DNA of 51,844 nt from Gammaproteobacteria bacterium (GTDB lineage: Bacteria > Pseudomonadota > Gammaproteobacteria > Pseudomonadales > Azotimanducaceae), in contig JAPPGK010000049.1 of assembly GCA_028821405.1 (NCBI GenBank), positions 1 to 51,844 of the forward strand. Direction: 5' to 3'. The notes below the pieces were generated by a model. The model had not been told where the DNA came from. It made no database searches and was given only the letters and a program-made list of their open reading frames with translations. Within the stretch, counting starts at the first letter, position 1. Every line of letters starts with the position of its first letter. This document shows, piece after piece, positions 1 through 51,844 of this stretch. The translations under genes and the position numbers were made by a program.

Positions 1-1
1 A

Positions 2-733
2 AGCGCCGGGGACGGCTTTGGGGCGCTACGCGCAGGCCTGGCCCGGCCCGTCCTCGGCGGCGTCGCGATCCGCAACCTTTCGTTTCGCTACGGTGTGGGA
101 GATCCCCTCGTCGTCGACCACGTCCAACTCGACGTGCCAGCGCGCGCTTTCGTGGCCTTCACCGGCCCGTCGGGTGGCGGCAAGAGTACGTTGGTCAAGG
201 TGATGCTCGGACTCTACCCGCCCACCACTGGAGAAATCCTGCTCGACGGCATGCCGGCAACGCCCGCGGTCTGGCCGGACTGGCGCAAGCGCGTTGGCGT
301 CGTCATGCAGGACGACCAACTGCTCTCCGGCACCATCGCCGACAACATCGCGTTGTTCGATCCCGACATCGACATGCACAGGGTTCAGGATGCCGCGAGA
401 GCTGCCAGGATCCACGACGAAATCCTGCGAATGCCCATGCAGTACCTCTCCACGGTCGGCGACATGGGCAGTACGTTGTCTCGGGGCCAACACCAGCGTG
501 TTCTTCTTGCCAGGGCGTTGTACCGGGATCCCAAGCTGCTCTTTCTGGACGAAGGTACCGCGAACCTCGACGAGGAAACCGAAGCGCAGATCGTCGACCT
601 GGTTTCCTCCCTGCAGATTACCCGCATCGTGGTTGCCCACCGGCCCGCCCTGCTTGAAGCAGCCGACACCGTGTACCGGGTCGCCGGCGGCAAGGTCACG
701 CTGCAAGAACGGGTTCGCATGGAACAAATGTAG
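2..733 (+). CDS. Peptide-exporting ABC transporter (RaxB/CvaB-like), C-terminal part
   Basis: The frame is open from the window edge, so the N-terminus (probably a C39-like peptidase and a membrane domain) lies outside. What remains is a complete nucleotide-binding domain: Walker A GPSGGGKS, a Q-loop region (VGVVMQDDQLLSGTIADNI), the signature as LSRGQ instead of LSGGQ, Walker B LLFLDEGT with DEGT replacing the usual DEAT, and the switch histidine in IVVAHRP. The phrase VGDMGSTLSRGQHQRVLLARALYR is typical of the RaxB/CvaB group, which cleaves and exports double-glycine leader peptides such as colicin V. The subfamily is inferred from this domain only. Two small hypothetical genes follow on the same strand. 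Confidence 0.85.
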   Translation, partial: SAGDGFGALRAGLARPVLGGVAIRNLSFRYGVGDPLVVDHVQLDVPARAFVAFTGPSGGGKSTLVKVMLGLYPPTTGEILLDGMPATPAVWPDWRKRVGVVMQDDQLLSGTIADNIALFDPDIDMHRVQDAARAARIHDEILRMPMQYLSTVGDMGSTLSRGQHQRVLLARALYRDPKLLFLDEGTANLDEETEAQIVDLVSSLQITRIVVAHRPALLEAADTVYRVAGGKVTLQERVRMEQM

Positions 734-932
734 TCTTTGTTGCCTGGCGGTCAGCGCGGCTTCCCGCTCGTCGCGTGGTAGCCCTCGCCGCGTGTCGGTG
801 TCCGCGCAGGACTGACATATCACCCGTCAACGCGCGTCGGAGAAACCACGACATCGAAACATGCGATTTATGCTGGCATCCCGATGACACGAACCGACAA
901 TAGGCCTCACGAACTCACAGCAGAGTGTGCCC

Positions 933-1184
933 ATGGACGATGCAGAAGACGCGCCCGCGACCCCCGCCGTTGAGCCTGCCCCCCCTACGGCCACCTTCCC
1001 CCCCGGCACCGACACCGCCATCCTCGACGGATACCTCGTTCGGTCGGCACCCAACCACGTCATCGCGGTGGCGCTGATCGTGGCCTCGGTTGTCGCGCCG
1101 TTGCTCAAGGGGCTTATCGCCGGACTGGCACTCGTGGGAGCGGTCGCCGCCGTCGGCGACATGTTGGGCGGGGGCCGCCTCTAA
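933..1184 (+). CDS. Small hypothetical protein with Pro/Ala-rich head and hydrophobic tail
   Basis: 83 residues starting at ATG 933; a GTG at 927 in the same frame is an alternative. GCAGAG lies about 6 bases upstream of the ATG and is a weak ribosome site. Residues 1-30 are acidic and rich in Pro and Ala; residues about 45-75 form one long Ala/Val/Leu/Gly segment that could span a membrane; the tail ends in a Gly-rich stretch. It lies 200 bp after a peptide exporter of the bacteriocin type, so a link to that system is possible. However, no double-glycine leader is visible near the N-terminus, and no family was recognised. Whether it is translated is uncertain. Confidence 0.45.
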   Translation: MDDAEDAPATPAVEPAPPTATFPPGTDTAILDGYLVRSAPNHVIAVALIVASVVAPLLKGLIAGLALVGAVAAVGDMLGGGRL

Positions 1185-1279
1185 CGTGATCTACTGCCTT
1201 TCTCGCTGGGGTTCCGTTCGCCTCACGCACGGGTGCTCAAGGTCGGCAAAATGGCCACGCGGCCCTGGCAGGACTGTTG

Positions 1280-1750
1280 ATGCGTAGGTCAGTTCCCCGG
1301 CTCGTGGACGTGCTCTCGATGGCCCACGAACTGGGCCGCACCGTCGACAAGTACTCGGCCGCGTTCAACCGGTCGGTTCTGCTCATCGTGTTCGGGGTAG
1401 CCGTCACACTCTCGTTGCACGGCTTCCTGTTCAGCCCATCCTCTTGGGGGGGCTGGATGTACCTATGTCTCGCCCTGCTTACGGCGTTGTCGCTCGAGGC
1501 CTTTGAACGCGTGCCTGCCTATCGCTCGTGCACGATCGCAGTGCCGGTCACCACACTCGGTGCGTCCTTTCTAGTGCTGGATTTCAGATCCCGCCTCGGC
1601 TGGTTGGTCGTCGCCGGAACGCTCCTTGCCAGTACGCCGTTGGTGGTGCTCGAGGTGATGCGGGCACGCCCGGGCCGCCACGTACATCAAGCCGCGTCGA
1701 TCAAACGGAACCGGACGCCGCAGACCTCCACTTCGTCCTCCGAGACGTAG
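1280..1750 (+). CDS. Hypothetical multi-pass membrane protein
   Basis: 156 residues starting at ATG 1280, with AGGA six bases upstream; a TTG directly before it is the alternative start. About four hydrophobic segments are visible: SVLLIVFGVAVTLSLHGFLF, WMYLCLALLTALSL, TIAVPVTTLGASFLVL and GWLVVAGTLLASTPLVVL. They are preceded by a short soluble head and followed by a basic, Ser/Thr-rich tail. The last 64 bp overlap tail-to-tail with the convergent VOC gene, so the tail may be a read-through extension after loss of an earlier stop. No family was recognised. Its place after the peptide exporter would suit an accessory or immunity protein, but this is speculation. Confidence 0.5.
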   Translation: MRRSVPRLVDVLSMAHELGRTVDKYSAAFNRSVLLIVFGVAVTLSLHGFLFSPSSWGGWMYLCLALLTALSLEAFERVPAYRSCTIAVPVTTLGASFLVLDFRSRLGWLVVAGTLLASTPLVVLEVMRARPGRHVHQAASIKRNRTPQTSTSSSET

Positions 1751-2466
1751 GCGTTGCGTTCCTTGGCCGCCGCCAGGATGCGATCCCGATCCGCCACGTT
1801 AAGGTCGAGCCCGCCGAGCCCGTAGCCGCGCCCGTCGGTGGCTTCAACGAAGCGGATGTCGACATTGTTGAACGCCATGCTGAGCGTCCCGCCGTCCCGG
1901 CTCACCGGCACCCCGGCCACCTTGCCCCAGAGCTCCGCGAGCCCGACCGGATCCGGTCCCTGCAACTCCACGGCCGCGTAGTCGACGGTCACCGACTGGT
2001 CCACCTTGTCTTCCCACTGCAGCCCGCCGGCGGGTTCCCAGTTGCCGTGGAAATCGTTGACCTCGTCCCAGTCGATCTCGAAGAACGCCGCCTTCATGTC
2101 GCCGGGATGGATCTGGCAGATGTTCCAGTGCTCCCGATCAACCTCCCAGGCGATGCGAACGCCGTTGTCCAGCGCCCTCTGCCGCACGGCCTGCTGGTTG
2201 GCCCTGGCGTCCGCCTGGCAGATCACCATGTAGCCGCCGTCGCCGTTGCGGCGATCGAGATACCGTCCCGCCGCGGTGTTCTCCTCCACCGGCACCACGA
2301 CCTCCAGAAAATTGCGTCCGATGGCGAGCAACGTGTTGACAAGCCCGAACCGGCCGACGCCCGGATCGACGAAGCATCGGCGAATGCCGAGTATCTGTTC
2401 GAGGTCGTCAATGGTGCTGTCGAGATCACGGGCAACCAGGCAGATCTGGCGCAGCTGTATGGTCAT
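1687..2466 (-). CDS. VOC superfamily protein (glyoxalase/dioxygenase fold)
   Basis: 259 residues. The ATG is preceded by AAGGA at a good distance. The N-terminus (IQLRQICLVARDLDSTIDDLEQILG) is the opening strand and helix of a vicinal-oxygen-chelate module, and GGLDLNVADRDRILAAAKE near the C-terminus belongs to a second module, so the protein probably has two paired beta-alpha-beta-beta-beta units. These proteins use a divalent metal for isomerase, lyase or dioxygenase chemistry; the substrate cannot be read from the sequence. It stands alone, convergent with the membrane protein before it and divergent from the barrel-like gene after it. Confidence 0.8.
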   Translation of the reverse strand: MTIQLRQICLVARDLDSTIDDLEQILGIRRCFVDPGVGRFGLVNTLLAIGRNFLEVVVPVEENTAAGRYLDRRNGDGGYMVICQADARANQQAVRQRALDNGVRIAWEVDREHWNICQIHPGDMKAAFFEIDWDEVNDFHGNWEPAGGLQWEDKVDQSVTVDYAAVELQGPDPVGLAELWGKVAGVPVSRDGGTLSMAFNNVDIRFVEATDGRGYGLGGLDLNVADRDRILAAAKERNAYVSEDEVEVCGVRFRLIDAA

Positions 2467-2543
2467 GGTGTCAGTCCTTCCCCTGCGTGTTGTCGATGCA
2501 GCGGCTTATGATCGGCTCTGTGGACCGCGATTGCCATCCGACC

Positions 2544-3344
2544 ATGATGAAATGTCTTGCTCTGGCTGCACTGGCCATGCACGCGTTGCCCGTGGCCGGC
2601 CGAACAGTCGTCGAGGTCGGTGGGGCGCTGCCGAGCGAATCCGGGTATCTGCAGACCCCCGCCGGAGGCATGCCGGGGACCGCGACCGCAAAGCGACCGA
2701 CCTTGGCCGAGATCGATCTCGACGGCGGTCACTTCCGCTGGCTTGGTGCGCGTCTCGACTTCAACCCATCCGCGAAGAGCGATCCCGCCGCCGTGCCGTT
2801 CCGTCTACGCGTCCACGCTCGTTTCACGACAATCGGCGACGGCGCAACGTCCATGATCGAACAGGCGTTCACGATCCGTGGCGGCGTCTTCGAAGTTGGC
2901 GACTCGGTTCGTTCCCGGGTCTCCTACGACGGCCTGACCCTGGCCGCGACCGGCGTGTTCGGCCTCGGCCCGGGTCTCTCGGTGGAGATCGGCCCGGTAG
3001 TCGGTTGGACGGCATTCGACTTCACGATGCGGGGCGAGCGCCACCAGATCGACCGTGCCTACCACGTCACTACGTTCGGGCTGGTTGGGGAGGTCAGAAG
3101 GGACTTCGGGAACGGCTGGCAGATCCGCGCGAAGATCGCGGCGTCGCCCGCATTCGAGGGTGTTGGCAGCCGCCATGCCGCCGAGACCTGGCTTGGCCGC
3201 GATCTAACGGAGCGATTCGGCGTTGCCATCGGCGCAGGATTCGAGGCGTTTGGCTACGACGACGCACACAAGCAGGAACTGCCGAACCGACTCAATGTCA
3301 GCAGACGCGTCGTCCCGGCCCTTGCCGTCCGGCTTCGACTTTGA
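2544..3344 (+). CDS. Exported beta-barrel-like protein, function unknown
   Basis: 266 residues from ATG 2544. This start gives a clean short signal peptide (MMKCLALAALAMHALPVAG); an in-frame upstream start at 2487 would bury it. The mature part alternates polar and hydrophobic residues over most of its length and contains many short Gly/Asn/Asp turns. It ends in a strand closing with AVRLRL, as expected of an outer-membrane barrel of about 8-12 strands. No enzyme motif or family was recognised. Its 3' end is 6 bp from the end of the convergent ABC-2/M1-like gene. Confidence 0.65.
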   Translation: MMKCLALAALAMHALPVAGRTVVEVGGALPSESGYLQTPAGGMPGTATAKRPTLAEIDLDGGHFRWLGARLDFNPSAKSDPAAVPFRLRVHARFTTIGDGATSMIEQAFTIRGGVFEVGDSVRSRVSYDGLTLAATGVFGLGPGLSVEIGPVVGWTAFDFTMRGERHQIDRAYHVTTFGLVGEVRRDFGNGWQIRAKIAASPAFEGVGSRHAAETWLGRDLTERFGVAIGAGFEAFGYDDAHKQELPNRLNVSRRVVPALAVRLRL

Positions 3345-3350
3345 CGCGCT

Positions 3351-6300
3351 CTACGTTCCTTTGGAGCCTGTGGCCTCGCGCGGCTCCCACCAGACGGCGT
3401 CGGCGACCACATAATCACCGCCGTCCCTGCGGCTCGAGACCGCCAGCGCCGCCATGCCCGCCTTGAGGTCGTAGTCGCCGAGCACATGCCAGCCGTACCC
3501 CGCGTTGCTGGCGTCAAAGGCGATGTCGAACTTGTCCGCCCCCGCCAAGAGGCGCATGTGGTAGGTGCCGGCCCTTTCGAGCCGGAAGCCCGTTTCGAAC
3601 GCGGTCAGTTGCCGCAGGCCGGCCCATCGGAGGCGTCCGTAGGTCCGATCTACACCCGCTGCCCGGTCGCTCGGTACGTGGTAATGCAACCGCCAGCGGC
3701 CACCCGTCGGCAGCTTGGCGGCGAATACCGCTTCTTCGGTGCCATCTCCCTGCGCCGCGACGACGACCGTGGCTTCGTACTTCCCCCAACCCCGCGCCAC
3801 TGGCTGTCGGCCCCAACGGCCCGCCGGCACATTCCACCATGCTTCGGCGGGCGACTCCGCCCCGTCGGCAACAGCGTCCGTCGGTGCCGCGGCGAAAACC
3901 GAGCCCGGCGCGCCAACCGACCGTACGGCGAATCCGATGTCCAGATCGTCGACCACCAGACCGTCCAACAGCGGCGGGCGCCAAGCGCTCCGGCGGATGC
4001 CGGCCGGCTCGTCGTCGGACTGCGGGATCGAGTCCGGACTCGGCGTCGCGAGCGCGACCTGTCTTCGATTGCGCGAGAGGAATGTGTGCAGTCGTGCGAA
4101 GAGCGGCGGGCTCGGCGTCGCGAGTTCGATCTCGACCGCCTCGTCGCCGGCCAGATAGACCAGGTTGCTGGCGTGGTCGATCAACATGGGTTCGCCCGAG
4201 ACCCACAACACGAGGCGCACGACACCGGGCGCAGGCTCGTCGTTCCGCACCCGGAGCCTCGACAGATAGCGCGGGAGGCCGCGTTCGTCATCGGCAATTC
4301 GAACCACCTGCAGGGGCGAATGCACGAAACCGGGCAGAACCTGGCTGCGGAGCTGTCCGCTCAGGGTCTCCGCCAGCGGCGCGTCGAGATGCCGCACAGC
4401 CGCCAGGAAATCCACCATGGGGAACGTCCGGCCGTCGAAGCGCCCGAGCAGGTCGGCCAGCAGGGCGCCGGTCTTCTCCTTGCCGAGTCCGACATGAATG
4501 AGTTCCGCCATTGCCGCCGCCCGGCGATAGCCGGCGTCGGACGCGGCGTCCGTGACGATCCGCACCGGAGAACCGGCCGGGGCCATGTCGCCGGCCGTTG
4601 CAACGGCGGCGCGGAACTGCCGGTCCACGAGCGCGTTGTGTACCGGCGCGGTGTCGGCCATGGTCCGACCGATCAGCCGCGCGCCGATGCCAGACGGCAT
4701 CGAGCCGACGAAGACATGGGCAGAGAAGTGGGACTTCGGGTCGCCGACGAGCCTGTTCGCCAAGGCCTCAAGCAGCAGGTCCAAATGGAATCCCCCCGGG
4801 CCCTGCGCACGCGTCCTGAACAAGAGGTGGCTGCGGGCCATGGCGGCATACGCCTCGCCGGCGCTGTAATCGCTGTCGAGGTAGTCGAAGAGGATTGGGA
4901 CAAGGGTGGTTTCCGCGAACGCCTCATCGCCCTGCCCTCGTGCGGATGCGTACGGGGGAGTCTGGCTCGCGAAGTCGAAACGAGCGGTGGGGAAGCCGTG
5001 TTCGCGGACCATTACGATGCCGGGCGCGGCGAGCGCCGAATCCATGCGTCGACCGCCGCGGAACCCGCGTAGGCGCGCGGGCACTTCGACGAGGCTCAGG
5101 CTGCCGTACGGATAGGGAATGCCGCTGTCGGCCGCGGACTCGAACCGCCACGCGAAGTTGCCACGCATCGACTCTGCGGCGGCCCTGAAGAACCGGGGGT
5201 TGTGCATGTGCTGCCGATGCAGGAGAAGTTCGACATCCACCGCGGCCACCGACGCGGCCCGTCGCTCGAAACGGTTCGAGGCGAGGACGGCGACCTCCGC
5301 CACCGGCGCCGGCGGCCGGAAACCGAAGCGAATGCCGCTGCCGGGCGCCGGCGACTCCGTCCGCCGCCCGGGCCCCGCCGCCAGCCAACCCCGCGGCAGG
5401 TCCACGTCCAGCGAGAGATCGAAGAAGTCCGGAACGGCCCCGAAAGCCGATCCCGCGGCGGGAAGCCACGCGACGCCCGGCAGCAGCGCCGCGTAGTCGC
5501 TCTCGAAGATCGACGCCTCCATGCCGAGCGTGTGCAGCAGGCTGTCCGCCAGCGCGAGGGACGACGGGTTCAGCGCCTCGTCGAGATAGGCGAAGCGCGG
5601 GTCGGGAATACCGGTGGCCAGCAGCGACAGCTCGATGGCCTCTCCTGCCGCCAACGGCCGCGCCAACCGCACGTCCAGCAGCCCGCTCTCATGGCGGTGC
5701 TCCAGCGTATACCCGCCCGCGCGGACATGCGCGATGTCCATGCCGGCGTTGAAACGGAACACCAAGGCGTCCTTCTGCACCTCACTCCGCGCGCGTAGGG
5801 TCGTGTCCAGGCGAAGTTGGCGTCCCGGGTCGATGACAACCTGCGCGGCCATCCGCTCGATGTCGAACCCCGCCGCTCCCCGCCGATCCTGATGGGCGGC
5901 GATCCACCCCGCGCGTTCGGTCCGTTCGTGAGCGGCCTGGGCCAACAGGAGCGCCAGGCAGGTGGCACCCAACGACCCGAGGGCCGCGCCTGCTACTGTC
6001 TGCGTCGCGGCACCGTCATCGCGGCGTGCGCGGCGGGCGAGCGCCGCGGCCGCAAGGCACAGCGCACCCCCAGCCAGTAGCAGCAGCGCGAGCCGCTGGG
6101 CGACAACGTCGAGGTCGGCGAACTCCGGCAGCATGTCCGACGAGACTGCGCCGAAGCGCGGCAGCAGAGAGGCCACCGGCAGCAGCCACGCGGGCAGCGC
6201 GAACAGCGCCCCAACCTGCAGCGCAAGCAAGGCAAACGCGGCGGCCGCAGCAGCCCACGCGCTACCGAGCGCTACCCGGAGAAAAACGACCAGCGCCGTC

Positions 6301-6803
6301 CAGGCGGCGAGCGCCACCGGCGCGTCGAGGAGGAGGAATGCCGCCAGCGACCATGGCTCTACGAAATCGCCGGTCCAGAATCCGGTCGCCCTCGCGGCGG
6401 CGCCAATCGCGAGGGTCATCAACGCCAGCACCGCGGGCGCAAGCCATGCCGCGAGCGCCACTGCCGCAGTTCGGCCGACCACGAAGGACAGATTGGATGG
6501 GGGCCGGGCGGCGACGGCCGCGGCTATCCGGTCGCGGCGGTCCCTGGCCAGCGCGTCCACCGCCAACAGCACCGCCCCCGCCATGATGGCCAGCAGCGTC
6601 AGGTCGCCGAATCCATGGATCAGGAAGCGCGGCGAAACCGAGCCCGCGGTGGCCCCATACCCCGAGCGGATGCCGTGGGCGGCCGAGAAGTAGAGGAACG
6701 GCCCCAGGCCGCCCGCGACGGCGATCGCCACGACGACCCACGTCTGCACCGCCCGCCGCAGCGAGCGGAACTCGGCGGCGGCGACGGCGAACGTCTGCTT
6801 CAT
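3351..6803 (-). CDS. ABC-2 permease fused to an M1-aminopeptidase-like domain
   Basis: 1150 residues. Residues 1-290 hold about six to seven hydrophobic segments in the style of ABC-2 export permeases, starting with a typical MKQTFAVAAAEFRSLRR head. A small membrane segment near residue 275 leads into a large extracytoplasmic part of about 850 residues. The overall plan matches known 'ABC transporter permease/M1 family aminopeptidase' proteins, but the zinc motif HExxH of that family was not found when the protein was read through. The peptidase-like domain therefore looks inactive or very divergent. The matching ABC ATPase is normally the neighbour, and none is present. GC content and codon use look like the rest of the window. 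Function unknown. Confidence 0.7.
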   Translation of the reverse strand: MKQTFAVAAAEFRSLRRAVQTWVVVAIAVAGGLGPFLYFSAAHGIRSGYGATAGSVSPRFLIHGFGDLTLLAIMAGAVLLAVDALARDRRDRIAAAVAARPPSNLSFVVGRTAAVALAAWLAPAVLALMTLAIGAAARATGFWTGDFVEPWSLAAFLLLDAPVALAAWTALVVFLRVALGSAWAAAAAAFALLALQVGALFALPAWLLPVASLLPRFGAVSSDMLPEFADLDVVAQRLALLLLAGGALCLAAAALARRARRDDGAATQTVAGAALGSLGATCLALLLAQAAHERTERAGWIAAHQDRRGAAGFDIERMAAQVVIDPGRQLRLDTTLRARSEVQKDALVFRFNAGMDIAHVRAGGYTLEHRHESGLLDVRLARPLAAGEAIELSLLATGIPDPRFAYLDEALNPSSLALADSLLHTLGMEASIFESDYAALLPGVAWLPAAGSAFGAVPDFFDLSLDVDLPRGWLAAGPGRRTESPAPGSGIRFGFRPPAPVAEVAVLASNRFERRAASVAAVDVELLLHRQHMHNPRFFRAAAESMRGNFAWRFESAADSGIPYPYGSLSLVEVPARLRGFRGGRRMDSALAAPGIVMVREHGFPTARFDFASQTPPYASARGQGDEAFAETTLVPILFDYLDSDYSAGEAYAAMARSHLLFRTRAQGPGGFHLDLLLEALANRLVGDPKSHFSAHVFVGSMPSGIGARLIGRTMADTAPVHNALVDRQFRAAVATAGDMAPAGSPVRIVTDAASDAGYRRAAAMAELIHVGLGKEKTGALLADLLGRFDGRTFPMVDFLAAVRHLDAPLAETLSGQLRSQVLPGFVHSPLQVVRIADDERGLPRYLSRLRVRNDEPAPGVVRLVLWVSGEPMLIDHASNLVYLAGDEAVEIELATPSPPLFARLHTFLSRNRRQVALATPSPDSIPQSDDEPAGIRRSAWRPPLLDGLVVDDLDIGFAVRSVGAPGSVFAAAPTDAVADGAESPAEAWWNVPAGRWGRQPVARGWGKYEATVVVAAQGDGTEEAVFAAKLPTGGRWRLHYHVPSDRAAGVDRTYGRLRWAGLRQLTAFETGFRLERAGTYHMRLLAGADKFDIAFDASNAGYGWHVLGDYDLKAGMAALAVSSRRDGGDYVVADAVWWEPREATGSKGT

Positions 6804-6869
6804 TGTGACGCCAACCGTGGTCTCCTCCGTCGGCTCGGCAACGGTGGCGCGATCTTGACGCGCCTTTAG

Positions 6870-6904
6870 GGCGCGCGGGCGAACGCAAGGCTCGCCCCTA
6901 CGCG
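6870..6904. repeat. REP-like palindrome ending in CCCCTAC
   Basis: GC-rich hairpin with arms GGGCGA (6877-6882) and TCGCCC (6892-6897) running into CCCCTACG. It is the same motif, in the opposite direction, as GTAGGGGC repeats elsewhere in the window. It lies between the ABC-2/M1-like start and the GST stop; its edge touches the GST stop codon. Confidence 0.55.
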
Positions 6905-7875
6905 AGGAACTCCTTGCAGCCCGTGGCGGTGAGCACGGCGTCTAACGCCGGGTCGCCCGCGACCTCGGCGTACCGGGCCTTGAGCGCGCCGAGGCTCCGG
7001 GCGTGGTATTTCTGCGGCTTCTGGGTCCACCGATTGCCCTTGAGGGTCACGTCGAACTCGTCCTCGGCGCTGGCGATGGCATTCGCGTTGGCGACGTCCC
7101 ATGGCAGGAACAGACCGGCCACTTGGTCGCTCAACACACCCAGCAGCGTGGGTTCGAGTGCTGCCCAGTCCTCGAACTCGCCGAGGTCCCGGGGATCGAG
7201 CATGCGGTCGATCCAGGCGACCACATTGGGGGCTTTTTCCACGAGCGCACCCGCCGTCGGGTCGCGGCCGGCCTCGTAGATCTGACCCCAGAGGCCGAAG
7301 TCGCCGAACGCCGGCCGGCCGCCGAAGAGGTACGGTCGCGACGCCAGGTGGGCATCGAGTAGCGGCAGGACGTCGGCGAAGCTCTGTTCGATTTGCGGCG
7401 CGGTCGCCTCGTTGGAGCCGACGAACCACACCCGGGGCACCATGCGTTCGCGAATGTTCTGGGCCAGGGTATCGATCTTCTCCGGCGGCGCGTCGGCTGC
7501 GAAACGCCGGGATACCGCGACCTGGTCAATCTCCCGGGCCCACCGCATGTGAAACATCCACTTGTTGCCCCATTCGTCGCCGAATTCTTCCAATAGGGCC
7601 GAGACGAACCCGCCCACGGCACCGGCGGGGTGGATGCTCGGGTCCGGGTACTTCGCTTCCATGGTCTCGATGATCGGCGTCGAGTCCTGGATGCCGGTGT
7701 CGTCCGGCGTGACCACAAGGGGGATCAGCGGCAGCCGCGCGTGTTTGGCATACAGATCCGGCGCTTCATTCCGCCCACGCCATTCGTGGGGGATCTTCTT
7801 GTAGCGGAAGTACGAGCGGACCTTGACCGAATAAGGCGACTCTTCCGAGCCGATGACGATGTAGTTGCCGGTCAT
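6898..7875 (-). CDS. Glutathione S-transferase family protein
   Basis: 325 residues from ATG 7875; an in-frame GTG upstream would only add a stretch lacking conserved features. Residues 1-80 form a thioredoxin-like N-domain with GSEESPYSVKVRSYFRYKKIPHE: the SPYS element takes the place of the CPYS/CPFC active site, and IQDSTPIIETME is the glutathione-binding Glu-Ser region. The remaining 240 residues are the helical C-domain, longer than in classic GSTs (about 200-220 aa in total). The exact reaction is unknown; conjugation, lyase or dehalogenase roles all exist in the family. It lies 10 bp after the 101-aa gene, so the two are probably co-transcribed. Confidence 0.8.
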   Translation of the reverse strand: MTGNYIVIGSEESPYSVKVRSYFRYKKIPHEWRGRNEAPDLYAKHARLPLIPLVVTPDDTGIQDSTPIIETMEAKYPDPSIHPAGAVGGFVSALLEEFGDEWGNKWMFHMRWAREIDQVAVSRRFAADAPPEKIDTLAQNIRERMVPRVWFVGSNEATAPQIEQSFADVLPLLDAHLASRPYLFGGRPAFGDFGLWGQIYEAGRDPTAGALVEKAPNVVAWIDRMLDPRDLGEFEDWAALEPTLLGVLSDQVAGLFLPWDVANANAIASAEDEFDVTLKGNRWTQKPQKYHARSLGALKARYAEVAGDPALDAVLTATGCKEFLA

Positions 7876-7885
7876 GGGCGCGAGG

Positions 7886-8191
7886 TCAACCGCTTGCGCG
7901 GGTACCTGTGAAGCTCGCGCTGCCGAACGCACCGAGTTTCACGTTGCCGCTGATCTCGTCGCCGTCGGCGGTGGCGCTGAACTCGAGGGTCATCGGCATC
8001 GGGCTGGTGATCGACACTTTCCACGCACCCGTGTTGCCGTCCACCGAGCCGTCCTTGATGTCCACCGTGCCCTGGGCGCTCGACATCGTCCCCGAGAGGC
8101 TGCCACCGTCCGTCTGAAGCGTGACGGTGGCCTTCTGCTGGCCCATCGGCGTATTGGTCACCGTCTCCCAAGTGCCGTCCAGATCACTCAT
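7886..8191 (-). CDS. Small conserved-looking beta-rich protein
   Basis: 101 residues. The start is firm: GGAGAAGGAA immediately precedes ATG 8191. The chain reads as alternating strands (DGTWETVTNTPMGQQKATVTL, GTVDIKDGSV, WKVSITSPMPMTLEFSATADG), giving a small all-beta domain of about eight strands without signal peptide or cysteines. I recall similar ~100-aa domains free-standing or at the ends of amidohydrolases in Alpha- and Gammaproteobacteria, always without assigned function. It precedes the GST gene by 10 bp. A ligand-binding role is a guess. Confidence 0.7.
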   Translation of the reverse strand: MSDLDGTWETVTNTPMGQQKATVTLQTDGGSLSGTMSSAQGTVDIKDGSVDGNTGAWKVSITSPMPMTLEFSATADGDEISGNVKLGAFGSASFTGTRASG

Positions 8192-8367
8192 TTCCTTCTC
8201 CCAAAATCCGGGTGTTACGAATCGGACGGCAGTATGACAGAGCGCTGTTGCAACTTGTATAGCGCACCAGGGCAAGGGGTACCTGCAGCCGTCCGGTCAA
8301 CTCCTGCGACGGCATCGCGGGACATCGGCGTATGATTCCATGACGCCGGACAACCGAGGAGAGACGA

Positions 8368-8956
8368 ATGAACCGCCGCAAGCTGGTCGGGTCGGTGGTC
8401 ACGGTGGGCATCCTGTCCGGCCTGCCGGTCGCAGGCGCGACGGAACGACCCAAGACGCCTCGGGACTTCACCGGACCGTTCTATCCCCGAGGGCCGCGGA
8501 ATCGAACGAGCGATCTGATCGTCGGTGAACCTCAGGCCGACGTGCTGCAACTGGCCGGACGCGTGCTGGCACCGAACGGTAGCCCACACGCCGGTGTTCT
8601 CGTCGACATCTGGCAGGCGGATCCGAACGGTCGCTACAAACACCCTCGCGACCGCGGCCAAGATAGCCTCATGGACGAGTTCCTGTACTGGGGCGAGTCA
8701 TCGACGGACGCCGAGGGGCGCTTCCAATTCCGCACCTATGTGCTGAGCGGGCCGCTACGCTGCGCGGCCCGCTCAGCACATCCACTACAAGGTGTGGCGG
8801 GAGGGCGAGGAACTCCTGACCAGCCAGATCTACTTCGTCGAACTCGGCGGCGCCCGCGGACTTGCTCGGTCGGAAGAAGCCGCCGCGCTGCAGACCGTCG
8901 GTCTCGAACGCCTGGGCGACGAAGGTGTTAGCGCGCAACTCGAGATCGTGATCTAG
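8368..8956 (+). pseudogene. Intradiol ring-cleavage dioxygenase, frameshifted
   Basis: The first 130 codons read as an exported intradiol dioxygenase: a Tat-like head (MNRRKLVGSVV), DFTGPFYPRG, VDIWQADPNGRYKHP carrying the first iron tyrosine, then GRFQFRTYV. The frame breaks near 8755. Skipping one C there restores GPYAARPAQHIHYKVWREG, with the second tyrosine and the His-x-His ligands, and the new frame runs to TAG at 8954-8956 (about 195 aa). All four iron ligands would then be present, so the break looks recent or is a sequencing error. It coincides with a perfect inverted repeat. Such enzymes cleave catechol-like rings using Fe(III); the substrate is unknown. Confidence 0.75.
8738..8781. 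repeat. Perfect 18-bp inverted repeat at the frameshift
   Basis: Arms 8738-8755 and 8764-8781 are exact reverse complements (starting ATGTGCTGAGCGGGCCGC), with an 8-base loop. The structure lies exactly where the dioxygenase should encode its GPY and HIH iron-ligand region. After frame correction one residue (Gln) still looks extra compared with the usual RPxHIH spacing. Confidence 0.9.
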
Positions 8957-9029
8957 CGAGGCAACCGACGCGCCATGCCGCAGGCGCGACCCTTGCAGTC
9001 GCCCGAGTTTTAGACGAACGGGCCTTTTA

Positions 9030-9125
9030 TTGTTCCAACGCGGGCGATGGCACGCCCGACGTGCGCGATGGCCGCGCCCCTACGCATCGCAACGCGCCAC
9101 GAACGCGGGCAAGGGGCGAGATACG
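9030..9125. repeat. GC-rich REP-like intergenic sequence
   Basis: The gap 8957-9155 has no supportable gene. It holds nested short motifs (ACGCGGGCGATGGC, GCGCGATGGCCGCG, GCGCCCCTACGCATCG) resembling the GTAGGGGC repeat family in inverse direction. It may act as the shared end of the convergent dioxygenase and TonB-dependent receptor genes. Confidence 0.35.
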
Positions 9126-9155
9126 TGGGCCGGCAACGCGCGGGACGGCCGCGCC

Positions 9156-12100
9156 TCAGCGATGGCTCGAGTACCCGAGACGGAAGTACGCGAACCTTCC
9201 ACCGGGGATGTCGTAGACGGAAGCATCGTAGCCGTTCAGCGATGCACTCATGCTGATCGGCGGATCGCGGTCGAGGAGGTTGTTCACACCCGCCGTCAGG
9301 GTAAGGTCTCCCCCGGCGACGGCGAAGGAATAGCGGGCCTGAACGTCATGCAGCGTCGTGCTCGCCAGGTGGTTCCGGGACGCGGTGTTGTCCGCGTGGT
9401 TCGGCATGGAGCAAAGGCCCAGGTTCGTCAGGCTGTCCGGGGAACCGTCCAGGAAGTCGCTGCAGCGTTCGGTCATGGCATCGGTATAGCGGATCGTCCA
9501 CGCCGCGCCCCACCGTTCAACACCGTAGTCGATGGCAAGCGAGGCCTTCCACTGCGGTTTGCCGCGATCCGACTCGGTTCGACCCTCAAGCGAACGCGTC
9601 TCGACGACACGTCCCGCCGCGTCCTGCAAGCGCTCGGTGAACTCGGCCAGATGCGTGCCCTGCCAATGCAGCCGCCATCTCGACCCGGCGGCGAAGACCA
9701 CCCCGAAGTCCCAACCTCGGGTCTCGATCGAGCCGACGTTGAACAGGGTGTTGCGGAATCGGGCGATGCCGCCGCGTTCGTTGCGCTCGATGAGTTCGCA
9801 GAGCACGGCAACCCCGTCGCGGTAGCAGCCGTCCAGCACCGACTGGGCATCGTAGCCGGTGATGGCGTCGTCGACCTCGTGCCGATAGTGGGCCAGTTCC
9901 ACACGCAACTCGTCGATCCAGGGGTGGCCCCTTGCCCACTGGGGACTCCAGGCGACGGCCAGCGACTCGCTCGCCGACGTCTCCGGTTCAAGACGTTCGT
10001 TGCCCCCGGTGAGTACGCTGATCTGGCCACCCAACTGCGTGTAGCTGCCATCCGCCGGCACCCCGTGGGCGACACAGTTGTCGATTACGTTCCGGCCAAC
10101 GTTGGTCGCCAGGAAGTTCGCGCACGGATCGGAAATAGCCGCGTCCAAACGGGTCAGGCCGCCGAACAACTCGCCGATGTTCGGTGCTCGGAATCCCTGC
10201 GCCCAAGAGGCGCGGACCTGGAGATCCGCCGTCAACCGCCAGCGAAGCCCCGTCTTGGCGGTGGTGTCGCTGTCGAAGGTGCTGTAGTCGAAGCGGCGGA
10301 TGGCCGCGGCGACATCGATCAACTCCGCACCCGGCAAGCCCGACACCAACGGGGCTTCCAGTTCGGCGTAGAACTCGGTGACCGTGTACCCGCCCGACGT
10401 GGGTTGCGCCGGCAGTCCCGCGGTGTCCCCCGCGGCGACCACCGGATCCGGGTCGAACCGGCCGTCCTGCCGGCGCCGCTCGAATCCGGCCGCGAAATCG
10501 AGCCCTCCGGCGGGTAGCGCCGCCAGTTCCCCCGTGACGTTGGCAACGAAGCCCTTCAACGTCTGCGAGCTCCGGTCTCTTTGCACGAAGCCGATCCAAT
10601 CCAGCATGGCATCGGTGATCGTGCCGCCGCCGGCCTGACCGCCCAGAAGATTGAGCGGGATACAGCCGGCAATCCGGGCGCAATCCGCCGGCGGGCCGAG
10701 GGCCTCGAGCATTCGACGGGCGTTGTGCGCGCCATGCTTGGTCTGCTCGGCGACGTTGCGGGACCAGATCAGGCTGGCGTCCCAAGCGAGCGCCCTGGGA
10801 AAGCCCGCCCAGATTCCCTCCACGCCTACAGCCGCATAGCGGGTGGCGACGTCCTGTTCGAAGATTCGCGGGCCGCTCTCGAGTGGGCGTCGGGTAAGGA
10901 AGCCCCCCGGACCGGCGTCGAAACCGAACGGGTTGTAGGGGTTGTCGGCGTCGATCACGATCCTGTCCATCAGGCTGCCGCTCTCCGCGAGCGTTCCCGC
11001 CCAGACCGGCTCGGGTGCCGCCTGGTTGGTCGACTCCCGGCGGTTGAACAACGCCCGCAGATTGAGGCGCAACGTTTCACTCGCCTCGTGGTCCAGGCGG
11101 GCGAACACGCCGGTGCGCCTCGACGGCGTGAGCACAAGGTTGTAGGCCGCGTAGTTGAACCGGTCGGCGTTGCTCCACGGATGGTAGTCGTCGTTCGGGC
11201 CGCACGGATCCCTCGGATCGTAGGTCGGCAACCCCGCGACGCCGTCGTTCAAGGCGCAGTTGACGAAACGCCCGGTATTCGGGTCGACGAAGATGACCCG
11301 TCCCTGGGGCGTAAAGGTACTGCCATGGGTCACGCCGGTACCGGGTTTCGGCCACCGGGTCTGATCGTGGTCCGCGGCATCGACCCGCGCCTGGTCGGTA
11401 TAGGCGAAGTGCGCAGACGCACTGGTGGCATCCCAAACACGGCCGAGAGCCAGCTCGAGGTCCCTCGTCTCGCCGCCGTTCTCGTGGCCGCCGATGTGCA
11501 CGTTGGCCGTCGTGCCATCCGCCTTGCGCGTGATGATGTTGACCACGCCGGCAATGGCGTCGGAACCGTAGATCGCCGAGGCGCCGTCGCGCAGCACTTC
11601 GATGCGTTCGACCACGCTCGCGGGTATCGTGTTCAGGTCGGTGGCGCCCGACACGCCGCTCCCGGACGAACCGTTCACCCACCGCAGGCCATCCACGAGG
11701 ACCAGCACACGCTTGGAACCCAAGTGGCGGAGATCGACCTGGGACGCGCCAGCGGCGACGCCGCCGCCGTCGGCAGGAAAGCCGAAGTTTCCGCTGCTGT
11801 TGAATCGCGTGGACAGCGGCGAACCCGACACCGGCAGGCGCGCCAGCAGATCGCCGATTGAACTGAGCCCCGAGCGGCTCTTGTCTTCCTCGTCCAGGGC
11901 GAGAACCGAGTCCCGCACGGTGAGCGGATCCCGGCGGATGCGCGACCCGGTCACCACGACATCCTCGATCGGCGCGTCTCCCGCAGGAACGGACTGGGCC
12001 GAGGACGCGGGTTCATCGGTCGCGCGGGGTGCGGGTTCCGCCCCCACCGTGGCGACCCACGCAAGTACCGCCCACGCGCCGAAGCCGAAGCGACAGAGGG

Positions 12101-12158
12101 CGACGGAAGGTCTGGTAACGCGGCGCCACAACCGCACCGGCGCGTCTCGTCTCGCCAC
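9156..12158 (-). CDS. TonB-dependent outer-membrane receptor
   Basis: 1000 residues with a GTG start. The basic head and VLAWVATVGA form a signal peptide. IEDVVVTGSRI is the TonB-box/plug entry. The plug domain follows (about residues 65-190: SSIGDLLARLP, VLVLVDGLRWVNG, IEVLRDGASAIYGSDAIAGVVNIITR), then a long 22-strand-type barrel ending in FAYFRLGYSSHR with a late aromatic residue. These receptors import large or scarce ligands using proton-motive force. The ligand is unknown. The start codon lies only 15 bp after the mtrB-like stop, on the same strand, which suggests co-transcription with the cytochrome-porin pair. That makes a metal or redox-linked ligand possible, but this is inference from context. 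Confidence 0.88.
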   Translation of the reverse strand: MARRDAPVRLWRRVTRPSVALCRFGFGAWAVLAWVATVGAEPAPRATDEPASSAQSVPAGDAPIEDVVVTGSRIRRDPLTVRDSVLALDEEDKSRSGLSSIGDLLARLPVSGSPLSTRFNSSGNFGFPADGGGVAAGASQVDLRHLGSKRVLVLVDGLRWVNGSSGSGVSGATDLNTIPASVVERIEVLRDGASAIYGSDAIAGVVNIITRKADGTTANVHIGGHENGGETRDLELALGRVWDATSASAHFAYTDQARVDAADHDQTRWPKPGTGVTHGSTFTPQGRVIFVDPNTGRFVNCALNDGVAGLPTYDPRDPCGPNDDYHPWSNADRFNYAAYNLVLTPSRRTGVFARLDHEASETLRLNLRALFNRRESTNQAAPEPVWAGTLAESGSLMDRIVIDADNPYNPFGFDAGPGGFLTRRPLESGPRIFEQDVATRYAAVGVEGIWAGFPRALAWDASLIWSRNVAEQTKHGAHNARRMLEALGPPADCARIAGCIPLNLLGGQAGGGTITDAMLDWIGFVQRDRSSQTLKGFVANVTGELAALPAGGLDFAAGFERRRQDGRFDPDPVVAAGDTAGLPAQPTSGGYTVTEFYAELEAPLVSGLPGAELIDVAAAIRRFDYSTFDSDTTAKTGLRWRLTADLQVRASWAQGFRAPNIGELFGGLTRLDAAISDPCANFLATNVGRNVIDNCVAHGVPADGSYTQLGGQISVLTGGNERLEPETSASESLAVAWSPQWARGHPWIDELRVELAHYRHEVDDAITGYDAQSVLDGCYRDGVAVLCELIERNERGGIARFRNTLFNVGSIETRGWDFGVVFAAGSRWRLHWQGTHLAEFTERLQDAAGRVVETRSLEGRTESDRGKPQWKASLAIDYGVERWGAAWTIRYTDAMTERCSDFLDGSPDSLTNLGLCSMPNHADNTASRNHLASTTLHDVQARYSFAVAGGDLTLTAGVNNLLDRDPPISMSASLNGYDASVYDIPGGRFAYFRLGYSSHR

Positions 12159-12173
12159 GTTAATCAGTCGCGT

Positions 12174-14264
12174 CTACAACGATGCCTCATACGATACACC
12201 GATCATGCTGACGGCGTAATGCGGCGCGGCGTTGCCGAACGTGAGAACGTTTCGAATTGCGTCCAACGAATCGACGAGCGCCCAATCTGCGCCTCTATAT
12301 CGTTCATGCCGAACTTGCAGAACCAACGCGCTCCCTTTGCGCAACTGGTACCAAGCATGGACGTCGACCGACGAGTGGTTCGAAACCAGGTCCGGGAACG
12401 GCAGCGACTGCCCCTTCATTTCAGTAGCGTAGCGCCCCGTTCCCAGGGACCGAACGTAGTCGAGGGAAAAATGCAGCCGGCCGTCTCTGAGGGCGCCCAC
12501 GTCCAAGCGCAAACCTGCGGTGTCGACGCCGTCCGCGATCGCGTAACGCCATTCCCCCCCGGTATAGCCGGACCTGCCGAAGGTTGCCGAATCAGACTCG
12601 TGGACAAGGTAGAAGCCGCTGACGGATACGTTGTTCGACGGCGCGTAGGCGATGTCGCCACCCCTTGCGCAGGTCCGGTCGTGCTGCAGGCCGAGAACGG
12701 ACTCGGTGTAGGCATGCCGACTGCACTCGGCCCGGACTTCGACGAACGCGCCGGTATTGGGTATGTCGTAGCCGACCCGCGCTCGCCAGGTGCGCTGCTC
12801 CCGCGCGGCCTGGTGGTAGCGACGGGTCAGCGGGTTGTTGCTCGTCGTGTCCCGGAATCGTGAGGCGCCCCGTTTCGCGTCGGTGAGCGCCAGCTTCATG
12901 CGAAATCCGTGTACGCCGCGTGCGCTTAGTTCGATCCGGTGACGCCGCTCCTCGTTGGCCGCAATCTCGGCCGGTTCACGCTGAACGCGATTCGCCTCGG
13001 TGTAGACGCCAAGGTTGATCCGTGGCATCACCCGGTAGGCCACGCCGAATTCCGTCGCTGATCGCTCGACATCGAAGGCGCGGCTGGAGGTCGGACCGAT
13101 CGTCAACGCCTCGCCAAGCACGGGCATGAAGGTCCGTGCCAACGTCTGGTTGTCGCGCTCGAATCGACGGTGTCTGGCCATCAACCGCAACCGGTCGGTG
13201 GGCCGCGCGACCAGGTGCACGGCCCCGTTGAACGACCTTGCACGCCCGTCCAGACTGTTCGCCGGGAGCGGGCCCGGGGCGAGCCTCGAGTTGGTCGTAT
13301 ATCGTTCGAAGACGGTGTCCTGTCGTGCTTCGCTCCAAGTCAGCGTCGCATGGGCTGCGACCCGGGCACCAAGCGTGTTCCTCGATATCAACGTCAAGGA
13401 ACGGGCGTCGTTGTCCGGTGCCAACGCCTTCCGCCCCCGGGGAACGGCAGGATCCCGCCAGGGGGTTTGCCACGCGAGGGCTCGGTTTTGGTTGCGAAAG
13501 CGCGAGTGGCGCAACTCGGCCGCGAGCGAAAAGGAGTCACCTTCCAGGCCGGTACCGGTGGTGAATTCCTCGGTCAGGAACTCGACGGGCTTCGCCAACC
13601 CCGTCGCCCGGTAGAGAAAGTCTGCAAAGGTCTCGTCGGTGCCAGATTTCGTTTCGCGCGAATAGTCCGCCCTCAGCCACCATCTTGGATCCGGTGCCAC
13701 GGCCAGGCGCACCGTCGTTCGACGACGTACCGTGCCACGCTCGAAGCGGATGCCCTCCCCGAGTCCGGACATGCCCGCGGTGTCGAAGGCCGCCACCCAA
13801 TCGCCTGGGAGCGTCAGTGATGCGCCGCCCGTGTACGGCGTCAAACCATCCTTGGAGATGTTGCGCGGCAAATCCCGCCGTTCGAGCCCGAGCTCGGTGC
13901 GATTGCCCTTGACGACGACACCCAAGGCACGCGAGTCGAGCGCCAAACGCCGCGCATGGGCCACGGTGGTTCGGCCGTTGTCGCCACGATGGCGGTGGTT
14001 GACGCCCAAGTCCCCATGAAGGCCCGCCTCGTCCAACCCGCTGTCCCTCCCGAACCGGGCCTGCGCATCCTCTACGTGGATGCCGCCCACGGTCCAGGTC
14101 GTCTGCTTCCGGGACGCCAGCTCGAACGGGCAAAGGCGGCAGCGCCAGCGGTCCGTGTCCACCTTGGCGTAGTTGGGTTGAACAAAGCTGTCGGCGCCGG
14201 CCAAGCATGCCCCCATTCCCCAGGCGCCGGTCGCCCCCGCCGCGATGAGGGTCCGCAATTTCAT
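12174..14264 (-). CDS. mtrB: MtrB/PioB-family outer-membrane porin of a decaheme conduit
   Basis: 696 residues from ATG 14264. Signal peptide MKLRTLIAAGATGAWGMGACLAGA, then DTDRWRCRLCPFE: cysteines 42 and 45 form the N-terminal CxxC pair typical of MtrB proteins, where these cysteines are known to matter in Shewanella. The rest is a long beta-barrel (about 26 strands expected), ending in SMIGVSYEASL. MtrB forms the sheath through which the periplasmic decaheme cytochrome crosses the outer membrane. The ATG overlaps the stop of the cytochrome gene (ATGA), so the two are translationally coupled. Homologues in iron oxidisers are called MtoB or PioB; the direction of electron flow cannot be told from sequence. 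Confidence 0.88.
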   Translation of the reverse strand: MKLRTLIAAGATGAWGMGACLAGADSFVQPNYAKVDTDRWRCRLCPFELASRKQTTWTVGGIHVEDAQARFGRDSGLDEAGLHGDLGVNHRHRGDNGRTTVAHARRLALDSRALGVVVKGNRTELGLERRDLPRNISKDGLTPYTGGASLTLPGDWVAAFDTAGMSGLGEGIRFERGTVRRRTTVRLAVAPDPRWWLRADYSRETKSGTDETFADFLYRATGLAKPVEFLTEEFTTGTGLEGDSFSLAAELRHSRFRNQNRALAWQTPWRDPAVPRGRKALAPDNDARSLTLISRNTLGARVAAHATLTWSEARQDTVFERYTTNSRLAPGPLPANSLDGRARSFNGAVHLVARPTDRLRLMARHRRFERDNQTLARTFMPVLGEALTIGPTSSRAFDVERSATEFGVAYRVMPRINLGVYTEANRVQREPAEIAANEERRHRIELSARGVHGFRMKLALTDAKRGASRFRDTTSNNPLTRRYHQAAREQRTWRARVGYDIPNTGAFVEVRAECSRHAYTESVLGLQHDRTCARGGDIAYAPSNNVSVSGFYLVHESDSATFGRSGYTGGEWRYAIADGVDTAGLRLDVGALRDGRLHFSLDYVRSLGTGRYATEMKGQSLPFPDLVSNHSSVDVHAWYQLRKGSALVLQVRHERYRGADWALVDSLDAIRNVLTFGNAAPHYAVSMIGVSYEASL

Positions 14265-15244
14265 CGTCGAAACAGGTTCCCCGAGGGATGGTTGGAGCCG
14301 TGGACCTCGCCGTGGCAATTGAGGCATGCCTTGGCGAGCAGAAACTCGGAGGTCGGGCGCGGCGGCAACTGATCGGGACCGAGCCCCAGACTGCGGTGGC
14401 CCGGCGACGAGTGACACGCCTGGCAAAGCTGCGGCGGTCTGCGAACGAGCAGCGCCGGCTGGTTGGACCCGTGGGGCGAATGGCAGAGCATGCAGTCCTC
14501 CACGACCGGCGGATGCTCCCACAGGAACGGTCCCCGCATTTGTGCATGGCAAGTGAAGCACGTCTCGTTGGCGGTGGCGCGAACATTGAGCTTGTCGTTG
14601 TCCGTGCCGTGAGGATCGTGGCAGTCGCGGCAGACGATCAGACTGTCGCGCAACGGATGGGCAGACCGCTTGAGCGCATCCGCCGCCACGTCGCGGTGGC
14701 AACCCCAGCAGGTCTCGTTCTGTGCCGTCATCGTGCGTACCGCATCCGTTTCGGCGTGGATACGATGGCAGTCCGCACAGGCCATGTCCGAGCTTTCGTG
14801 GGCACTGCCCGCCCAGCGCGCCCGCTCATAGGTCTGGTGGCATTGCAGGCACAGACCGTTCTGCAACGACGCTTCGGCGTTGCCCCGCTCGCCGAAGTTC
14901 AGGATCGGCTCGCGCTCGACGCCGTCCGGGAGGATCTGCCGACCGTGATCGCCAATGGGCCCGTGGCAGGCCTCGCACTGCAGGCCGGCCGGCGGTTCGG
15001 CGCCGCCCATCGCGAATGGGGATCGATCCACGGCGGGATGGCCATGCACGGTGGCGAACACGTCCAGGGTCGGAAACGGCTCCTCTTCGTCGTGGCAACC
15101 CAGGCACGTGTCGGCGCCCCGGCGGGAGTAGTCGCCGACGGCGAGCTTGTCGAGGAGGATGTCGTCCGCCGGTTCGACGGCTGCGGTGCCCGTCGCGGCG
15201 AATAGCAGTGAATAGGCCAAGGCCCCCAGACGCCGGGCATACAC
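14261..15244 (-). CDS. mtrA: MtrA/DmsE-family decaheme c-type cytochrome
   Basis: Ten CxxCH haem sites can be counted: CLGCH, CEACH, CLQCH, CADCH, CWGCH, CRDCH, CFTCH, CMLCH, CQACH, CLNCH. With the GTG at 15244 the protein has 327 residues, close to MtrA (333), and starts with a good signal peptide (YARRLGALAYSLLFAATGTAA). TTG 15268 and GTG 15415 are in-frame alternatives; the true start is unsure. The family forms a haem wire through the MtrB porin and exchanges electrons between periplasm and cell exterior. The gene leads a leftward operon with the porin and a TonB-dependent receptor. No MtrC/OmcA-like outer decaheme and no DmsAB reductase is nearby. dmsE or mtoA would be equally fair names. 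Confidence 0.92.
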   Translation of the reverse strand: MYARRLGALAYSLLFAATGTAAVEPADDILLDKLAVGDYSRRGADTCLGCHDEEEPFPTLDVFATVHGHPAVDRSPFAMGGAEPPAGLQCEACHGPIGDHGRQILPDGVEREPILNFGERGNAEASLQNGLCLQCHQTYERARWAGSAHESSDMACADCHRIHAETDAVRTMTAQNETCWGCHRDVAADALKRSAHPLRDSLIVCRDCHDPHGTDNDKLNVRATANETCFTCHAQMRGPFLWEHPPVVEDCMLCHSPHGSNQPALLVRRPPQLCQACHSSPGHRSLGLGPDQLPPRPTSEFLLAKACLNCHGEVHGSNHPSGNLFRR

Positions 15245-15456
15245 TCCCCGGGAACACGATGTGCCCAAACGCCGAAAACACCCCCGCGACCTTCGGGATC
15301 GTGGTCTCCCCAGCCCGCGGCCGCCCAGGTATTTCACGGCCTCCCCATCTAAAGCAACGCCAGACAGACGCCGACGATGCCGCGATTGTAGCCAAGCGAC
15401 CGTTCGATGTAGCACGTCGCCACCCCCGGTGCTAATGTCCGGCGTTGGAAGGGAAC
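15245..15456. promoter_or_regulatory. Divergent intergenic control region
   Basis: About 190-210 bp separate the leftward decaheme operon from the rightward exported-cytochrome cluster, so both promoters must lie here. A possible -10 (TAATGT, 15433-15438) precedes the rightward gene, but no convincing -35 or operator was seen. The rightward gene has a good ribosome site, GGAAGGGA, just before ATG 15457. Confidence 0.4.
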
Positions 15457-18400
15457 ATGAACCGTTTCCACGAGATTCTGTCCCGCACGCTGGTAGCGAT
15501 TGCGACCGGCGGCGTGGTTTTCGTGTCCGTTGCGGGCGAGCCGGCGATTCCCGGCGAGGACGGGTCCCGGGACGAGGCCGGCCGTTGGGTTTGGCAGATT
15601 ACCCAGCCGTTTCCGCTAGCAGCCCATCGGGACTTTGTGCCGGGCGCGCACTCGATGCCGGTGCAGCCCGACGTTCACGACCGCCTGTTGGCCTCAACAC
15701 CGGGCTCACCAAACGCGGTATTGACCTGTCCCGTGCCGCCATCGCGGTCCTTCCGGGACGACTCCAAGCCGAACATTCACGCAGGCGGTTCGAAATCGCT
15801 CGCTCTTGACGTCGCGCCGGGGAAGCCGTCGTCTAGCGGCTCGCCCAACTCCCCGGCCAGCCGGCATGCGGCCGGTGTGCAGGCGAGTCCCAAGCACGGC
15901 GTCGCGGGCAGCGCCGCGACGTCGGCCGGTGCAGGGGAGACCCACGCCGTTCCCCTGTTTCCCGCCGCGTCGGACGACTTCCGCGAAGGATTCGTGCGGG
16001 TCATCAACCATTCCGCCATGGGGGGCGAGGTGCGCATCACCGCGGTCGACGACGATGGCCACGTCAAGGATCCGATCACGCTTGCCATCGAGGCCGGCAC
16101 GACGGCGCACTTCAACTCCGGCGACCTTGAGCGCGGCAATGCCGCGAAGGGGATCTCTGGCAGCACGGGGGCGGGGTTCGGCGATGGGCGCCTCGCGCTG
16201 GAAAGCGACCTTGACATCGAGGTGCTGGCGTACGTGCGAACCGCCGACGGCTTCTTGACGGCGATGCACGATGTCGTCGCGTCCGACAACGGCGCTCATC
16301 GCGTGCCGACTTTCAATCCGTCGAGCAACCACGACCAGGTCAGCCGACTGCGTATCGTGAACCCCGGAGACCAGGCGGCCCCGGTGACGATTCGTGGCAT
16401 CGATGACCTTGGCCACTCGCCTGACACCGTTGTCGAGCTCAACATCCCGCCGGGTGCCGCCCGGACACTTGACGCTCAGCTATTGGAATCCGGCGGCGAG
16501 CACGGGCCGGGACTCGGCGACGGCGCGGGCAAATGGCGGCTGATCGTGGCGTCCGGGCAGCCGATCGAAGTCATGAGCCTGCTCGAAAGCCCCACGCGCC
16601 ACTTGTCCAATCTGTCCACGACACCCGCCAAGGACGACGAAGGCGTCCATACGGTGCCGCTGTTCCCCGCGGCGGGAGGCGAACGCCAGGGTTTCGTTCG
16701 CATCATCAACCACGCCGATGCCCCTGGCGTTATCCAGATTCGCGCTTTCGACGACTCCGACTGGGACTACGGTGCGGTCACGTTGAGCCTCGACGCCAAC
16801 GCCGTCGCGCACTTCAACTCCGACGACCTCGAGACCGGCAATCCGCTAAAGGGTCTGTCCGGTGGCGTTGGTTCAGGCCAGGGAGATTGGCGTTTGGAAC
16901 TCACCGGCGACGTCGACCTCGAGGTGTTGGCCTATGTTCGGACGCAACAGGGCTTCCTTACCGCGATGCACGATATCGCGCCAAGCATCGGCGTCCGCCA
17001 CCGGGTCGCGGTCTTCAACCCCGCCAGCAACCATGACCAGGTCAGTCGACTACGCATCGTCAATGCGGCCGACCAAGCGACCGAGGTCGCGATTTCCGGC
17101 GTAGACGGCGCCGGCACGACCCCGGACAGCGAGGTCCGGCTAACCGTGCCGGGCGGCCAATCCCGGACGATCTCGGCACAGCAGCTCGAGTCGGGATCCG
17201 ATGGGATCGAAGGGCATCTAGGCGATGGGGTGGGCAAGTGGCAGCTCAACGTCCGGTCCGAACAGCCGATCATGGTCATGAGCCTGCTGTCGTCGCCCAC
17301 CGGTCACCTGACCAACCTGTCGACCGCCCCCGGCCGCGGTGCCGGCGCGACCGCCACGGAGGTGTTCGAAGCGCTGGTCGCGGCACCGGTACTGGAGGCG
17401 AAATGCGTCAACTGCCACGTCGAAGGCGGAGCATCGGGCACTACGCGGCTGGTATTCGTGTCAACCGCGAATTCGGATCACCGCGCCTTGAACCTCACGG
17501 CCATCAGGAACTTCGTGGCCACGGTTGAAGACGGCGCAGCGCTCCTCCTGGAGAAGATCCAAGGCATCGGCCACGGGGGTGGCGAACAGGTGCCAGGCGG
17601 TTCCCAGGATTTCCAGAACGTCGCCTGGTTCCTCGATCTGCTGGGTCGGGAAGCGGCGGCCGTCTCGGCATCGGCCGAGACCCTCTTTGATGTCGTCACC
17701 ATGGCCTCGCCGCGCACCGTGCTACGTCGGGCCGCGCTGCTCTTCGCGGGGAGGACACCCACGCCGGCCGAATACGATTTCGTGGAAACGGGCACCGAGA
17801 GCAACCTGCGCGAGGCGATTCGGAACCTGATGACGGGACCGCGTTTCCACGAGTTCCTGCTCAGGGCGGCCAACGACCGCTTGCTGACGGACCGGTTCGT
17901 GGCCGAGAACACCCTGGAGAATCGCGGCCACTTCTTCCATTTCGACAACAAGTACTACCGACTTCGCGGCGCCGCCGTCAACAACGGGGCGCACCGCGAA
18001 TTCAACGAGTGGCACAACGCCGTCCAGTACGGCGTCGCCCGGGCGCCGCTGGAGTTGATCGCCCACGTTGCGGAGAACGACCTTCCCTACACCGAGGTGC
18101 TCACCGCCGACTACGTCATGGCGAATCGGTTGGCGAAGGAGAGCTACACGGGCAAGGGTGCCTTGGACCATCCCGAGGATGTTCACCACTTCCGCCCCAC
18201 GCGAATCACCGACTACTACACCCACACGACGGGCTATCGCGCCAGGTTCGAGCCCAACATCGGTTTGCGAATCCTCTCGCCCGGTGACGGCAAGACGGCG
18301 ATTCCCCATGCCGGCCTCCTCAACACCTTCGTGTTCCTGAAGCGCTATCCGACCACCGCCACCAACCGCAACCGGGCTCGCGCGCGGTGGACCTACTACC

Positions 18401-20580
18401 ACTTCCTCGGGGTCGACATCGAGAACGCGGCCTCGCGAACGACCGATCCCGTCGCCCTCGCAGACAACGACAACCCGACCCTGAAGAACGCCAACTGCAC
18501 CGTTTGCCACACGGTCCTCGACCCGGCGGCGGGCGCTTTCCAGAACTACGGCGACATCGGGCTCTATCGCGACGAACCGGGAGGGCTGGACTCCCTGGAC
18601 CGGTTCTACAAGAACCCGGTCGGGCAGGAGTTCGAGATCGAGGCCGCGTCCTTCGAGGAACGCGAGACCGTCTCCGCCACGGTGCAGCTCGATGCCGACA
18701 GCCGGGTGTTCATCAACTTCACCAACGACTACTGGCAAGCGGGCACCGACATCGACCGCAACCTGCGACTCGACACCCTCGAACTTCGCGACACCGAGGG
18801 TGCTGTCGTCTTCGAGTCCGACCTCGCGGTGTTGGAGAACCAGAACTGTGGCCAGGCCGTCGCCGCCGAAGACGGCGGGAGCGAGGACCATTGGGTCATC
18901 CTGAGCGGCTGCGGGGTGCGCGTCGACGTGCACATTCCCGCCGCCGGCGCCTACGACGCCGCGGTTACGGCCTGGGCCGATCAGGCGGGCGACGAGCTGG
19001 CCAAGCTGCAGATTTCCGCGACTCCCTACCGACAGGGCGACACCTGGTACCGCGACATGCGCAGACCAGGCTTCGACGGGGAGTCTGCGCCCGAAGCCGG
19101 CAACAGCATCCAATGGCTCGCCCGGAGCATTGCCGAGGATCCGCGCTTCGCAGAGGCCACCGTGAAGTTCTGGTGGCCGGCGATCATGGGCAACGAGGTC
19201 ATCGAGCCGCCCGCGGACGAGCGGGATGTTGGCTTCGATGCCCGATTGCTGGCCGCCAGTGCTCAAGCGGCGGAAGTTCGCGCCTTGGCCGATGGTTTCC
19301 GCGACGCCTTCCACGACGGCGCCCCCTACAACCTGAAGGACCTGTTGGTGGAAATCACCCTATCCGACTGGTTCGGGGCCGACCGCGTCGAGGGCGAGCC
19401 CTCCACCATCCAGCGCGATGCGCTCGCCCACGCGGGGGGAAGCCGGCTGCTGACGCCCGAGGAACTCGCCTTCAAGACCGACACCTTGACCGGTTTCCAA
19501 TGGGGTCGGTGGGAACACCCGAGCGCGCGTCCGTTTCGCCAGCACACGAATTCCCTGGCCGATGTGGGGGCGTACCGGCTGCTCTACGGGGGCATCGACT
19601 CGAACGGCATCACCGACCGGTCGCGGGATCTGACCTCGGTCATGGCCAGCGTTGCCAGAACCCACGCCACCGAGTCAAGTTGCCCCATCGTCTTCCGCGA
19701 GTTCTACCTGTTGCCGGACGAGAACCGCCGCCTGTTCGGCGCCATGCACAAGAACCTCTCGCCGGTTGCGGAGGCAGGTGAATCGTTCTCGATCGAAGCC
19801 GGGTCCTACGACGAGCGGGAGACGCTGGTCGTGAGTGGTCACCTGGGTGCCGGAACGAACACGGCGTGGCTGTCGTTTCCCAACGACTACTACAACGAAG
19901 AGTCGGGTGCGGATCGGAATGTGCGCCTGGACGCACTCGAAGTCGTCAACGCAGGCGGCACCACAGTTCACCGCATCGAGTTCGAGGACCTCGAGGAAGG
20001 ATGTGGCTCCAGCGAAGCCCGTGACGACGCCGAGGATGCGGACCACCGTGTCCTCTGGCAGGCCTGCGAGTTGCGTATCCCCTTCGAGACCCCGTCGAGC
20101 GGGAACTACGAGGTGAAGGTCATCGCCTGGGCGGACCAAGCCGGCGGCCAATTGCCGTTCCTCGACTTCGTCGTGGAATCGAATGCCGAAACCTCCGCCG
20201 GCGCACGCGCCATCCGCAACAAGATCGTCGAGCTGTACGACAAACTGCTCGGCGTCGAGGTCAGCGCCGACTCCCAGGACGTCGAAGACACGTACCGACT
20301 CTTCGTCGATGTCTGGGAGCGTCGCCGCGACACCGGAAACAACTGGTTCTTCGACACGGCCTGCAACTGGAGTTCGGACATCCGGTACTTCGAGGGGATC
20401 GCCGACGACGTGCTCATCAGACACGAACGGGACTGGGGTAGCTACTATGGCTGGGACTGGAACCGTACGAACCAGATCCTCAACGTCGAAGCCGCCCCGT
20501 ACGACAGCGCCGCGGTCGTGCGCAGTTGGAGCGTCGTGCTCGCGTACCTGTTGATGGACTACCGGTACCTTTATCTCTGA
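15457..20580 (+). CDS. Large exported diheme protein (DUF1549/DUF1588-like core, CBM-like modules)
   Basis: 1707 residues. Signal peptide at about 1-28. Residues about 164-628 are four ~115-aa units in A-B-A-B order. A first haem site CVNCH is at 650-654. A core resembling DUF1549/DUF1553 (RRAALLFAGRTPTPAEYDFV, FHEFLLRAANDRLL) carries the second haem site CTVCH at 1014-1018, followed by LDPAAGAFQNYGDIGLYR as in DUF1588. Two modules at about 1058-1190 and 1445-1576 share ND-Y...DRNxRLDxLE and AWADQAGxxLxxL; they resemble calcium-dependent xylan-binding modules of the CBM36/60 type. The ~190-residue C-terminus is Trp/Tyr-rich. Location is probably the cell surface or exterior. Planctomycetes have related cytochrome/DUF1501 pairs, but this repeat and module set is not one I recognise. 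Confidence 0.8.
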   Translation: MNRFHEILSRTLVAIATGGVVFVSVAGEPAIPGEDGSRDEAGRWVWQITQPFPLAAHRDFVPGAHSMPVQPDVHDRLLASTPGSPNAVLTCPVPPSRSFRDDSKPNIHAGGSKSLALDVAPGKPSSSGSPNSPASRHAAGVQASPKHGVAGSAATSAGAGETHAVPLFPAASDDFREGFVRVINHSAMGGEVRITAVDDDGHVKDPITLAIEAGTTAHFNSGDLERGNAAKGISGSTGAGFGDGRLALESDLDIEVLAYVRTADGFLTAMHDVVASDNGAHRVPTFNPSSNHDQVSRLRIVNPGDQAAPVTIRGIDDLGHSPDTVVELNIPPGAARTLDAQLLESGGEHGPGLGDGAGKWRLIVASGQPIEVMSLLESPTRHLSNLSTTPAKDDEGVHTVPLFPAAGGERQGFVRIINHADAPGVIQIRAFDDSDWDYGAVTLSLDANAVAHFNSDDLETGNPLKGLSGGVGSGQGDWRLELTGDVDLEVLAYVRTQQGFLTAMHDIAPSIGVRHRVAVFNPASNHDQVSRLRIVNAADQATEVAISGVDGAGTTPDSEVRLTVPGGQSRTISAQQLESGSDGIEGHLGDGVGKWQLNVRSEQPIMVMSLLSSPTGHLTNLSTAPGRGAGATATEVFEALVAAPVLEAKCVNCHVEGGASGTTRLVFVSTANSDHRALNLTAIRNFVATVEDGAALLLEKIQGIGHGGGEQVPGGSQDFQNVAWFLDLLGREAAAVSASAETLFDVVTMASPRTVLRRAALLFAGRTPTPAEYDFVETGTESNLREAIRNLMTGPRFHEFLLRAANDRLLTDRFVAENTLENRGHFFHFDNKYYRLRGAAVNNGAHREFNEWHNAVQYGVARAPLELIAHVAENDLPYTEVLTADYVMANRLAKESYTGKGALDHPEDVHHFRPTRITDYYTHTTGYRARFEPNIGLRILSPGDGKTAIPHAGLLNTFVFLKRYPTTATNRNRARARWTYYHFLGVDIENAASRTTDPVALADNDNPTLKNANCTVCHTVLDPAAGAFQNYGDIGLYRDEPGGLDSLDRFYKNPVGQEFEIEAASFEERETVSATVQLDADSRVFINFTNDYWQAGTDIDRNLRLDTLELRDTEGAVVFESDLAVLENQNCGQAVAAEDGGSEDHWVILSGCGVRVDVHIPAAGAYDAAVTAWADQAGDELAKLQISATPYRQGDTWYRDMRRPGFDGESAPEAGNSIQWLARSIAEDPRFAEATVKFWWPAIMGNEVIEPPADERDVGFDARLLAASAQAAEVRALADGFRDAFHDGAPYNLKDLLVEITLSDWFGADRVEGEPSTIQRDALAHAGGSRLLTPEELAFKTDTLTGFQWGRWEHPSARPFRQHTNSLADVGAYRLLYGGIDSNGITDRSRDLTSVMASVARTHATESSCPIVFREFYLLPDENRRLFGAMHKNLSPVAEAGESFSIEAGSYDERETLVVSGHLGAGTNTAWLSFPNDYYNEESGADRNVRLDALEVVNAGGTTVHRIEFEDLEEGCGSSEARDDAEDADHRVLWQACELRIPFETPSSGNYEVKVIAWADQAGGQLPFLDFVVESNAETSAGARAIRNKIVELYDKLLGVEVSADSQDVEDTYRLFVDVWERRRDTGNNWFFDTACNWSSDIRYFEGIADDVLIRHERDWGSYYGWDWNRTNQILNVEAAPYDSAAVVRSWSVVLAYLLMDYRYLYL
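15946..17340 (+). repeat. Internal A-B-A-B coding repeat (two ~700-bp units)
   Basis: Within the 1707-aa protein, unit A starts H-x-VPLFPAA and contains GFVRxINH, AHFNSxDLExGN and LTAMHDI; unit B starts HRVxxFNPxSNHDQVSRLRIVN and ends EVMSLL-x-SPTxHLxNLST. A and B are themselves similar, which suggests two rounds of duplication. Approximate borders are 15946, 16297, 16649, 16999 and 17340. Confidence 0.85.
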
Positions 20581-20593
20581 GGATGCCTGGGCC

Positions 20594-21886
20594 ATGAAGC
20601 GACGAACCCTATTGAAAGGCATGCTTGGCGCGACCGGCGCCGCCTCCATGGGTTTCCGCTTGCCGCTGGCGGGGGCCGCCCACCACGAGGGCAAGCTGTA
20701 CGTATTTGTTCAGGCCAACGGTGGCTGGGATCCCACGAGCTTCTGCGACCCGAAGGCCAACGTTCCCGACGAGCCCGTCATCAACAACTGGGCGCAACGT
20801 GCGGAGATCCAAGAGGCCGGCAACATCGCCTACGCGCCCTTCGCCTACAACGAAGCGTTCTTCGAGAAGTACCACGAGCGCATCCTGGTCATCAACGGCG
20901 TCGATGCACAGACCAATTCGCACACGGTGGGCGTGGTGCACAACTGGAGTGGACGCAACTCCGAGGGCTACCCCACGGCAACCGCCCTCCTGGCCTCCCA
21001 CTACGCGCCGGACCTCTCCGTCCCCTACCTGAGCTTCGGCGGCTACTCCGAGACCGGCGGGCTGACGCGGTTCACGCGCATGAACAATCCCGATCTCCTA
21101 CGCAACATCGCAACGCCGCAGATCCCGCATTGGAACTCCGAAAGCCGGTACTTCAGCGATGCCGATTGGGCAGCCTTGGAGTCTCGCCGGACGATGGCCG
21201 CGCAGAGGCTCGCCGACCAGACCGATCTGCTGCCCACCCAAGCGCGCAACCGCGAACTCTACCGGTCGGCCTTTGCCGCCGCCGATGGCTTGGCGGCGTA
21301 CGCGGCGGCCCTTCCCCCCAACGATGAACTCGAGCAGCCGGAGCGCTACCAGGGTTCCAACAACTACTACAGCGACCTGCGCCGCCAGGCACAGCTCACG
21401 GTTCTCGCCTTCAAGACCGGCGTGGCCGTCAGCGCGGACCTTTGGCTCGGCGGCTTCGATACCCATGCCTATCACGACCGGGACCACAACTGGCTGCTCG
21501 GCAACTTGACGAACGCCGTGGACTTCCTCTGGGACTACGCCGAGGAACACGGCGTCGCCGACCGTCTGGTGGTGGTCATGGGTTCGGACTTCGGTCGAAC
21601 CAACCACTACAACGCAAAATACGGCAAGGATCACTGGCCCATCGGCAGCTATGTCATCATGGAGAAGAACCAGCCGTGGACGAACCGCGTCGTCGGCGAG
21701 ACGGATGAACGGCACTTTGCCCACCGAATCAACCCCGAAACACTCGAGCGCGATGACCAGCACGGGACGATCATCTACCCGAAACACGTCCACAAGGCCC
21801 TGCGCCGGTATCTCGGCATCGACCACACGCCCGGGGCGCTGCGGTTCCCGTTCAACAACACCGAAGACTTCGCGTTCTTCAGCTAG
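20594..21886 (+). CDS. Tat-exported DUF1501-type protein
   Basis: 430 residues starting at ATG 20594, 13 bp after the diheme gene. The head MKRRTLLKGMLGATGAASMGF is a twin-arginine signal, so the protein folds, perhaps with a cofactor, before export. The body has features of DUF1501 proteins, a group with an alkaline-phosphatase-like fold: VFVQANGGWDPTSF, NGVDAQTNSHTVG, SFGGYSETGG, LGGFDTHAYHDRDHN and VMGSDFGRTNHYNAKYGKDHWPIGS. In Planctomycetes the same two-gene arrangement (cytochrome-containing DUF1549-type plus DUF1501) is common, and its function is not settled. Here it is part of a three-gene rightward operon. Confidence 0.82.
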   Translation: MKRRTLLKGMLGATGAASMGFRLPLAGAAHHEGKLYVFVQANGGWDPTSFCDPKANVPDEPVINNWAQRAEIQEAGNIAYAPFAYNEAFFEKYHERILVINGVDAQTNSHTVGVVHNWSGRNSEGYPTATALLASHYAPDLSVPYLSFGGYSETGGLTRFTRMNNPDLLRNIATPQIPHWNSESRYFSDADWAALESRRTMAAQRLADQTDLLPTQARNRELYRSAFAAADGLAAYAAALPPNDELEQPERYQGSNNYYSDLRRQAQLTVLAFKTGVAVSADLWLGGFDTHAYHDRDHNWLLGNLTNAVDFLWDYAEEHGVADRLVVVMGSDFGRTNHYNAKYGKDHWPIGSYVIMEKNQPWTNRVVGETDERHFAHRINPETLERDDQHGTIIYPKHVHKALRRYLGIDHTPGALRFPFNNTEDFAFFS

Positions 21887-21936
21887 CTCCTTGAACGGGG
21901 CCAGTGCTTACGATCAGATTGCATTCGCGAGACGTC

Positions 21937-21960
21937 GTAGGGGCGAGGCTTGTCCTCGCC
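21937..21960. repeat. GTAGGGGC REP-like hairpin
   Basis: GTAGGGGCGAGGCTTGTCCT begins a hairpin with arms GGCGAGG (21942-21948) and CCTCGCC (21954-21960). It lies in the 153-bp gap between the DUF1501 gene and the diheme cytochrome gene, followed by more GC-rich palindromic sequence. It could attenuate transcription or stabilise the upstream mRNA. Confidence 0.6.
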
Positions 21961-22039
21961 GGCTTTGGTGGGCCCGTTTGTTCGATTGGGCCGCCGCGCG
22001 CCTGACGGGCGCGTTGGGGTCGCCGCGACGGCCTCTTGC

Positions 22040-22651
22040 ATGAGCACCCAACGTCGCGCAGGTCTGACGCTGCTCGTCGCGACGTGCCTGGCATCCGGCA
22101 GCGCCGCCGAAACGGGTGAGCAAATCGCGAAACGGCTATGCGTCGACTGCCACGGGGAGTTCGGCCGTAGCGAGATCAAGGACATTCCCTCCATCGGCGG
22201 CTTCTCGGAGTTCGCGATCGAAGATCTCCTCGACAGCTACCGGCAGCGCTTTCGCAAGGCCCGATCCATCACCCTCGAAGACGGCTCCGAGAACGACATG
22301 CAGCGGGTGGTCGACGCATTGTCGGACGCCGAAGTTCAGGCGGTGGCCCTCTACTACTCGGCGCAGGAGTGGCACCCCCACGATCAGCCGTTCGACGCCG
22401 AACTGGCCAGCCGGGGGGCGGCGGTGCACTCCCGCAAGTGCGGCAAGTGCCACCCCAAGGGCGGCAGCGTGCCGGACGCCGACCACGCACTGCTCGCCGG
22501 GCAGTGGCGTGACTACCTCGCCAGGGAGTTGGAGAACTTCACGAGCGGCAACCGGCGGATGGCCGACAAGATGAAGACGAAGTTCGACACGCTCTCCGAA
22601 TCGGACAAGGACGCCCTGCTGGAATTCTGGGTCAGCGCCGGCAACTACTGA
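22040..22651 (+). CDS. Diheme c-type cytochrome (c4/c553-like)
   Basis: 203 residues from ATG 22040. The signal peptide (MSTQRRAGLTLLVATCLASGSA) decides this start. There are two class-I-like cytochrome c halves: the first with CVDCH, GFSEFAIEDLLDSY and a likely distal methionine in NDMQRVVDALSDAEVQAVALYY; the second with CGKCH and SGNRRMADKMKTKFDTLSESDKDALLEFW. The layout matches cytochrome c4, a soluble periplasmic carrier of about 190-210 aa. Placed after the DUF1501 gene, it could shuttle electrons between the inner membrane and the decaheme conduit; this is inference. Confidence 0.87.
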   Translation: MSTQRRAGLTLLVATCLASGSAAETGEQIAKRLCVDCHGEFGRSEIKDIPSIGGFSEFAIEDLLDSYRQRFRKARSITLEDGSENDMQRVVDALSDAEVQAVALYYSAQEWHPHDQPFDAELASRGAAVHSRKCGKCHPKGGSVPDADHALLAGQWRDYLARELENFTSGNRRMADKMKTKFDTLSESDKDALLEFWVSAGNY

Positions 22652-22675
22652 AACCGCCGAGGGCGACTCCCGCGA

Positions 22676-23461
22676 TCAGCTCGTCCAGTGACGCTGGCCA
22701 GGTGCCGGCGGTGTCTCCGGTCCCCCGGCAAAGCACTGCGCCACGGCCATCCAACGCGTCGCCGTATCGCCGACCACCTCGAGGTCCGTATCCTCGATAT
22801 TGCGCCCTTGCGTCACCACGTGGCAGAACTGCACCGCGTCGCCTTCCACCTTGTTGGTCGCGCTCGGCTCGTTCCACTCCCAGACCGCACCGGATGGTGC
22901 GGTTAGCCGTACATACGGCATGTCCTCCGGAATCGGCTCGCGTCGGTTGACGAAGGTCCAACCGAAGGTGCGCACACCGATGACGGCGATGTTCCTGATC
23001 CGATCCGTGTTCACCCTCGGCTGCCTGAGCAAGTCGTAGATGTCCTGACCGTGGGACCACGTCTCCATCTGGCGTGCCGTCGCGAACATCCGCGCCCCCA
23101 TGTCGGGACCGAACCAGGGAACGCGCATCGACGGATCGACGGCCGCGAGTTTGTCGCATAGCTCGCGCAGGTAGCCGTGCCAGCGCTCGCCGAGTTCCGC
23201 CCCCTGCGGGATGTCGGACGGGTTGGCGGCAGCACCACCGATCCATATGGCGCGATCGCCAGCACGCACCATGGCCCGGAAACGATCCGGATCGTCAAGG
23301 GCGACCGTGGCAACGAGATCCGTGGTGTGCAGGTGCGCGATGACGTCGTTCACCGTCCAGTTCTTGAACGGCGTCGGTCGATCCCAATCGCCCGGCGCCA
23401 ACTCCCGGACGAGCTTGTGGAGCTCGTCACCTTCCTCGCGCAAATCGTGGGCCTGCTGCAT
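22676..23461 (-). CDS. DinB/maleylpyruvate-isomerase-like metal-binding protein (TIGR03084-like)
   Basis: 261 residues. The start is firm: AAAGGAGG lies seven bases before ATG 23461. The N-terminal four-helix-bundle part contains FKNWTVNDVIAHLHTTD and METWSHGQDIYDLL, the usual places of the histidine ligands of the MDMPI_N/DinB fold. The C-terminal part (VRLTAPSGAVWEWNE, DAVQFCHVVTQGRNIEDTDLEVVG) matches the SCP2-like tail of TIGR03084-type proteins. In Actinobacteria relatives use mycothiol; in a proteobacterium the thiol partner is unknown. The preceding 229-bp gap (23462-23690) contains no gene that I can support. Confidence 0.75.
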   Translation of the reverse strand: MQQAHDLREEGDELHKLVRELAPGDWDRPTPFKNWTVNDVIAHLHTTDLVATVALDDPDRFRAMVRAGDRAIWIGGAAANPSDIPQGAELGERWHGYLRELCDKLAAVDPSMRVPWFGPDMGARMFATARQMETWSHGQDIYDLLRQPRVNTDRIRNIAVIGVRTFGWTFVNRREPIPEDMPYVRLTAPSGAVWEWNEPSATNKVEGDAVQFCHVVTQGRNIEDTDLEVVGDTATRWMAVAQCFAGGPETPPAPGQRHWTS

Positions 23462-23690
23462 CGTTGCCTCCTTTCGCCTGGCCAGCCAGCTTCGCGCCCG
23501 CCTGTTGCCGGGCAAGCGACCGAGTGTACGCGATGGCGTCACGGCCCACGAAATTGGTGCAGTCTCCGGTCGCCGCACACCGTTACACGGCGCCGAGTGC
23601 TTGCGCGGATCGTGTGCCTGCCGCCGCTGGTCGTCGTCAGGGAGCACGCCCGTGGACAGCCCGTGGAGAACGCGGGTCGCTCCGTAGCAC

Positions 23691-25064
23691 TCAGTCGCCG
23701 TTGATCCGCCGTCGCCAGGATGCCGCCTTGGCGAGGGCTTCTTCGACATCCAGAGTGCACCAGACACCGTCGTCGTAGACGCACTGTCCGTCGATGAAGG
23801 TGTGCGTGACGCGTGCGCCGGCGTCGGCATGGACGAGGGCGGCGTGGAGGTCGTTGATCGGTTGCATGGCCGGGTGGTTGAGGTCGACGGCTATGAGGTC
23901 GGCACGTTTGCCCACCTTGATCGAACCGATTCGGTCGTCCATACCGAGGGTCCGTGCGCCGCCAATGGTGGCCATGGCGAGGATGTCGGCGGCGGGCAAG
24001 ACCGTTGCATCGGCGTCGGTGGTCTTGGCAAGCAACGCCGCCAGGCGAGCTTCGGCGAACAGGTCGAGGGCGTTGTTGGAGGCGGCGCCGTCGGTGCCGA
24101 GTCCGACGGTGGCGCCTGCGTCGAGGAACCGGGTCACCGGGCAGATGCCGCTGGCCAGCTTCATGTTGGAGTGCGGGCAATGCACCACGCGCACTCCGCG
24201 CTCAGCCACGAGGTCGATCTCGGCATCGTCTACTGCCGTCATATGGACGGCCTGAAGCCGTTCCGTAAGCAGACCGATCTCGTCGAGCAGGCGAATCCAG
24301 GTGCCGCCCTGGGAACGTCGCGCATCCTCCACCTCGTCCTCGGTCTCGTGCAGGTGGATGTGTACGTCCGCATCGATCTCGTCCGCGAACATGGCGACTC
24401 GCCGTAGCTGCTTGGGTTCCACGGTGTAGGCGGAATGGGGCCCGAAGCACGTGGTGATCAGGTTGTCGTCCCGAAACCGGTCGTGGAGGGCAAGTCCCTT
24501 CGTGAGGCACTCGTCGAAGTCCGTCGAATAGGCGTTGGGCATATCGATCAGCGGAAAGGAGGCCTGCAGGCGGAAACCCGCGTCCCGGCAAGCCAACGCC
24601 GCCGTTTCCGGGAAATAGTACATGTCCGACGCCGTCGTGGTGCCGGTGGCGATCATCTCGGCGACCGCTAGCCGGGTGCCGTCGCGGACGAAATCCTCGT
24701 CCATCCAACGCGCTTCCAGCGGCCAGATGGTTTCGTTCAGCCAGTCGTCCAAGGGCTCGGATTCGCCGAGTCCCCGCAGCAAGGTCATCGCAAGATGGCC
24801 GTGGGCGTTGACAAGCCCCGGCATCAACACGTGGCGGGCAAGCACGAGGTGGCGGGCGTTCGGGTGTTCCGCGAGGACCTCGTCGCGCTCACCGAGCCCG
24901 GCAATTGCACCGTCGCGGAGCACGATGCTCATGCCTTCGAGAACCTCGTTGTGCGGTTCGACGGGTAGCAACAGACGCGGTGAAATAACCAGATCCGCCG
25001 CCTCTCGCGCCCCTCCTTTGGAACCAACGCCCAAGGGCGTCTGCGACCGTGGCGTTCGTCTCAT
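23691..25064 (-). CDS. mtaD: MtaD-type adenosine-derivative deaminase (TRZ/ATZ amidohydrolase)
   Basis: 457 residues. The metal-dependent amidohydrolase signature is complete: NAHGHLAM with the HxH pair, HIHLHETEDEV, VHMTAVDD and GTDGAASNN with the metal aspartate. The family deaminates methylthioadenosine, S-adenosylhomocysteine or related compounds in the cytosol. In Pseudomonas mtaD also lies next to the gyrA region, which supports the name. The ATG overlaps the stop of a tiny upstream reading frame (ATGA). An internal AAGGAGGGG near 25015 has no usable start codon after it. The usual downstream partner ubiG is not here. Confidence 0.82.
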   Translation of the reverse strand: MRRTPRSQTPLGVGSKGGAREAADLVISPRLLLPVEPHNEVLEGMSIVLRDGAIAGLGERDEVLAEHPNARHLVLARHVLMPGLVNAHGHLAMTLLRGLGESEPLDDWLNETIWPLEARWMDEDFVRDGTRLAVAEMIATGTTTASDMYYFPETAALACRDAGFRLQASFPLIDMPNAYSTDFDECLTKGLALHDRFRDDNLITTCFGPHSAYTVEPKQLRRVAMFADEIDADVHIHLHETEDEVEDARRSQGGTWIRLLDEIGLLTERLQAVHMTAVDDAEIDLVAERGVRVVHCPHSNMKLASGICPVTRFLDAGATVGLGTDGAASNNALDLFAEARLAALLAKTTDADATVLPAADILAMATIGGARTLGMDDRIGSIKVGKRADLIAVDLNHPAMQPINDLHAALVHADAGARVTHTFIDGQCVYDDGVWCTLDVEEALAKAASWRRRINGD

Positions 25065-25195
25065 GGACTTGCTCGGGGTGGCTGGGCCAGAGGCGGCGCG
25101 ATAGAGCGCACAGCGAATGGCGCAGGCGCGTCCTGCGGCAGCGGCCGGCCCGGCTCTGGCGCTTCGACCAATGGATCGGAGTGTGAATCGGACAT
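25061..25195 (-). CDS. Possible small leader peptide upstream of mtaD
   Basis: 44 codons from ATG 25195, rich in Pro and Ala, ending with a TGA that overlaps the mtaD ATG. No family, signal or clear ribosome site is visible. The overlap would allow translational coupling, but Pro/Ala-rich open frames arise easily at this GC content. Confidence 0.25.
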   Translation of the reverse strand: MSDSHSDPLVEAPEPGRPLPQDAPAPFAVRSIAPPLAQPPRASP

Positions 25196-25213
25196 CGGCT
25201 GATTATACGACCG

Positions 25214-25222
25214 TGGTAGAAT
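25214..25222 (+). promoter_or_regulatory. Possible extended -10 promoter of gyrA
   Basis: TGGTAGAAT is an extended -10 element (TGn plus TAGAAT) 32 bases before the gyrA ATG. No good -35 hexamer lies at 16-18 bases, as often with extended -10 promoters. Confidence 0.4.
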
Positions 25223-25254
25223 GGGCGGCTTAGTCTCACCGCGTTTTCCGACCC

Positions 25255-27993
25255 ATGTCCGACGTCGACACCGGCCCCGATTCGCCGCCGCCGGCGCAGC
25301 GCGGCATTGTCGCCCGAAGCATCGAGGACGAGCTCCGCCAGTCCTATCTTGCCTATGCGATGAGCGTCATCGTCCGCCGTGCGCTGCCCGATGTGCGCGA
25401 CGGTCTCAAACCCGTGCATCGCCGGGTTCTGTTCGCCATGAGTGAACTCGGCATCGCCTACAACCGTCCCTACCGGAAGTCGGCCTACGTGGTGGGCGAG
25501 GTGATGGGCAAGTACCACCCGCACGGCGACAGCGCGATCTACGAGACCATCGTGCGCATGGCCCAGGACTTCGCCATGCGCTACCCGCTCGTGGACGGAC
25601 ACGGCAACTTCGGTTCGATGGACCGCGATCCCGCCGCGGCACCACGCTACACCGAAGTGCGCATGGCGCGGATCACCGGCGAGATGCTCCTTGATCTCGA
25701 CAAGGAAACCGTCGACGTCGTGCCCAACTACGACGAGACGCTCTCGATTCCCGAGGTCCTGCCCACCCGCATCCCCAATCTCCTTGTCAACGGTTCGTAC
25801 GGCATCGCGGTGGGCATGGCAACGAACATTCCGCCGCACAACCTGACCGAGACGGTCAACGCATGTCTGGCGCTGCTCGACGATCCGGGCGCGTCGGTGG
25901 ACGACCTGATGGCGCACATCCAAGGCCCGGACTTCCCAACAGGTGCCATCATCAACGGCCGCGCCGGCATCGTGCGCGCCTACCGCCACGGGCGGGGTCG
26001 TATCTACGTGCGGGCCCGGGCGCATATCGAGGGCGCGGGCAGCGGCAAGGAGACCATCGTCGTCACCGAAATCCCCTACCAGGTCAACAAGGCCGAGTTG
26101 GTGAAGAAGATCGCGGATCTCGTCAAGGAGAAGCGCATCGAGGGGATCACCGAGTTGCGTGACGAGTCCGACAAGGATGGGGTCCGCATCGTTATCGAAC
26201 TGCGCCGCGGCGAACCCGGCGAAGTCGTGCTGAACAACCTCTACGCCCAATCGCAGCTGCAGTCGGCGTTCGGGATCAACTGCGTCGTCCTGGTCGACGG
26301 CCAGCCGCGCACGGTCAACCTGCACGAGATGCTCGACTATTTCCTCCGCCACCGCCGCGAGGTCGTGGTACGACGTACGACGTTCCTGTTACGTCGAGCA
26401 CGCCGCCAAGGCCACCTGCTCGAAGGCCAGGCCGTGGCGCTGGAGAACATCGACGAGGTGGTCGAGCTGATTCGGTCTTCCGCCACGCCGCCGGATGCTC
26501 GCCGCGGCCTCATGTCGAAGGGTTGGAAGGCGGACACCATCAAGCCGTTGCTCGAACGCACCGACGTCGACGCTTGCCGTCCGGAGGAACTCGGGGCGGA
26601 GTTCGGCGTGGGCGACGACGGCCTCTACCACCTGTCGGACGACCAGGCCCAAGCCATCCTCGGCATGACGCTCAATCGGCTCACCGCGCTCGAGAAGGAC
26701 AAACTCACCCAAGACTACGAGGAGGTCCTCGCCGAGATCCGGGACTTGCTTGGCATTCTCGGCTCGGCGGAACGCCAAAGGCAGATCATCCGGGAAGAAC
26801 TCGAGGACATCCGCGACCGTTACGGCGACGAGCGCAGGACCGAGATATTGAGTTCACATCTCGACCTCACCGACGAGGATCTCATCGCCGAGGAAGACGT
26901 GGTGGTGACGGTCTCCCATCGGGGCTACGCCAAGACCCAACCGCTGTCCGTCTACCAAGCGCAACGCCGAGGCGGCACGGGTCGGGCTGCCACCGGCCTG
27001 CGCGACGAGGACTTCGTCGAGCACCTCCTCATCGCAAACAGCCACGACACGTTGCTGTGCTTCTCCAACGCGGGCAAGGTCTATTGGCTGCGCGTGTTCT
27101 ACATTCCACAGGGTTCGCGCAACGCCCAAGGCAGGCCCCTGGTCAACATGCTTCCCTTGGGCGCCGGCGAACGCATTACGGCGATCCTGCCGCTGCCCCG
27201 GGAGTCAGAGGAGTCCGACGACTTCGTCGCCGGCGATGACGAATTGGCATTCGAGGATGCGCGAGACGAACTCGACCCGGACGAGGACGATGCAGACGCT
27301 GAGGCGGGCTTGCCGGACGGGGGCAGTTTCGTGTTCATGGCGACGGCAAACGGCACCGTCAAGAAGACCCCGCTTGAACGCTTCTCGCGCCCGCGCAACG
27401 CGGGTCTGATCGCACTGCGTCTCGAACCGGGCAACACCCTCGTCAGCGCCGCGATCATCGACGCGACGAGCGACGTCCTCCTCGTGTCGAGTTCGGGCAA
27501 GGCCGCGCGTTTCCAGGCAGCCGCGGTGCGCGCCATGGGTCGGACGGCGCGAGGCGTCCGGGGAATCCGTCTGACCGGGGGCCATCGACTGATCGCCTTG
27601 ATCGTGCCGAAGGCCGACGGCTTCCTCCTTACTGCCAGCGAACGTGGTTACGGAAAGCGCACCAATATCGAGGAGTTTCCTGTCAAGGGCAGGGGCATCC
27701 AAGGCGTGATCGCCATGCGCACGGGGCAGCGCAATGGCGACTTGATCGGTGCCGTTCAAGTCTTCGGCGACGACGAGATCATGCTCATCAGCGACCAGGG
27801 AACCCTAGTACGGACCCATGCCGCGGACGTCTCGGAAACCGGTCGGAATACCCAAGGGGTCAGGCTTATCAAGCTTGCCGACGACGCCAAGCTCGTGGGC
27901 GTCGAACGCATCGTCGAATCCGTCAACGGCAACAACGGCGATGCCGACGAAGAGACCGTGTCGGAGACCCACTCCGACGAACTCGACGCCTAG
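25255..27993 (+). CDS. gyrA: DNA gyrase subunit A
   Basis: 912 residues. The breakage-reunion domain carries the catalytic Tyr132 in APRYTEV and the quinolone region [11 protein letters not shown], with Ser93 at the E. coli Ser83 place and Glu97 at the Asp87 place. The C-terminal beta-pinwheel has the GyrA box QRRGGTG (570-576), needed for DNA wrapping and negative supercoiling. Residues about 645-690 form a strongly acidic insertion ([21 protein letters not shown]) absent from E. coli GyrA. With GyrB, the enzyme introduces negative supercoils. It heads a rightward run of housekeeping genes; serC starts 14 bp after its stop. Confidence 0.97.
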
Positions 27994-28007
27994 TGCTACG
28001 GAGCACC

Positions 28008-29084
28008 ATGCGCGCGTTCAACTTTTCGCCGGGTCCCGCGGCATTGCCGGACAGTGTCCTCGAGCAGGCCCGGGACGAACTGCTCGACTACCAGGGCAAG
28101 GGCTTGTCCATCATGGAGATGAGCCACCGGTCCAAGGAATTCATGGCAGTCGCGGACAGTGCGGAAGCGGACCTGCGCGAACTTCTCGGCATCGGCGGGG
28201 ACTACCACGTGCTATTCATGCACGGCGGCGCTTCGATGCAGTTCGCCATGGTGCCGTACAACCTGGCCGGTCCCCGCGATACCGTCGACTACGTTCACAC
28301 AGGCTCCTGGGGCACCAAGGCCATCGCGGAGGCCGAGCCGCTGGCCCGTGTCAACGTCGCGGCCACGTCCGGGGCGACGGGTTTCGACCGTATTCCCGCC
28401 CGCGACGCCTGGCGTCTCACACCGGGCGCCGCCTATTGCCACATCGTGTCCAACGAGACCATCGGCGGGGTCCAGTTCCACGAGTTCCCCGAGACCCAGG
28501 CCCCACTCGTCGCCGACATGTCCTCGGAACTGCTTTCTCGACCCATCGACGTGTCCCGTTTCGGTCTCATCTACGCCGGTGCCCAGAAGAACCTAGGCCC
28601 CGCGGGATTTGCCGTGGTCATCGTGCACAGGGATCTCGCCGGACATGCCCGTCCCGGCACGCCCCGGTTGCTCGACTACGGCATTCAGGCCGAGAACGGC
28701 TCGATGTTCAATACGCCGCCAACCTACGCGATCTATCTCGCTTCGCTGGTCCTGCGTTGGGTCAAAGCGGCCGGCGGCGTAGCCGAAATGGCCCGGACCA
28801 ACCGCCGCAAGGCGGCGAAGGTCTACGCGTTGATCGACGCCAGCAATTTCTACCGGGCGCCCGTCCTGCGCCAAGACCGCTCGGTCATGAACGTCCCCTT
28901 CACGCTCGCCGATGCGTCCCTCGACGGAGAGTTCCTCGCGGGGGCGGAGGCGCGACACCTTCTGAACCTGAGAGGCCATCGCAGCGTTGGGGGGATGCGA
29001 GCAAGTCTCTACAATGCCGTCAGCGAAGAGGCGGTGGACGCCCTCATCGAATACATGAAGAGCTTCGAAGCCGAGTACGGGTGA
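28008..29084 (+). CDS. serC: Phosphoserine aminotransferase
   Basis: 358 residues from ATG 28008, with GGAG six bases upstream; an in-frame GTG at 27993 overlapping the gyrA stop is less likely. Family signatures: FSPGPAALPDSVLEQA at the head, the HGGASMQF phosphate-binding loop, and the PLP lysine in GAQKNLGPAG. It converts 3-phosphohydroxypyruvate and glutamate to phosphoserine (serine synthesis), and in many Gammaproteobacteria also acts in pyridoxal phosphate synthesis. The order gyrA-serC-pheA-hisC is conserved in Pseudomonas. Confidence 0.96.
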   Translation: MRAFNFSPGPAALPDSVLEQARDELLDYQGKGLSIMEMSHRSKEFMAVADSAEADLRELLGIGGDYHVLFMHGGASMQFAMVPYNLAGPRDTVDYVHTGSWGTKAIAEAEPLARVNVAATSGATGFDRIPARDAWRLTPGAAYCHIVSNETIGGVQFHEFPETQAPLVADMSSELLSRPIDVSRFGLIYAGAQKNLGPAGFAVVIVHRDLAGHARPGTPRLLDYGIQAENGSMFNTPPTYAIYLASLVLRWVKAAGGVAEMARTNRRKAAKVYALIDASNFYRAPVLRQDRSVMNVPFTLADASLDGEFLAGAEARHLLNLRGHRSVGGMRASLYNAVSEEAVDALIEYMKSFEAEYG

Positions 29085-29088
29085 GTCG

Positions 29089-30189
29089 ATGACCCCGGAG
29101 GACGAAGAACTACGCGATTTGCGCGAACGCATCGACGCAATCGATCGCGAGCTGCGGACACTCCTCAACAAGCGCGCCGCCTGCGCGGAGGAAGTCGCCA
29201 CGCTCAAATCCCGGATGGACGCCGATACGCCGGTCTACTACCGACCTGAGCGCGAGGCCGAGATACTCGCCCGGCTACGCGAGGAAAACGAGGGACCCCT
29301 GCCCGACGCCCACATCGAACGCCTGTTCCGAGAGATCATCTCGTGCTGTCTCTCGCTGGAACAGCCACTCACCATCGCCTGCCTCGGTCCCACGGGCACG
29401 TACACCGAGGCAGCTGCCGTCAAGCAGTTCGGGCACTTCGTGAAAATGCGAACCCTGTCGTCCGTGGCCGACGTGTTCCGGGAAGTGGAGTCCGGTGCGG
29501 CGCACTACGGTGTCGTCGCCGTGGAGAACAGCACCGACGGCATGGTCAAGCACACGCTCGACTGCTTTACGACCTCCAGCCTCTCGATCTGCGGCGAGGT
29601 GGAGTTGCCCATCCACCATGCACTCCTGCTACGACGCGGCGGCGACCCCGATGCGATCGTGGAGATTTGTTCCCACGAGCAGTCGCTCGCCCAGTGCCGG
29701 CACTGGCTCGATGTGCACTACCCCACCCAGTCCCGGCGACCGGTCGCAAGCAACGCGGAGGCGGCACGCATCGCTGCGGAGGCCGACGGCGTGGCTGCCA
29801 TCGCCGGCGAAACCGCCGCGGACCGCTATGGACTCGACTCGGTGCATCAGAACATCGAGGACCAACCCGGCAACAAGACGCGCTTCTTCGTCATCGGCGA
29901 TCAACAGGTCGAACGCACCGGACGGGACCGCACCTCCATTATCGTCTCGACCCGCAACGAGCCGGGCGCCTTGTACAAGATCCTGGCGCCGTTCAAGCGC
30001 CATGACATCAGCCTGTCCCGGATCGAGTCGCGCCCATCGCAGACATCCTCTTGGGACTACGTGTTCTTCATCGACTTCGAGGGACACCGCGACGACGACC
30101 CGGTGGGCGACGTGCTCGCCGAACTGAACGAGGTCGCCACGGGGGTCAAGAACCTGGGCTCCTACCCGCAGGCGTGGATGGGCGATTGA
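29089..30189 (+). CDS. pheA: Chorismate mutase/prephenate dehydratase (P-protein)
   Basis: 366 residues, the standard bifunctional length. Residues 1-90 are an AroQ-type chorismate mutase (LRERIDAIDRELRTLLNKRA). Residues about 95-275 are prephenate dehydratase (GPTGTYTEAAA, VVAVENSTDGMV, NKTRFFVIG). The C-terminal ACT domain has GALYKIL and IESRPS, the ESRP element that binds phenylalanine for feedback inhibition. It makes phenylpyruvate from chorismate. It starts 4 bp after serC and its stop overlaps the hisC start. Confidence 0.96.
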   Translation: MTPEDEELRDLRERIDAIDRELRTLLNKRAACAEEVATLKSRMDADTPVYYRPEREAEILARLREENEGPLPDAHIERLFREIISCCLSLEQPLTIACLGPTGTYTEAAAVKQFGHFVKMRTLSSVADVFREVESGAAHYGVVAVENSTDGMVKHTLDCFTTSSLSICGEVELPIHHALLLRRGGDPDAIVEICSHEQSLAQCRHWLDVHYPTQSRRPVASNAEAARIAAEADGVAAIAGETAADRYGLDSVHQNIEDQPGNKTRFFVIGDQQVERTGRDRTSIIVSTRNEPGALYKILAPFKRHDISLSRIESRPSQTSSWDYVFFIDFEGHRDDDPVGDVLAELNEVATGVKNLGSYPQAWMGD

Positions 30190-31277
30190 ACCTCACCAAC
30201 GTCAACGTCCGCATTGCCGGGCTCAACCCCTACCAACCCGGCAAGCCGATCGAGGAACTGGTGCGCGAACGCGGCGTCCGGCACGTCGTGAAGCTTGCCA
30301 GCAACGAGAATCCGCGCGGACCCGGACCGCGGGTGCGGAAGGCATTGGCCAACGCCGATCTCTCGCGCTACCCGGATGGCAGCGGTTTTCGCCTGAAGGC
30401 GGCGCTGTCCGAACACCTTGGCGTCGAGACTGCGTGCATCACGCTTGGCAACGGATCCAACGACGTCCTCGACCTCGCCGCGCGGGTGGCCGTCTCCCCC
30501 GGCACCCGGGGGATCATCGACGAGCACTGCTTCGTGGTCTATCCGCTGGCCATCACCGCCGCCAACGGCGACCTGGCGACGGTGCCTTCCCGGCAATGGG
30601 GCCATGATCTACAGGCGATGGCGGCCGCGGTCGACGACCGAACCCGCATCGTCTACCTGGCCAATCCCAACAATCCCACGGGCACCTGGTTCGATACACA
30701 AGCCCTCAACGCGTTCCTGGCCGCCGTACCCCCCGAGGTTTGGGTGGTATTGGACGAGGCCTACGCCGAGTACGTGACCGAGCCCGGCTACCCCGACGGC
30801 GTCCGACTCATCGAGCGCCATCCCAACCTGATCGTCACGCGGACCTTCTCCAAGATCCATGCCCTCGCCGCCTTGCGGATCGGCTACAGCGTGAGTTCGC
30901 CCGAGTTCGCCGACCTCCTCAACCGCGTTCGGCAACCGTTCAACGCCAACACCCTAGCCTTGGCGGCCGCCGAAGCCGCGCTCGCCGATGTCGAACACGC
31001 CGCGGAAAGCCGGCGCTTGAATCGCGAAGGCATGTCACGGCTTGCCGACGGCTTCTCGGCGTTGTCCCTCGAGTGGATTCCCTCCGCCGGGAATTTCGTC
31101 ACGGTGCGACTCGGGCCCCGTCAAGACGCTGAAACCGTCTACGACAGGATGCTCGACGACGGCGTCATCGTTCGCCCGGTCGCGAACTACGGCATGCCCG
31201 AGCATCTGCGGGTGACCGTCGGCCTCCCCGACGAGAACCAGCGCTTTCTCGACGCGCTCGCAAGGGCGCTCGACTGA
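30186..31277 (+). CDS. hisC: Histidinol-phosphate/aromatic aminotransferase
   Basis: 363 residues from TTG 30186, which overlaps the pheA stop (TTGA); GTG 30174 is an alternative start, and no ATG fits. Class I/II PLP aminotransferase features: LASNENPRGPG, YLANPNNPTGTW, VLDEAYAEYV and the PLP lysine in TFSKIHALAALRIGY. HisC2 enzymes in this operon position act on histidinol phosphate and often also on phenylpyruvate and hydroxyphenylpyruvate, fitting its place between pheA and tyrA. Confidence 0.94.
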   Translation: MNLTNVNVRIAGLNPYQPGKPIEELVRERGVRHVVKLASNENPRGPGPRVRKALANADLSRYPDGSGFRLKAALSEHLGVETACITLGNGSNDVLDLAARVAVSPGTRGIIDEHCFVVYPLAITAANGDLATVPSRQWGHDLQAMAAAVDDRTRIVYLANPNNPTGTWFDTQALNAFLAAVPPEVWVVLDEAYAEYVTEPGYPDGVRLIERHPNLIVTRTFSKIHALAALRIGYSVSSPEFADLLNRVRQPFNANTLALAAAEAALADVEHAAESRRLNREGMSRLADGFSALSLEWIPSAGNFVTVRLGPRQDAETVYDRMLDDGVIVRPVANYGMPEHLRVTVGLPDENQRFLDALARALD

Positions 31278-31282
31278 ACCGG

Positions 31283-32104
31283 GTGAAATCGCTGCTGCTC
31301 ATCGGCACCGGCCTCATCGGCTGTTCATTCGCCAAGGCCGCGAGAGCCAAGGGCGTGTTCGATCGGGTCGTGGGCATCGACCACGACCGGGCTGCCCTCG
31401 GTCATGCCCGTGACCTCGGTATCATCGACGCCGTCGCCAACGCCCCGTGCGGAGATCACGATGCCGTCTGCGTGGCCGTACCGGTGGGTGCCATCGCCGC
31501 AAAGGTGCGTGAGGTCGCAAGTCGCTGCACCGGTCCGGTGTTCGACGTCGGGAGCGTCAAGGGCTCGGTGATCGACGCGCTCGACCCCGTCCCCCCCAAT
31601 TTCGTGCCCTGCCATCCCATCGCCGGGTCCGAGCACCAGGGACCACTCGCCGCTCGGACCGACCTGTTCGAAGGGCATGCGCTGATCATGACCCCGGTCG
31701 CCGAAACGGACCGTGCCGCGGTGGATGCCGTGGGAGCTTATTGGAAGGCGGTCGGCGCCCGAGTCGTCGAGCGAACGCCCGCGTCCCACGACGAGTGTTT
31801 CGCCTTGGTCAGCCACCTGCCCCACCTGGTGGCCTTCGCGTTCATCGACACCGCGATACGGGCGCGACCCCTTGACCAGGTCGGCAATGGATTTCGCGAT
31901 TTCGTACGCATCGCCGGGGCCGACGTCGACGTCTGGACCGACATCCTGCACGCCAACGCCACACGGATCCGCCCACGGCTCGACGAACTGATGCGCGCCC
32001 TCGAGCGTTTCGGGAAAGCCATGGAGCAAGGCGGCGAATCCCTGGAACAATGCATCGAATCCGCGGTCTGTGCGAAGCGCGCATTCGACGAGGCGGACCA
32101 TTAG
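31283..32104 (+). CDS. tyrA: Prephenate dehydrogenase
   Basis: 273 residues, GTG start. Nucleotide-binding LLIGTGLIGCSFA at the N-terminus; FDVGSVKGSV and FVPCHPIAGSEHQGP are the prephenate/arogenate dehydrogenase signatures. It oxidises prephenate with NAD(P)+ to 4-hydroxyphenylpyruvate for tyrosine. In Pseudomonas tyrA is fused or adjacent to aroA; here it ends after the dehydrogenase domain, lacks an ACT domain, and is followed directly by cmk. Confidence 0.94.
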   Translation: MKSLLLIGTGLIGCSFAKAARAKGVFDRVVGIDHDRAALGHARDLGIIDAVANAPCGDHDAVCVAVPVGAIAAKVREVASRCTGPVFDVGSVKGSVIDALDPVPPNFVPCHPIAGSEHQGPLAARTDLFEGHALIMTPVAETDRAAVDAVGAYWKAVGARVVERTPASHDECFALVSHLPHLVAFAFIDTAIRARPLDQVGNGFRDFVRIAGADVDVWTDILHANATRIRPRLDELMRALERFGKAMEQGGESLEQCIESAVCAKRAFDEADH

Positions 32105-32111
32105 CGATTCC

Positions 32112-32882
32112 GTGAGCACGGCACCCGCCGGCGTTGCCGACGTCATCGCGCTCGACGGCCCCGGCGGGTCGGGCAAGGGTACCGTCGCCAGCCGCCTAGC
32201 TTCCGCACTCGGATGGCACCTATTGGACAGCGGTGCGCTGTATCGCGTCGTGGGACTGATCGCGTTGCGATCCGGCCTCGACCTTGGCGACGCCGAGTCG
32301 CTGGCGGCCATCGCCCGCAACGCCCGCATCGAATTGAAGAGAGCGCCGGCAGTCGACTCGGCCCCGTCGTCGATCGTCGTATTCGTGGACGACATCGACG
32401 AGACCGACGCCATTCGCCGCGCCGAAGTCGAGCAGCCTGCATCGCGCGTGGCGGCGGTTCCCGCAGTGCGTGAAGCACTGCTCCCAACGCAACAGGCGTT
32501 TCGGAACCCCCCCGGACTGGTGGCCGACGGTCGGGACATGGGAACCGTGGTCTTCCCGGATGCGCGTTTGAAGATCTTCCTCACGGCCAGCGCCGATGCC
32601 CGGGCTCGGCGACGCCTTCGGCAGTTGAAGGATCGCCGGACGAGTGGTAGCCTGCGCGCCCCTTCGGGCAGTGAGCGTGAACAGATCGCCATGCCGGCTG
32701 ACGCCGAGTTGGCGGCGATTCGCGCGAGCACCGAGGTGCGCGACGAGCGGGACCGGTCGCGTCCGGTCTCGCCTCTGCTGGCGGCACCCGACGCGGTGAC
32801 GATCGATTCCACCGAGATGTCGATCGACGACGTAATGGCGGCGGTGATGGCCTTGGTTCGAGAACGGGGCTTGGGCCGCTAG
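32112..32882 (+). CDS. cmk: Cytidylate kinase
   Basis: 256 residues from GTG 32112, 7 bp after tyrA. P-loop GPGGSGKGTVAS, LLDSGALYR, LVADGRDMGTVVFPDA, KIFLTASADARARRR and ERDRSRPVSPL-type lid are all present (here RDERDRSRP). It phosphorylates CMP and dCMP. It is about 30 residues longer than E. coli Cmk: some of this is the N-terminus, and an extra segment lies between RRLRQLKDRR and the RDERDRSRP motif (residues about 180-207). The cmk-rpsA-ihfB order is ancestral in Gammaproteobacteria. Confidence 0.93.
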   Translation: MSTAPAGVADVIALDGPGGSGKGTVASRLASALGWHLLDSGALYRVVGLIALRSGLDLGDAESLAAIARNARIELKRAPAVDSAPSSIVVFVDDIDETDAIRRAEVEQPASRVAAVPAVREALLPTQQAFRNPPGLVADGRDMGTVVFPDARLKIFLTASADARARRRLRQLKDRRTSGSLRAPSGSEREQIAMPADAELAAIRASTEVRDERDRSRPVSPLLAAPDAVTIDSTEMSIDDVMAAVMALVRERGLGR

Positions 32883-32945
32883 AACGGTCGGGCGAGCGTC
32901 GCCCCCGCAGCGCGCAAAAACGAAGACAACTGGCAAAAGGAAAAT

Positions 32946-34724
32946 ATGGCCGAAGAACTGACTGAAGAAGGTATGGAAAACCTGACCGCGCCGGCGGCAC
33001 CCCCGGCGGGCGAGGATCTGGTGATCGAGAGCTTTGAAGCGTTGTTCGAGGAAAGCCTCTCCACGCTGGAGATGGAGCCGGGTTCCATCGTTACGGGCAC
33101 GGTGGTCGAGATCGACAAGGAGTTCGTCCTCGTCCATGCCGGACTGAAGTCGGAAGGGGTCATCCCGCGCAGCCAGTTCCTCGACGAGGGTGGCGAGTTC
33201 AGCCTCGAGGTCGGCGACCAGGTGCAGGTCGCCATGGAAACCGTCGACGACGGCTGGGGCGAGACACGCCTATCGCGGGAAAAGGCGCGCCGCGCAGAGT
33301 CCTGGCAGATGCTCGAAAGCGCCTTCGCCACCGGCGACGTCATCAAGGGCGTTTTGAACGGCAAGGTGAAGGGCGGCTTCACGGTCGACATCAACGACAT
33401 CCGGGCATTCCTACCCGGCTCGCTCGTCGACATCCGTCCGTTGCGGGAGACCGCGCACCTCGAAGGCCGGTCACTCGAGTTCAAGGTCATCAAGCTCGAT
33501 CAACGCCGCAACAACGTCGTGGTATCCCGGCGCGCGGTGCTCGAAGAAGAGAGCAGCGCCGAACGCGAGGCATTGCTCGCCTCCCTGCACGAAGGGCAAG
33601 AAATCAAGGGCATCGTCAAGAACCTCACCGACTACGGCGCTTTCGTCGACTTGGGTGGTCTCGACGGGCTACTGCACATCACTGACATGGCCTGGCGTCG
33701 GGTCCGCCATCCCAGCGAGATGGTGAACGTCGGCGAGGAGGTCCCCGTCAAGATCCTGCGCTTCGACCGCGAGAACAAGAAAGTCTCCCTCGGCATGAAG
33801 CAACTGGGGGACGACCCCTGGGTGGACATCGCCCGTCGTTATCCGCAAGGGATACGCGTCGTCGCCCGGGTCACCAATCTCACCGACTACGGCTGTTTCG
33901 CGGAGATCGAGGAAGGCGTCGAGGGCCTGGTTCACGTTTCCGAGATGGATTGGACCAACCGCAACGTGCATCCGTCGAAGGTGGTGGCGGTGGGTGACGA
34001 AGTCGAAGTCATGATCCTGTCCATCGACGAAGACCGGCGTCGTATCTCGCTTGGCATCAAGCAATGCCGCGCCAATCCCTGGGACGAGTTCGCCGCCGGG
34101 CACTCCAGCGGCGACCGGATCCGCGGGCGCATCAAGTCCATCACCGATTTCGGCATCTTCGTCGGACTCGATGGCGGCATCGACGGGCTGGTCTATCTTT
34201 CGGATATCTCTTGGAAAGAGCCCGGCGAGACGGCAGTGCGCCGCTACAGCCGGGGCGAGGAGATCGATACGGTCATCCTCTCCATCGACTCGGAACGGGA
34301 ACGCATTGCGCTCGGTATCAAGCAACTCGACGACGACCCCTTCAACGACTTCATCGAACAACACGATCGCAACAGCATCGTCGAAGGCGTCGTCATTGCC
34401 GTAGAGCCCAAGGAAGTCCTGGTCAGGCTCGCCCCCGAGGTGGAGGGCGTGCTGAAGGCATCGGAGATCTACGCCGACCGGGTCGAGGACGCTCGTACCG
34501 CCCTGTCCGTGGGCGACGAAGTCACCGCCAAGATCGTGAGCATCGATCGAAAAAACCGGGGTATCAGCCTATCGATCAAGGCACGGGAGAAGGACGCCGA
34601 GAAACAGGCGCACCGGGAATACCAGCAGAACAAGAACGACCGGCCCGGACCCACCACCCTCGGCGACCTCATCAAGGCCCAGATGGCCGCCACGGACGAT
34701 TCCGACGACGACGAGAACTCGTAG
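32946..34724 (+). CDS. rpsA: 30S ribosomal protein S1
   Basis: 592 residues (E. coli 557). AAAAGGAAAAT precedes the ATG. Six S1 RNA-binding modules can be followed, each with an F-x-x-G-x-x-G/V-H pattern, for example [29 protein letters not shown] and [30 protein letters not shown]. It helps load mRNA on the ribosome. The acidic N-terminal tail (about 20 residues before the first module) and a charged, Asp/Glu-rich C-terminus explain most of the extra length. The stop codon lies inside a GTAGGGGC repeat motif. Confidence 0.97.
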
Positions 34725-34741
34725 GGGCACACGCTAGCGTG
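34721..34741. repeat. GTAGGGGC motif with palindrome after rpsA
   Basis: GTAGGGGC spans the rpsA stop codon and is followed by the perfect 12-bp palindrome CACGCTAGCGTG (34730-34741). It may end or protect the rpsA message; there is no U-tract, so a classic rho-independent terminator is not supported. Confidence 0.5.
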
Positions 34742-34774
34742 CTCGGGAGGGCGCGCCGTCGCCCGGACGTGGTT

Positions 34775-34860
34775 GGAAGCGCTCCAAAACCGGCCCGGCA
34801 CTTCGCGCCGTTTTGTGTCGGGTTCGCCTCCGGCCCAACTAGGCCCAACCACACCGGCCT
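34775..34860. repeat. Dispersed ~85-bp repeat, copy 1
   Basis: Similar over its length to 44729-44805. Shared blocks are GAGCGC/GAAGCGC-T/C-CC, CCGGCCCGGC, CTTCGC, a TGTG..CGGGT core, CGCCT-C/A-CGGCCCA and CCACACC. It fills most of the rpsA-ihfB gap (34725-34948), which otherwise holds no gene. Confidence 0.65.
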
Positions 34861-34948
34861 ACACGGGCACCGGTCCCTGTGGTAGTTTCGCGCCTTGGCA
34901 CGATCCGCACGGTTCAAGCCACCTAGGAACGACGGGATACGGCGGTTG

Positions 34949-35287
34949 ATGACACGATCCGAACTGATCGAGCAGATGGCGGTGCGCCACAAGGGCCTCC
35001 TTACGGTGGACGACGTGGAAATGGCCGTCAAGAACATCATCGACCAGATGTCCAACGCCCTTGCCCGCGGCGGCCGGATCGAGATCCGTGGATTCGGCAG
35101 TTTCTCGTTGCACTATCGACCCCCACGTATGGGTCGCAACCCGAAGACCGGGGAATCGGTAAGTCTTGCCGGCAAGTACGCACCGCACTTCAAGCCCGGC
35201 AAACGACTGCGCGACCGCGTCAACGATGCCCGTCAACGCGAGATGGTCGGTAGCCACTACACGCGACCGTTCGGTAGCGGGCAATAG
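34949..35287 (+). CDS. ihfB: Integration host factor subunit beta
   Basis: 112 residues from ATG 34949; the longer upstream frame has no conserved sequence. [11 protein letters not shown] is the usual head. The DNA-bending arm contains [28 protein letters not shown], with the RNPKTG proline that intercalates in the minor groove. It pairs with IhfA to bend DNA sharply in replication, recombination and transcription. The C-terminal tail is about 15 residues longer than in E. coli. The rpsA-ihfB-lapA order is conserved in Gammaproteobacteria. Confidence 0.95.
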
Positions 35288-35300
35288 CCGCGGGACCCCG

Positions 35301-35717
35301 GTGAGTCGCGGCCCCACAACCGAAACCCGGCCCCGAACAACGACGACTCCGACAGCGGGCGACCTCGACGCCCAAGGACGAGGCGCCCGCGGGACTCGCC
35401 CGCGGCGAGCCTACCGATTGGCCCGAAACCTGTTCCTGTTAGCGACCCTGGTGGCCGTTGTCGCTGCAGGTGTCATCCTCGGCATTGACAACCAAACACC
35501 CGTGACCGTGCGATTTCTCAACAGGGAGGCACAGTGGCCGGTGTTCTGGTGGCTCTGCGCGGCCTTCGGGTGCGGTGTACTACTCGGCTTGGCGCTCTGT
35601 GTGGCGAGCCTCGTTCGGAGCCGGTTCAATCAACGGTCGTTGCGGCGGTCGCTGCGCCAGCGGGAGAACGAACTCGACCGCCTAAGGGACCAAGCGACCC
35701 CGCCGCTGCAACCGTAG
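35301..35717 (+). CDS. lapA: LapA-family inner-membrane protein
   Basis: 138 residues from GTG 35301; TTG 35418 would give the more usual ~100 aa, so the start is unsure. Two membrane segments (LFLLATLVAVVAAGVILGI and WWLCAAFGCGVLLGLALCVASL) flank NQTPVTVRFLNREAQWPVF, the typical DUF1049 pattern, and a charged coiled-coil tail (RRSLRQRENELDRLRDQ) follows. In E. coli LapA with LapB helps control LpxC turnover and lipopolysaccharide assembly. The usual downstream gene lapB is absent here. Confidence 0.85.
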   Translation: MSRGPTTETRPRTTTTPTAGDLDAQGRGARGTRPRRAYRLARNLFLLATLVAVVAAGVILGIDNQTPVTVRFLNREAQWPVFWWLCAAFGCGVLLGLALCVASLVRSRFNQRSLRRSLRQRENELDRLRDQATPPLQP

Positions 35718-35870
35718 GAGGGGCTTGTCCCGTCCCCTACGGCCCTTGTTGTACTTCCGGATGTTCCCTCGCCAGCTTGGTGGCAACCCACCATGGGAAG
35801 CCACGGGTTGCTCCAGTGGTGGGCGGGGCGATTTCGGACAACCGCACCCGCCAATGGCTGACATTTTCCG
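35715..35870. repeat. REP-like hairpins between lapA and the comEA-like gene
   Basis: Directly at the lapA stop an imperfect hairpin GTAGGAGGGGC..GTCCCCTAC (35715-35741) repeats the GTAGGGGC theme. Further on, GCAACCC and GGGTTGC, flanked by GGTGG/CCACC-type blocks (about 35785-35835), can form a second stem. No gene was seen in the 256-bp gap. Confidence 0.5.
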
Positions 35871-35973
35871 GTGGCAATTTCCTACGCCCAGCGTGGCTCA
35901 TGTCCGGCATCCATGCCGCCATCGCGCCGGTATCTTCGGACGTCCATTTCACATGGCAACTCAGGAGATACCC

Positions 35974-36282
35974 ATGGCTTCACTACGTACTTTGCTGGCT
36001 ATCCTGGCGATGGCTTTCACGGGGTTCGCGGCACTCGCGCAAGCGCCCGAACAGGTCAACATCAACACCGCCGATGCGGAGACCATCGCCCGCGTCCTGA
36101 ACGGCATCGGGCTCAAGAAGGCGGAGGCCATCGTGCGCCATCGCGAGACCCACGGCCGTTTCGACAGCGCCTCCGACCTGACTGCCGTCAAGGGCATCGG
36201 CGACGCCATCGTCAAAAAGAACGCCGACAAGATCCGGGTCAGCGACATGCCCGAAAAGCCGGATACGCCGGCCGTCGACTGA
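35974..36282 (+). CDS. ComEA-family helix-hairpin-helix protein
   Basis: 102 residues from ATG 35974, with AGGAG suitably placed upstream; ATG 35953 is a poorer choice. Signal peptide MASLRTLLAILAMAFTGFAALAQA, then one ComEA-type double HhH domain: VNINTADAETIARVLNGIG, KAEAIVRHRETHGRF, SDLTAVKGIGDAIVKKN. Such small exported proteins bind DNA in the periplasm and can take part in natural transformation. There are no competence genes nearby. Confidence 0.88.
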   Translation: MASLRTLLAILAMAFTGFAALAQAPEQVNINTADAETIARVLNGIGLKKAEAIVRHRETHGRFDSASDLTAVKGIGDAIVKKNADKIRVSDMPEKPDTPAVD

Positions 36283-36301
36283 CGGGAAAGGGCACTATCG
36301 G

Positions 36302-36340
36302 CGTAGGGGCGACCCTAACGCGCCCGCCAGGGCGCGCGGT
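36302..36340. repeat. GTAGGGGC REP-like repeat
   Basis: CGTAGGGGCGACCCTAACG is followed by a hairpin with arms CGCGCCC (36319-36325) and GGGCGCG (36330-36336). It lies between the convergent ends of the comEA-like gene and pmbA. The 176-bp gap 36283-36458 holds nothing else that I can name. Confidence 0.6.
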
Positions 36341-36458
36341 CCCCCGCGCCGAACTCGCCGACTGCCTGGACAACGGGACAGGACAATCATGGCGCCGGCG
36401 ACGCGTATTTCCAGCGAGTCCGCGCCCCCCGGGTTCGAAACTTGCGTGGAGCAAGCGC

Positions 36459-37820
36459 TCAGTTCGCGACGGTCATCTCCCGCACGAGAAGCGACCCTGA
36501 GCGGATGTTGCCGCGCCGGTCGATGTCGTCGCCGCAGGCCACGATGCCCTTGAAGACATCGTCGAGGTTCGCGGCGATGGTGACTTCGTCCACGGGATGG
36601 CTCGGTTCGCCGCCGGCGATCCAGACGCCACCGGCGCCGCGGGAGTAGTCACCCGTGACCAGGTTCACGCCCTGACCCATCAGGCTCGTGACCAGAAGGC
36701 CCGTGTCCATTTCCCGCATCAACTCCGCGACGGGCCGGACGTCGGCGACCACGTCCAGATTGAAGTACCCGCCCGCGTTGCCCGTCGTGGTCATTCCCAA
36801 TCGACGCCCGGAGTAGCTGTCCAGGATATAGCTCGCGACCACGCCCTTTTCGATGAACGACTTGGCGCGGGTTGCCACGCCATCGCCGTCGTAGGCAGCG
36901 CTGGCCAGACCCTTGGGCCGATGGGGTTCCTCCCGGAGGGTGATTCCGTCCGCTGCAACCTGCCGGTGCAGCGAGTCGACGAGATACGACTCGCGGCGGT
37001 AGAGCGCGCGACCGCCGATAGCCGACAACAGGTGTGAGATGAGCCCTGCGGCAACGGGTGGGGCGAAGAGCACCGGGTACGATCCGGTCTCCACGGGTCG
37101 GCAGCCGAGCCGGCCCACCGCCCGGCGTGCCGCCTCGCGACCGACCTCCACGGGATCTTCGAGATCCGCCGGGTCGCGGCTGACCGTGTACCAGTCCTCG
37201 GGCTTCATCCCATTGTCGTCGGCAGCGATCAGCGCGCAACTCGTCGAGTGACGCGTTCCCCAACCGGCTTCGAGGAAGCCGTGCGAATTCCCGTACACAT
37301 GGCAGCCCCTGCCGGTGGCGACCCGGGCACCCTCCGTGTTCACGATTCGATGGTCGAAGGCAAGGCCGGCAGCCTCGGCTTCCAGCGCCCGTTCGGTGGC
37401 CGACGACACGTCCACGTCCCAGGGGTGATGCAAATCGAGATCGGGCAACTCGCGCGCCATCAACGATGCCTCGGCGAGGCCGTTGCAGGAATCCTCCTCG
37501 GTGTACTTGGCTATGTTCAGCGCAGCTCGAACCGTCTCCCGGATCGCGTCCGGACCTGCGTCCGTCGTGCTGGCGTTGCCCTTGCGTGCCCCCATGTAGA
37601 CCGTGATGCCGAAGCCGCGGTCGTTGGTGAACTCAACGGTTTCCAGTTCTCCCCTGCGTACGGCGACGACCAGGCCGGTACTGTCCCCCGCAGCGACCTC
37701 CGCACCGGTCGCGCCTTGATGTCTCGCCTCGTCGAGAATGCGAGCCGCCAGATCCTTGAGGGACGCCGCAAGCTCCTCGGGGTTCAACGCGCCGGTGGCA
37801 TCCGACGGGAGGGTATTCAC
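36459..37820 (-). CDS. pmbA: Metalloprotease subunit PmbA/TldE
   Basis: 453 residues from GTG 37820, which overlaps the tldD stop (GTGA). PmbA-type features: [54 protein letters not shown], and the [12 protein letters not shown] region. PmbA is the partner of TldD in a cytosolic heterodimer known to cut peptides such as microcin B17 precursor and antitoxins; TldD holds the zinc site, PmbA does not. In Pseudomonas the two genes are close but separated; here they are coupled. Confidence 0.93.
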
Positions 37821-39265
37821 GCCCGGGTCCCACCCACGGTGATCTCGTCGATCTTCAGGCTCGGCTGACCGACCCCCACCGGGACGGTCTGTCCGTCCTT
37901 GCCGCAGATGCCCACGCCCGTATCGAGTTGGAAGTCGTTGCCCACCATGGACACCCGCTGCATGACCTCGGGGCCGTTGCCGATCAACGTCGCCCCCCGA
38001 ATGGGTGGGCCGATCCTGCCTCCTTCGATGAGATATGCCTCGGTGGCCGAGAAGACAAACTTGCCTGAGGTGATGTCCACCTGGCCGCCGCCGAAACTCA
38101 CGGCGTACACACCCTTGTCGACGCTCGCGATGATCTCGTCGGGCTCGCTGCTGCCCGCACACAGGAAGGTGTTGGTCATGCGCGGCATCGGCAGGTAGGC
38201 GTAGGACTGTCGACGACCGTTTCCGGTGCTCCGGGTACCCATGAGCCGCGCGTTGTGCTTGTCCTGCATGTAGCCGACGAGAACACCGTGCTCGATCAGG
38301 ACGGTACACTCACCCGGGGTTCCTTCGTCGTCCACGGAAAGCGATCCCCGTCGATCCGCCAGGGTTCCGTCATCGATCACCGTGCATAGCTCCGAGGCCA
38401 CCGTCTCGCCCATGCGGCCCGCGAACGCCGAGGTTCCCTTGCGGTTGAAATCCCCTTCCAGGCCGTGACCAACGGCCTCGTGGAGCAAAACGCCCGGCCA
38501 ACCCGGACCCAGTACGACCGGCATCGAACCCGCCGGGGCGTCGACCGCGTCGAGATTCACAAGCGCCATTCGCACGGCCTCGCGGGCATACCCTTCCGCC
38601 GCATCGGTGTTGAACAGCCAACCCGCGTCGAAGCGGCCGCCGCCGCCGCTCAACCCACGCTCCCTGCGACCGCCCTGTTCCGCGAGCACCATGACGTCGA
38701 AACGCGCCAATGGCCGGACATCGCCGCTCATGGTGCCGTCGGTGGCGACGACGAGATTGGTCTCCCAATCCAGGGCAACGCGAACGACCACCTCGCCAAC
38801 GCGGGGATCGAGGCTGCGAGCGTACGCATCAATCCTGCGCAGCAGGGCCACCTTTTCGTCTTCGCTCGCCGATGCCAGAGGGTCGACGTCCGCGTACCGC
38901 GGCAATGCACCTGCGCCGGTCAAGACACTCGTCGACTTCCCGTAGCCGGTTCGGGCGATGCTGCGGGCGGCTTCGGTCGCGTCCCGGAGGGCTGGCAGCG
39001 CGATGTCGTCCGCGTAGGCGAAGCCGGTCTTCTCGCCACTGACCGCGCGCACGCCAACACCACGGTCGACGCTGTACGCCCCGCTCTTCACCGTGCCGTC
39101 CTCCAACACCCAACCCTCGTGGCGGGCAAGTTGGAAGAAGAGCTCCCCTGTGTCGATGTCCGTCGCGGACAGGCGACCGAGCAGGCCCGTTACATCGTGC
39201 TCGACGATCTCCCCCGGCTCCCAGAGCGCACGACGGGCGGCAACGATCAAATCCGTCGAAGTCAC
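37817..39265 (-). CDS. tldD: Metalloprotease subunit TldD
   Basis: 482 residues, GTG start overlapping the yhdP stop (GTGA). The zinc motif [11 protein letters not shown] is intact (HExxxH), as are [25 protein letters not shown] and [22 protein letters not shown] near the C-terminus. It forms the active half of the TldD-TldE protease. The gene lies between yhdP and pmbA in a tightly overlapped leftward operon. Confidence 0.95.
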
Positions 39266-42200
39266 TCTAGTTCCCTTGAACGCGGCAAAGGGCTCTCACC
39301 CGAGTCAAGTTCCGATGCCGCATTATCACCATCATTCGTCGCGCCGGGGTGCTCTGCCAGGATATCCCCTTTCACCGACTCAGGAGAATCTGCGCCAGCG
39401 CGGTTCCCTCCCGCGCCGTCGGCGGGAGCGACGATGGGCTCGATCGTCGCGGCCAGCGTCGACGCGCTGCTTGTCGTCACCACCTGCGGGTCGTCGAAGG
39501 TACCGCTGACGCCAACGTCGACGCTCAAGAGTCGCTTGATCGGATCCTTGAGGACCTGCTGACCGAACAGGACACCCGCTGCGGCCAACGGGTTCGACGC
39601 CGCAAGGATGGCAACATACCAAGGCAGGCTGGCGTCCAGCGGCAACGTGACGACCATCGTGCTGTCCAACGTACCACTCGCGAAGTCAACGGTGCCTTCG
39701 ATCGCGAAATCCAGGCCGGTGCCCGAGATCTTCGCGGGCCCGTCGAATTGCGCACGCCCATCGCTCAGCGAGAGATCCGCAAGTGCACGGTCAAAGCTCA
39801 AACCTCGCCCAAACACATCGGTGAAGTCGAGGCTGATGCGCTTCACGATCGTGGAGAAGTTGATGAGGCTCATGATGCGCGCTGCCCCCGCACCCTGTTC
39901 GATGTCAAGGAACCGACCGTTGGCCAGATCCAGCGAGACCTTGCCGGAAAGGTTGGCGACTTCGAAGTCCAACGGCGAGCCGGGCCAGTGGACGCTTCCG
40001 GTCGCAGCGAAGCTCTCGGACTGCACGCTCGGCACGAAGTCCCACTGCGGCAACACTTCCCGGAGATCCCCCGCGGTGACCGACCCTTCGAAACGGGTGG
40101 TGCCGTCGCGACTCCAGACCACCGGGGCCGTGGCTTGGATCGCGAGTCCGCGCAACCCGGCGACGACGTCGCGCAACTCGATGCCATCAGGCACGGGTCG
40201 CAAGGCGAAGCTCCACGTGCCGTAGTCCTCCCCGCCCACATGGACCCGTCCCAGATCGACATCGGCGGCAATGAGCGTATCGATGATGCGGGGATCCAAA
40301 GGCTCCTTTTCGTCGGGGGGGCCGGCGGGCAGGTTGAGCTCCGGCAGGTTGAGCCGCCAAGGCCCATCCCCGGATCGCTCCAACGACCCATGCAAATCCC
40401 GCCCGGCCAGCGTCAAGCGGATCTCCCCGTCTTGGGCATGGCCGTCCACGCGTACGTCTGCGAGTTCCAGCGCATCGAGTTGGATGGTCCCGATGCGGAA
40501 GTCGCGCAGTTCCCAGCCGAAGCCCGCGCCATCGGCGTCCGCCGAACCGAACAGCGAGGCGATCAGCGATGAGTCGAGGACCGTGAGACCACCCGCGACC
40601 ACGACCCGGCCAAGTGAGGCGTCGGCCATCGGCACAGGTACGCCCATCCCCAATGCGGCGGCCAGTATTCCGTTGTCGTCGACATGCAGCCAGCCGCTCA
40701 GTTCGTCGTAGCGCGCCGAGACAGCAACGTAGTCGTCCAGGAATTGCAGCGAAACGGCCATGGCGCGGGCTTGATCGGGGACCTTATCCAAGGGTGCGGG
40801 CAGCATCGCCGAAACCCCCACCAGGTCGCTCTCGATACGAAGCTCGGCAGGATGGTCGAGCCCCGTAAAGGTTTCGAACACGGCATTGAAATCGAAACGC
40901 CCGTCCGCGATGCCCGGATTCGCCAAGTCCAACGCCCGGTAGGCATCGGCGACCGTCGCCGACCCTTCGGCCATGAAACGGATGGTGTTGTCGTCGGATT
41001 CGATGTCGATGCTGACCGGTGAGCCGAACAGTTCCCCCTTGAGAGTCTCGCTGGACAGGCTATGCGGCCACTCGTAGCTCACCCGATGATCCAAGGCTTC
41101 AAACCGCAACCCGAGGTCGACCAGGTCGATATCGGCCCCCTCGAGTTCGAAATCGAGGCGAAGATGCCGCAGCAGCGGCACGTCATCGCCCGCCGGCTTC
41201 AAGGGCATCGCCAGCTCGGCGGCGACCACAACGTCTCCGGCGCCCTTCCAGGTGTCGGAGAGAAACGGTAGCCCATCGCGCACGGGTGTAGTGCGTACAA
41301 AGCCAAGGAGCTGTTTCACATCCGCCCGGGATCGTAGACGCAGGGACACATCGCCTCCGGCGGACGGCAACTTGACATCCACATCGGCGACATCGAGGTC
41401 GAGCACCCTCGCGCTCCCGCGCAGGCTCGTGTTCGTCCCCTGGACGACCAGGTCGGCGTGGACACGGGTCGCCGTAGGCCAATCGGGGTGATAGTTGACA
41501 ACGCCGTCGACCACCCGGGCCGTCATTTCGAAGTGCTGGCTGGGCGCACTGCCCGCGCCGACGTTGCCCTGGAACAGCAACCGGCCATCCGCGAGGAAGC
41601 CGGCTCGCACGTTGCCTTGCAGCCATTCGCGAATCTCGGGCGCAAGGTTGAGCGGGACATATTCCTCCGCATGCGCCACGGCAATCCGATCAACCTCCGC
41701 GTCCGCCGTCACCTGAACCCCGCTGACCCCCGCACGACGGGACACGGCAATGTCTGCAACCGCACGAGTACCCCCACGGTCAAGCCAGATCTTCTGGCCT
41801 CGCAAACCGAAGTTCCCCGAGCCGAACGCGAAAGTGAGCGTTCCGCCGCCCCCTAGGTAGGTCTCGTCGGCTGCCACGAAGCCCGGCATGGCCAGGGCGA
41901 CGTCGTAGCTGTCGATATCCAAGCGTACGGCGCGGGTGTTGCCCCGGGCCACGAGGTCCACGTTTCTCGCCTGGGGCACACCTTGGTAGGCCTCGATCGA
42001 AGCATCTCGACCGCGGCACACGAAGGCGGCACCCTCGCCGTCGACGCGAATGAGAAGTCCGTCGATTCGTCCCCGCGGTGCCAAGTTGTGGAACCATCGC
42101 CCGATGCGATGGTCCGCCCCAACGGCTGTGGTCAACAGCGGTGCCGCCTCCTCCGCCAAGAACGGCGGCACCCAAAGGTCGATGAAGGCACCCTCGAGAT

Positions 42201-43092
42201 GCTCGGGAATGAAGAACCCGATGTCGCCGATTCGCAACGATCGTTCGCCGGCCGCTATCGACAACGACTCGATGCGGCCCCGATAGCCCCTGCGCTCGGA
42301 CCACGCGCCTAGTTTCGCGCTGAACATGCTTTCGTTACCCGGCGTTCCTATCCCCGTCACGTCTATGTCGGCACGGGCATGTCCGGTCCCTTCCGCGCGG
42401 CGTCGCCACTCCGCCGCCAGTGCCAACTCGAACCTCGGCAGACCGAGCATGCGATCCAACTCGCTCCCCAGCGAGAATGACTGGGCATCGACCGTGACAA
42501 CCCCCGGGCCGTTCTCGGTGATGTCTCCTTCCACCACCAGCGCACAACCCGTGCAATTCGGTTCCGACTGAGCCCTGATGGTGAATCGATGCCTTCCTGC
42601 CACGTTGATCAGCCATGACTCCAGGTAGAGCGCCGCCGTTCTGCGGCCCTCCCTCGCGAACACGCTGCCCCGGACCCAGACCTCGTCACTGTGTGCGAAC
42701 AGCGCCAACGCATCGAACGCCGGCCCGTCCGATGCGCCTTCCAAGCGCCAACCCGCCCCGGTTTTCTCGAAAGTCAGTCGGCCGTCCGCGATGGTCATGC
42801 GCCGTGCCACGACGCGGTTGCGTCCGAGGCTCTCGATCAGGTCCAGCTCGAAGTCGAAACCGAGCAACTCGTTCGAGGAAAGGCGCACGCGCGCGGCGAA
42901 GATGCCCGGGTTCAGACCCTGCCAACGCCCTTCGAGCCCTTGCACGACCAAGTCCGGACCGAACATGGCATTGATGGTGCCCTCGAAGCGCGACAGCTGG
43001 GAAAACAATGCCCGCCCGCCTAGCTGCAGCATGGCGAAGCAGACGGCGACGGCGGTCGCCACGACCAGCGTTGCCCTCGCGAATGACTTCAA
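39262..43092 (-). CDS. yhdP: YhdP-family AsmA-like lipid-transport protein
   Basis: 1276 residues, TTG start overlapping the rng stop (TTGA). One N-terminal membrane segment ([22 protein letters not shown]) anchors a very long beta-rich periplasmic part typical of DUF3971/AsmA-like proteins. Near the C-terminus it has [51 protein letters not shown], the YhdP tail signature. In E. coli YhdP, with TamB and YdbH, carries phospholipids to the outer membrane. The rng-yhdP-tldD order is widely conserved. Confidence 0.92.
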
Positions 43093-44603
43093 TGCAGCAC
43101 CAGATCGAACTGATCCGAGGCGTAGCCCGGTTCCACCTGCAGCCGGATTGGATGTTCGACATCTCGTTGCAACGCAGCGAGGTACGGGGCTTCTTCGTCG
43201 AGCAGGCGGTCGACCACTCGTTGACTCGCGCGCACGAGGTACTCCGATATCCCGTCGGCACTACCCGCGGCGCACTTCTGGAGTGCGCGGAAGATGTCGT
43301 AGCAGGCGCTTTGGGGAGATTTCGCCCACGCCCGCCCCGCACAGGCCTCGCAGGTGTCGCAGAGCTGCTGTTCGAGGCTTTCCCGGGTACGGCGGCGGCT
43401 GATCTCCACCAATCCCAGTTCCGAGAATCCCGAAGCCCGAAAACGCGCCGAATCGTCCGATGCCGCGTCGATCAGGGTAGCCATGACGGCGCGCCGGTGG
43501 TCATCGTCGGCCATGTCGATGAAATCCACGACGATGATGCCGCCGATGTTGCGCAGGCGGAGTTGGGCAGGAATCTCGCGCGCGGCCTCCAGGTTGGTCT
43601 TGAACGCCGTGGATTCCAGATCCAGCGAGTCCACGAAGCGCGCGCTGTTGACATCGATGGTGGCCATGGCTTCAGTCTGCTCGATCACCAGACACCCGCC
43701 GGACGGTAGCCGCACGCGGGTGTCGAGTGCTCGATCAATGGCCGCCTCCAGGCCGCGGGCCTCGAACAACGGCGTACGACCTTCATAGCCCCTGACCGTT
43801 TCTGCGAGTTCCGGAATGCCCCGTCTTATGTAGTCGGTCAGGCGCTGCAGGGTGCCGGGGTGGTTTACCACGATGGCCCGCGTCGAGGGCCCGGCCAGGT
43901 CGCGCACGATGCGGGTCGGAACCGGCAGCTCCTCGTGGACGAGGCAGCTGTTCGCGCGACGGGCGTCACTATCGGGGCCGGTCGGCGCATCCAACGTCCG
44001 GCAACTTTCGCCGTAACGGCGCGATACCCGTTTCCAAAGCCGTTCCAGGTCCTCGATCTCGGTCCGGACCTGGTCCTCGGTTGCCGACTGACATGCCGTG
44101 CGAGCGATGTACCCGTAGGATTGACCGAGACTCGATCGCACGCGTGCCACGAGTTCCTTGAGCCGACCCCGCTCGTCCTCGTCGACGATGCGCGCGGAGA
44201 CGCCGACATGGGCATCCCAAGGCAGCAGCACCACCGTACGCGCCGCCAATGCCAGATTCGTGGTGAGTCGCACACCCTTGCCGTTCAGTGGATCCTTGGC
44301 GACCTGGACCAGGAGGCTTTGGCCCGGCTTCACCAGTTTCACGATATCCGGTGGGGTGGTTCCCGGTTCGACCCGTACACCGTGAAAGTCGCGAACATGC
44401 AGGAAACCCGGTCGTCCCAAACCGATGTCGACGAATGCCGCCTGCACGCCGCCTACGACTCGCACGACCTTGCCCCGGTAGAGATTGCCCCGCAAGCTGG
44501 CCGCGGCCGGACGCTCGACATGGACCTCGCGCAGCGTCCCGTCGACAACCAAGGCGACCCGCGTCTCGAAGGGATTTACGTCGACGAGGATTTCTTCGGG
44601 CAT
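43089..44603 (-). CDS. rng: Ribonuclease G
   Basis: 504 residues from ATG 44603. An S1-like domain near residues 35-110 (GNLYRGKVVRVVGGVQAAFVDIGLGRPGFLHV) is followed by the RNase E/G catalytic region with metal aspartates in TIDVNSARF and IIVVDFIDM, then a Cys pair in the zinc-link area (CDTCEACAG). It processes rRNA 5' ends and degrades mRNA. The length matches RNase G (489 aa) and lacks the RNase E scaffold tail. A 263-bp gap with a repeat and a hairpin separates it from mreD, where maf is usually found. Confidence 0.94.
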   Translation of the reverse strand: MPEEILVDVNPFETRVALVVDGTLREVHVERPAAASLRGNLYRGKVVRVVGGVQAAFVDIGLGRPGFLHVRDFHGVRVEPGTTPPDIVKLVKPGQSLLVQVAKDPLNGKGVRLTTNLALAARTVVLLPWDAHVGVSARIVDEDERGRLKELVARVRSSLGQSYGYIARTACQSATEDQVRTEIEDLERLWKRVSRRYGESCRTLDAPTGPDSDARRANSCLVHEELPVPTRIVRDLAGPSTRAIVVNHPGTLQRLTDYIRRGIPELAETVRGYEGRTPLFEARGLEAAIDRALDTRVRLPSGGCLVIEQTEAMATIDVNSARFVDSLDLESTAFKTNLEAAREIPAQLRLRNIGGIIVVDFIDMADDDHRRAVMATLIDAASDDSARFRASGFSELGLVEISRRRTRESLEQQLCDTCEACAGRAWAKSPQSACYDIFRALQKCAAGSADGISEYLVRASQRVVDRLLDEEAPYLAALQRDVEHPIRLQVEPGYASDQFDLVLH

Positions 44604-44728
44604 GTTGGTGCCCCCCTTCGAGGCCGGCAGTCGCGAAGGCGAGCCACACTCGTTAAGCTGCCACCGCCGATCATAACGCCTACGCGCACAGCCCGCATTT
44701 GCCCGCATTTGGCCAAACGGTCGCGTTT

Positions 44729-44805
44729 GGGAGCGCCCCATAGCCGGCCCGGCGCTTCGCTAACGCTGTGCGCCGGGTGCGCCTACGGCCCAGCCACACC
44801 GACCT
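44729..44805. repeat. Dispersed ~80-bp repeat, copy 2
   Basis: Partner of 34775-34860, in the same direction, lacking a block of about seven bases after CGGCCCA. It overlaps the left edge of the 21-bp hairpin. It lies upstream of the rng start. Confidence 0.65.
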
Positions 44806-44861
44806 TCCATGGAACAAACGCCACGGTCGCAGGCTCCCTTTGGCGTTTGTTCCATGGAAGG
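44803..44861. repeat. Perfect 21-bp inverted repeat between rng and mreD
   Basis: Arms 44803-44823 and 44841-44861 are exact reverse complements with a 17-base loop. Each arm contains the palindrome TTCCATGGAA. It starts 6 bp after the mreD stop on the minus strand, so in RNA it would follow mreD; no U-tract follows, so it is not a textbook terminator. It could be a non-autonomous repeat element. Confidence 0.85.
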
Positions 44862-44866
44862 GCTGG

Positions 44867-45388
44867 CTACGATGCTGCCCCGAGTTGCCCCGACTCACCC
44901 CTGACATTGACACGCCTGGCCACATTCGTGAGCAGGATGGCGACAAGGGGATACACCAAGGCCGTCGTGAACATCGGACCGAAGACCGCCAAGGTCGACC
45001 ATTCGACGTCCAGGACGAACAGCGCCGATCGCTTCACCACCTGGACGACCGCGGCGATTCCCAACACCACCGCCATCTGCTGCAGGAAGGTGTACAAACT
45101 CAGTCGTTCCTCAAAGCGTCTGGCGACATAGGTTGCCAATGCCAGGCAGATGCCGGTCAACCCGAGGGGTCCGCCGACGAGCACGTCGAAGAACAGTCCG
45201 GCGATCCATGCCGACATCGGGCCAACCCGACTCGGTGCGGCCACGCCCCAGAAGAACATGACCGCCACCGCCCAGTCCGGACGCAGCCACGCGAGCCAAT
45301 CCGGTCCGAACGGCAATCGGACGACGGCGAGGACCATGGCGCAAACCAGGCTCGCGAGAATCAGCCAGCCGCCGTACAGCGGGTTCAA
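44867..45388 (-). CDS. mreD: Rod shape-determining protein MreD
   Basis: 173 residues, TTG start overlapping the mreC stop (TTGA). Five to six membrane segments, with the MreD patterns PDWAVAVMFFWGVAAPSRVGPMSAWIAGLFFDVLVGGPLGLTG. It is an inner-membrane part of the MreBCD elongasome. The neighbours mreC and mreB confirm the name. Confidence 0.93.
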   Translation of the reverse strand: MNPLYGGWLILASLVCAMVLAVVRLPFGPDWLAWLRPDWAVAVMFFWGVAAPSRVGPMSAWIAGLFFDVLVGGPLGLTGICLALATYVARRFEERLSLYTFLQQMAVVLGIAAVVQVVKRSALFVLDVEWSTLAVFGPMFTTALVYPLVAILLTNVARRVNVRGESGQLGAAS

Positions 45389-46263
45389 TCCGCGCTCTCC
45401 GCAGGTTCGATGTTGTCGGACTCCCCGGGTTCGTCGCCTTCGCGTTTGCCGAGGACCACCAGGACGTACCGAGACCTATCCAACGCAGCACTCGGCGTCC
45501 AACCCACCTGCGCATACTGCTGGGTGCGGTCCTTCACGACCTCGTTCACCACACCCACCGGGTAGCCGTAGGGAAAGCGGCGGCCGAGACCAGAACTCAC
45601 GAGGCGGTCTCCTTCCACGATGTCCGTGACCGAAGGGACGTACTGCACGAGGTGGGGACCCTTGCCACCGCCCGAGGCAATGGCGCGCACGTCTGAGCGC
45701 TCGACAACCACGGGCACGGAGTGGGCCGGATCGGTGATCAACAGGACACGACTGGTGATCAGCGTGGTCTCCGCGACCTGGCCGAACACTCCCGTGGAGT
45801 CGATGACGGGCTGGTCGATCGCCACACCGTCGGCGCTGCCCTTGTCGATGACGATCTCCTGCCGGGAAGGGTCCGGCAAGACCTCGATGAGTTCGGCGAT
45901 GAGCACATCGTCGGGCAATCGTGACCGCGAGTTGAAGAGTTCACGCAGACGGTCGTTCTCGATCTGGATGGCGGTGCTGCGCGCCGTTTCGATGTTGAGG
46001 CGCAGCAACTCGCGCCGCAGCTCGGCGTTGCGAGCCATCAGTTCGTCGCGGGTGGAAAAGAACTCCACGAGGAAGTCCTTGATCTTGTATGGCGCGTCGG
46101 CCACATACTGAACAGGGACCACCACGGTCCCGAGGACGGAGCGGACGGGCTGCAGCCAGCCAACGCCCGCCTTCTCGATCCCTAGCAGGACACACGATGC
46201 CAGCGTCAGTCCCACCAGTAGTGGACGAACCCCGGCTTGGCGTGCCCCGAACAACGACTCCAT
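45385..46263 (-). CDS. mreC: Rod shape-determining protein MreC
   Basis: 292 residues from an ATG. One N-terminal membrane segment (VGLTLASCVLLGIEKAG), a coiled coil (about 65-110), then the beta-rich core with DKGSADGVAIDQPVIDSTGVFGQV and VSSGLGRRFPYGYPVGVV. It links MreB to the cell-wall synthases in the periplasm. The 174-bp gap to mreB (46264-46437) holds a short CCAGC-GAA-GCTGG stem and no gene. Confidence 0.95.
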   Translation of the reverse strand: MESLFGARQAGVRPLLVGLTLASCVLLGIEKAGVGWLQPVRSVLGTVVVPVQYVADAPYKIKDFLVEFFSTRDELMARNAELRRELLRLNIETARSTAIQIENDRLRELFNSRSRLPDDVLIAELIEVLPDPSRQEIVIDKGSADGVAIDQPVIDSTGVFGQVAETTLITSRVLLITDPAHSVPVVVERSDVRAIASGGGKGPHLVQYVPSVTDIVEGDRLVSSGLGRRFPYGYPVGVVNEVVKDRTQQYAQVGWTPSAALDRSRYVLVVLGKREGDEPGESDNIEPAESAD

Positions 46264-46437
46264 GCAGCCCCCTGCCGATTATCGCTTCCGATGGCTCGCA
46301 ACCACGACAACGTAGCCGGATTCTAAGGAAAGTGGCCTAGGACTGGGATTAGGCATCGCCGCCAGCTTCGCTGGGCTGGTCCATATCGAAGAGTCCCGCC
46401 TATGCGTTCGCCCCGGATCCGAACGACGCCGGCCGGA

Positions 46438-47472
46438 CTATTCCGTCCAGAGCAGGTCCACGTAGCCGGCGAAGTCCTCCACCGCCTTGCCCGCGCCTCT
46501 CGCAACGCAGGTCAAGGGATCCTCCGCAATGACCACGGGCAGGCCGGTTTCTTCGGCGAGCAAGACGTCGAGATCCTTCAGCAACGCCCCCCCGCCCGTG
46601 AGCACGATGCCGGTCTCGGCGATGTCCGCTGCGAGTTCGGGCGGCGTGTGCTCCAACGCGTTCTTGACCTCCTGGACGATCGTCGACAAGGGCTCCTGGA
46701 GCGCTTCCAGGACATCGTTGCTGTTCAAGGTCACCTGTCGCGGTACGCCCAACGACAGGTTGCGTCCGCGTACGCTGATCTCGCGGACTTCCTGCTGCGG
46801 ATAGGCGACCCCGATTTGGTACTTGATGTGTTCGGCCATGGCTTCGCCGATCAGCGTGCCCTGGGCGCGTCGAACGTAGTTGAGAATGTTCTCGTCGAAG
46901 CGGTCGCCCCCGACGCGAACGGTGTCGGAGTAGACGATGCCACTCAACGAAACAACGGCGATTTCCGTTGTCCCGCCACCGATGTCCACGACCATTGTGC
47001 CGACCGCCTCGTGGACGGGCAGTCCTGCACCGATGGCGGCTGCCATCGGCTCTTCGATGAGTCGAACATCCCGCGACCCGGCCGACAACGCCGAGTCGCG
47101 GATGGCCTTCCGCTCGAGTAGCGTCGAGCGGCAGGGCACGCTGACGATAACCCGCGGACTAGGTCGGACGATGGCGTTCTCCTGCACTTTGCCAATGAAG
47201 CGCCGGAGCATCTCCTTGGTGTAGGTGTCGTCGGCGATGACGCCATCTTTCAAGGGCCGAATGGCCTTGATGTTGATTGGCGTCCGCCCGAGCATGCGTT
47301 TGGCATCCGATCCAACCGCCAGCACCCGTCGCTCTCGCCGGTCTTCCCGAATGGCCACCACCGACGGTTCGTCGAGGATGATCCCCTTCTCTTTGGCGTA
47401 GATCAGCGTGTTGGCGGTCCCGAGGTCGATGGACAGGTCCCGTGAAAACAACCCGCGCAGGTTCTTGAGCAT
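46438..47472 (-). CDS. mreB: Rod shape-determining protein MreB
   Basis: 344 residues (E. coli 347) from ATG 47472; the frame is open further upstream, but that part has no conserved sequence. Actin-fold nucleotide motifs: [12 protein letters not shown] (phosphate 1), [13 protein letters not shown] (phosphate 2) and [15 protein letters not shown] (adenosine). It forms membrane filaments that guide cell-wall growth in rods. First gene of the leftward mreBCD set. Confidence 0.97.
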
Positions 47473-47506
47473 CGAGCGAAGCGACGGTGAGTAGTGGCAA
47501 TACGCC

Positions 47507-47515
47507 ACTCTACCA
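47507..47515 (-). promoter_or_regulatory. Possible extended -10 promoter of mreB
   Basis: On the minus strand TGGTAGAGT, close to the gyrA element TGGTAGAAT, lies 35 bases before the mreB ATG. No good -35 is visible. The 231-bp gap 47473-47703 must also hold the gatC promoter, which I could not place. Confidence 0.3.
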
Positions 47516-47703
47516 CGCCGCCCCCGACGGCGGGTTAACCGAAGACGGGAGACAATGTGGAGGGAGAAACCCAGGCCGAGCCATGACCGGTCCCGAGCCG
47601 GTGTTCCTCGGCGTCTTGTGCTCCTGCTCCCGCCCCCAACAGGAACCATCGCCCCCGGCGGTTGTCGTAACATCGCGCGCGGGCAAACATCGAAGGTACC
47701 GTC

Positions 47704-47985
47704 TTGGAAGCCGACCTCATCGACAAGCTGATGCGGCTTGCCGCGCTCCGACTCGAATCCGAGGAGCGGCACCTGTTGCAGGACAATCTGCGAAAGATCG
47801 TCCACCTCATCGATACGATGCAATCCGCCGATACCGACGGGGTCGAACCCCTCGACCACCCGCTGGACGGCGTACAGCCCTTGAGGCCCGACAACGTTAC
47901 CGAGGTCGTCGATCGCGACCGGTTCCAGAGCTCCGCGCCAGAGGTTCGCGACGGCCTCTATCTCGTGCCCCGGGTCGTCGAATGA
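47704..47985 (+). CDS. gatC: Asp/Glu-tRNA amidotransferase subunit C
   Basis: 93 residues with a TTG start; the reading frame begins here with the standard GatC head ([28 protein letters not shown]), and [16 protein letters not shown] is the conserved C-terminal segment. It stabilises the GatA-GatB complex. Its stop overlaps the gatA ATG. Adjacent, divergent mreB is the same arrangement as in Pseudomonas. Confidence 0.94.
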
Positions 47986-49433
47986 CCGTCGGGCCATTCG
48001 CCACGATTGCCGAGATCCGCGCTGCTCTGGCGTCGAAGGCCACCAGCGCCACCGAAGTTGCCCGAGAGCACTTGGATCGGATCGCCCGGAGCGATCTGAA
48101 CTGCTTCGTCACCGTCTGCGAAGACGCCGCGCTCGCCGCCGCACGTGAAGCGGACGCGCTGATCTCGCGCGAGGGTCAATCCGGTCTCCTAGGCGTACCC
48201 GTGGCGCACAAGGACGTCTTCTGTACAGCGGCCGTGCGCACCACTTGCGCGTCCCGGATGCTTGCCGATTTCGTCCCCCCCTACGACGCCACCGTGGTCA
48301 CCAAGTTGCGCGACTCGGGTGCCATCATGCTGGGCAAAACGAACATGGACGAGTTCGCGATGGGATCCTCGAACGAAAACAGCTACTTCGGGCCGGTCTC
48401 GAACCCTTGGAATCCGCTACGCGTTCCGGGTGGGTCGTCGGGCGGGTCCGCCGCAGCCGTTGCCGCCGGTCTGGTTCCCGCGGCGACCGCCACGGATACG
48501 GGCGGATCGATTCGGCAACCCGCCGCGTTCTGCGGGATCAGCGGTTTGAAGCCCACGTACGGGCGGGTGTCGCGCTACGGCATGGTGGCCTTCGCCTCAA
48601 GCCTCGACCAGGGCGGGCCAATGGCCCGTTCGGCAGCCGATCTTCGTCTTCTCCTCCAACACATGGAGGGCCACGACCCCCTGGACTCCACCAGCGCCGA
48701 TGTCGAGCCCACACCCAGCGCGGCCGACGGAGAAGCATCGCGAATCGGTATTCCCGGCGAATACTGGTGTGGCCTCGATCCCCGTCTTGCCGGCGCTCTC
48801 GACGATGCCGCTGCGGTCATCGAACAGATCGGCCACCGACGCGTGGACATCTCCCTGCCACACAGTGGCTACGCCACCGCCGCCTACTACGTCGTCGCCA
48901 GCGCGGAGGCTTCCACGAACCTGTCGCGCTACGATGGCGTCCGCTTCGGGCACCGCGCGCAGATGCCGGCGGATCTCGACGACCTCTACGCACGGTCGCG
49001 CACGGAGGGATTCGGCGCCGAGGTGAAAAGGCGCATCCTGACCGGCACCTATGCGCTCTCGATTGGCTACTACGACGCGTACTACCGCAAAGCCCAGCGG
49101 CTGCGCCGGCTTATCCGGCAGGACTTTCTGGATGCCTTCAACGATGTCGACCTGATCCTTGCACCCGCAACGCCGTCCACGGCGTTCGAGAAGGGGGCGC
49201 TAAGTGCACCCGATGACACCAAGGATCCCACCGCGATGTACGAACAAGACGTCTATACCGTGCCGGCAAGCTTGGCCGGATTGCCGGCCTTGAGCATTCC
49301 CTGCGGGATCACCGGAGGCTTGCCCGTCGGCATGCAGTTAATCGCTCCCCACTTCGGCGAGGACAGGCTCCTCGCCCTCGCCGAGGCATTCCAGCGGGAG
49401 ACCGACTGGCACCAGCGGACGCCGCGACCATGA
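47982..49433 (+). CDS. gatA: Asp/Glu-tRNA amidotransferase subunit A
   Basis: 483 residues, ATG overlapping the gatC stop. Amidase-signature triad: Lys in VAHKD, cis-Ser in [11 protein letters not shown] and the nucleophile in [13 protein letters not shown]. It releases ammonia from glutamine and passes it to Gat[21 protein letters not shown] and [10 protein letters not shown]-like C-terminal parts (here [10 protein letters not shown]) are typical. The frame is open far upstream of gatC, but that is not coding. Confidence 0.96.
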
Positions 49434-50878
49434 GCGACTGGGAGAGCGTGATCGGCCTCGAGGTCCACGTCCAACTGAAGACGCGATCAAAGATCTTCTC
49501 CGGTGCTTCCACGGCCTACGGCGCACCGCCCAATACCCAAGCCTGCGCCGTGGACCTGGCGCTCCCCGGCGTGCTGCCCGTGCTGAACGCGGAAGCACTC
49601 CGCATGGCGATCATGTTCGGGATCGCGGTGGACGGGCAGATCGCCGAGCGCTGCCGCTTCGACCGCAAGAGCTACTTCTACCCCGACCTGCCCAAGGGCT
49701 ACCAGATCAGCCAACTCGACGAACCCATCGTCAGGGGTGGCCACCTGGACATCGAGAACGAGGACGGCTCGACAAGACGCATCCACTTGACGCGCGCCCA
49801 CTTGGAGGAGGACGCCGGCAAGTCGCTCCACGCAGACTACGAAGGCAAGACCGGCATCGACCTGAACCGCGCCGGCACGCCACTGCTCGAAGTGGTGAGC
49901 GAACCCGAACTCCGTTCCCCGGCCCAAGCGGGCCGCTACTTCCGCACCCTGCACACCCTCGTGTGCACCTTGGGGATCTGCAACGGGAACCTCAACGAAG
50001 GCTCGATGCGTTGCGACGCCAACGTTTCCATACGCCGGCGAGGGTCGAAGGAACTCGGCGAGCGTACCGAGATCAAGAACCTCAACTCGTTCCGATTTCT
50101 TGACAGGGCGCTTGCCTTCGAGATCGAGCGGCAGATCGATGTGCTCGAATCCGGCGGCGAGGTGCAACGCCAGACGCTGCTCTATGACGCCGAGCGGGAC
50201 GAGACCCGGCCCATGCGCGGCAAGGAACTGTCCGACGACTATCGCTACTTCCCGGACCCCGACCTGCTACCAGTGGAGGTCACACCCGCGATGATCGACG
50301 CGGCTCGGACCAACCTTCCCGAACTCCCTGCCGCCAAACGACACCGTTACATTCAGGAACTGGCGCTCACCGACTACGACGCCCGCTGGCTTACCACGGA
50401 CCCGGACACGGCCGCGTACTTCGAGGACGCCGCAGCTGCAGGCGGCCATCCCAAGGCGGCAGCCCACTGGGTCATGGGCGATGTCGCTGCCGGGGTACGC
50501 CGGGATGACGCCGAATGGTCCGCGGTACCGGTTCCCGCCACGCAGCTCGGCAAGCTCATCGCACGTATCGAGGACGGTTCCATCTCCGGCAAGATCGCCA
50601 AGTCGCTCTTCAAGACGCTTTGGGACGAGGCGAGTGGCGACGTGGACGAACTCATCGACAGCCGCGGCCTCAAACAGGTCAGCGACTCGGACGAGATCGC
50701 CGCCATCGTCCGCCAGGTGATCGACGCGAATCCCGCGCAGGTCGAGCAGGTGCGATCCGGGAAAACCCGGGTTCTCGGTTTCCTGGTCGGACAAGCCATG
50801 AAAGCCAGCGGCGGGAAAGCCAATCCGCGCCGGGTCAGCGAACTGCTGCGAGAGGCGCTGTCCGGGGAAAGATCCTGA
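49430..50878 (+). CDS. gatB: Asp/Glu-tRNA amidotransferase subunit B
   Basis: 482 residues, ATG overlapping the gatA stop. [49 protein letters not shown] and [11 protein letters not shown] are GatB hallmarks; the YqeY-like tail follows (residues about 330-480). It activates and amidates misacylated Glu-tRNA(Gln) or Asp-tRNA(Asn). Last intact gene of the window. Confidence 0.97.
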
Positions 50879-51489
50879 ACTCGGCCGCCTGGGGGTCGCG
50901 TCACTTCGACTGTTCCCGTTCCCTGACCGGCCTGATCACTCCGTCGCCCGCATCTGTTCGCCCCTCTCGACGAGACCGAGATCCGACGCTTCCACCGGAG
51001 TTGCCCCGCCCACCGCGCTGTACGTCTGTTGAGAATCGGGTGGCCGAAGCTCCGCTGGGGCGGACTCTGCCCCTACGGTAACGACGGGCGCGGTCCTTTG
51101 ACGGCATCTCGTGCGATGGGCTGACGTCGTCGCGACCTTGCTCAGCGTTGTCGGGCTCTCGCTCTGTCCCGACCTACGTGACAATTCGCGCGATCCCTAG
51201 CGACCTTCGCGCGATGCGTTGGTTGACGGGAGTCCCCGGCCGCCCGTCGGCCGGAGTTGTCCACGTCGGCGATTCGCCCCGGCCCAAAGGACGACCCGGC
51301 ACGGTCCTTGGCGGCCCCGCGCGGCGCCCTGGTCGACGTGGCGACCCCGCCCGGCCGCGTCGGGCGGCGTTACCAATGGCAACCGAGAACTGCACGTTTC
51401 TGGTCTGGCAACCAAAAACTGGACACTTTCGGGGACTTCGTCAGCGCGTTTCTAACGGCGTCCGGACCACCGGCACGGCGTGTCGGCAG
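50879..51489. other. Gene-free GC-rich stretch
   Basis: No reading frame with coding character was found. It contains an inverse GTAGGGGC motif (51053-51077, ending CCCCTACGG) and a segment AAAAACTGGACAC (about 51416) that resembles transposon-end sequence. CCCGGCCGCGTCGGGCG near 51350 recurs as a near copy at 51733, flanking the element debris. Confidence 0.5.
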
Positions 51490-51712
51490 CACATGATTTG
51501 TCCGCTCTTGTAGCACGTAGATTGTCCGCTCTCGAGGAGTCGGCACGGCGGCCAGATGAAGCGGACGGCATGGCTGCAGGAAACGAGGATGCTGAGGTTC
51601 GAGGAGGCGCTTGACGCCTGGACGGAGAGTCGGCTGACTGTTCCGCGACAATCAAGGTGAGAACGTAGCGACAATCAAGGTGAGAACGTAGCGACAATCA
51701 AGACGAGAAGGC
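51490..51712. mobile_element. Debris of a small insertion element (ISNCY-like ends)
   Basis: The left part has two direct copies of GATTTGTCCGCTCT/GATTGTCCGCTCT (51492-51533). The right part has two exact 23-bp copies beginning GCGACAATCAAGGTGAG (51645-51667, 51668-51690) and a degenerate third. Read on the opposite strand the right repeats give GATTGTCGC, resembling the left ones, so the ends look like inverted arrays of transposase sites. Between them is only a 34-codon transposase stub. Family assignment is by eye. Confidence 0.55.
51556..51660 (+). pseudogene. Truncated transposase N-terminus
   Basis: 34 codons from ATG 51556. MLRFEEALDAWTESRLT resembles the start of ISNCY-type transposases (RFEExxxxWxxxxLTQEEAA...), and then runs straight into the right repeat array and a stop. 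The DNA-binding remainder and the catalytic domain are missing. Confidence 0.5.
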
Positions 51713-51844
51713 CGATGTTGCGCGCCTAGGCCCCGCTCGGCCGCGTCGGGCGTTGTTCGCGTGGCCGACCGGGGTGGCGCTGCCCTCGCCCGCCGACAAC
51801 CTGCCGTTCCTACTTCGTCCGCTTCGCTCCCCGGGCCCGCCGGC

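Follow-up and report, generated by a model that had tools for sequence, protein, structure and literature searches.

We analysed a 51,844-nucleotide stretch of DNA (the window), in which sequence analysis confirmed the gene content and layout of a locus made up of mtrA and mtrB, a gene pair for a 1707-aa protein (hereafter P4) and a DUF1501 protein, and a gene for a PdsA-like cytochrome (Table 1). The mtrB and mtrA genes overlap at 14261-14264, and the PdsA-like cytochrome probably starts at 22040 rather than at 21950. A chimeric contig is unlikely, as the flanking genes (GST and MDMPI) are syntenic in L085-L089 or in most of these. The TonB-dependent receptor was considered as a core component of the locus and rejected because of its patchy conservation across L105-L111: homologues with 38-83% identity occur in L105 and L107-L109, no match was found in L106 and L111, and the L110 contig stops short of its place.

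Table 1. Features of the locus, with positions in the window
Feature	Positions	Strand	Remarks
TonB-dependent receptor	9156-12047	minus	present, non-conserved member
MtrB/PioB outer-membrane barrel	12174-14264	minus	TIGR03509, PF11854
MtrA/DmsE-family decaheme cytochrome	14261-15244	minus	TIGR03508, 10 CxxCH
Divergent intergenic region, 212 bp	15245-15456	no strand	GATTGTAGCC at 15384-15393
P4, 1707 aa, predicted exported diheme protein with PSCyt3/PSD4-like parts and a pair of CBM60-like modules	15457-20580	plus	
P4 N-terminal repeat region	15925-17334	plus	own-genome matches; sub-threshold Slr4 in relatives
P4 heme-1 domain	17338-17664	plus	CxxCH at 17404, then HGGG
P4 second CxxCH, inside DUF1588/PSCyt3-like part	18496-18510	plus	C, C and H invariant in 14/14
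P4 first CBM60-like beta-sandwich	18625-19020	plus	best CBM60 stretch; strands in structure model
P4 second CBM60-like beta-sandwich	19768-20178	plus	strands in model; place inferred from repeated motif
Tat-type DUF1501 protein, predicted alkaline-phosphatase/sulfatase-like fold	20594-21886	plus	PF07394
PdsA-like diheme cytochrome, predicted periplasmic shuttle	22040-22651	plus	NF049874, 2 CxxCH

The window encodes an MtrAB-type conduit, in agreement with the initial annotation: an MtrA-type decaheme cytochrome adjoins an MtrB/PioB barrel, and both scored above the family cut-offs in profile searches. MtrA matched TIGR03508 at 268 bits (cut-off 192.2) and has matches in all 16 genomes of the genus. 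MtrB, which has the residues CRLC close to its N-terminus, matched TIGR03509 at 275.6 bits (cut-off 240.05) and PF11854 at 316.8 bits. The plus-strand cytochrome matched NF049874 at 130.5 bits (E 6.9e-38); as the NCBI cut-off of 330 was not reached, we label it PdsA-like only. A PdsA-like diheme protein is found at the MtrAB locus in 15 of the 16 genomes, and PdsA is described as a characterised periplasmic carrier in Mtr systems (PMC8805035). The likeness to PdsA and this co-location are consistent with the earlier suggestion that the c4-like protein may be a periplasmic shuttle.

As the initial annotation had noted from the window, MtrC/OmcA is lacking: none of the 16 genus genomes has a TIGR03507 match above the cut-off, and the sole match in the genome of the window (18.7 bits) lies inside an eight-heme, TPR-like frame. 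NapC/CymA (PF03264) is missing from 15 of the 16, including the genome of the window, and present in G015, where it lies beside PdsA and MtrAB, as it also does in G035. MenA (TIGR00751) was found in none of the 16, whereas a control matched 9 of 14 genomes, and the genome of the window has no NrfD (PF03916). Given the missing NapC/CymA (15/16) and MenA (16/16), menaquinol-driven metal reduction is unlikely.

In one reading, which follows the initial annotation, the locus would be a complete system for outward extracellular respiration, with P4 instead of MtrC reducing minerals or humics at its end. PdsA and MtrAB do belong to known outward systems (PMC8805035), NapC stands beside the locus in two genomes, and G027, of the same family, combines MtrC and MtrAB without NapC, so the absence of NapC alone is no bar to an MtrC-type system. 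However, P4 has only two hemes, together with carbohydrate-binding-type modules, and among the 23 fetched MtrB loci of the order the 10 with an MtrC match all have a NapC match as well, three others having NapC without MtrC. We consider this reading highly improbable, and Shewanella-type metal respiration was dropped as the main reading because MtrC, NapC (15/16) and MenA are missing. Of the proposed extracellular electron-transfer system, MtrAB with its PdsA-like cytochrome and without MtrC is supported; the missing CymA/NapC and MenA speak against a metal reducer of the Shewanella type.

P4 contains two CxxCH motifs, and CBM60 matched two stretches at 50.8 bits (Pfam gathering cut-off 28.2), suggesting that the protein probably binds sugar. 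Its earlier description as a diheme protein with polysaccharide-binding-like modules thus holds, but its match to DUF1549 is weak (E 0.0021) and DUF1588/PSCyt3 fits better. PSCyt3 scored 26.8 bits against the whole protein and 27.7 against the C-terminal part (gathering cut-off 27), and PSD4 (DUF1592) 20.5 bits, below its cut-off of 23.3; at E 0.01, PSCyt3 matches 14/14 and PSD4 11/14 aligned P4 proteins. The heme-1 motif residues are invariant in all 14, and heme residues are equally invariant in P4 copies away from MtrAB. The genome of the window holds 30 further P4 matches, mostly to the N-terminal repeat region, whose likeness to the S-layer protein Slr4 lies below threshold and was seen in relatives. 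The structure model gave no confident fold for the P4 core; a fold search with the C-terminal model (pLDDT 61.6) was plausible for the beta-sandwich parts only and uninformative on catalysis. Sequence searches of solved structures with P4 or DUF1501 returned nothing useful.

Heme-1 domains are likewise present in non-P4 proteins encoded next to MtrAB and in others encoded next to DUF3570/ApbE. We searched with a regular expression, leaving out open reading frames with more than three CxxCH, and counted a heme-1-type domain at most 8 kb from MtrA in 10 of the 16 genus genomes. By locus, it was present in 15 of 28 examined, some of which had been selected for P4; the 22 other MtrB loci examined in the order had none. 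The expression misses L116, L220 and L221, where tblastn finds P4.

The second member of the pair, a Tat-type protein, matched PF07394 at 61.9 bits (gathering cut-off 27) and begins MKRRTLLKG. The DUF1501 domain was matched at E 0.01 in 18/18 aligned proteins, and the alignment contains invariant D/H residues. In the structure model (pTM 0.79), the top Foldseek matches are sulfatases (E 2.5e-4, prob 0.99), yet with a TM of ~0.3 and an rmsd >13.

P4-DUF1501 is an independent pair, mostly without MtrAB nearby: of the 78 P4 loci, 12 have MtrA in the fetched flank and the other 66 do not. PdsA, in turn, associates mainly with MtrAB, with the exception of L128, where it adjoins P4-DUF1501 and the MtrA of the same genome lies on another contig. 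A single rightward operon is therefore rejected, so that of the two divergent operons with a shared region of ~200 bp proposed for the locus the divergent gap remains and the rightward unit does not. The pair is common without MtrAB, which had been named beforehand as one half of a case against a joint system, but it also adjoins MtrAB in several separate lineages, and to that extent the joining described in the initial annotation holds.

Eight of the 16 genus genomes have P4-DUF1501 in divergent orientation to mtrA, and the MtrAB loci of eight lack P4 (G005, G007, G008, G010, whose contig is short, and G012-G015). The pair is divergent from pdsA in two further genera of the family (G022, which is L118; L116; and G346, which is L133), with 0.6-1.2 kb between pdsA and the pair in G346. 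The 11 DUF1501 rows divergent from mtrA or pdsA fall into three separate tree groups with three changes, and a single clade for them was rejected (p-AU 8e-7) in a 66-row tree left after 8 long or distant rows were dropped from 74, the group having been defined once the first tree was in view. In the 74-row tree, the complete set of 13 rows that have a flanking MtrA requires five changes, at least four of them forced; gains and losses are indistinguishable, and the changes may be losses. When neighbours were counted without anchoring on MtrAB, three of them (MtrA, MtrB and PdsA) each recurred in 5 of 42 lineages. The same count shows a short-chain dehydrogenase in six lineages and an ABC transporter in five, level with MtrA; these were discounted, by judgement, as large generic families.

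These counts bear on the possibility that MtrAB-PdsA acts alone, for example in electron uptake or disposal as PioAB/MtoAB do, next to an unrelated exported pair. The eight genus loci without P4, the usual solitary occurrence of the pair and the non-independence of sister genomes would fit such an accident of placement. We nevertheless consider it quite unlikely, since the divergent neighbour is mtrA or pdsA in separate groups of the tree, the pair also occurs with a second electron-transfer cluster, and two separate placements within 10 kb were seen in 18 genomes with both, against a chance expectation of ~0.13 (p ~0.008, relatedness of genomes ignored).

This second cluster, found in other Gammaproteobacteria, consists of DUF3570, DUF4266, thioredoxin and ApbE and is a flavinylation cluster. 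Its DUF3570 protein carries two flavinylation motifs and, judging by its aromatic C-terminus, may be an outer-membrane barrel. Motiliproteus sp. MSK22-1 (L167), a culturable relative, carries P4-DUF1501 together with DUF3570. We examined 42 P4 genomes, hand-picked from the 78 loci and including nine whose flanks had earlier been found to hold MtrA or DUF3570: at E 1e-20, 12 have MtrA only (6 weak), 20 DUF3570 only, one both and nine neither. Weak MtrA matches occur in Acidobacteria, where they may not represent true MtrA. Genomes with MtrA only and those with DUF3570 only belong mostly to different taxa. All six P4-bearing genera among 43 have MtrA or DUF3570, compared with 16 of the 37 others (p 0.012, relatedness again ignored). 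The cluster corresponds to flavinylation clusters described in PMC8238504, where the function of DUF3570 electron transfer is called uncertain. The main text of that paper has no mention of DUF1501, DUF1588, DUF1592 or PSCyt, and DUF3570 is absent from this genus (0/16 genomes).

The reading that we favour, although our confidence stops just short of even, is that MtrAB-PdsA wires a secreted, carbohydrate-bound redox enzyme pair to the cell. It draws on the gene content, the juxtaposition in multiple lineages, the second partner cluster and the absence of MtrC, NapC (15/16) and MenA, from which we infer export, docking, catalysis, substrate and direction. MtrAB and the PdsA-like shuttle would form the electrical link between the cell and P4-DUF1501, with P4 anchored outside by its carbohydrate-binding and surface-type repeat modules; GspD, encoded in 16/16 genus genomes, is a possible export route. 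The heme-1 domain (CxxCH...HGGG) would take the role of MtrC, passing electrons to or from MtrA where the MtrB barrel opens outward, and the second heme lies within the PSCyt3-like part, which is assumed to be catalytic. The sulfatase-superfamily-like DUF1501 protein would act on the substrate of P4, probably a sulfated polysaccharide. Electron flow is probably import into the cell, most likely from oxidised substrate through P4, MtrA and PdsA to cytochrome c oxidase; COX1-family genes are present in the genome of the window, and the best match for one of them is aa3 CtaD, under the NCBI cut-off. Counted against this wiring are the 66 of 78 P4 loci without MtrA, the nine of 42 genomes with neither partner, the eight of 16 genus loci without P4, and heme residues that are invariant irrespective of MtrAB.

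Identical wiring could instead run outward, from bc1 or ubiquinol through PdsA and MtrA to P4, feeding an attack on polysaccharide outside the cell that depends on oxygen or peroxide. MtrAB conduits can conduct in both directions, and the alternative partner cluster holds DUF4266 and a thioredoxin-like protein, the latter suggesting outward flow in the DUF3570 operons. The lack of NapC (15/16) and MenA (16/16) in the genus and of NrfD in the genome of the window speaks against this direction, which we regard as unlikely.

Extending the favoured wiring to both partners, we propose, tentatively and with confidence clearly below even, that P4-DUF1501 is a secreted redox head for two unrelated envelope sockets, with CxxCH...HGGG as the common plug: a heme socket (MtrAB-PdsA) in this Pseudomonadales lineage and its kin, and a flavin socket (DUF3570, DUF4266, the thioredoxin-like protein and ApbE) in other Gammaproteobacteria. 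If so, Planctomycete-type cytochromes would gain a function in the wired extracellular oxidation of (sulfated) polysaccharides.

In DmsEFAB of Shewanella, an MtrAB-like pair serves a single enzyme on the outer surface; to our knowledge, neither P4 nor DUF1501 is related to the DmsAB molybdoenzyme. PioAB, as far as we know, lacks MtrC. DmsEFAB is named in PMC9732548, and the MtoAB of ES-1 is described as being without MtrC (PMC8805035). MtrCAB-PdsA-CymA (PMC8805035) shares with the present locus MtrA, MtrB and a PdsA-type shuttle, whereas here MtrC, CymA/NapC (15/16 genus genomes) and MenA are missing and the conduit has as its neighbours a PSCyt-like diheme protein and DUF1501. PioAB and MtoAB (PMC6831781, PMC13390432) also combine MtrAB homologs with small periplasmic cytochromes, there in electron uptake; the conduit studied here, in contrast, is linked to a predicted exported enzyme-like pair, and iron oxidation is not indicated. 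With Planctomycete-type PSCyt/PSD proteins (PMC5615132), P4 has in common PSCyt3/PSD4-like parts, carbohydrate-binding modules and a conserved neighbour, such neighbours being of unknown function there. The section of that paper on these proteins contains no Mtr link and gives those of Verrucomicrobia as predicted periplasmic or cytoplasmic, which counts against a surface location of P4.

Within the open-access articles searched (subscription papers and preprints lie outside them), we found no paper that joins DUF1501/PSCyt with MtrAB, PdsA or DUF3570. A single pair linked both to a heme conduit and to a flavinylation cluster brings the open PSCyt and DUF3570 questions together in testable form; such cytochromes are predicted to act beyond the outer membrane, with which they would exchange electrons. 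The arrangement, present in several separate branches within a group of uncultured gammaproteobacteria, hints at a role for a cytochrome family that has so far gone unexplained. The linkage also points to a use for MtrAB besides mineral respiration, in which an extracellular enzyme acting on polysaccharide is connected to the respiratory chain.

A sigma-70 scan of the divergent intergenic region returned no promoters. In an alignment of eight intergenic sequences, L111 diverges within the GATTGTAGCC site and L110 is without it; the site is common to the window and L105-L109, six of the eight.

We identified two divergent gene sets in the window, and gene and profile matches confirm the arrangement seen in the initial annotation, in which an arm encoding MtrA and MtrB (the MtrAB conduit) diverges from one encoding a large diheme protein (P4), a DUF1501 protein and a cytochrome. 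The sequence GATTGTAGCC in the intervening gap is common to six of eight aligned sequences (the window and loci L105-L109), absent from L110 and altered in L111; a consensus promoter scan of the gap found no promoter. The remaining window carries housekeeping genes, including gyrA, gatB and mreB. The genome comprises 122 contigs (4.77 Mb, 97.6% complete). Among named genome records, those with the closest P4 loci are MAGs of Gammaproteobacteria or Pseudomonadales, several with isolate prefixes that we take to denote sponge-microbiome samples. In several relatives, an ORF of similar size occupies the position of the small dioxygenase-like gene that adjoins the TonB-dependent receptor.

Features of the window and their profile or sequence evidence
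Feature	Position	Strand	Evidence
1150-aa protein	3351-6803	minus	Golvesin C-terminal match below threshold
Intradiol-dioxygenase-like gene	8368-8931		PF00775, E 4.1e-13
TonB-dependent receptor, after MtrB		minus	
MtrB, after MtrA		minus	TIGR03509, 275.6 bits
MtrA		minus	10 CxxCH; TIGR03508, 268 bits
Divergent gap	15245-15456		212 bp
P4	15457-20580	plus	1707 aa; two CxxCH; two CBM60 stretches; PSCyt3/PSD4-like
P4 N-terminal repeat region	15925-17334	plus	
DUF1501 protein	20594-21886	plus	Twin-arginine start
PdsA-like cytochrome	22040-22651	plus	Diheme

MtrA was found in all 16 genomes of the genus, and PdsA lies at the MtrA locus in 15 of them (the exception is G014). We compared 78 P4 loci from named genomes, drawn from the top 80 among 160 confirmed matches. 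MtrA lies within the fetched flank of 12 (L105-L111, L116, L118, L132, L133 and L143) and was not found in the fetched flanks of the other 66; many of the contigs are short. A DUF1501 match accompanies P4 at 75 of the 78, counting L162, where it is a 30-aa fragment on the opposite side. Gene maps of G012, G013, G008, G015 and other genomes contain P4-DUF1501 pairs without PdsA. Given that P4-DUF1501 mostly has no MtrA in its fetched flank and forms pairs without PdsA, we conclude that the genus core is MtrAB-PdsA and that P4-DUF1501 is a distinct pair. One exception is L128, where PdsA adjoins P4-DUF1501 and the MtrA of the same genome is on a different contig. The initial annotation had proposed a candidate single electron-transfer system with P4 as a possible outer partner. 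This reading is partly supported: P4 as a candidate partner of MtrAB is retained, but the single system is not, since the pair is separate and occurs elsewhere with a flavinylation cluster.

The neighbourhood search gave a divided answer: against the 66 loci without MtrA in the fetched flank stand several genomes in which P4-DUF1501 is divergent beside MtrAB or PdsA. In eight of the 16 genus genomes (G000-G004, G006, G009 and G011), P4 lies divergently next to mtrA; in the other eight it does not. At L118 (genome G022), L116 and L133 (genome G346), P4-DUF1501 instead diverges from pdsA in a pdsA-mtrA-mtrB row, with 0.6-1.2 kb between them in G346, where the P4 start is uncertain. A 74-row DUF1501 tree requires five changes for the 13 rows that have flanking MtrA, at least four of them forced by starred branches; a 66-row tree requires three for the 11 directly divergent rows, gain or loss being possible in both, and a single clade for these 11 is rejected (p-AU 8e-7). 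The differing gene order would favour separate gains of the juxtaposition. For 30 P4 loci in 18 genomes with both genes, 0.13 placements within 10 kb of MtrA are expected by chance, and two separate ones were observed (p about 0.008, relatedness ignored). Among neighbours in 42 lineages, MtrA, MtrB and PdsA each occur in five, short-chain dehydrogenase in six, and ABC transporter and ApbE in five each.

P4-DUF1501 also occurs in MAGs named Entotheonella, Defluviicoccus, Bryobacterales, Terriglobia, Chloroflexi and Latescibacterota, a spread that suggests lateral transfer or misbinning, which are not separable here. Copies in MAGs of several phyla (L112, L113, L123 and L139-L161) have P4 at 48-58% identity over the best segment.

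A second partner is the DUF3570/ApbE flavinylation cluster. At L167 (Motiliproteus) and L080 (G016), the genes downstream of P4-DUF1501 on the same strand encode a thioredoxin-like protein, then DUF4266, DUF3570 and ApbE; L180 (a Paraglaciecola MAG) has the same row with one extra ORF in between. The cluster also follows the pair on the same strand at L220 (G023), with no DUF4266 match, and L221 (G052), with no ApbE match; it lies upstream on the same strand at L172 and L173, and is divergent at L162 and L225. ApbE flavinylates DUF3570 at two [ST]GA[ST] motifs (PMC8238504), and at least two such motifs occur in all 22 DUF3570 proteins read. Mostly aromatic C-termini suggest that DUF3570 is an outer-membrane barrel. 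DUF3570 was found in none of the 16 genus genomes and in 19 of 58 relatives. In 42 P4 genomes that we picked from the 78 loci, nine of them already known to have MtrA or DUF3570 in the flank, a joined query (E 1e-20 or better) matched MtrA only in 12, DUF3570 only in 20, both in one and neither in nine; six of the MtrA matches, at 38-40% identity in Bryobacterales or Terriglobia MAGs, are weak, and among the nine genomes with neither, one has a DUF3570 match at 6e-18. Among the 58 relatives, all six genera with P4 have MtrA or DUF3570, versus 16 of 37 others (p 0.012, relatedness ignored).

The first heme domain of P4 (heme-1) has an invariant CxxCH and HGGG in all 14 aligned proteins, six of them away from MtrAB. 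Other proteins also carry it: next to MtrAB in G007 and G008 (the latter protein with a PPC domain) and, as 787-798-aa ORFs, in G424 and G425, and next to ApbE at L227, L228, L231, L232 and L237; of three ApbE-side proteins scanned, TSP3 repeats are over the cut-off in two and below it in one. In 10 of the 16 genus genomes, heme-1 lies no more than 8 kb from MtrA; the corresponding figure for the order's other MtrB loci is none of 22, some of which have short contigs. This pair of counts is cleaner than the overall figures (15 of 28 MtrA loci and 12 of 22 DUF3570 loci), part of which were chosen for P4 in the genome. The domain may act as the plug contacting the conduit. Directly 3' of mtrB, G008 and G007 encode a diheme protein of 1084-1107 aa (L091:2554-5877 and L095:12008-15262), which is a different candidate outer partner; that of G008 has beta-propeller matches, with MauG-like and CBM4_9 matches below threshold.

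The system is best viewed as a proposed wiring by MtrAB-PdsA of a separate, presumably secreted redox pair, which elsewhere lies with the flavinylation cluster. It would be a porin-cytochrome conduit whose outer partner is non-homologous. Among the 16 genus genomes, MtrC/OmcA over the cut-off and MenA were found in none and NapC/CymA in one. We provisionally favour electron import, because the apparent loss of MtrC, NapC and MenA fits that direction, as seen in MtrC-less iron-oxidiser conduits. Alternatively, electrons may flow outward via MtrAB-PdsA, as suggested by the DUF3570 cluster's thioredoxin-like protein and by NapC at the MtrAB locus in G015 and G035. At those two loci (L102 and L097), a NapC/CymA-like tetraheme gene lies beside a PdsA-like gene and MtrAB, with no P4. 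Among the 23 MtrB loci fetched from the order, 10 have an MtrC match, all with NapC, and three have NapC without MtrC; G027, from the same family as the window, has MtrC and MtrAB with no NapC, which counters an MtrC-NapC rule. NrfD was not found in the window's own genome. Of the three COX1-family matches there, one is interrupted by an inner stop, and the top-scoring one most resembles aa3 CtaD (553.3 bits; NCBI cut-off 670.75). This genome also contains an 806-aa frame (L216:7392-9809) with eight CxxCH, a TPR-like match (PrsT model) and a weak OmcA hit.

The DUF1501 model (pTM 0.79) is nearest to sulfatases in a fold search, including carrageenan and chondroitin sulfatases, with 12 structures matched at an E-value of 0.001 or lower (prob 0.85-0.99, but TM about 0.3 and a large rmsd); one of the 12 is a phosphonate hydrolase. 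All 18 aligned proteins share a set of invariant D and H residues, which presumably forms a metal site. P4 has CBM60 modules, and its core fold was not resolved by model or fold search. The substrate of the pair may be a sulfated polysaccharide. The modules of P4 suggest a location outside the cell, and GspD, present in all 16 genomes of the genus, would permit type II export. In a study of Verrucomicrobia (PMC5615132), by contrast, a periplasmic or cytoplasmic location was predicted for PSCyt proteins. The N-terminal repeat region of P4 (15925-17334 in the window; see also L002-L008) recurs elsewhere in the same genome, which contains 30 further P4 matches, mostly to this region and many of them within long open frames. 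The region in relatives has sub-threshold similarity to the S-layer protein Slr4 and a DUF5719 match.
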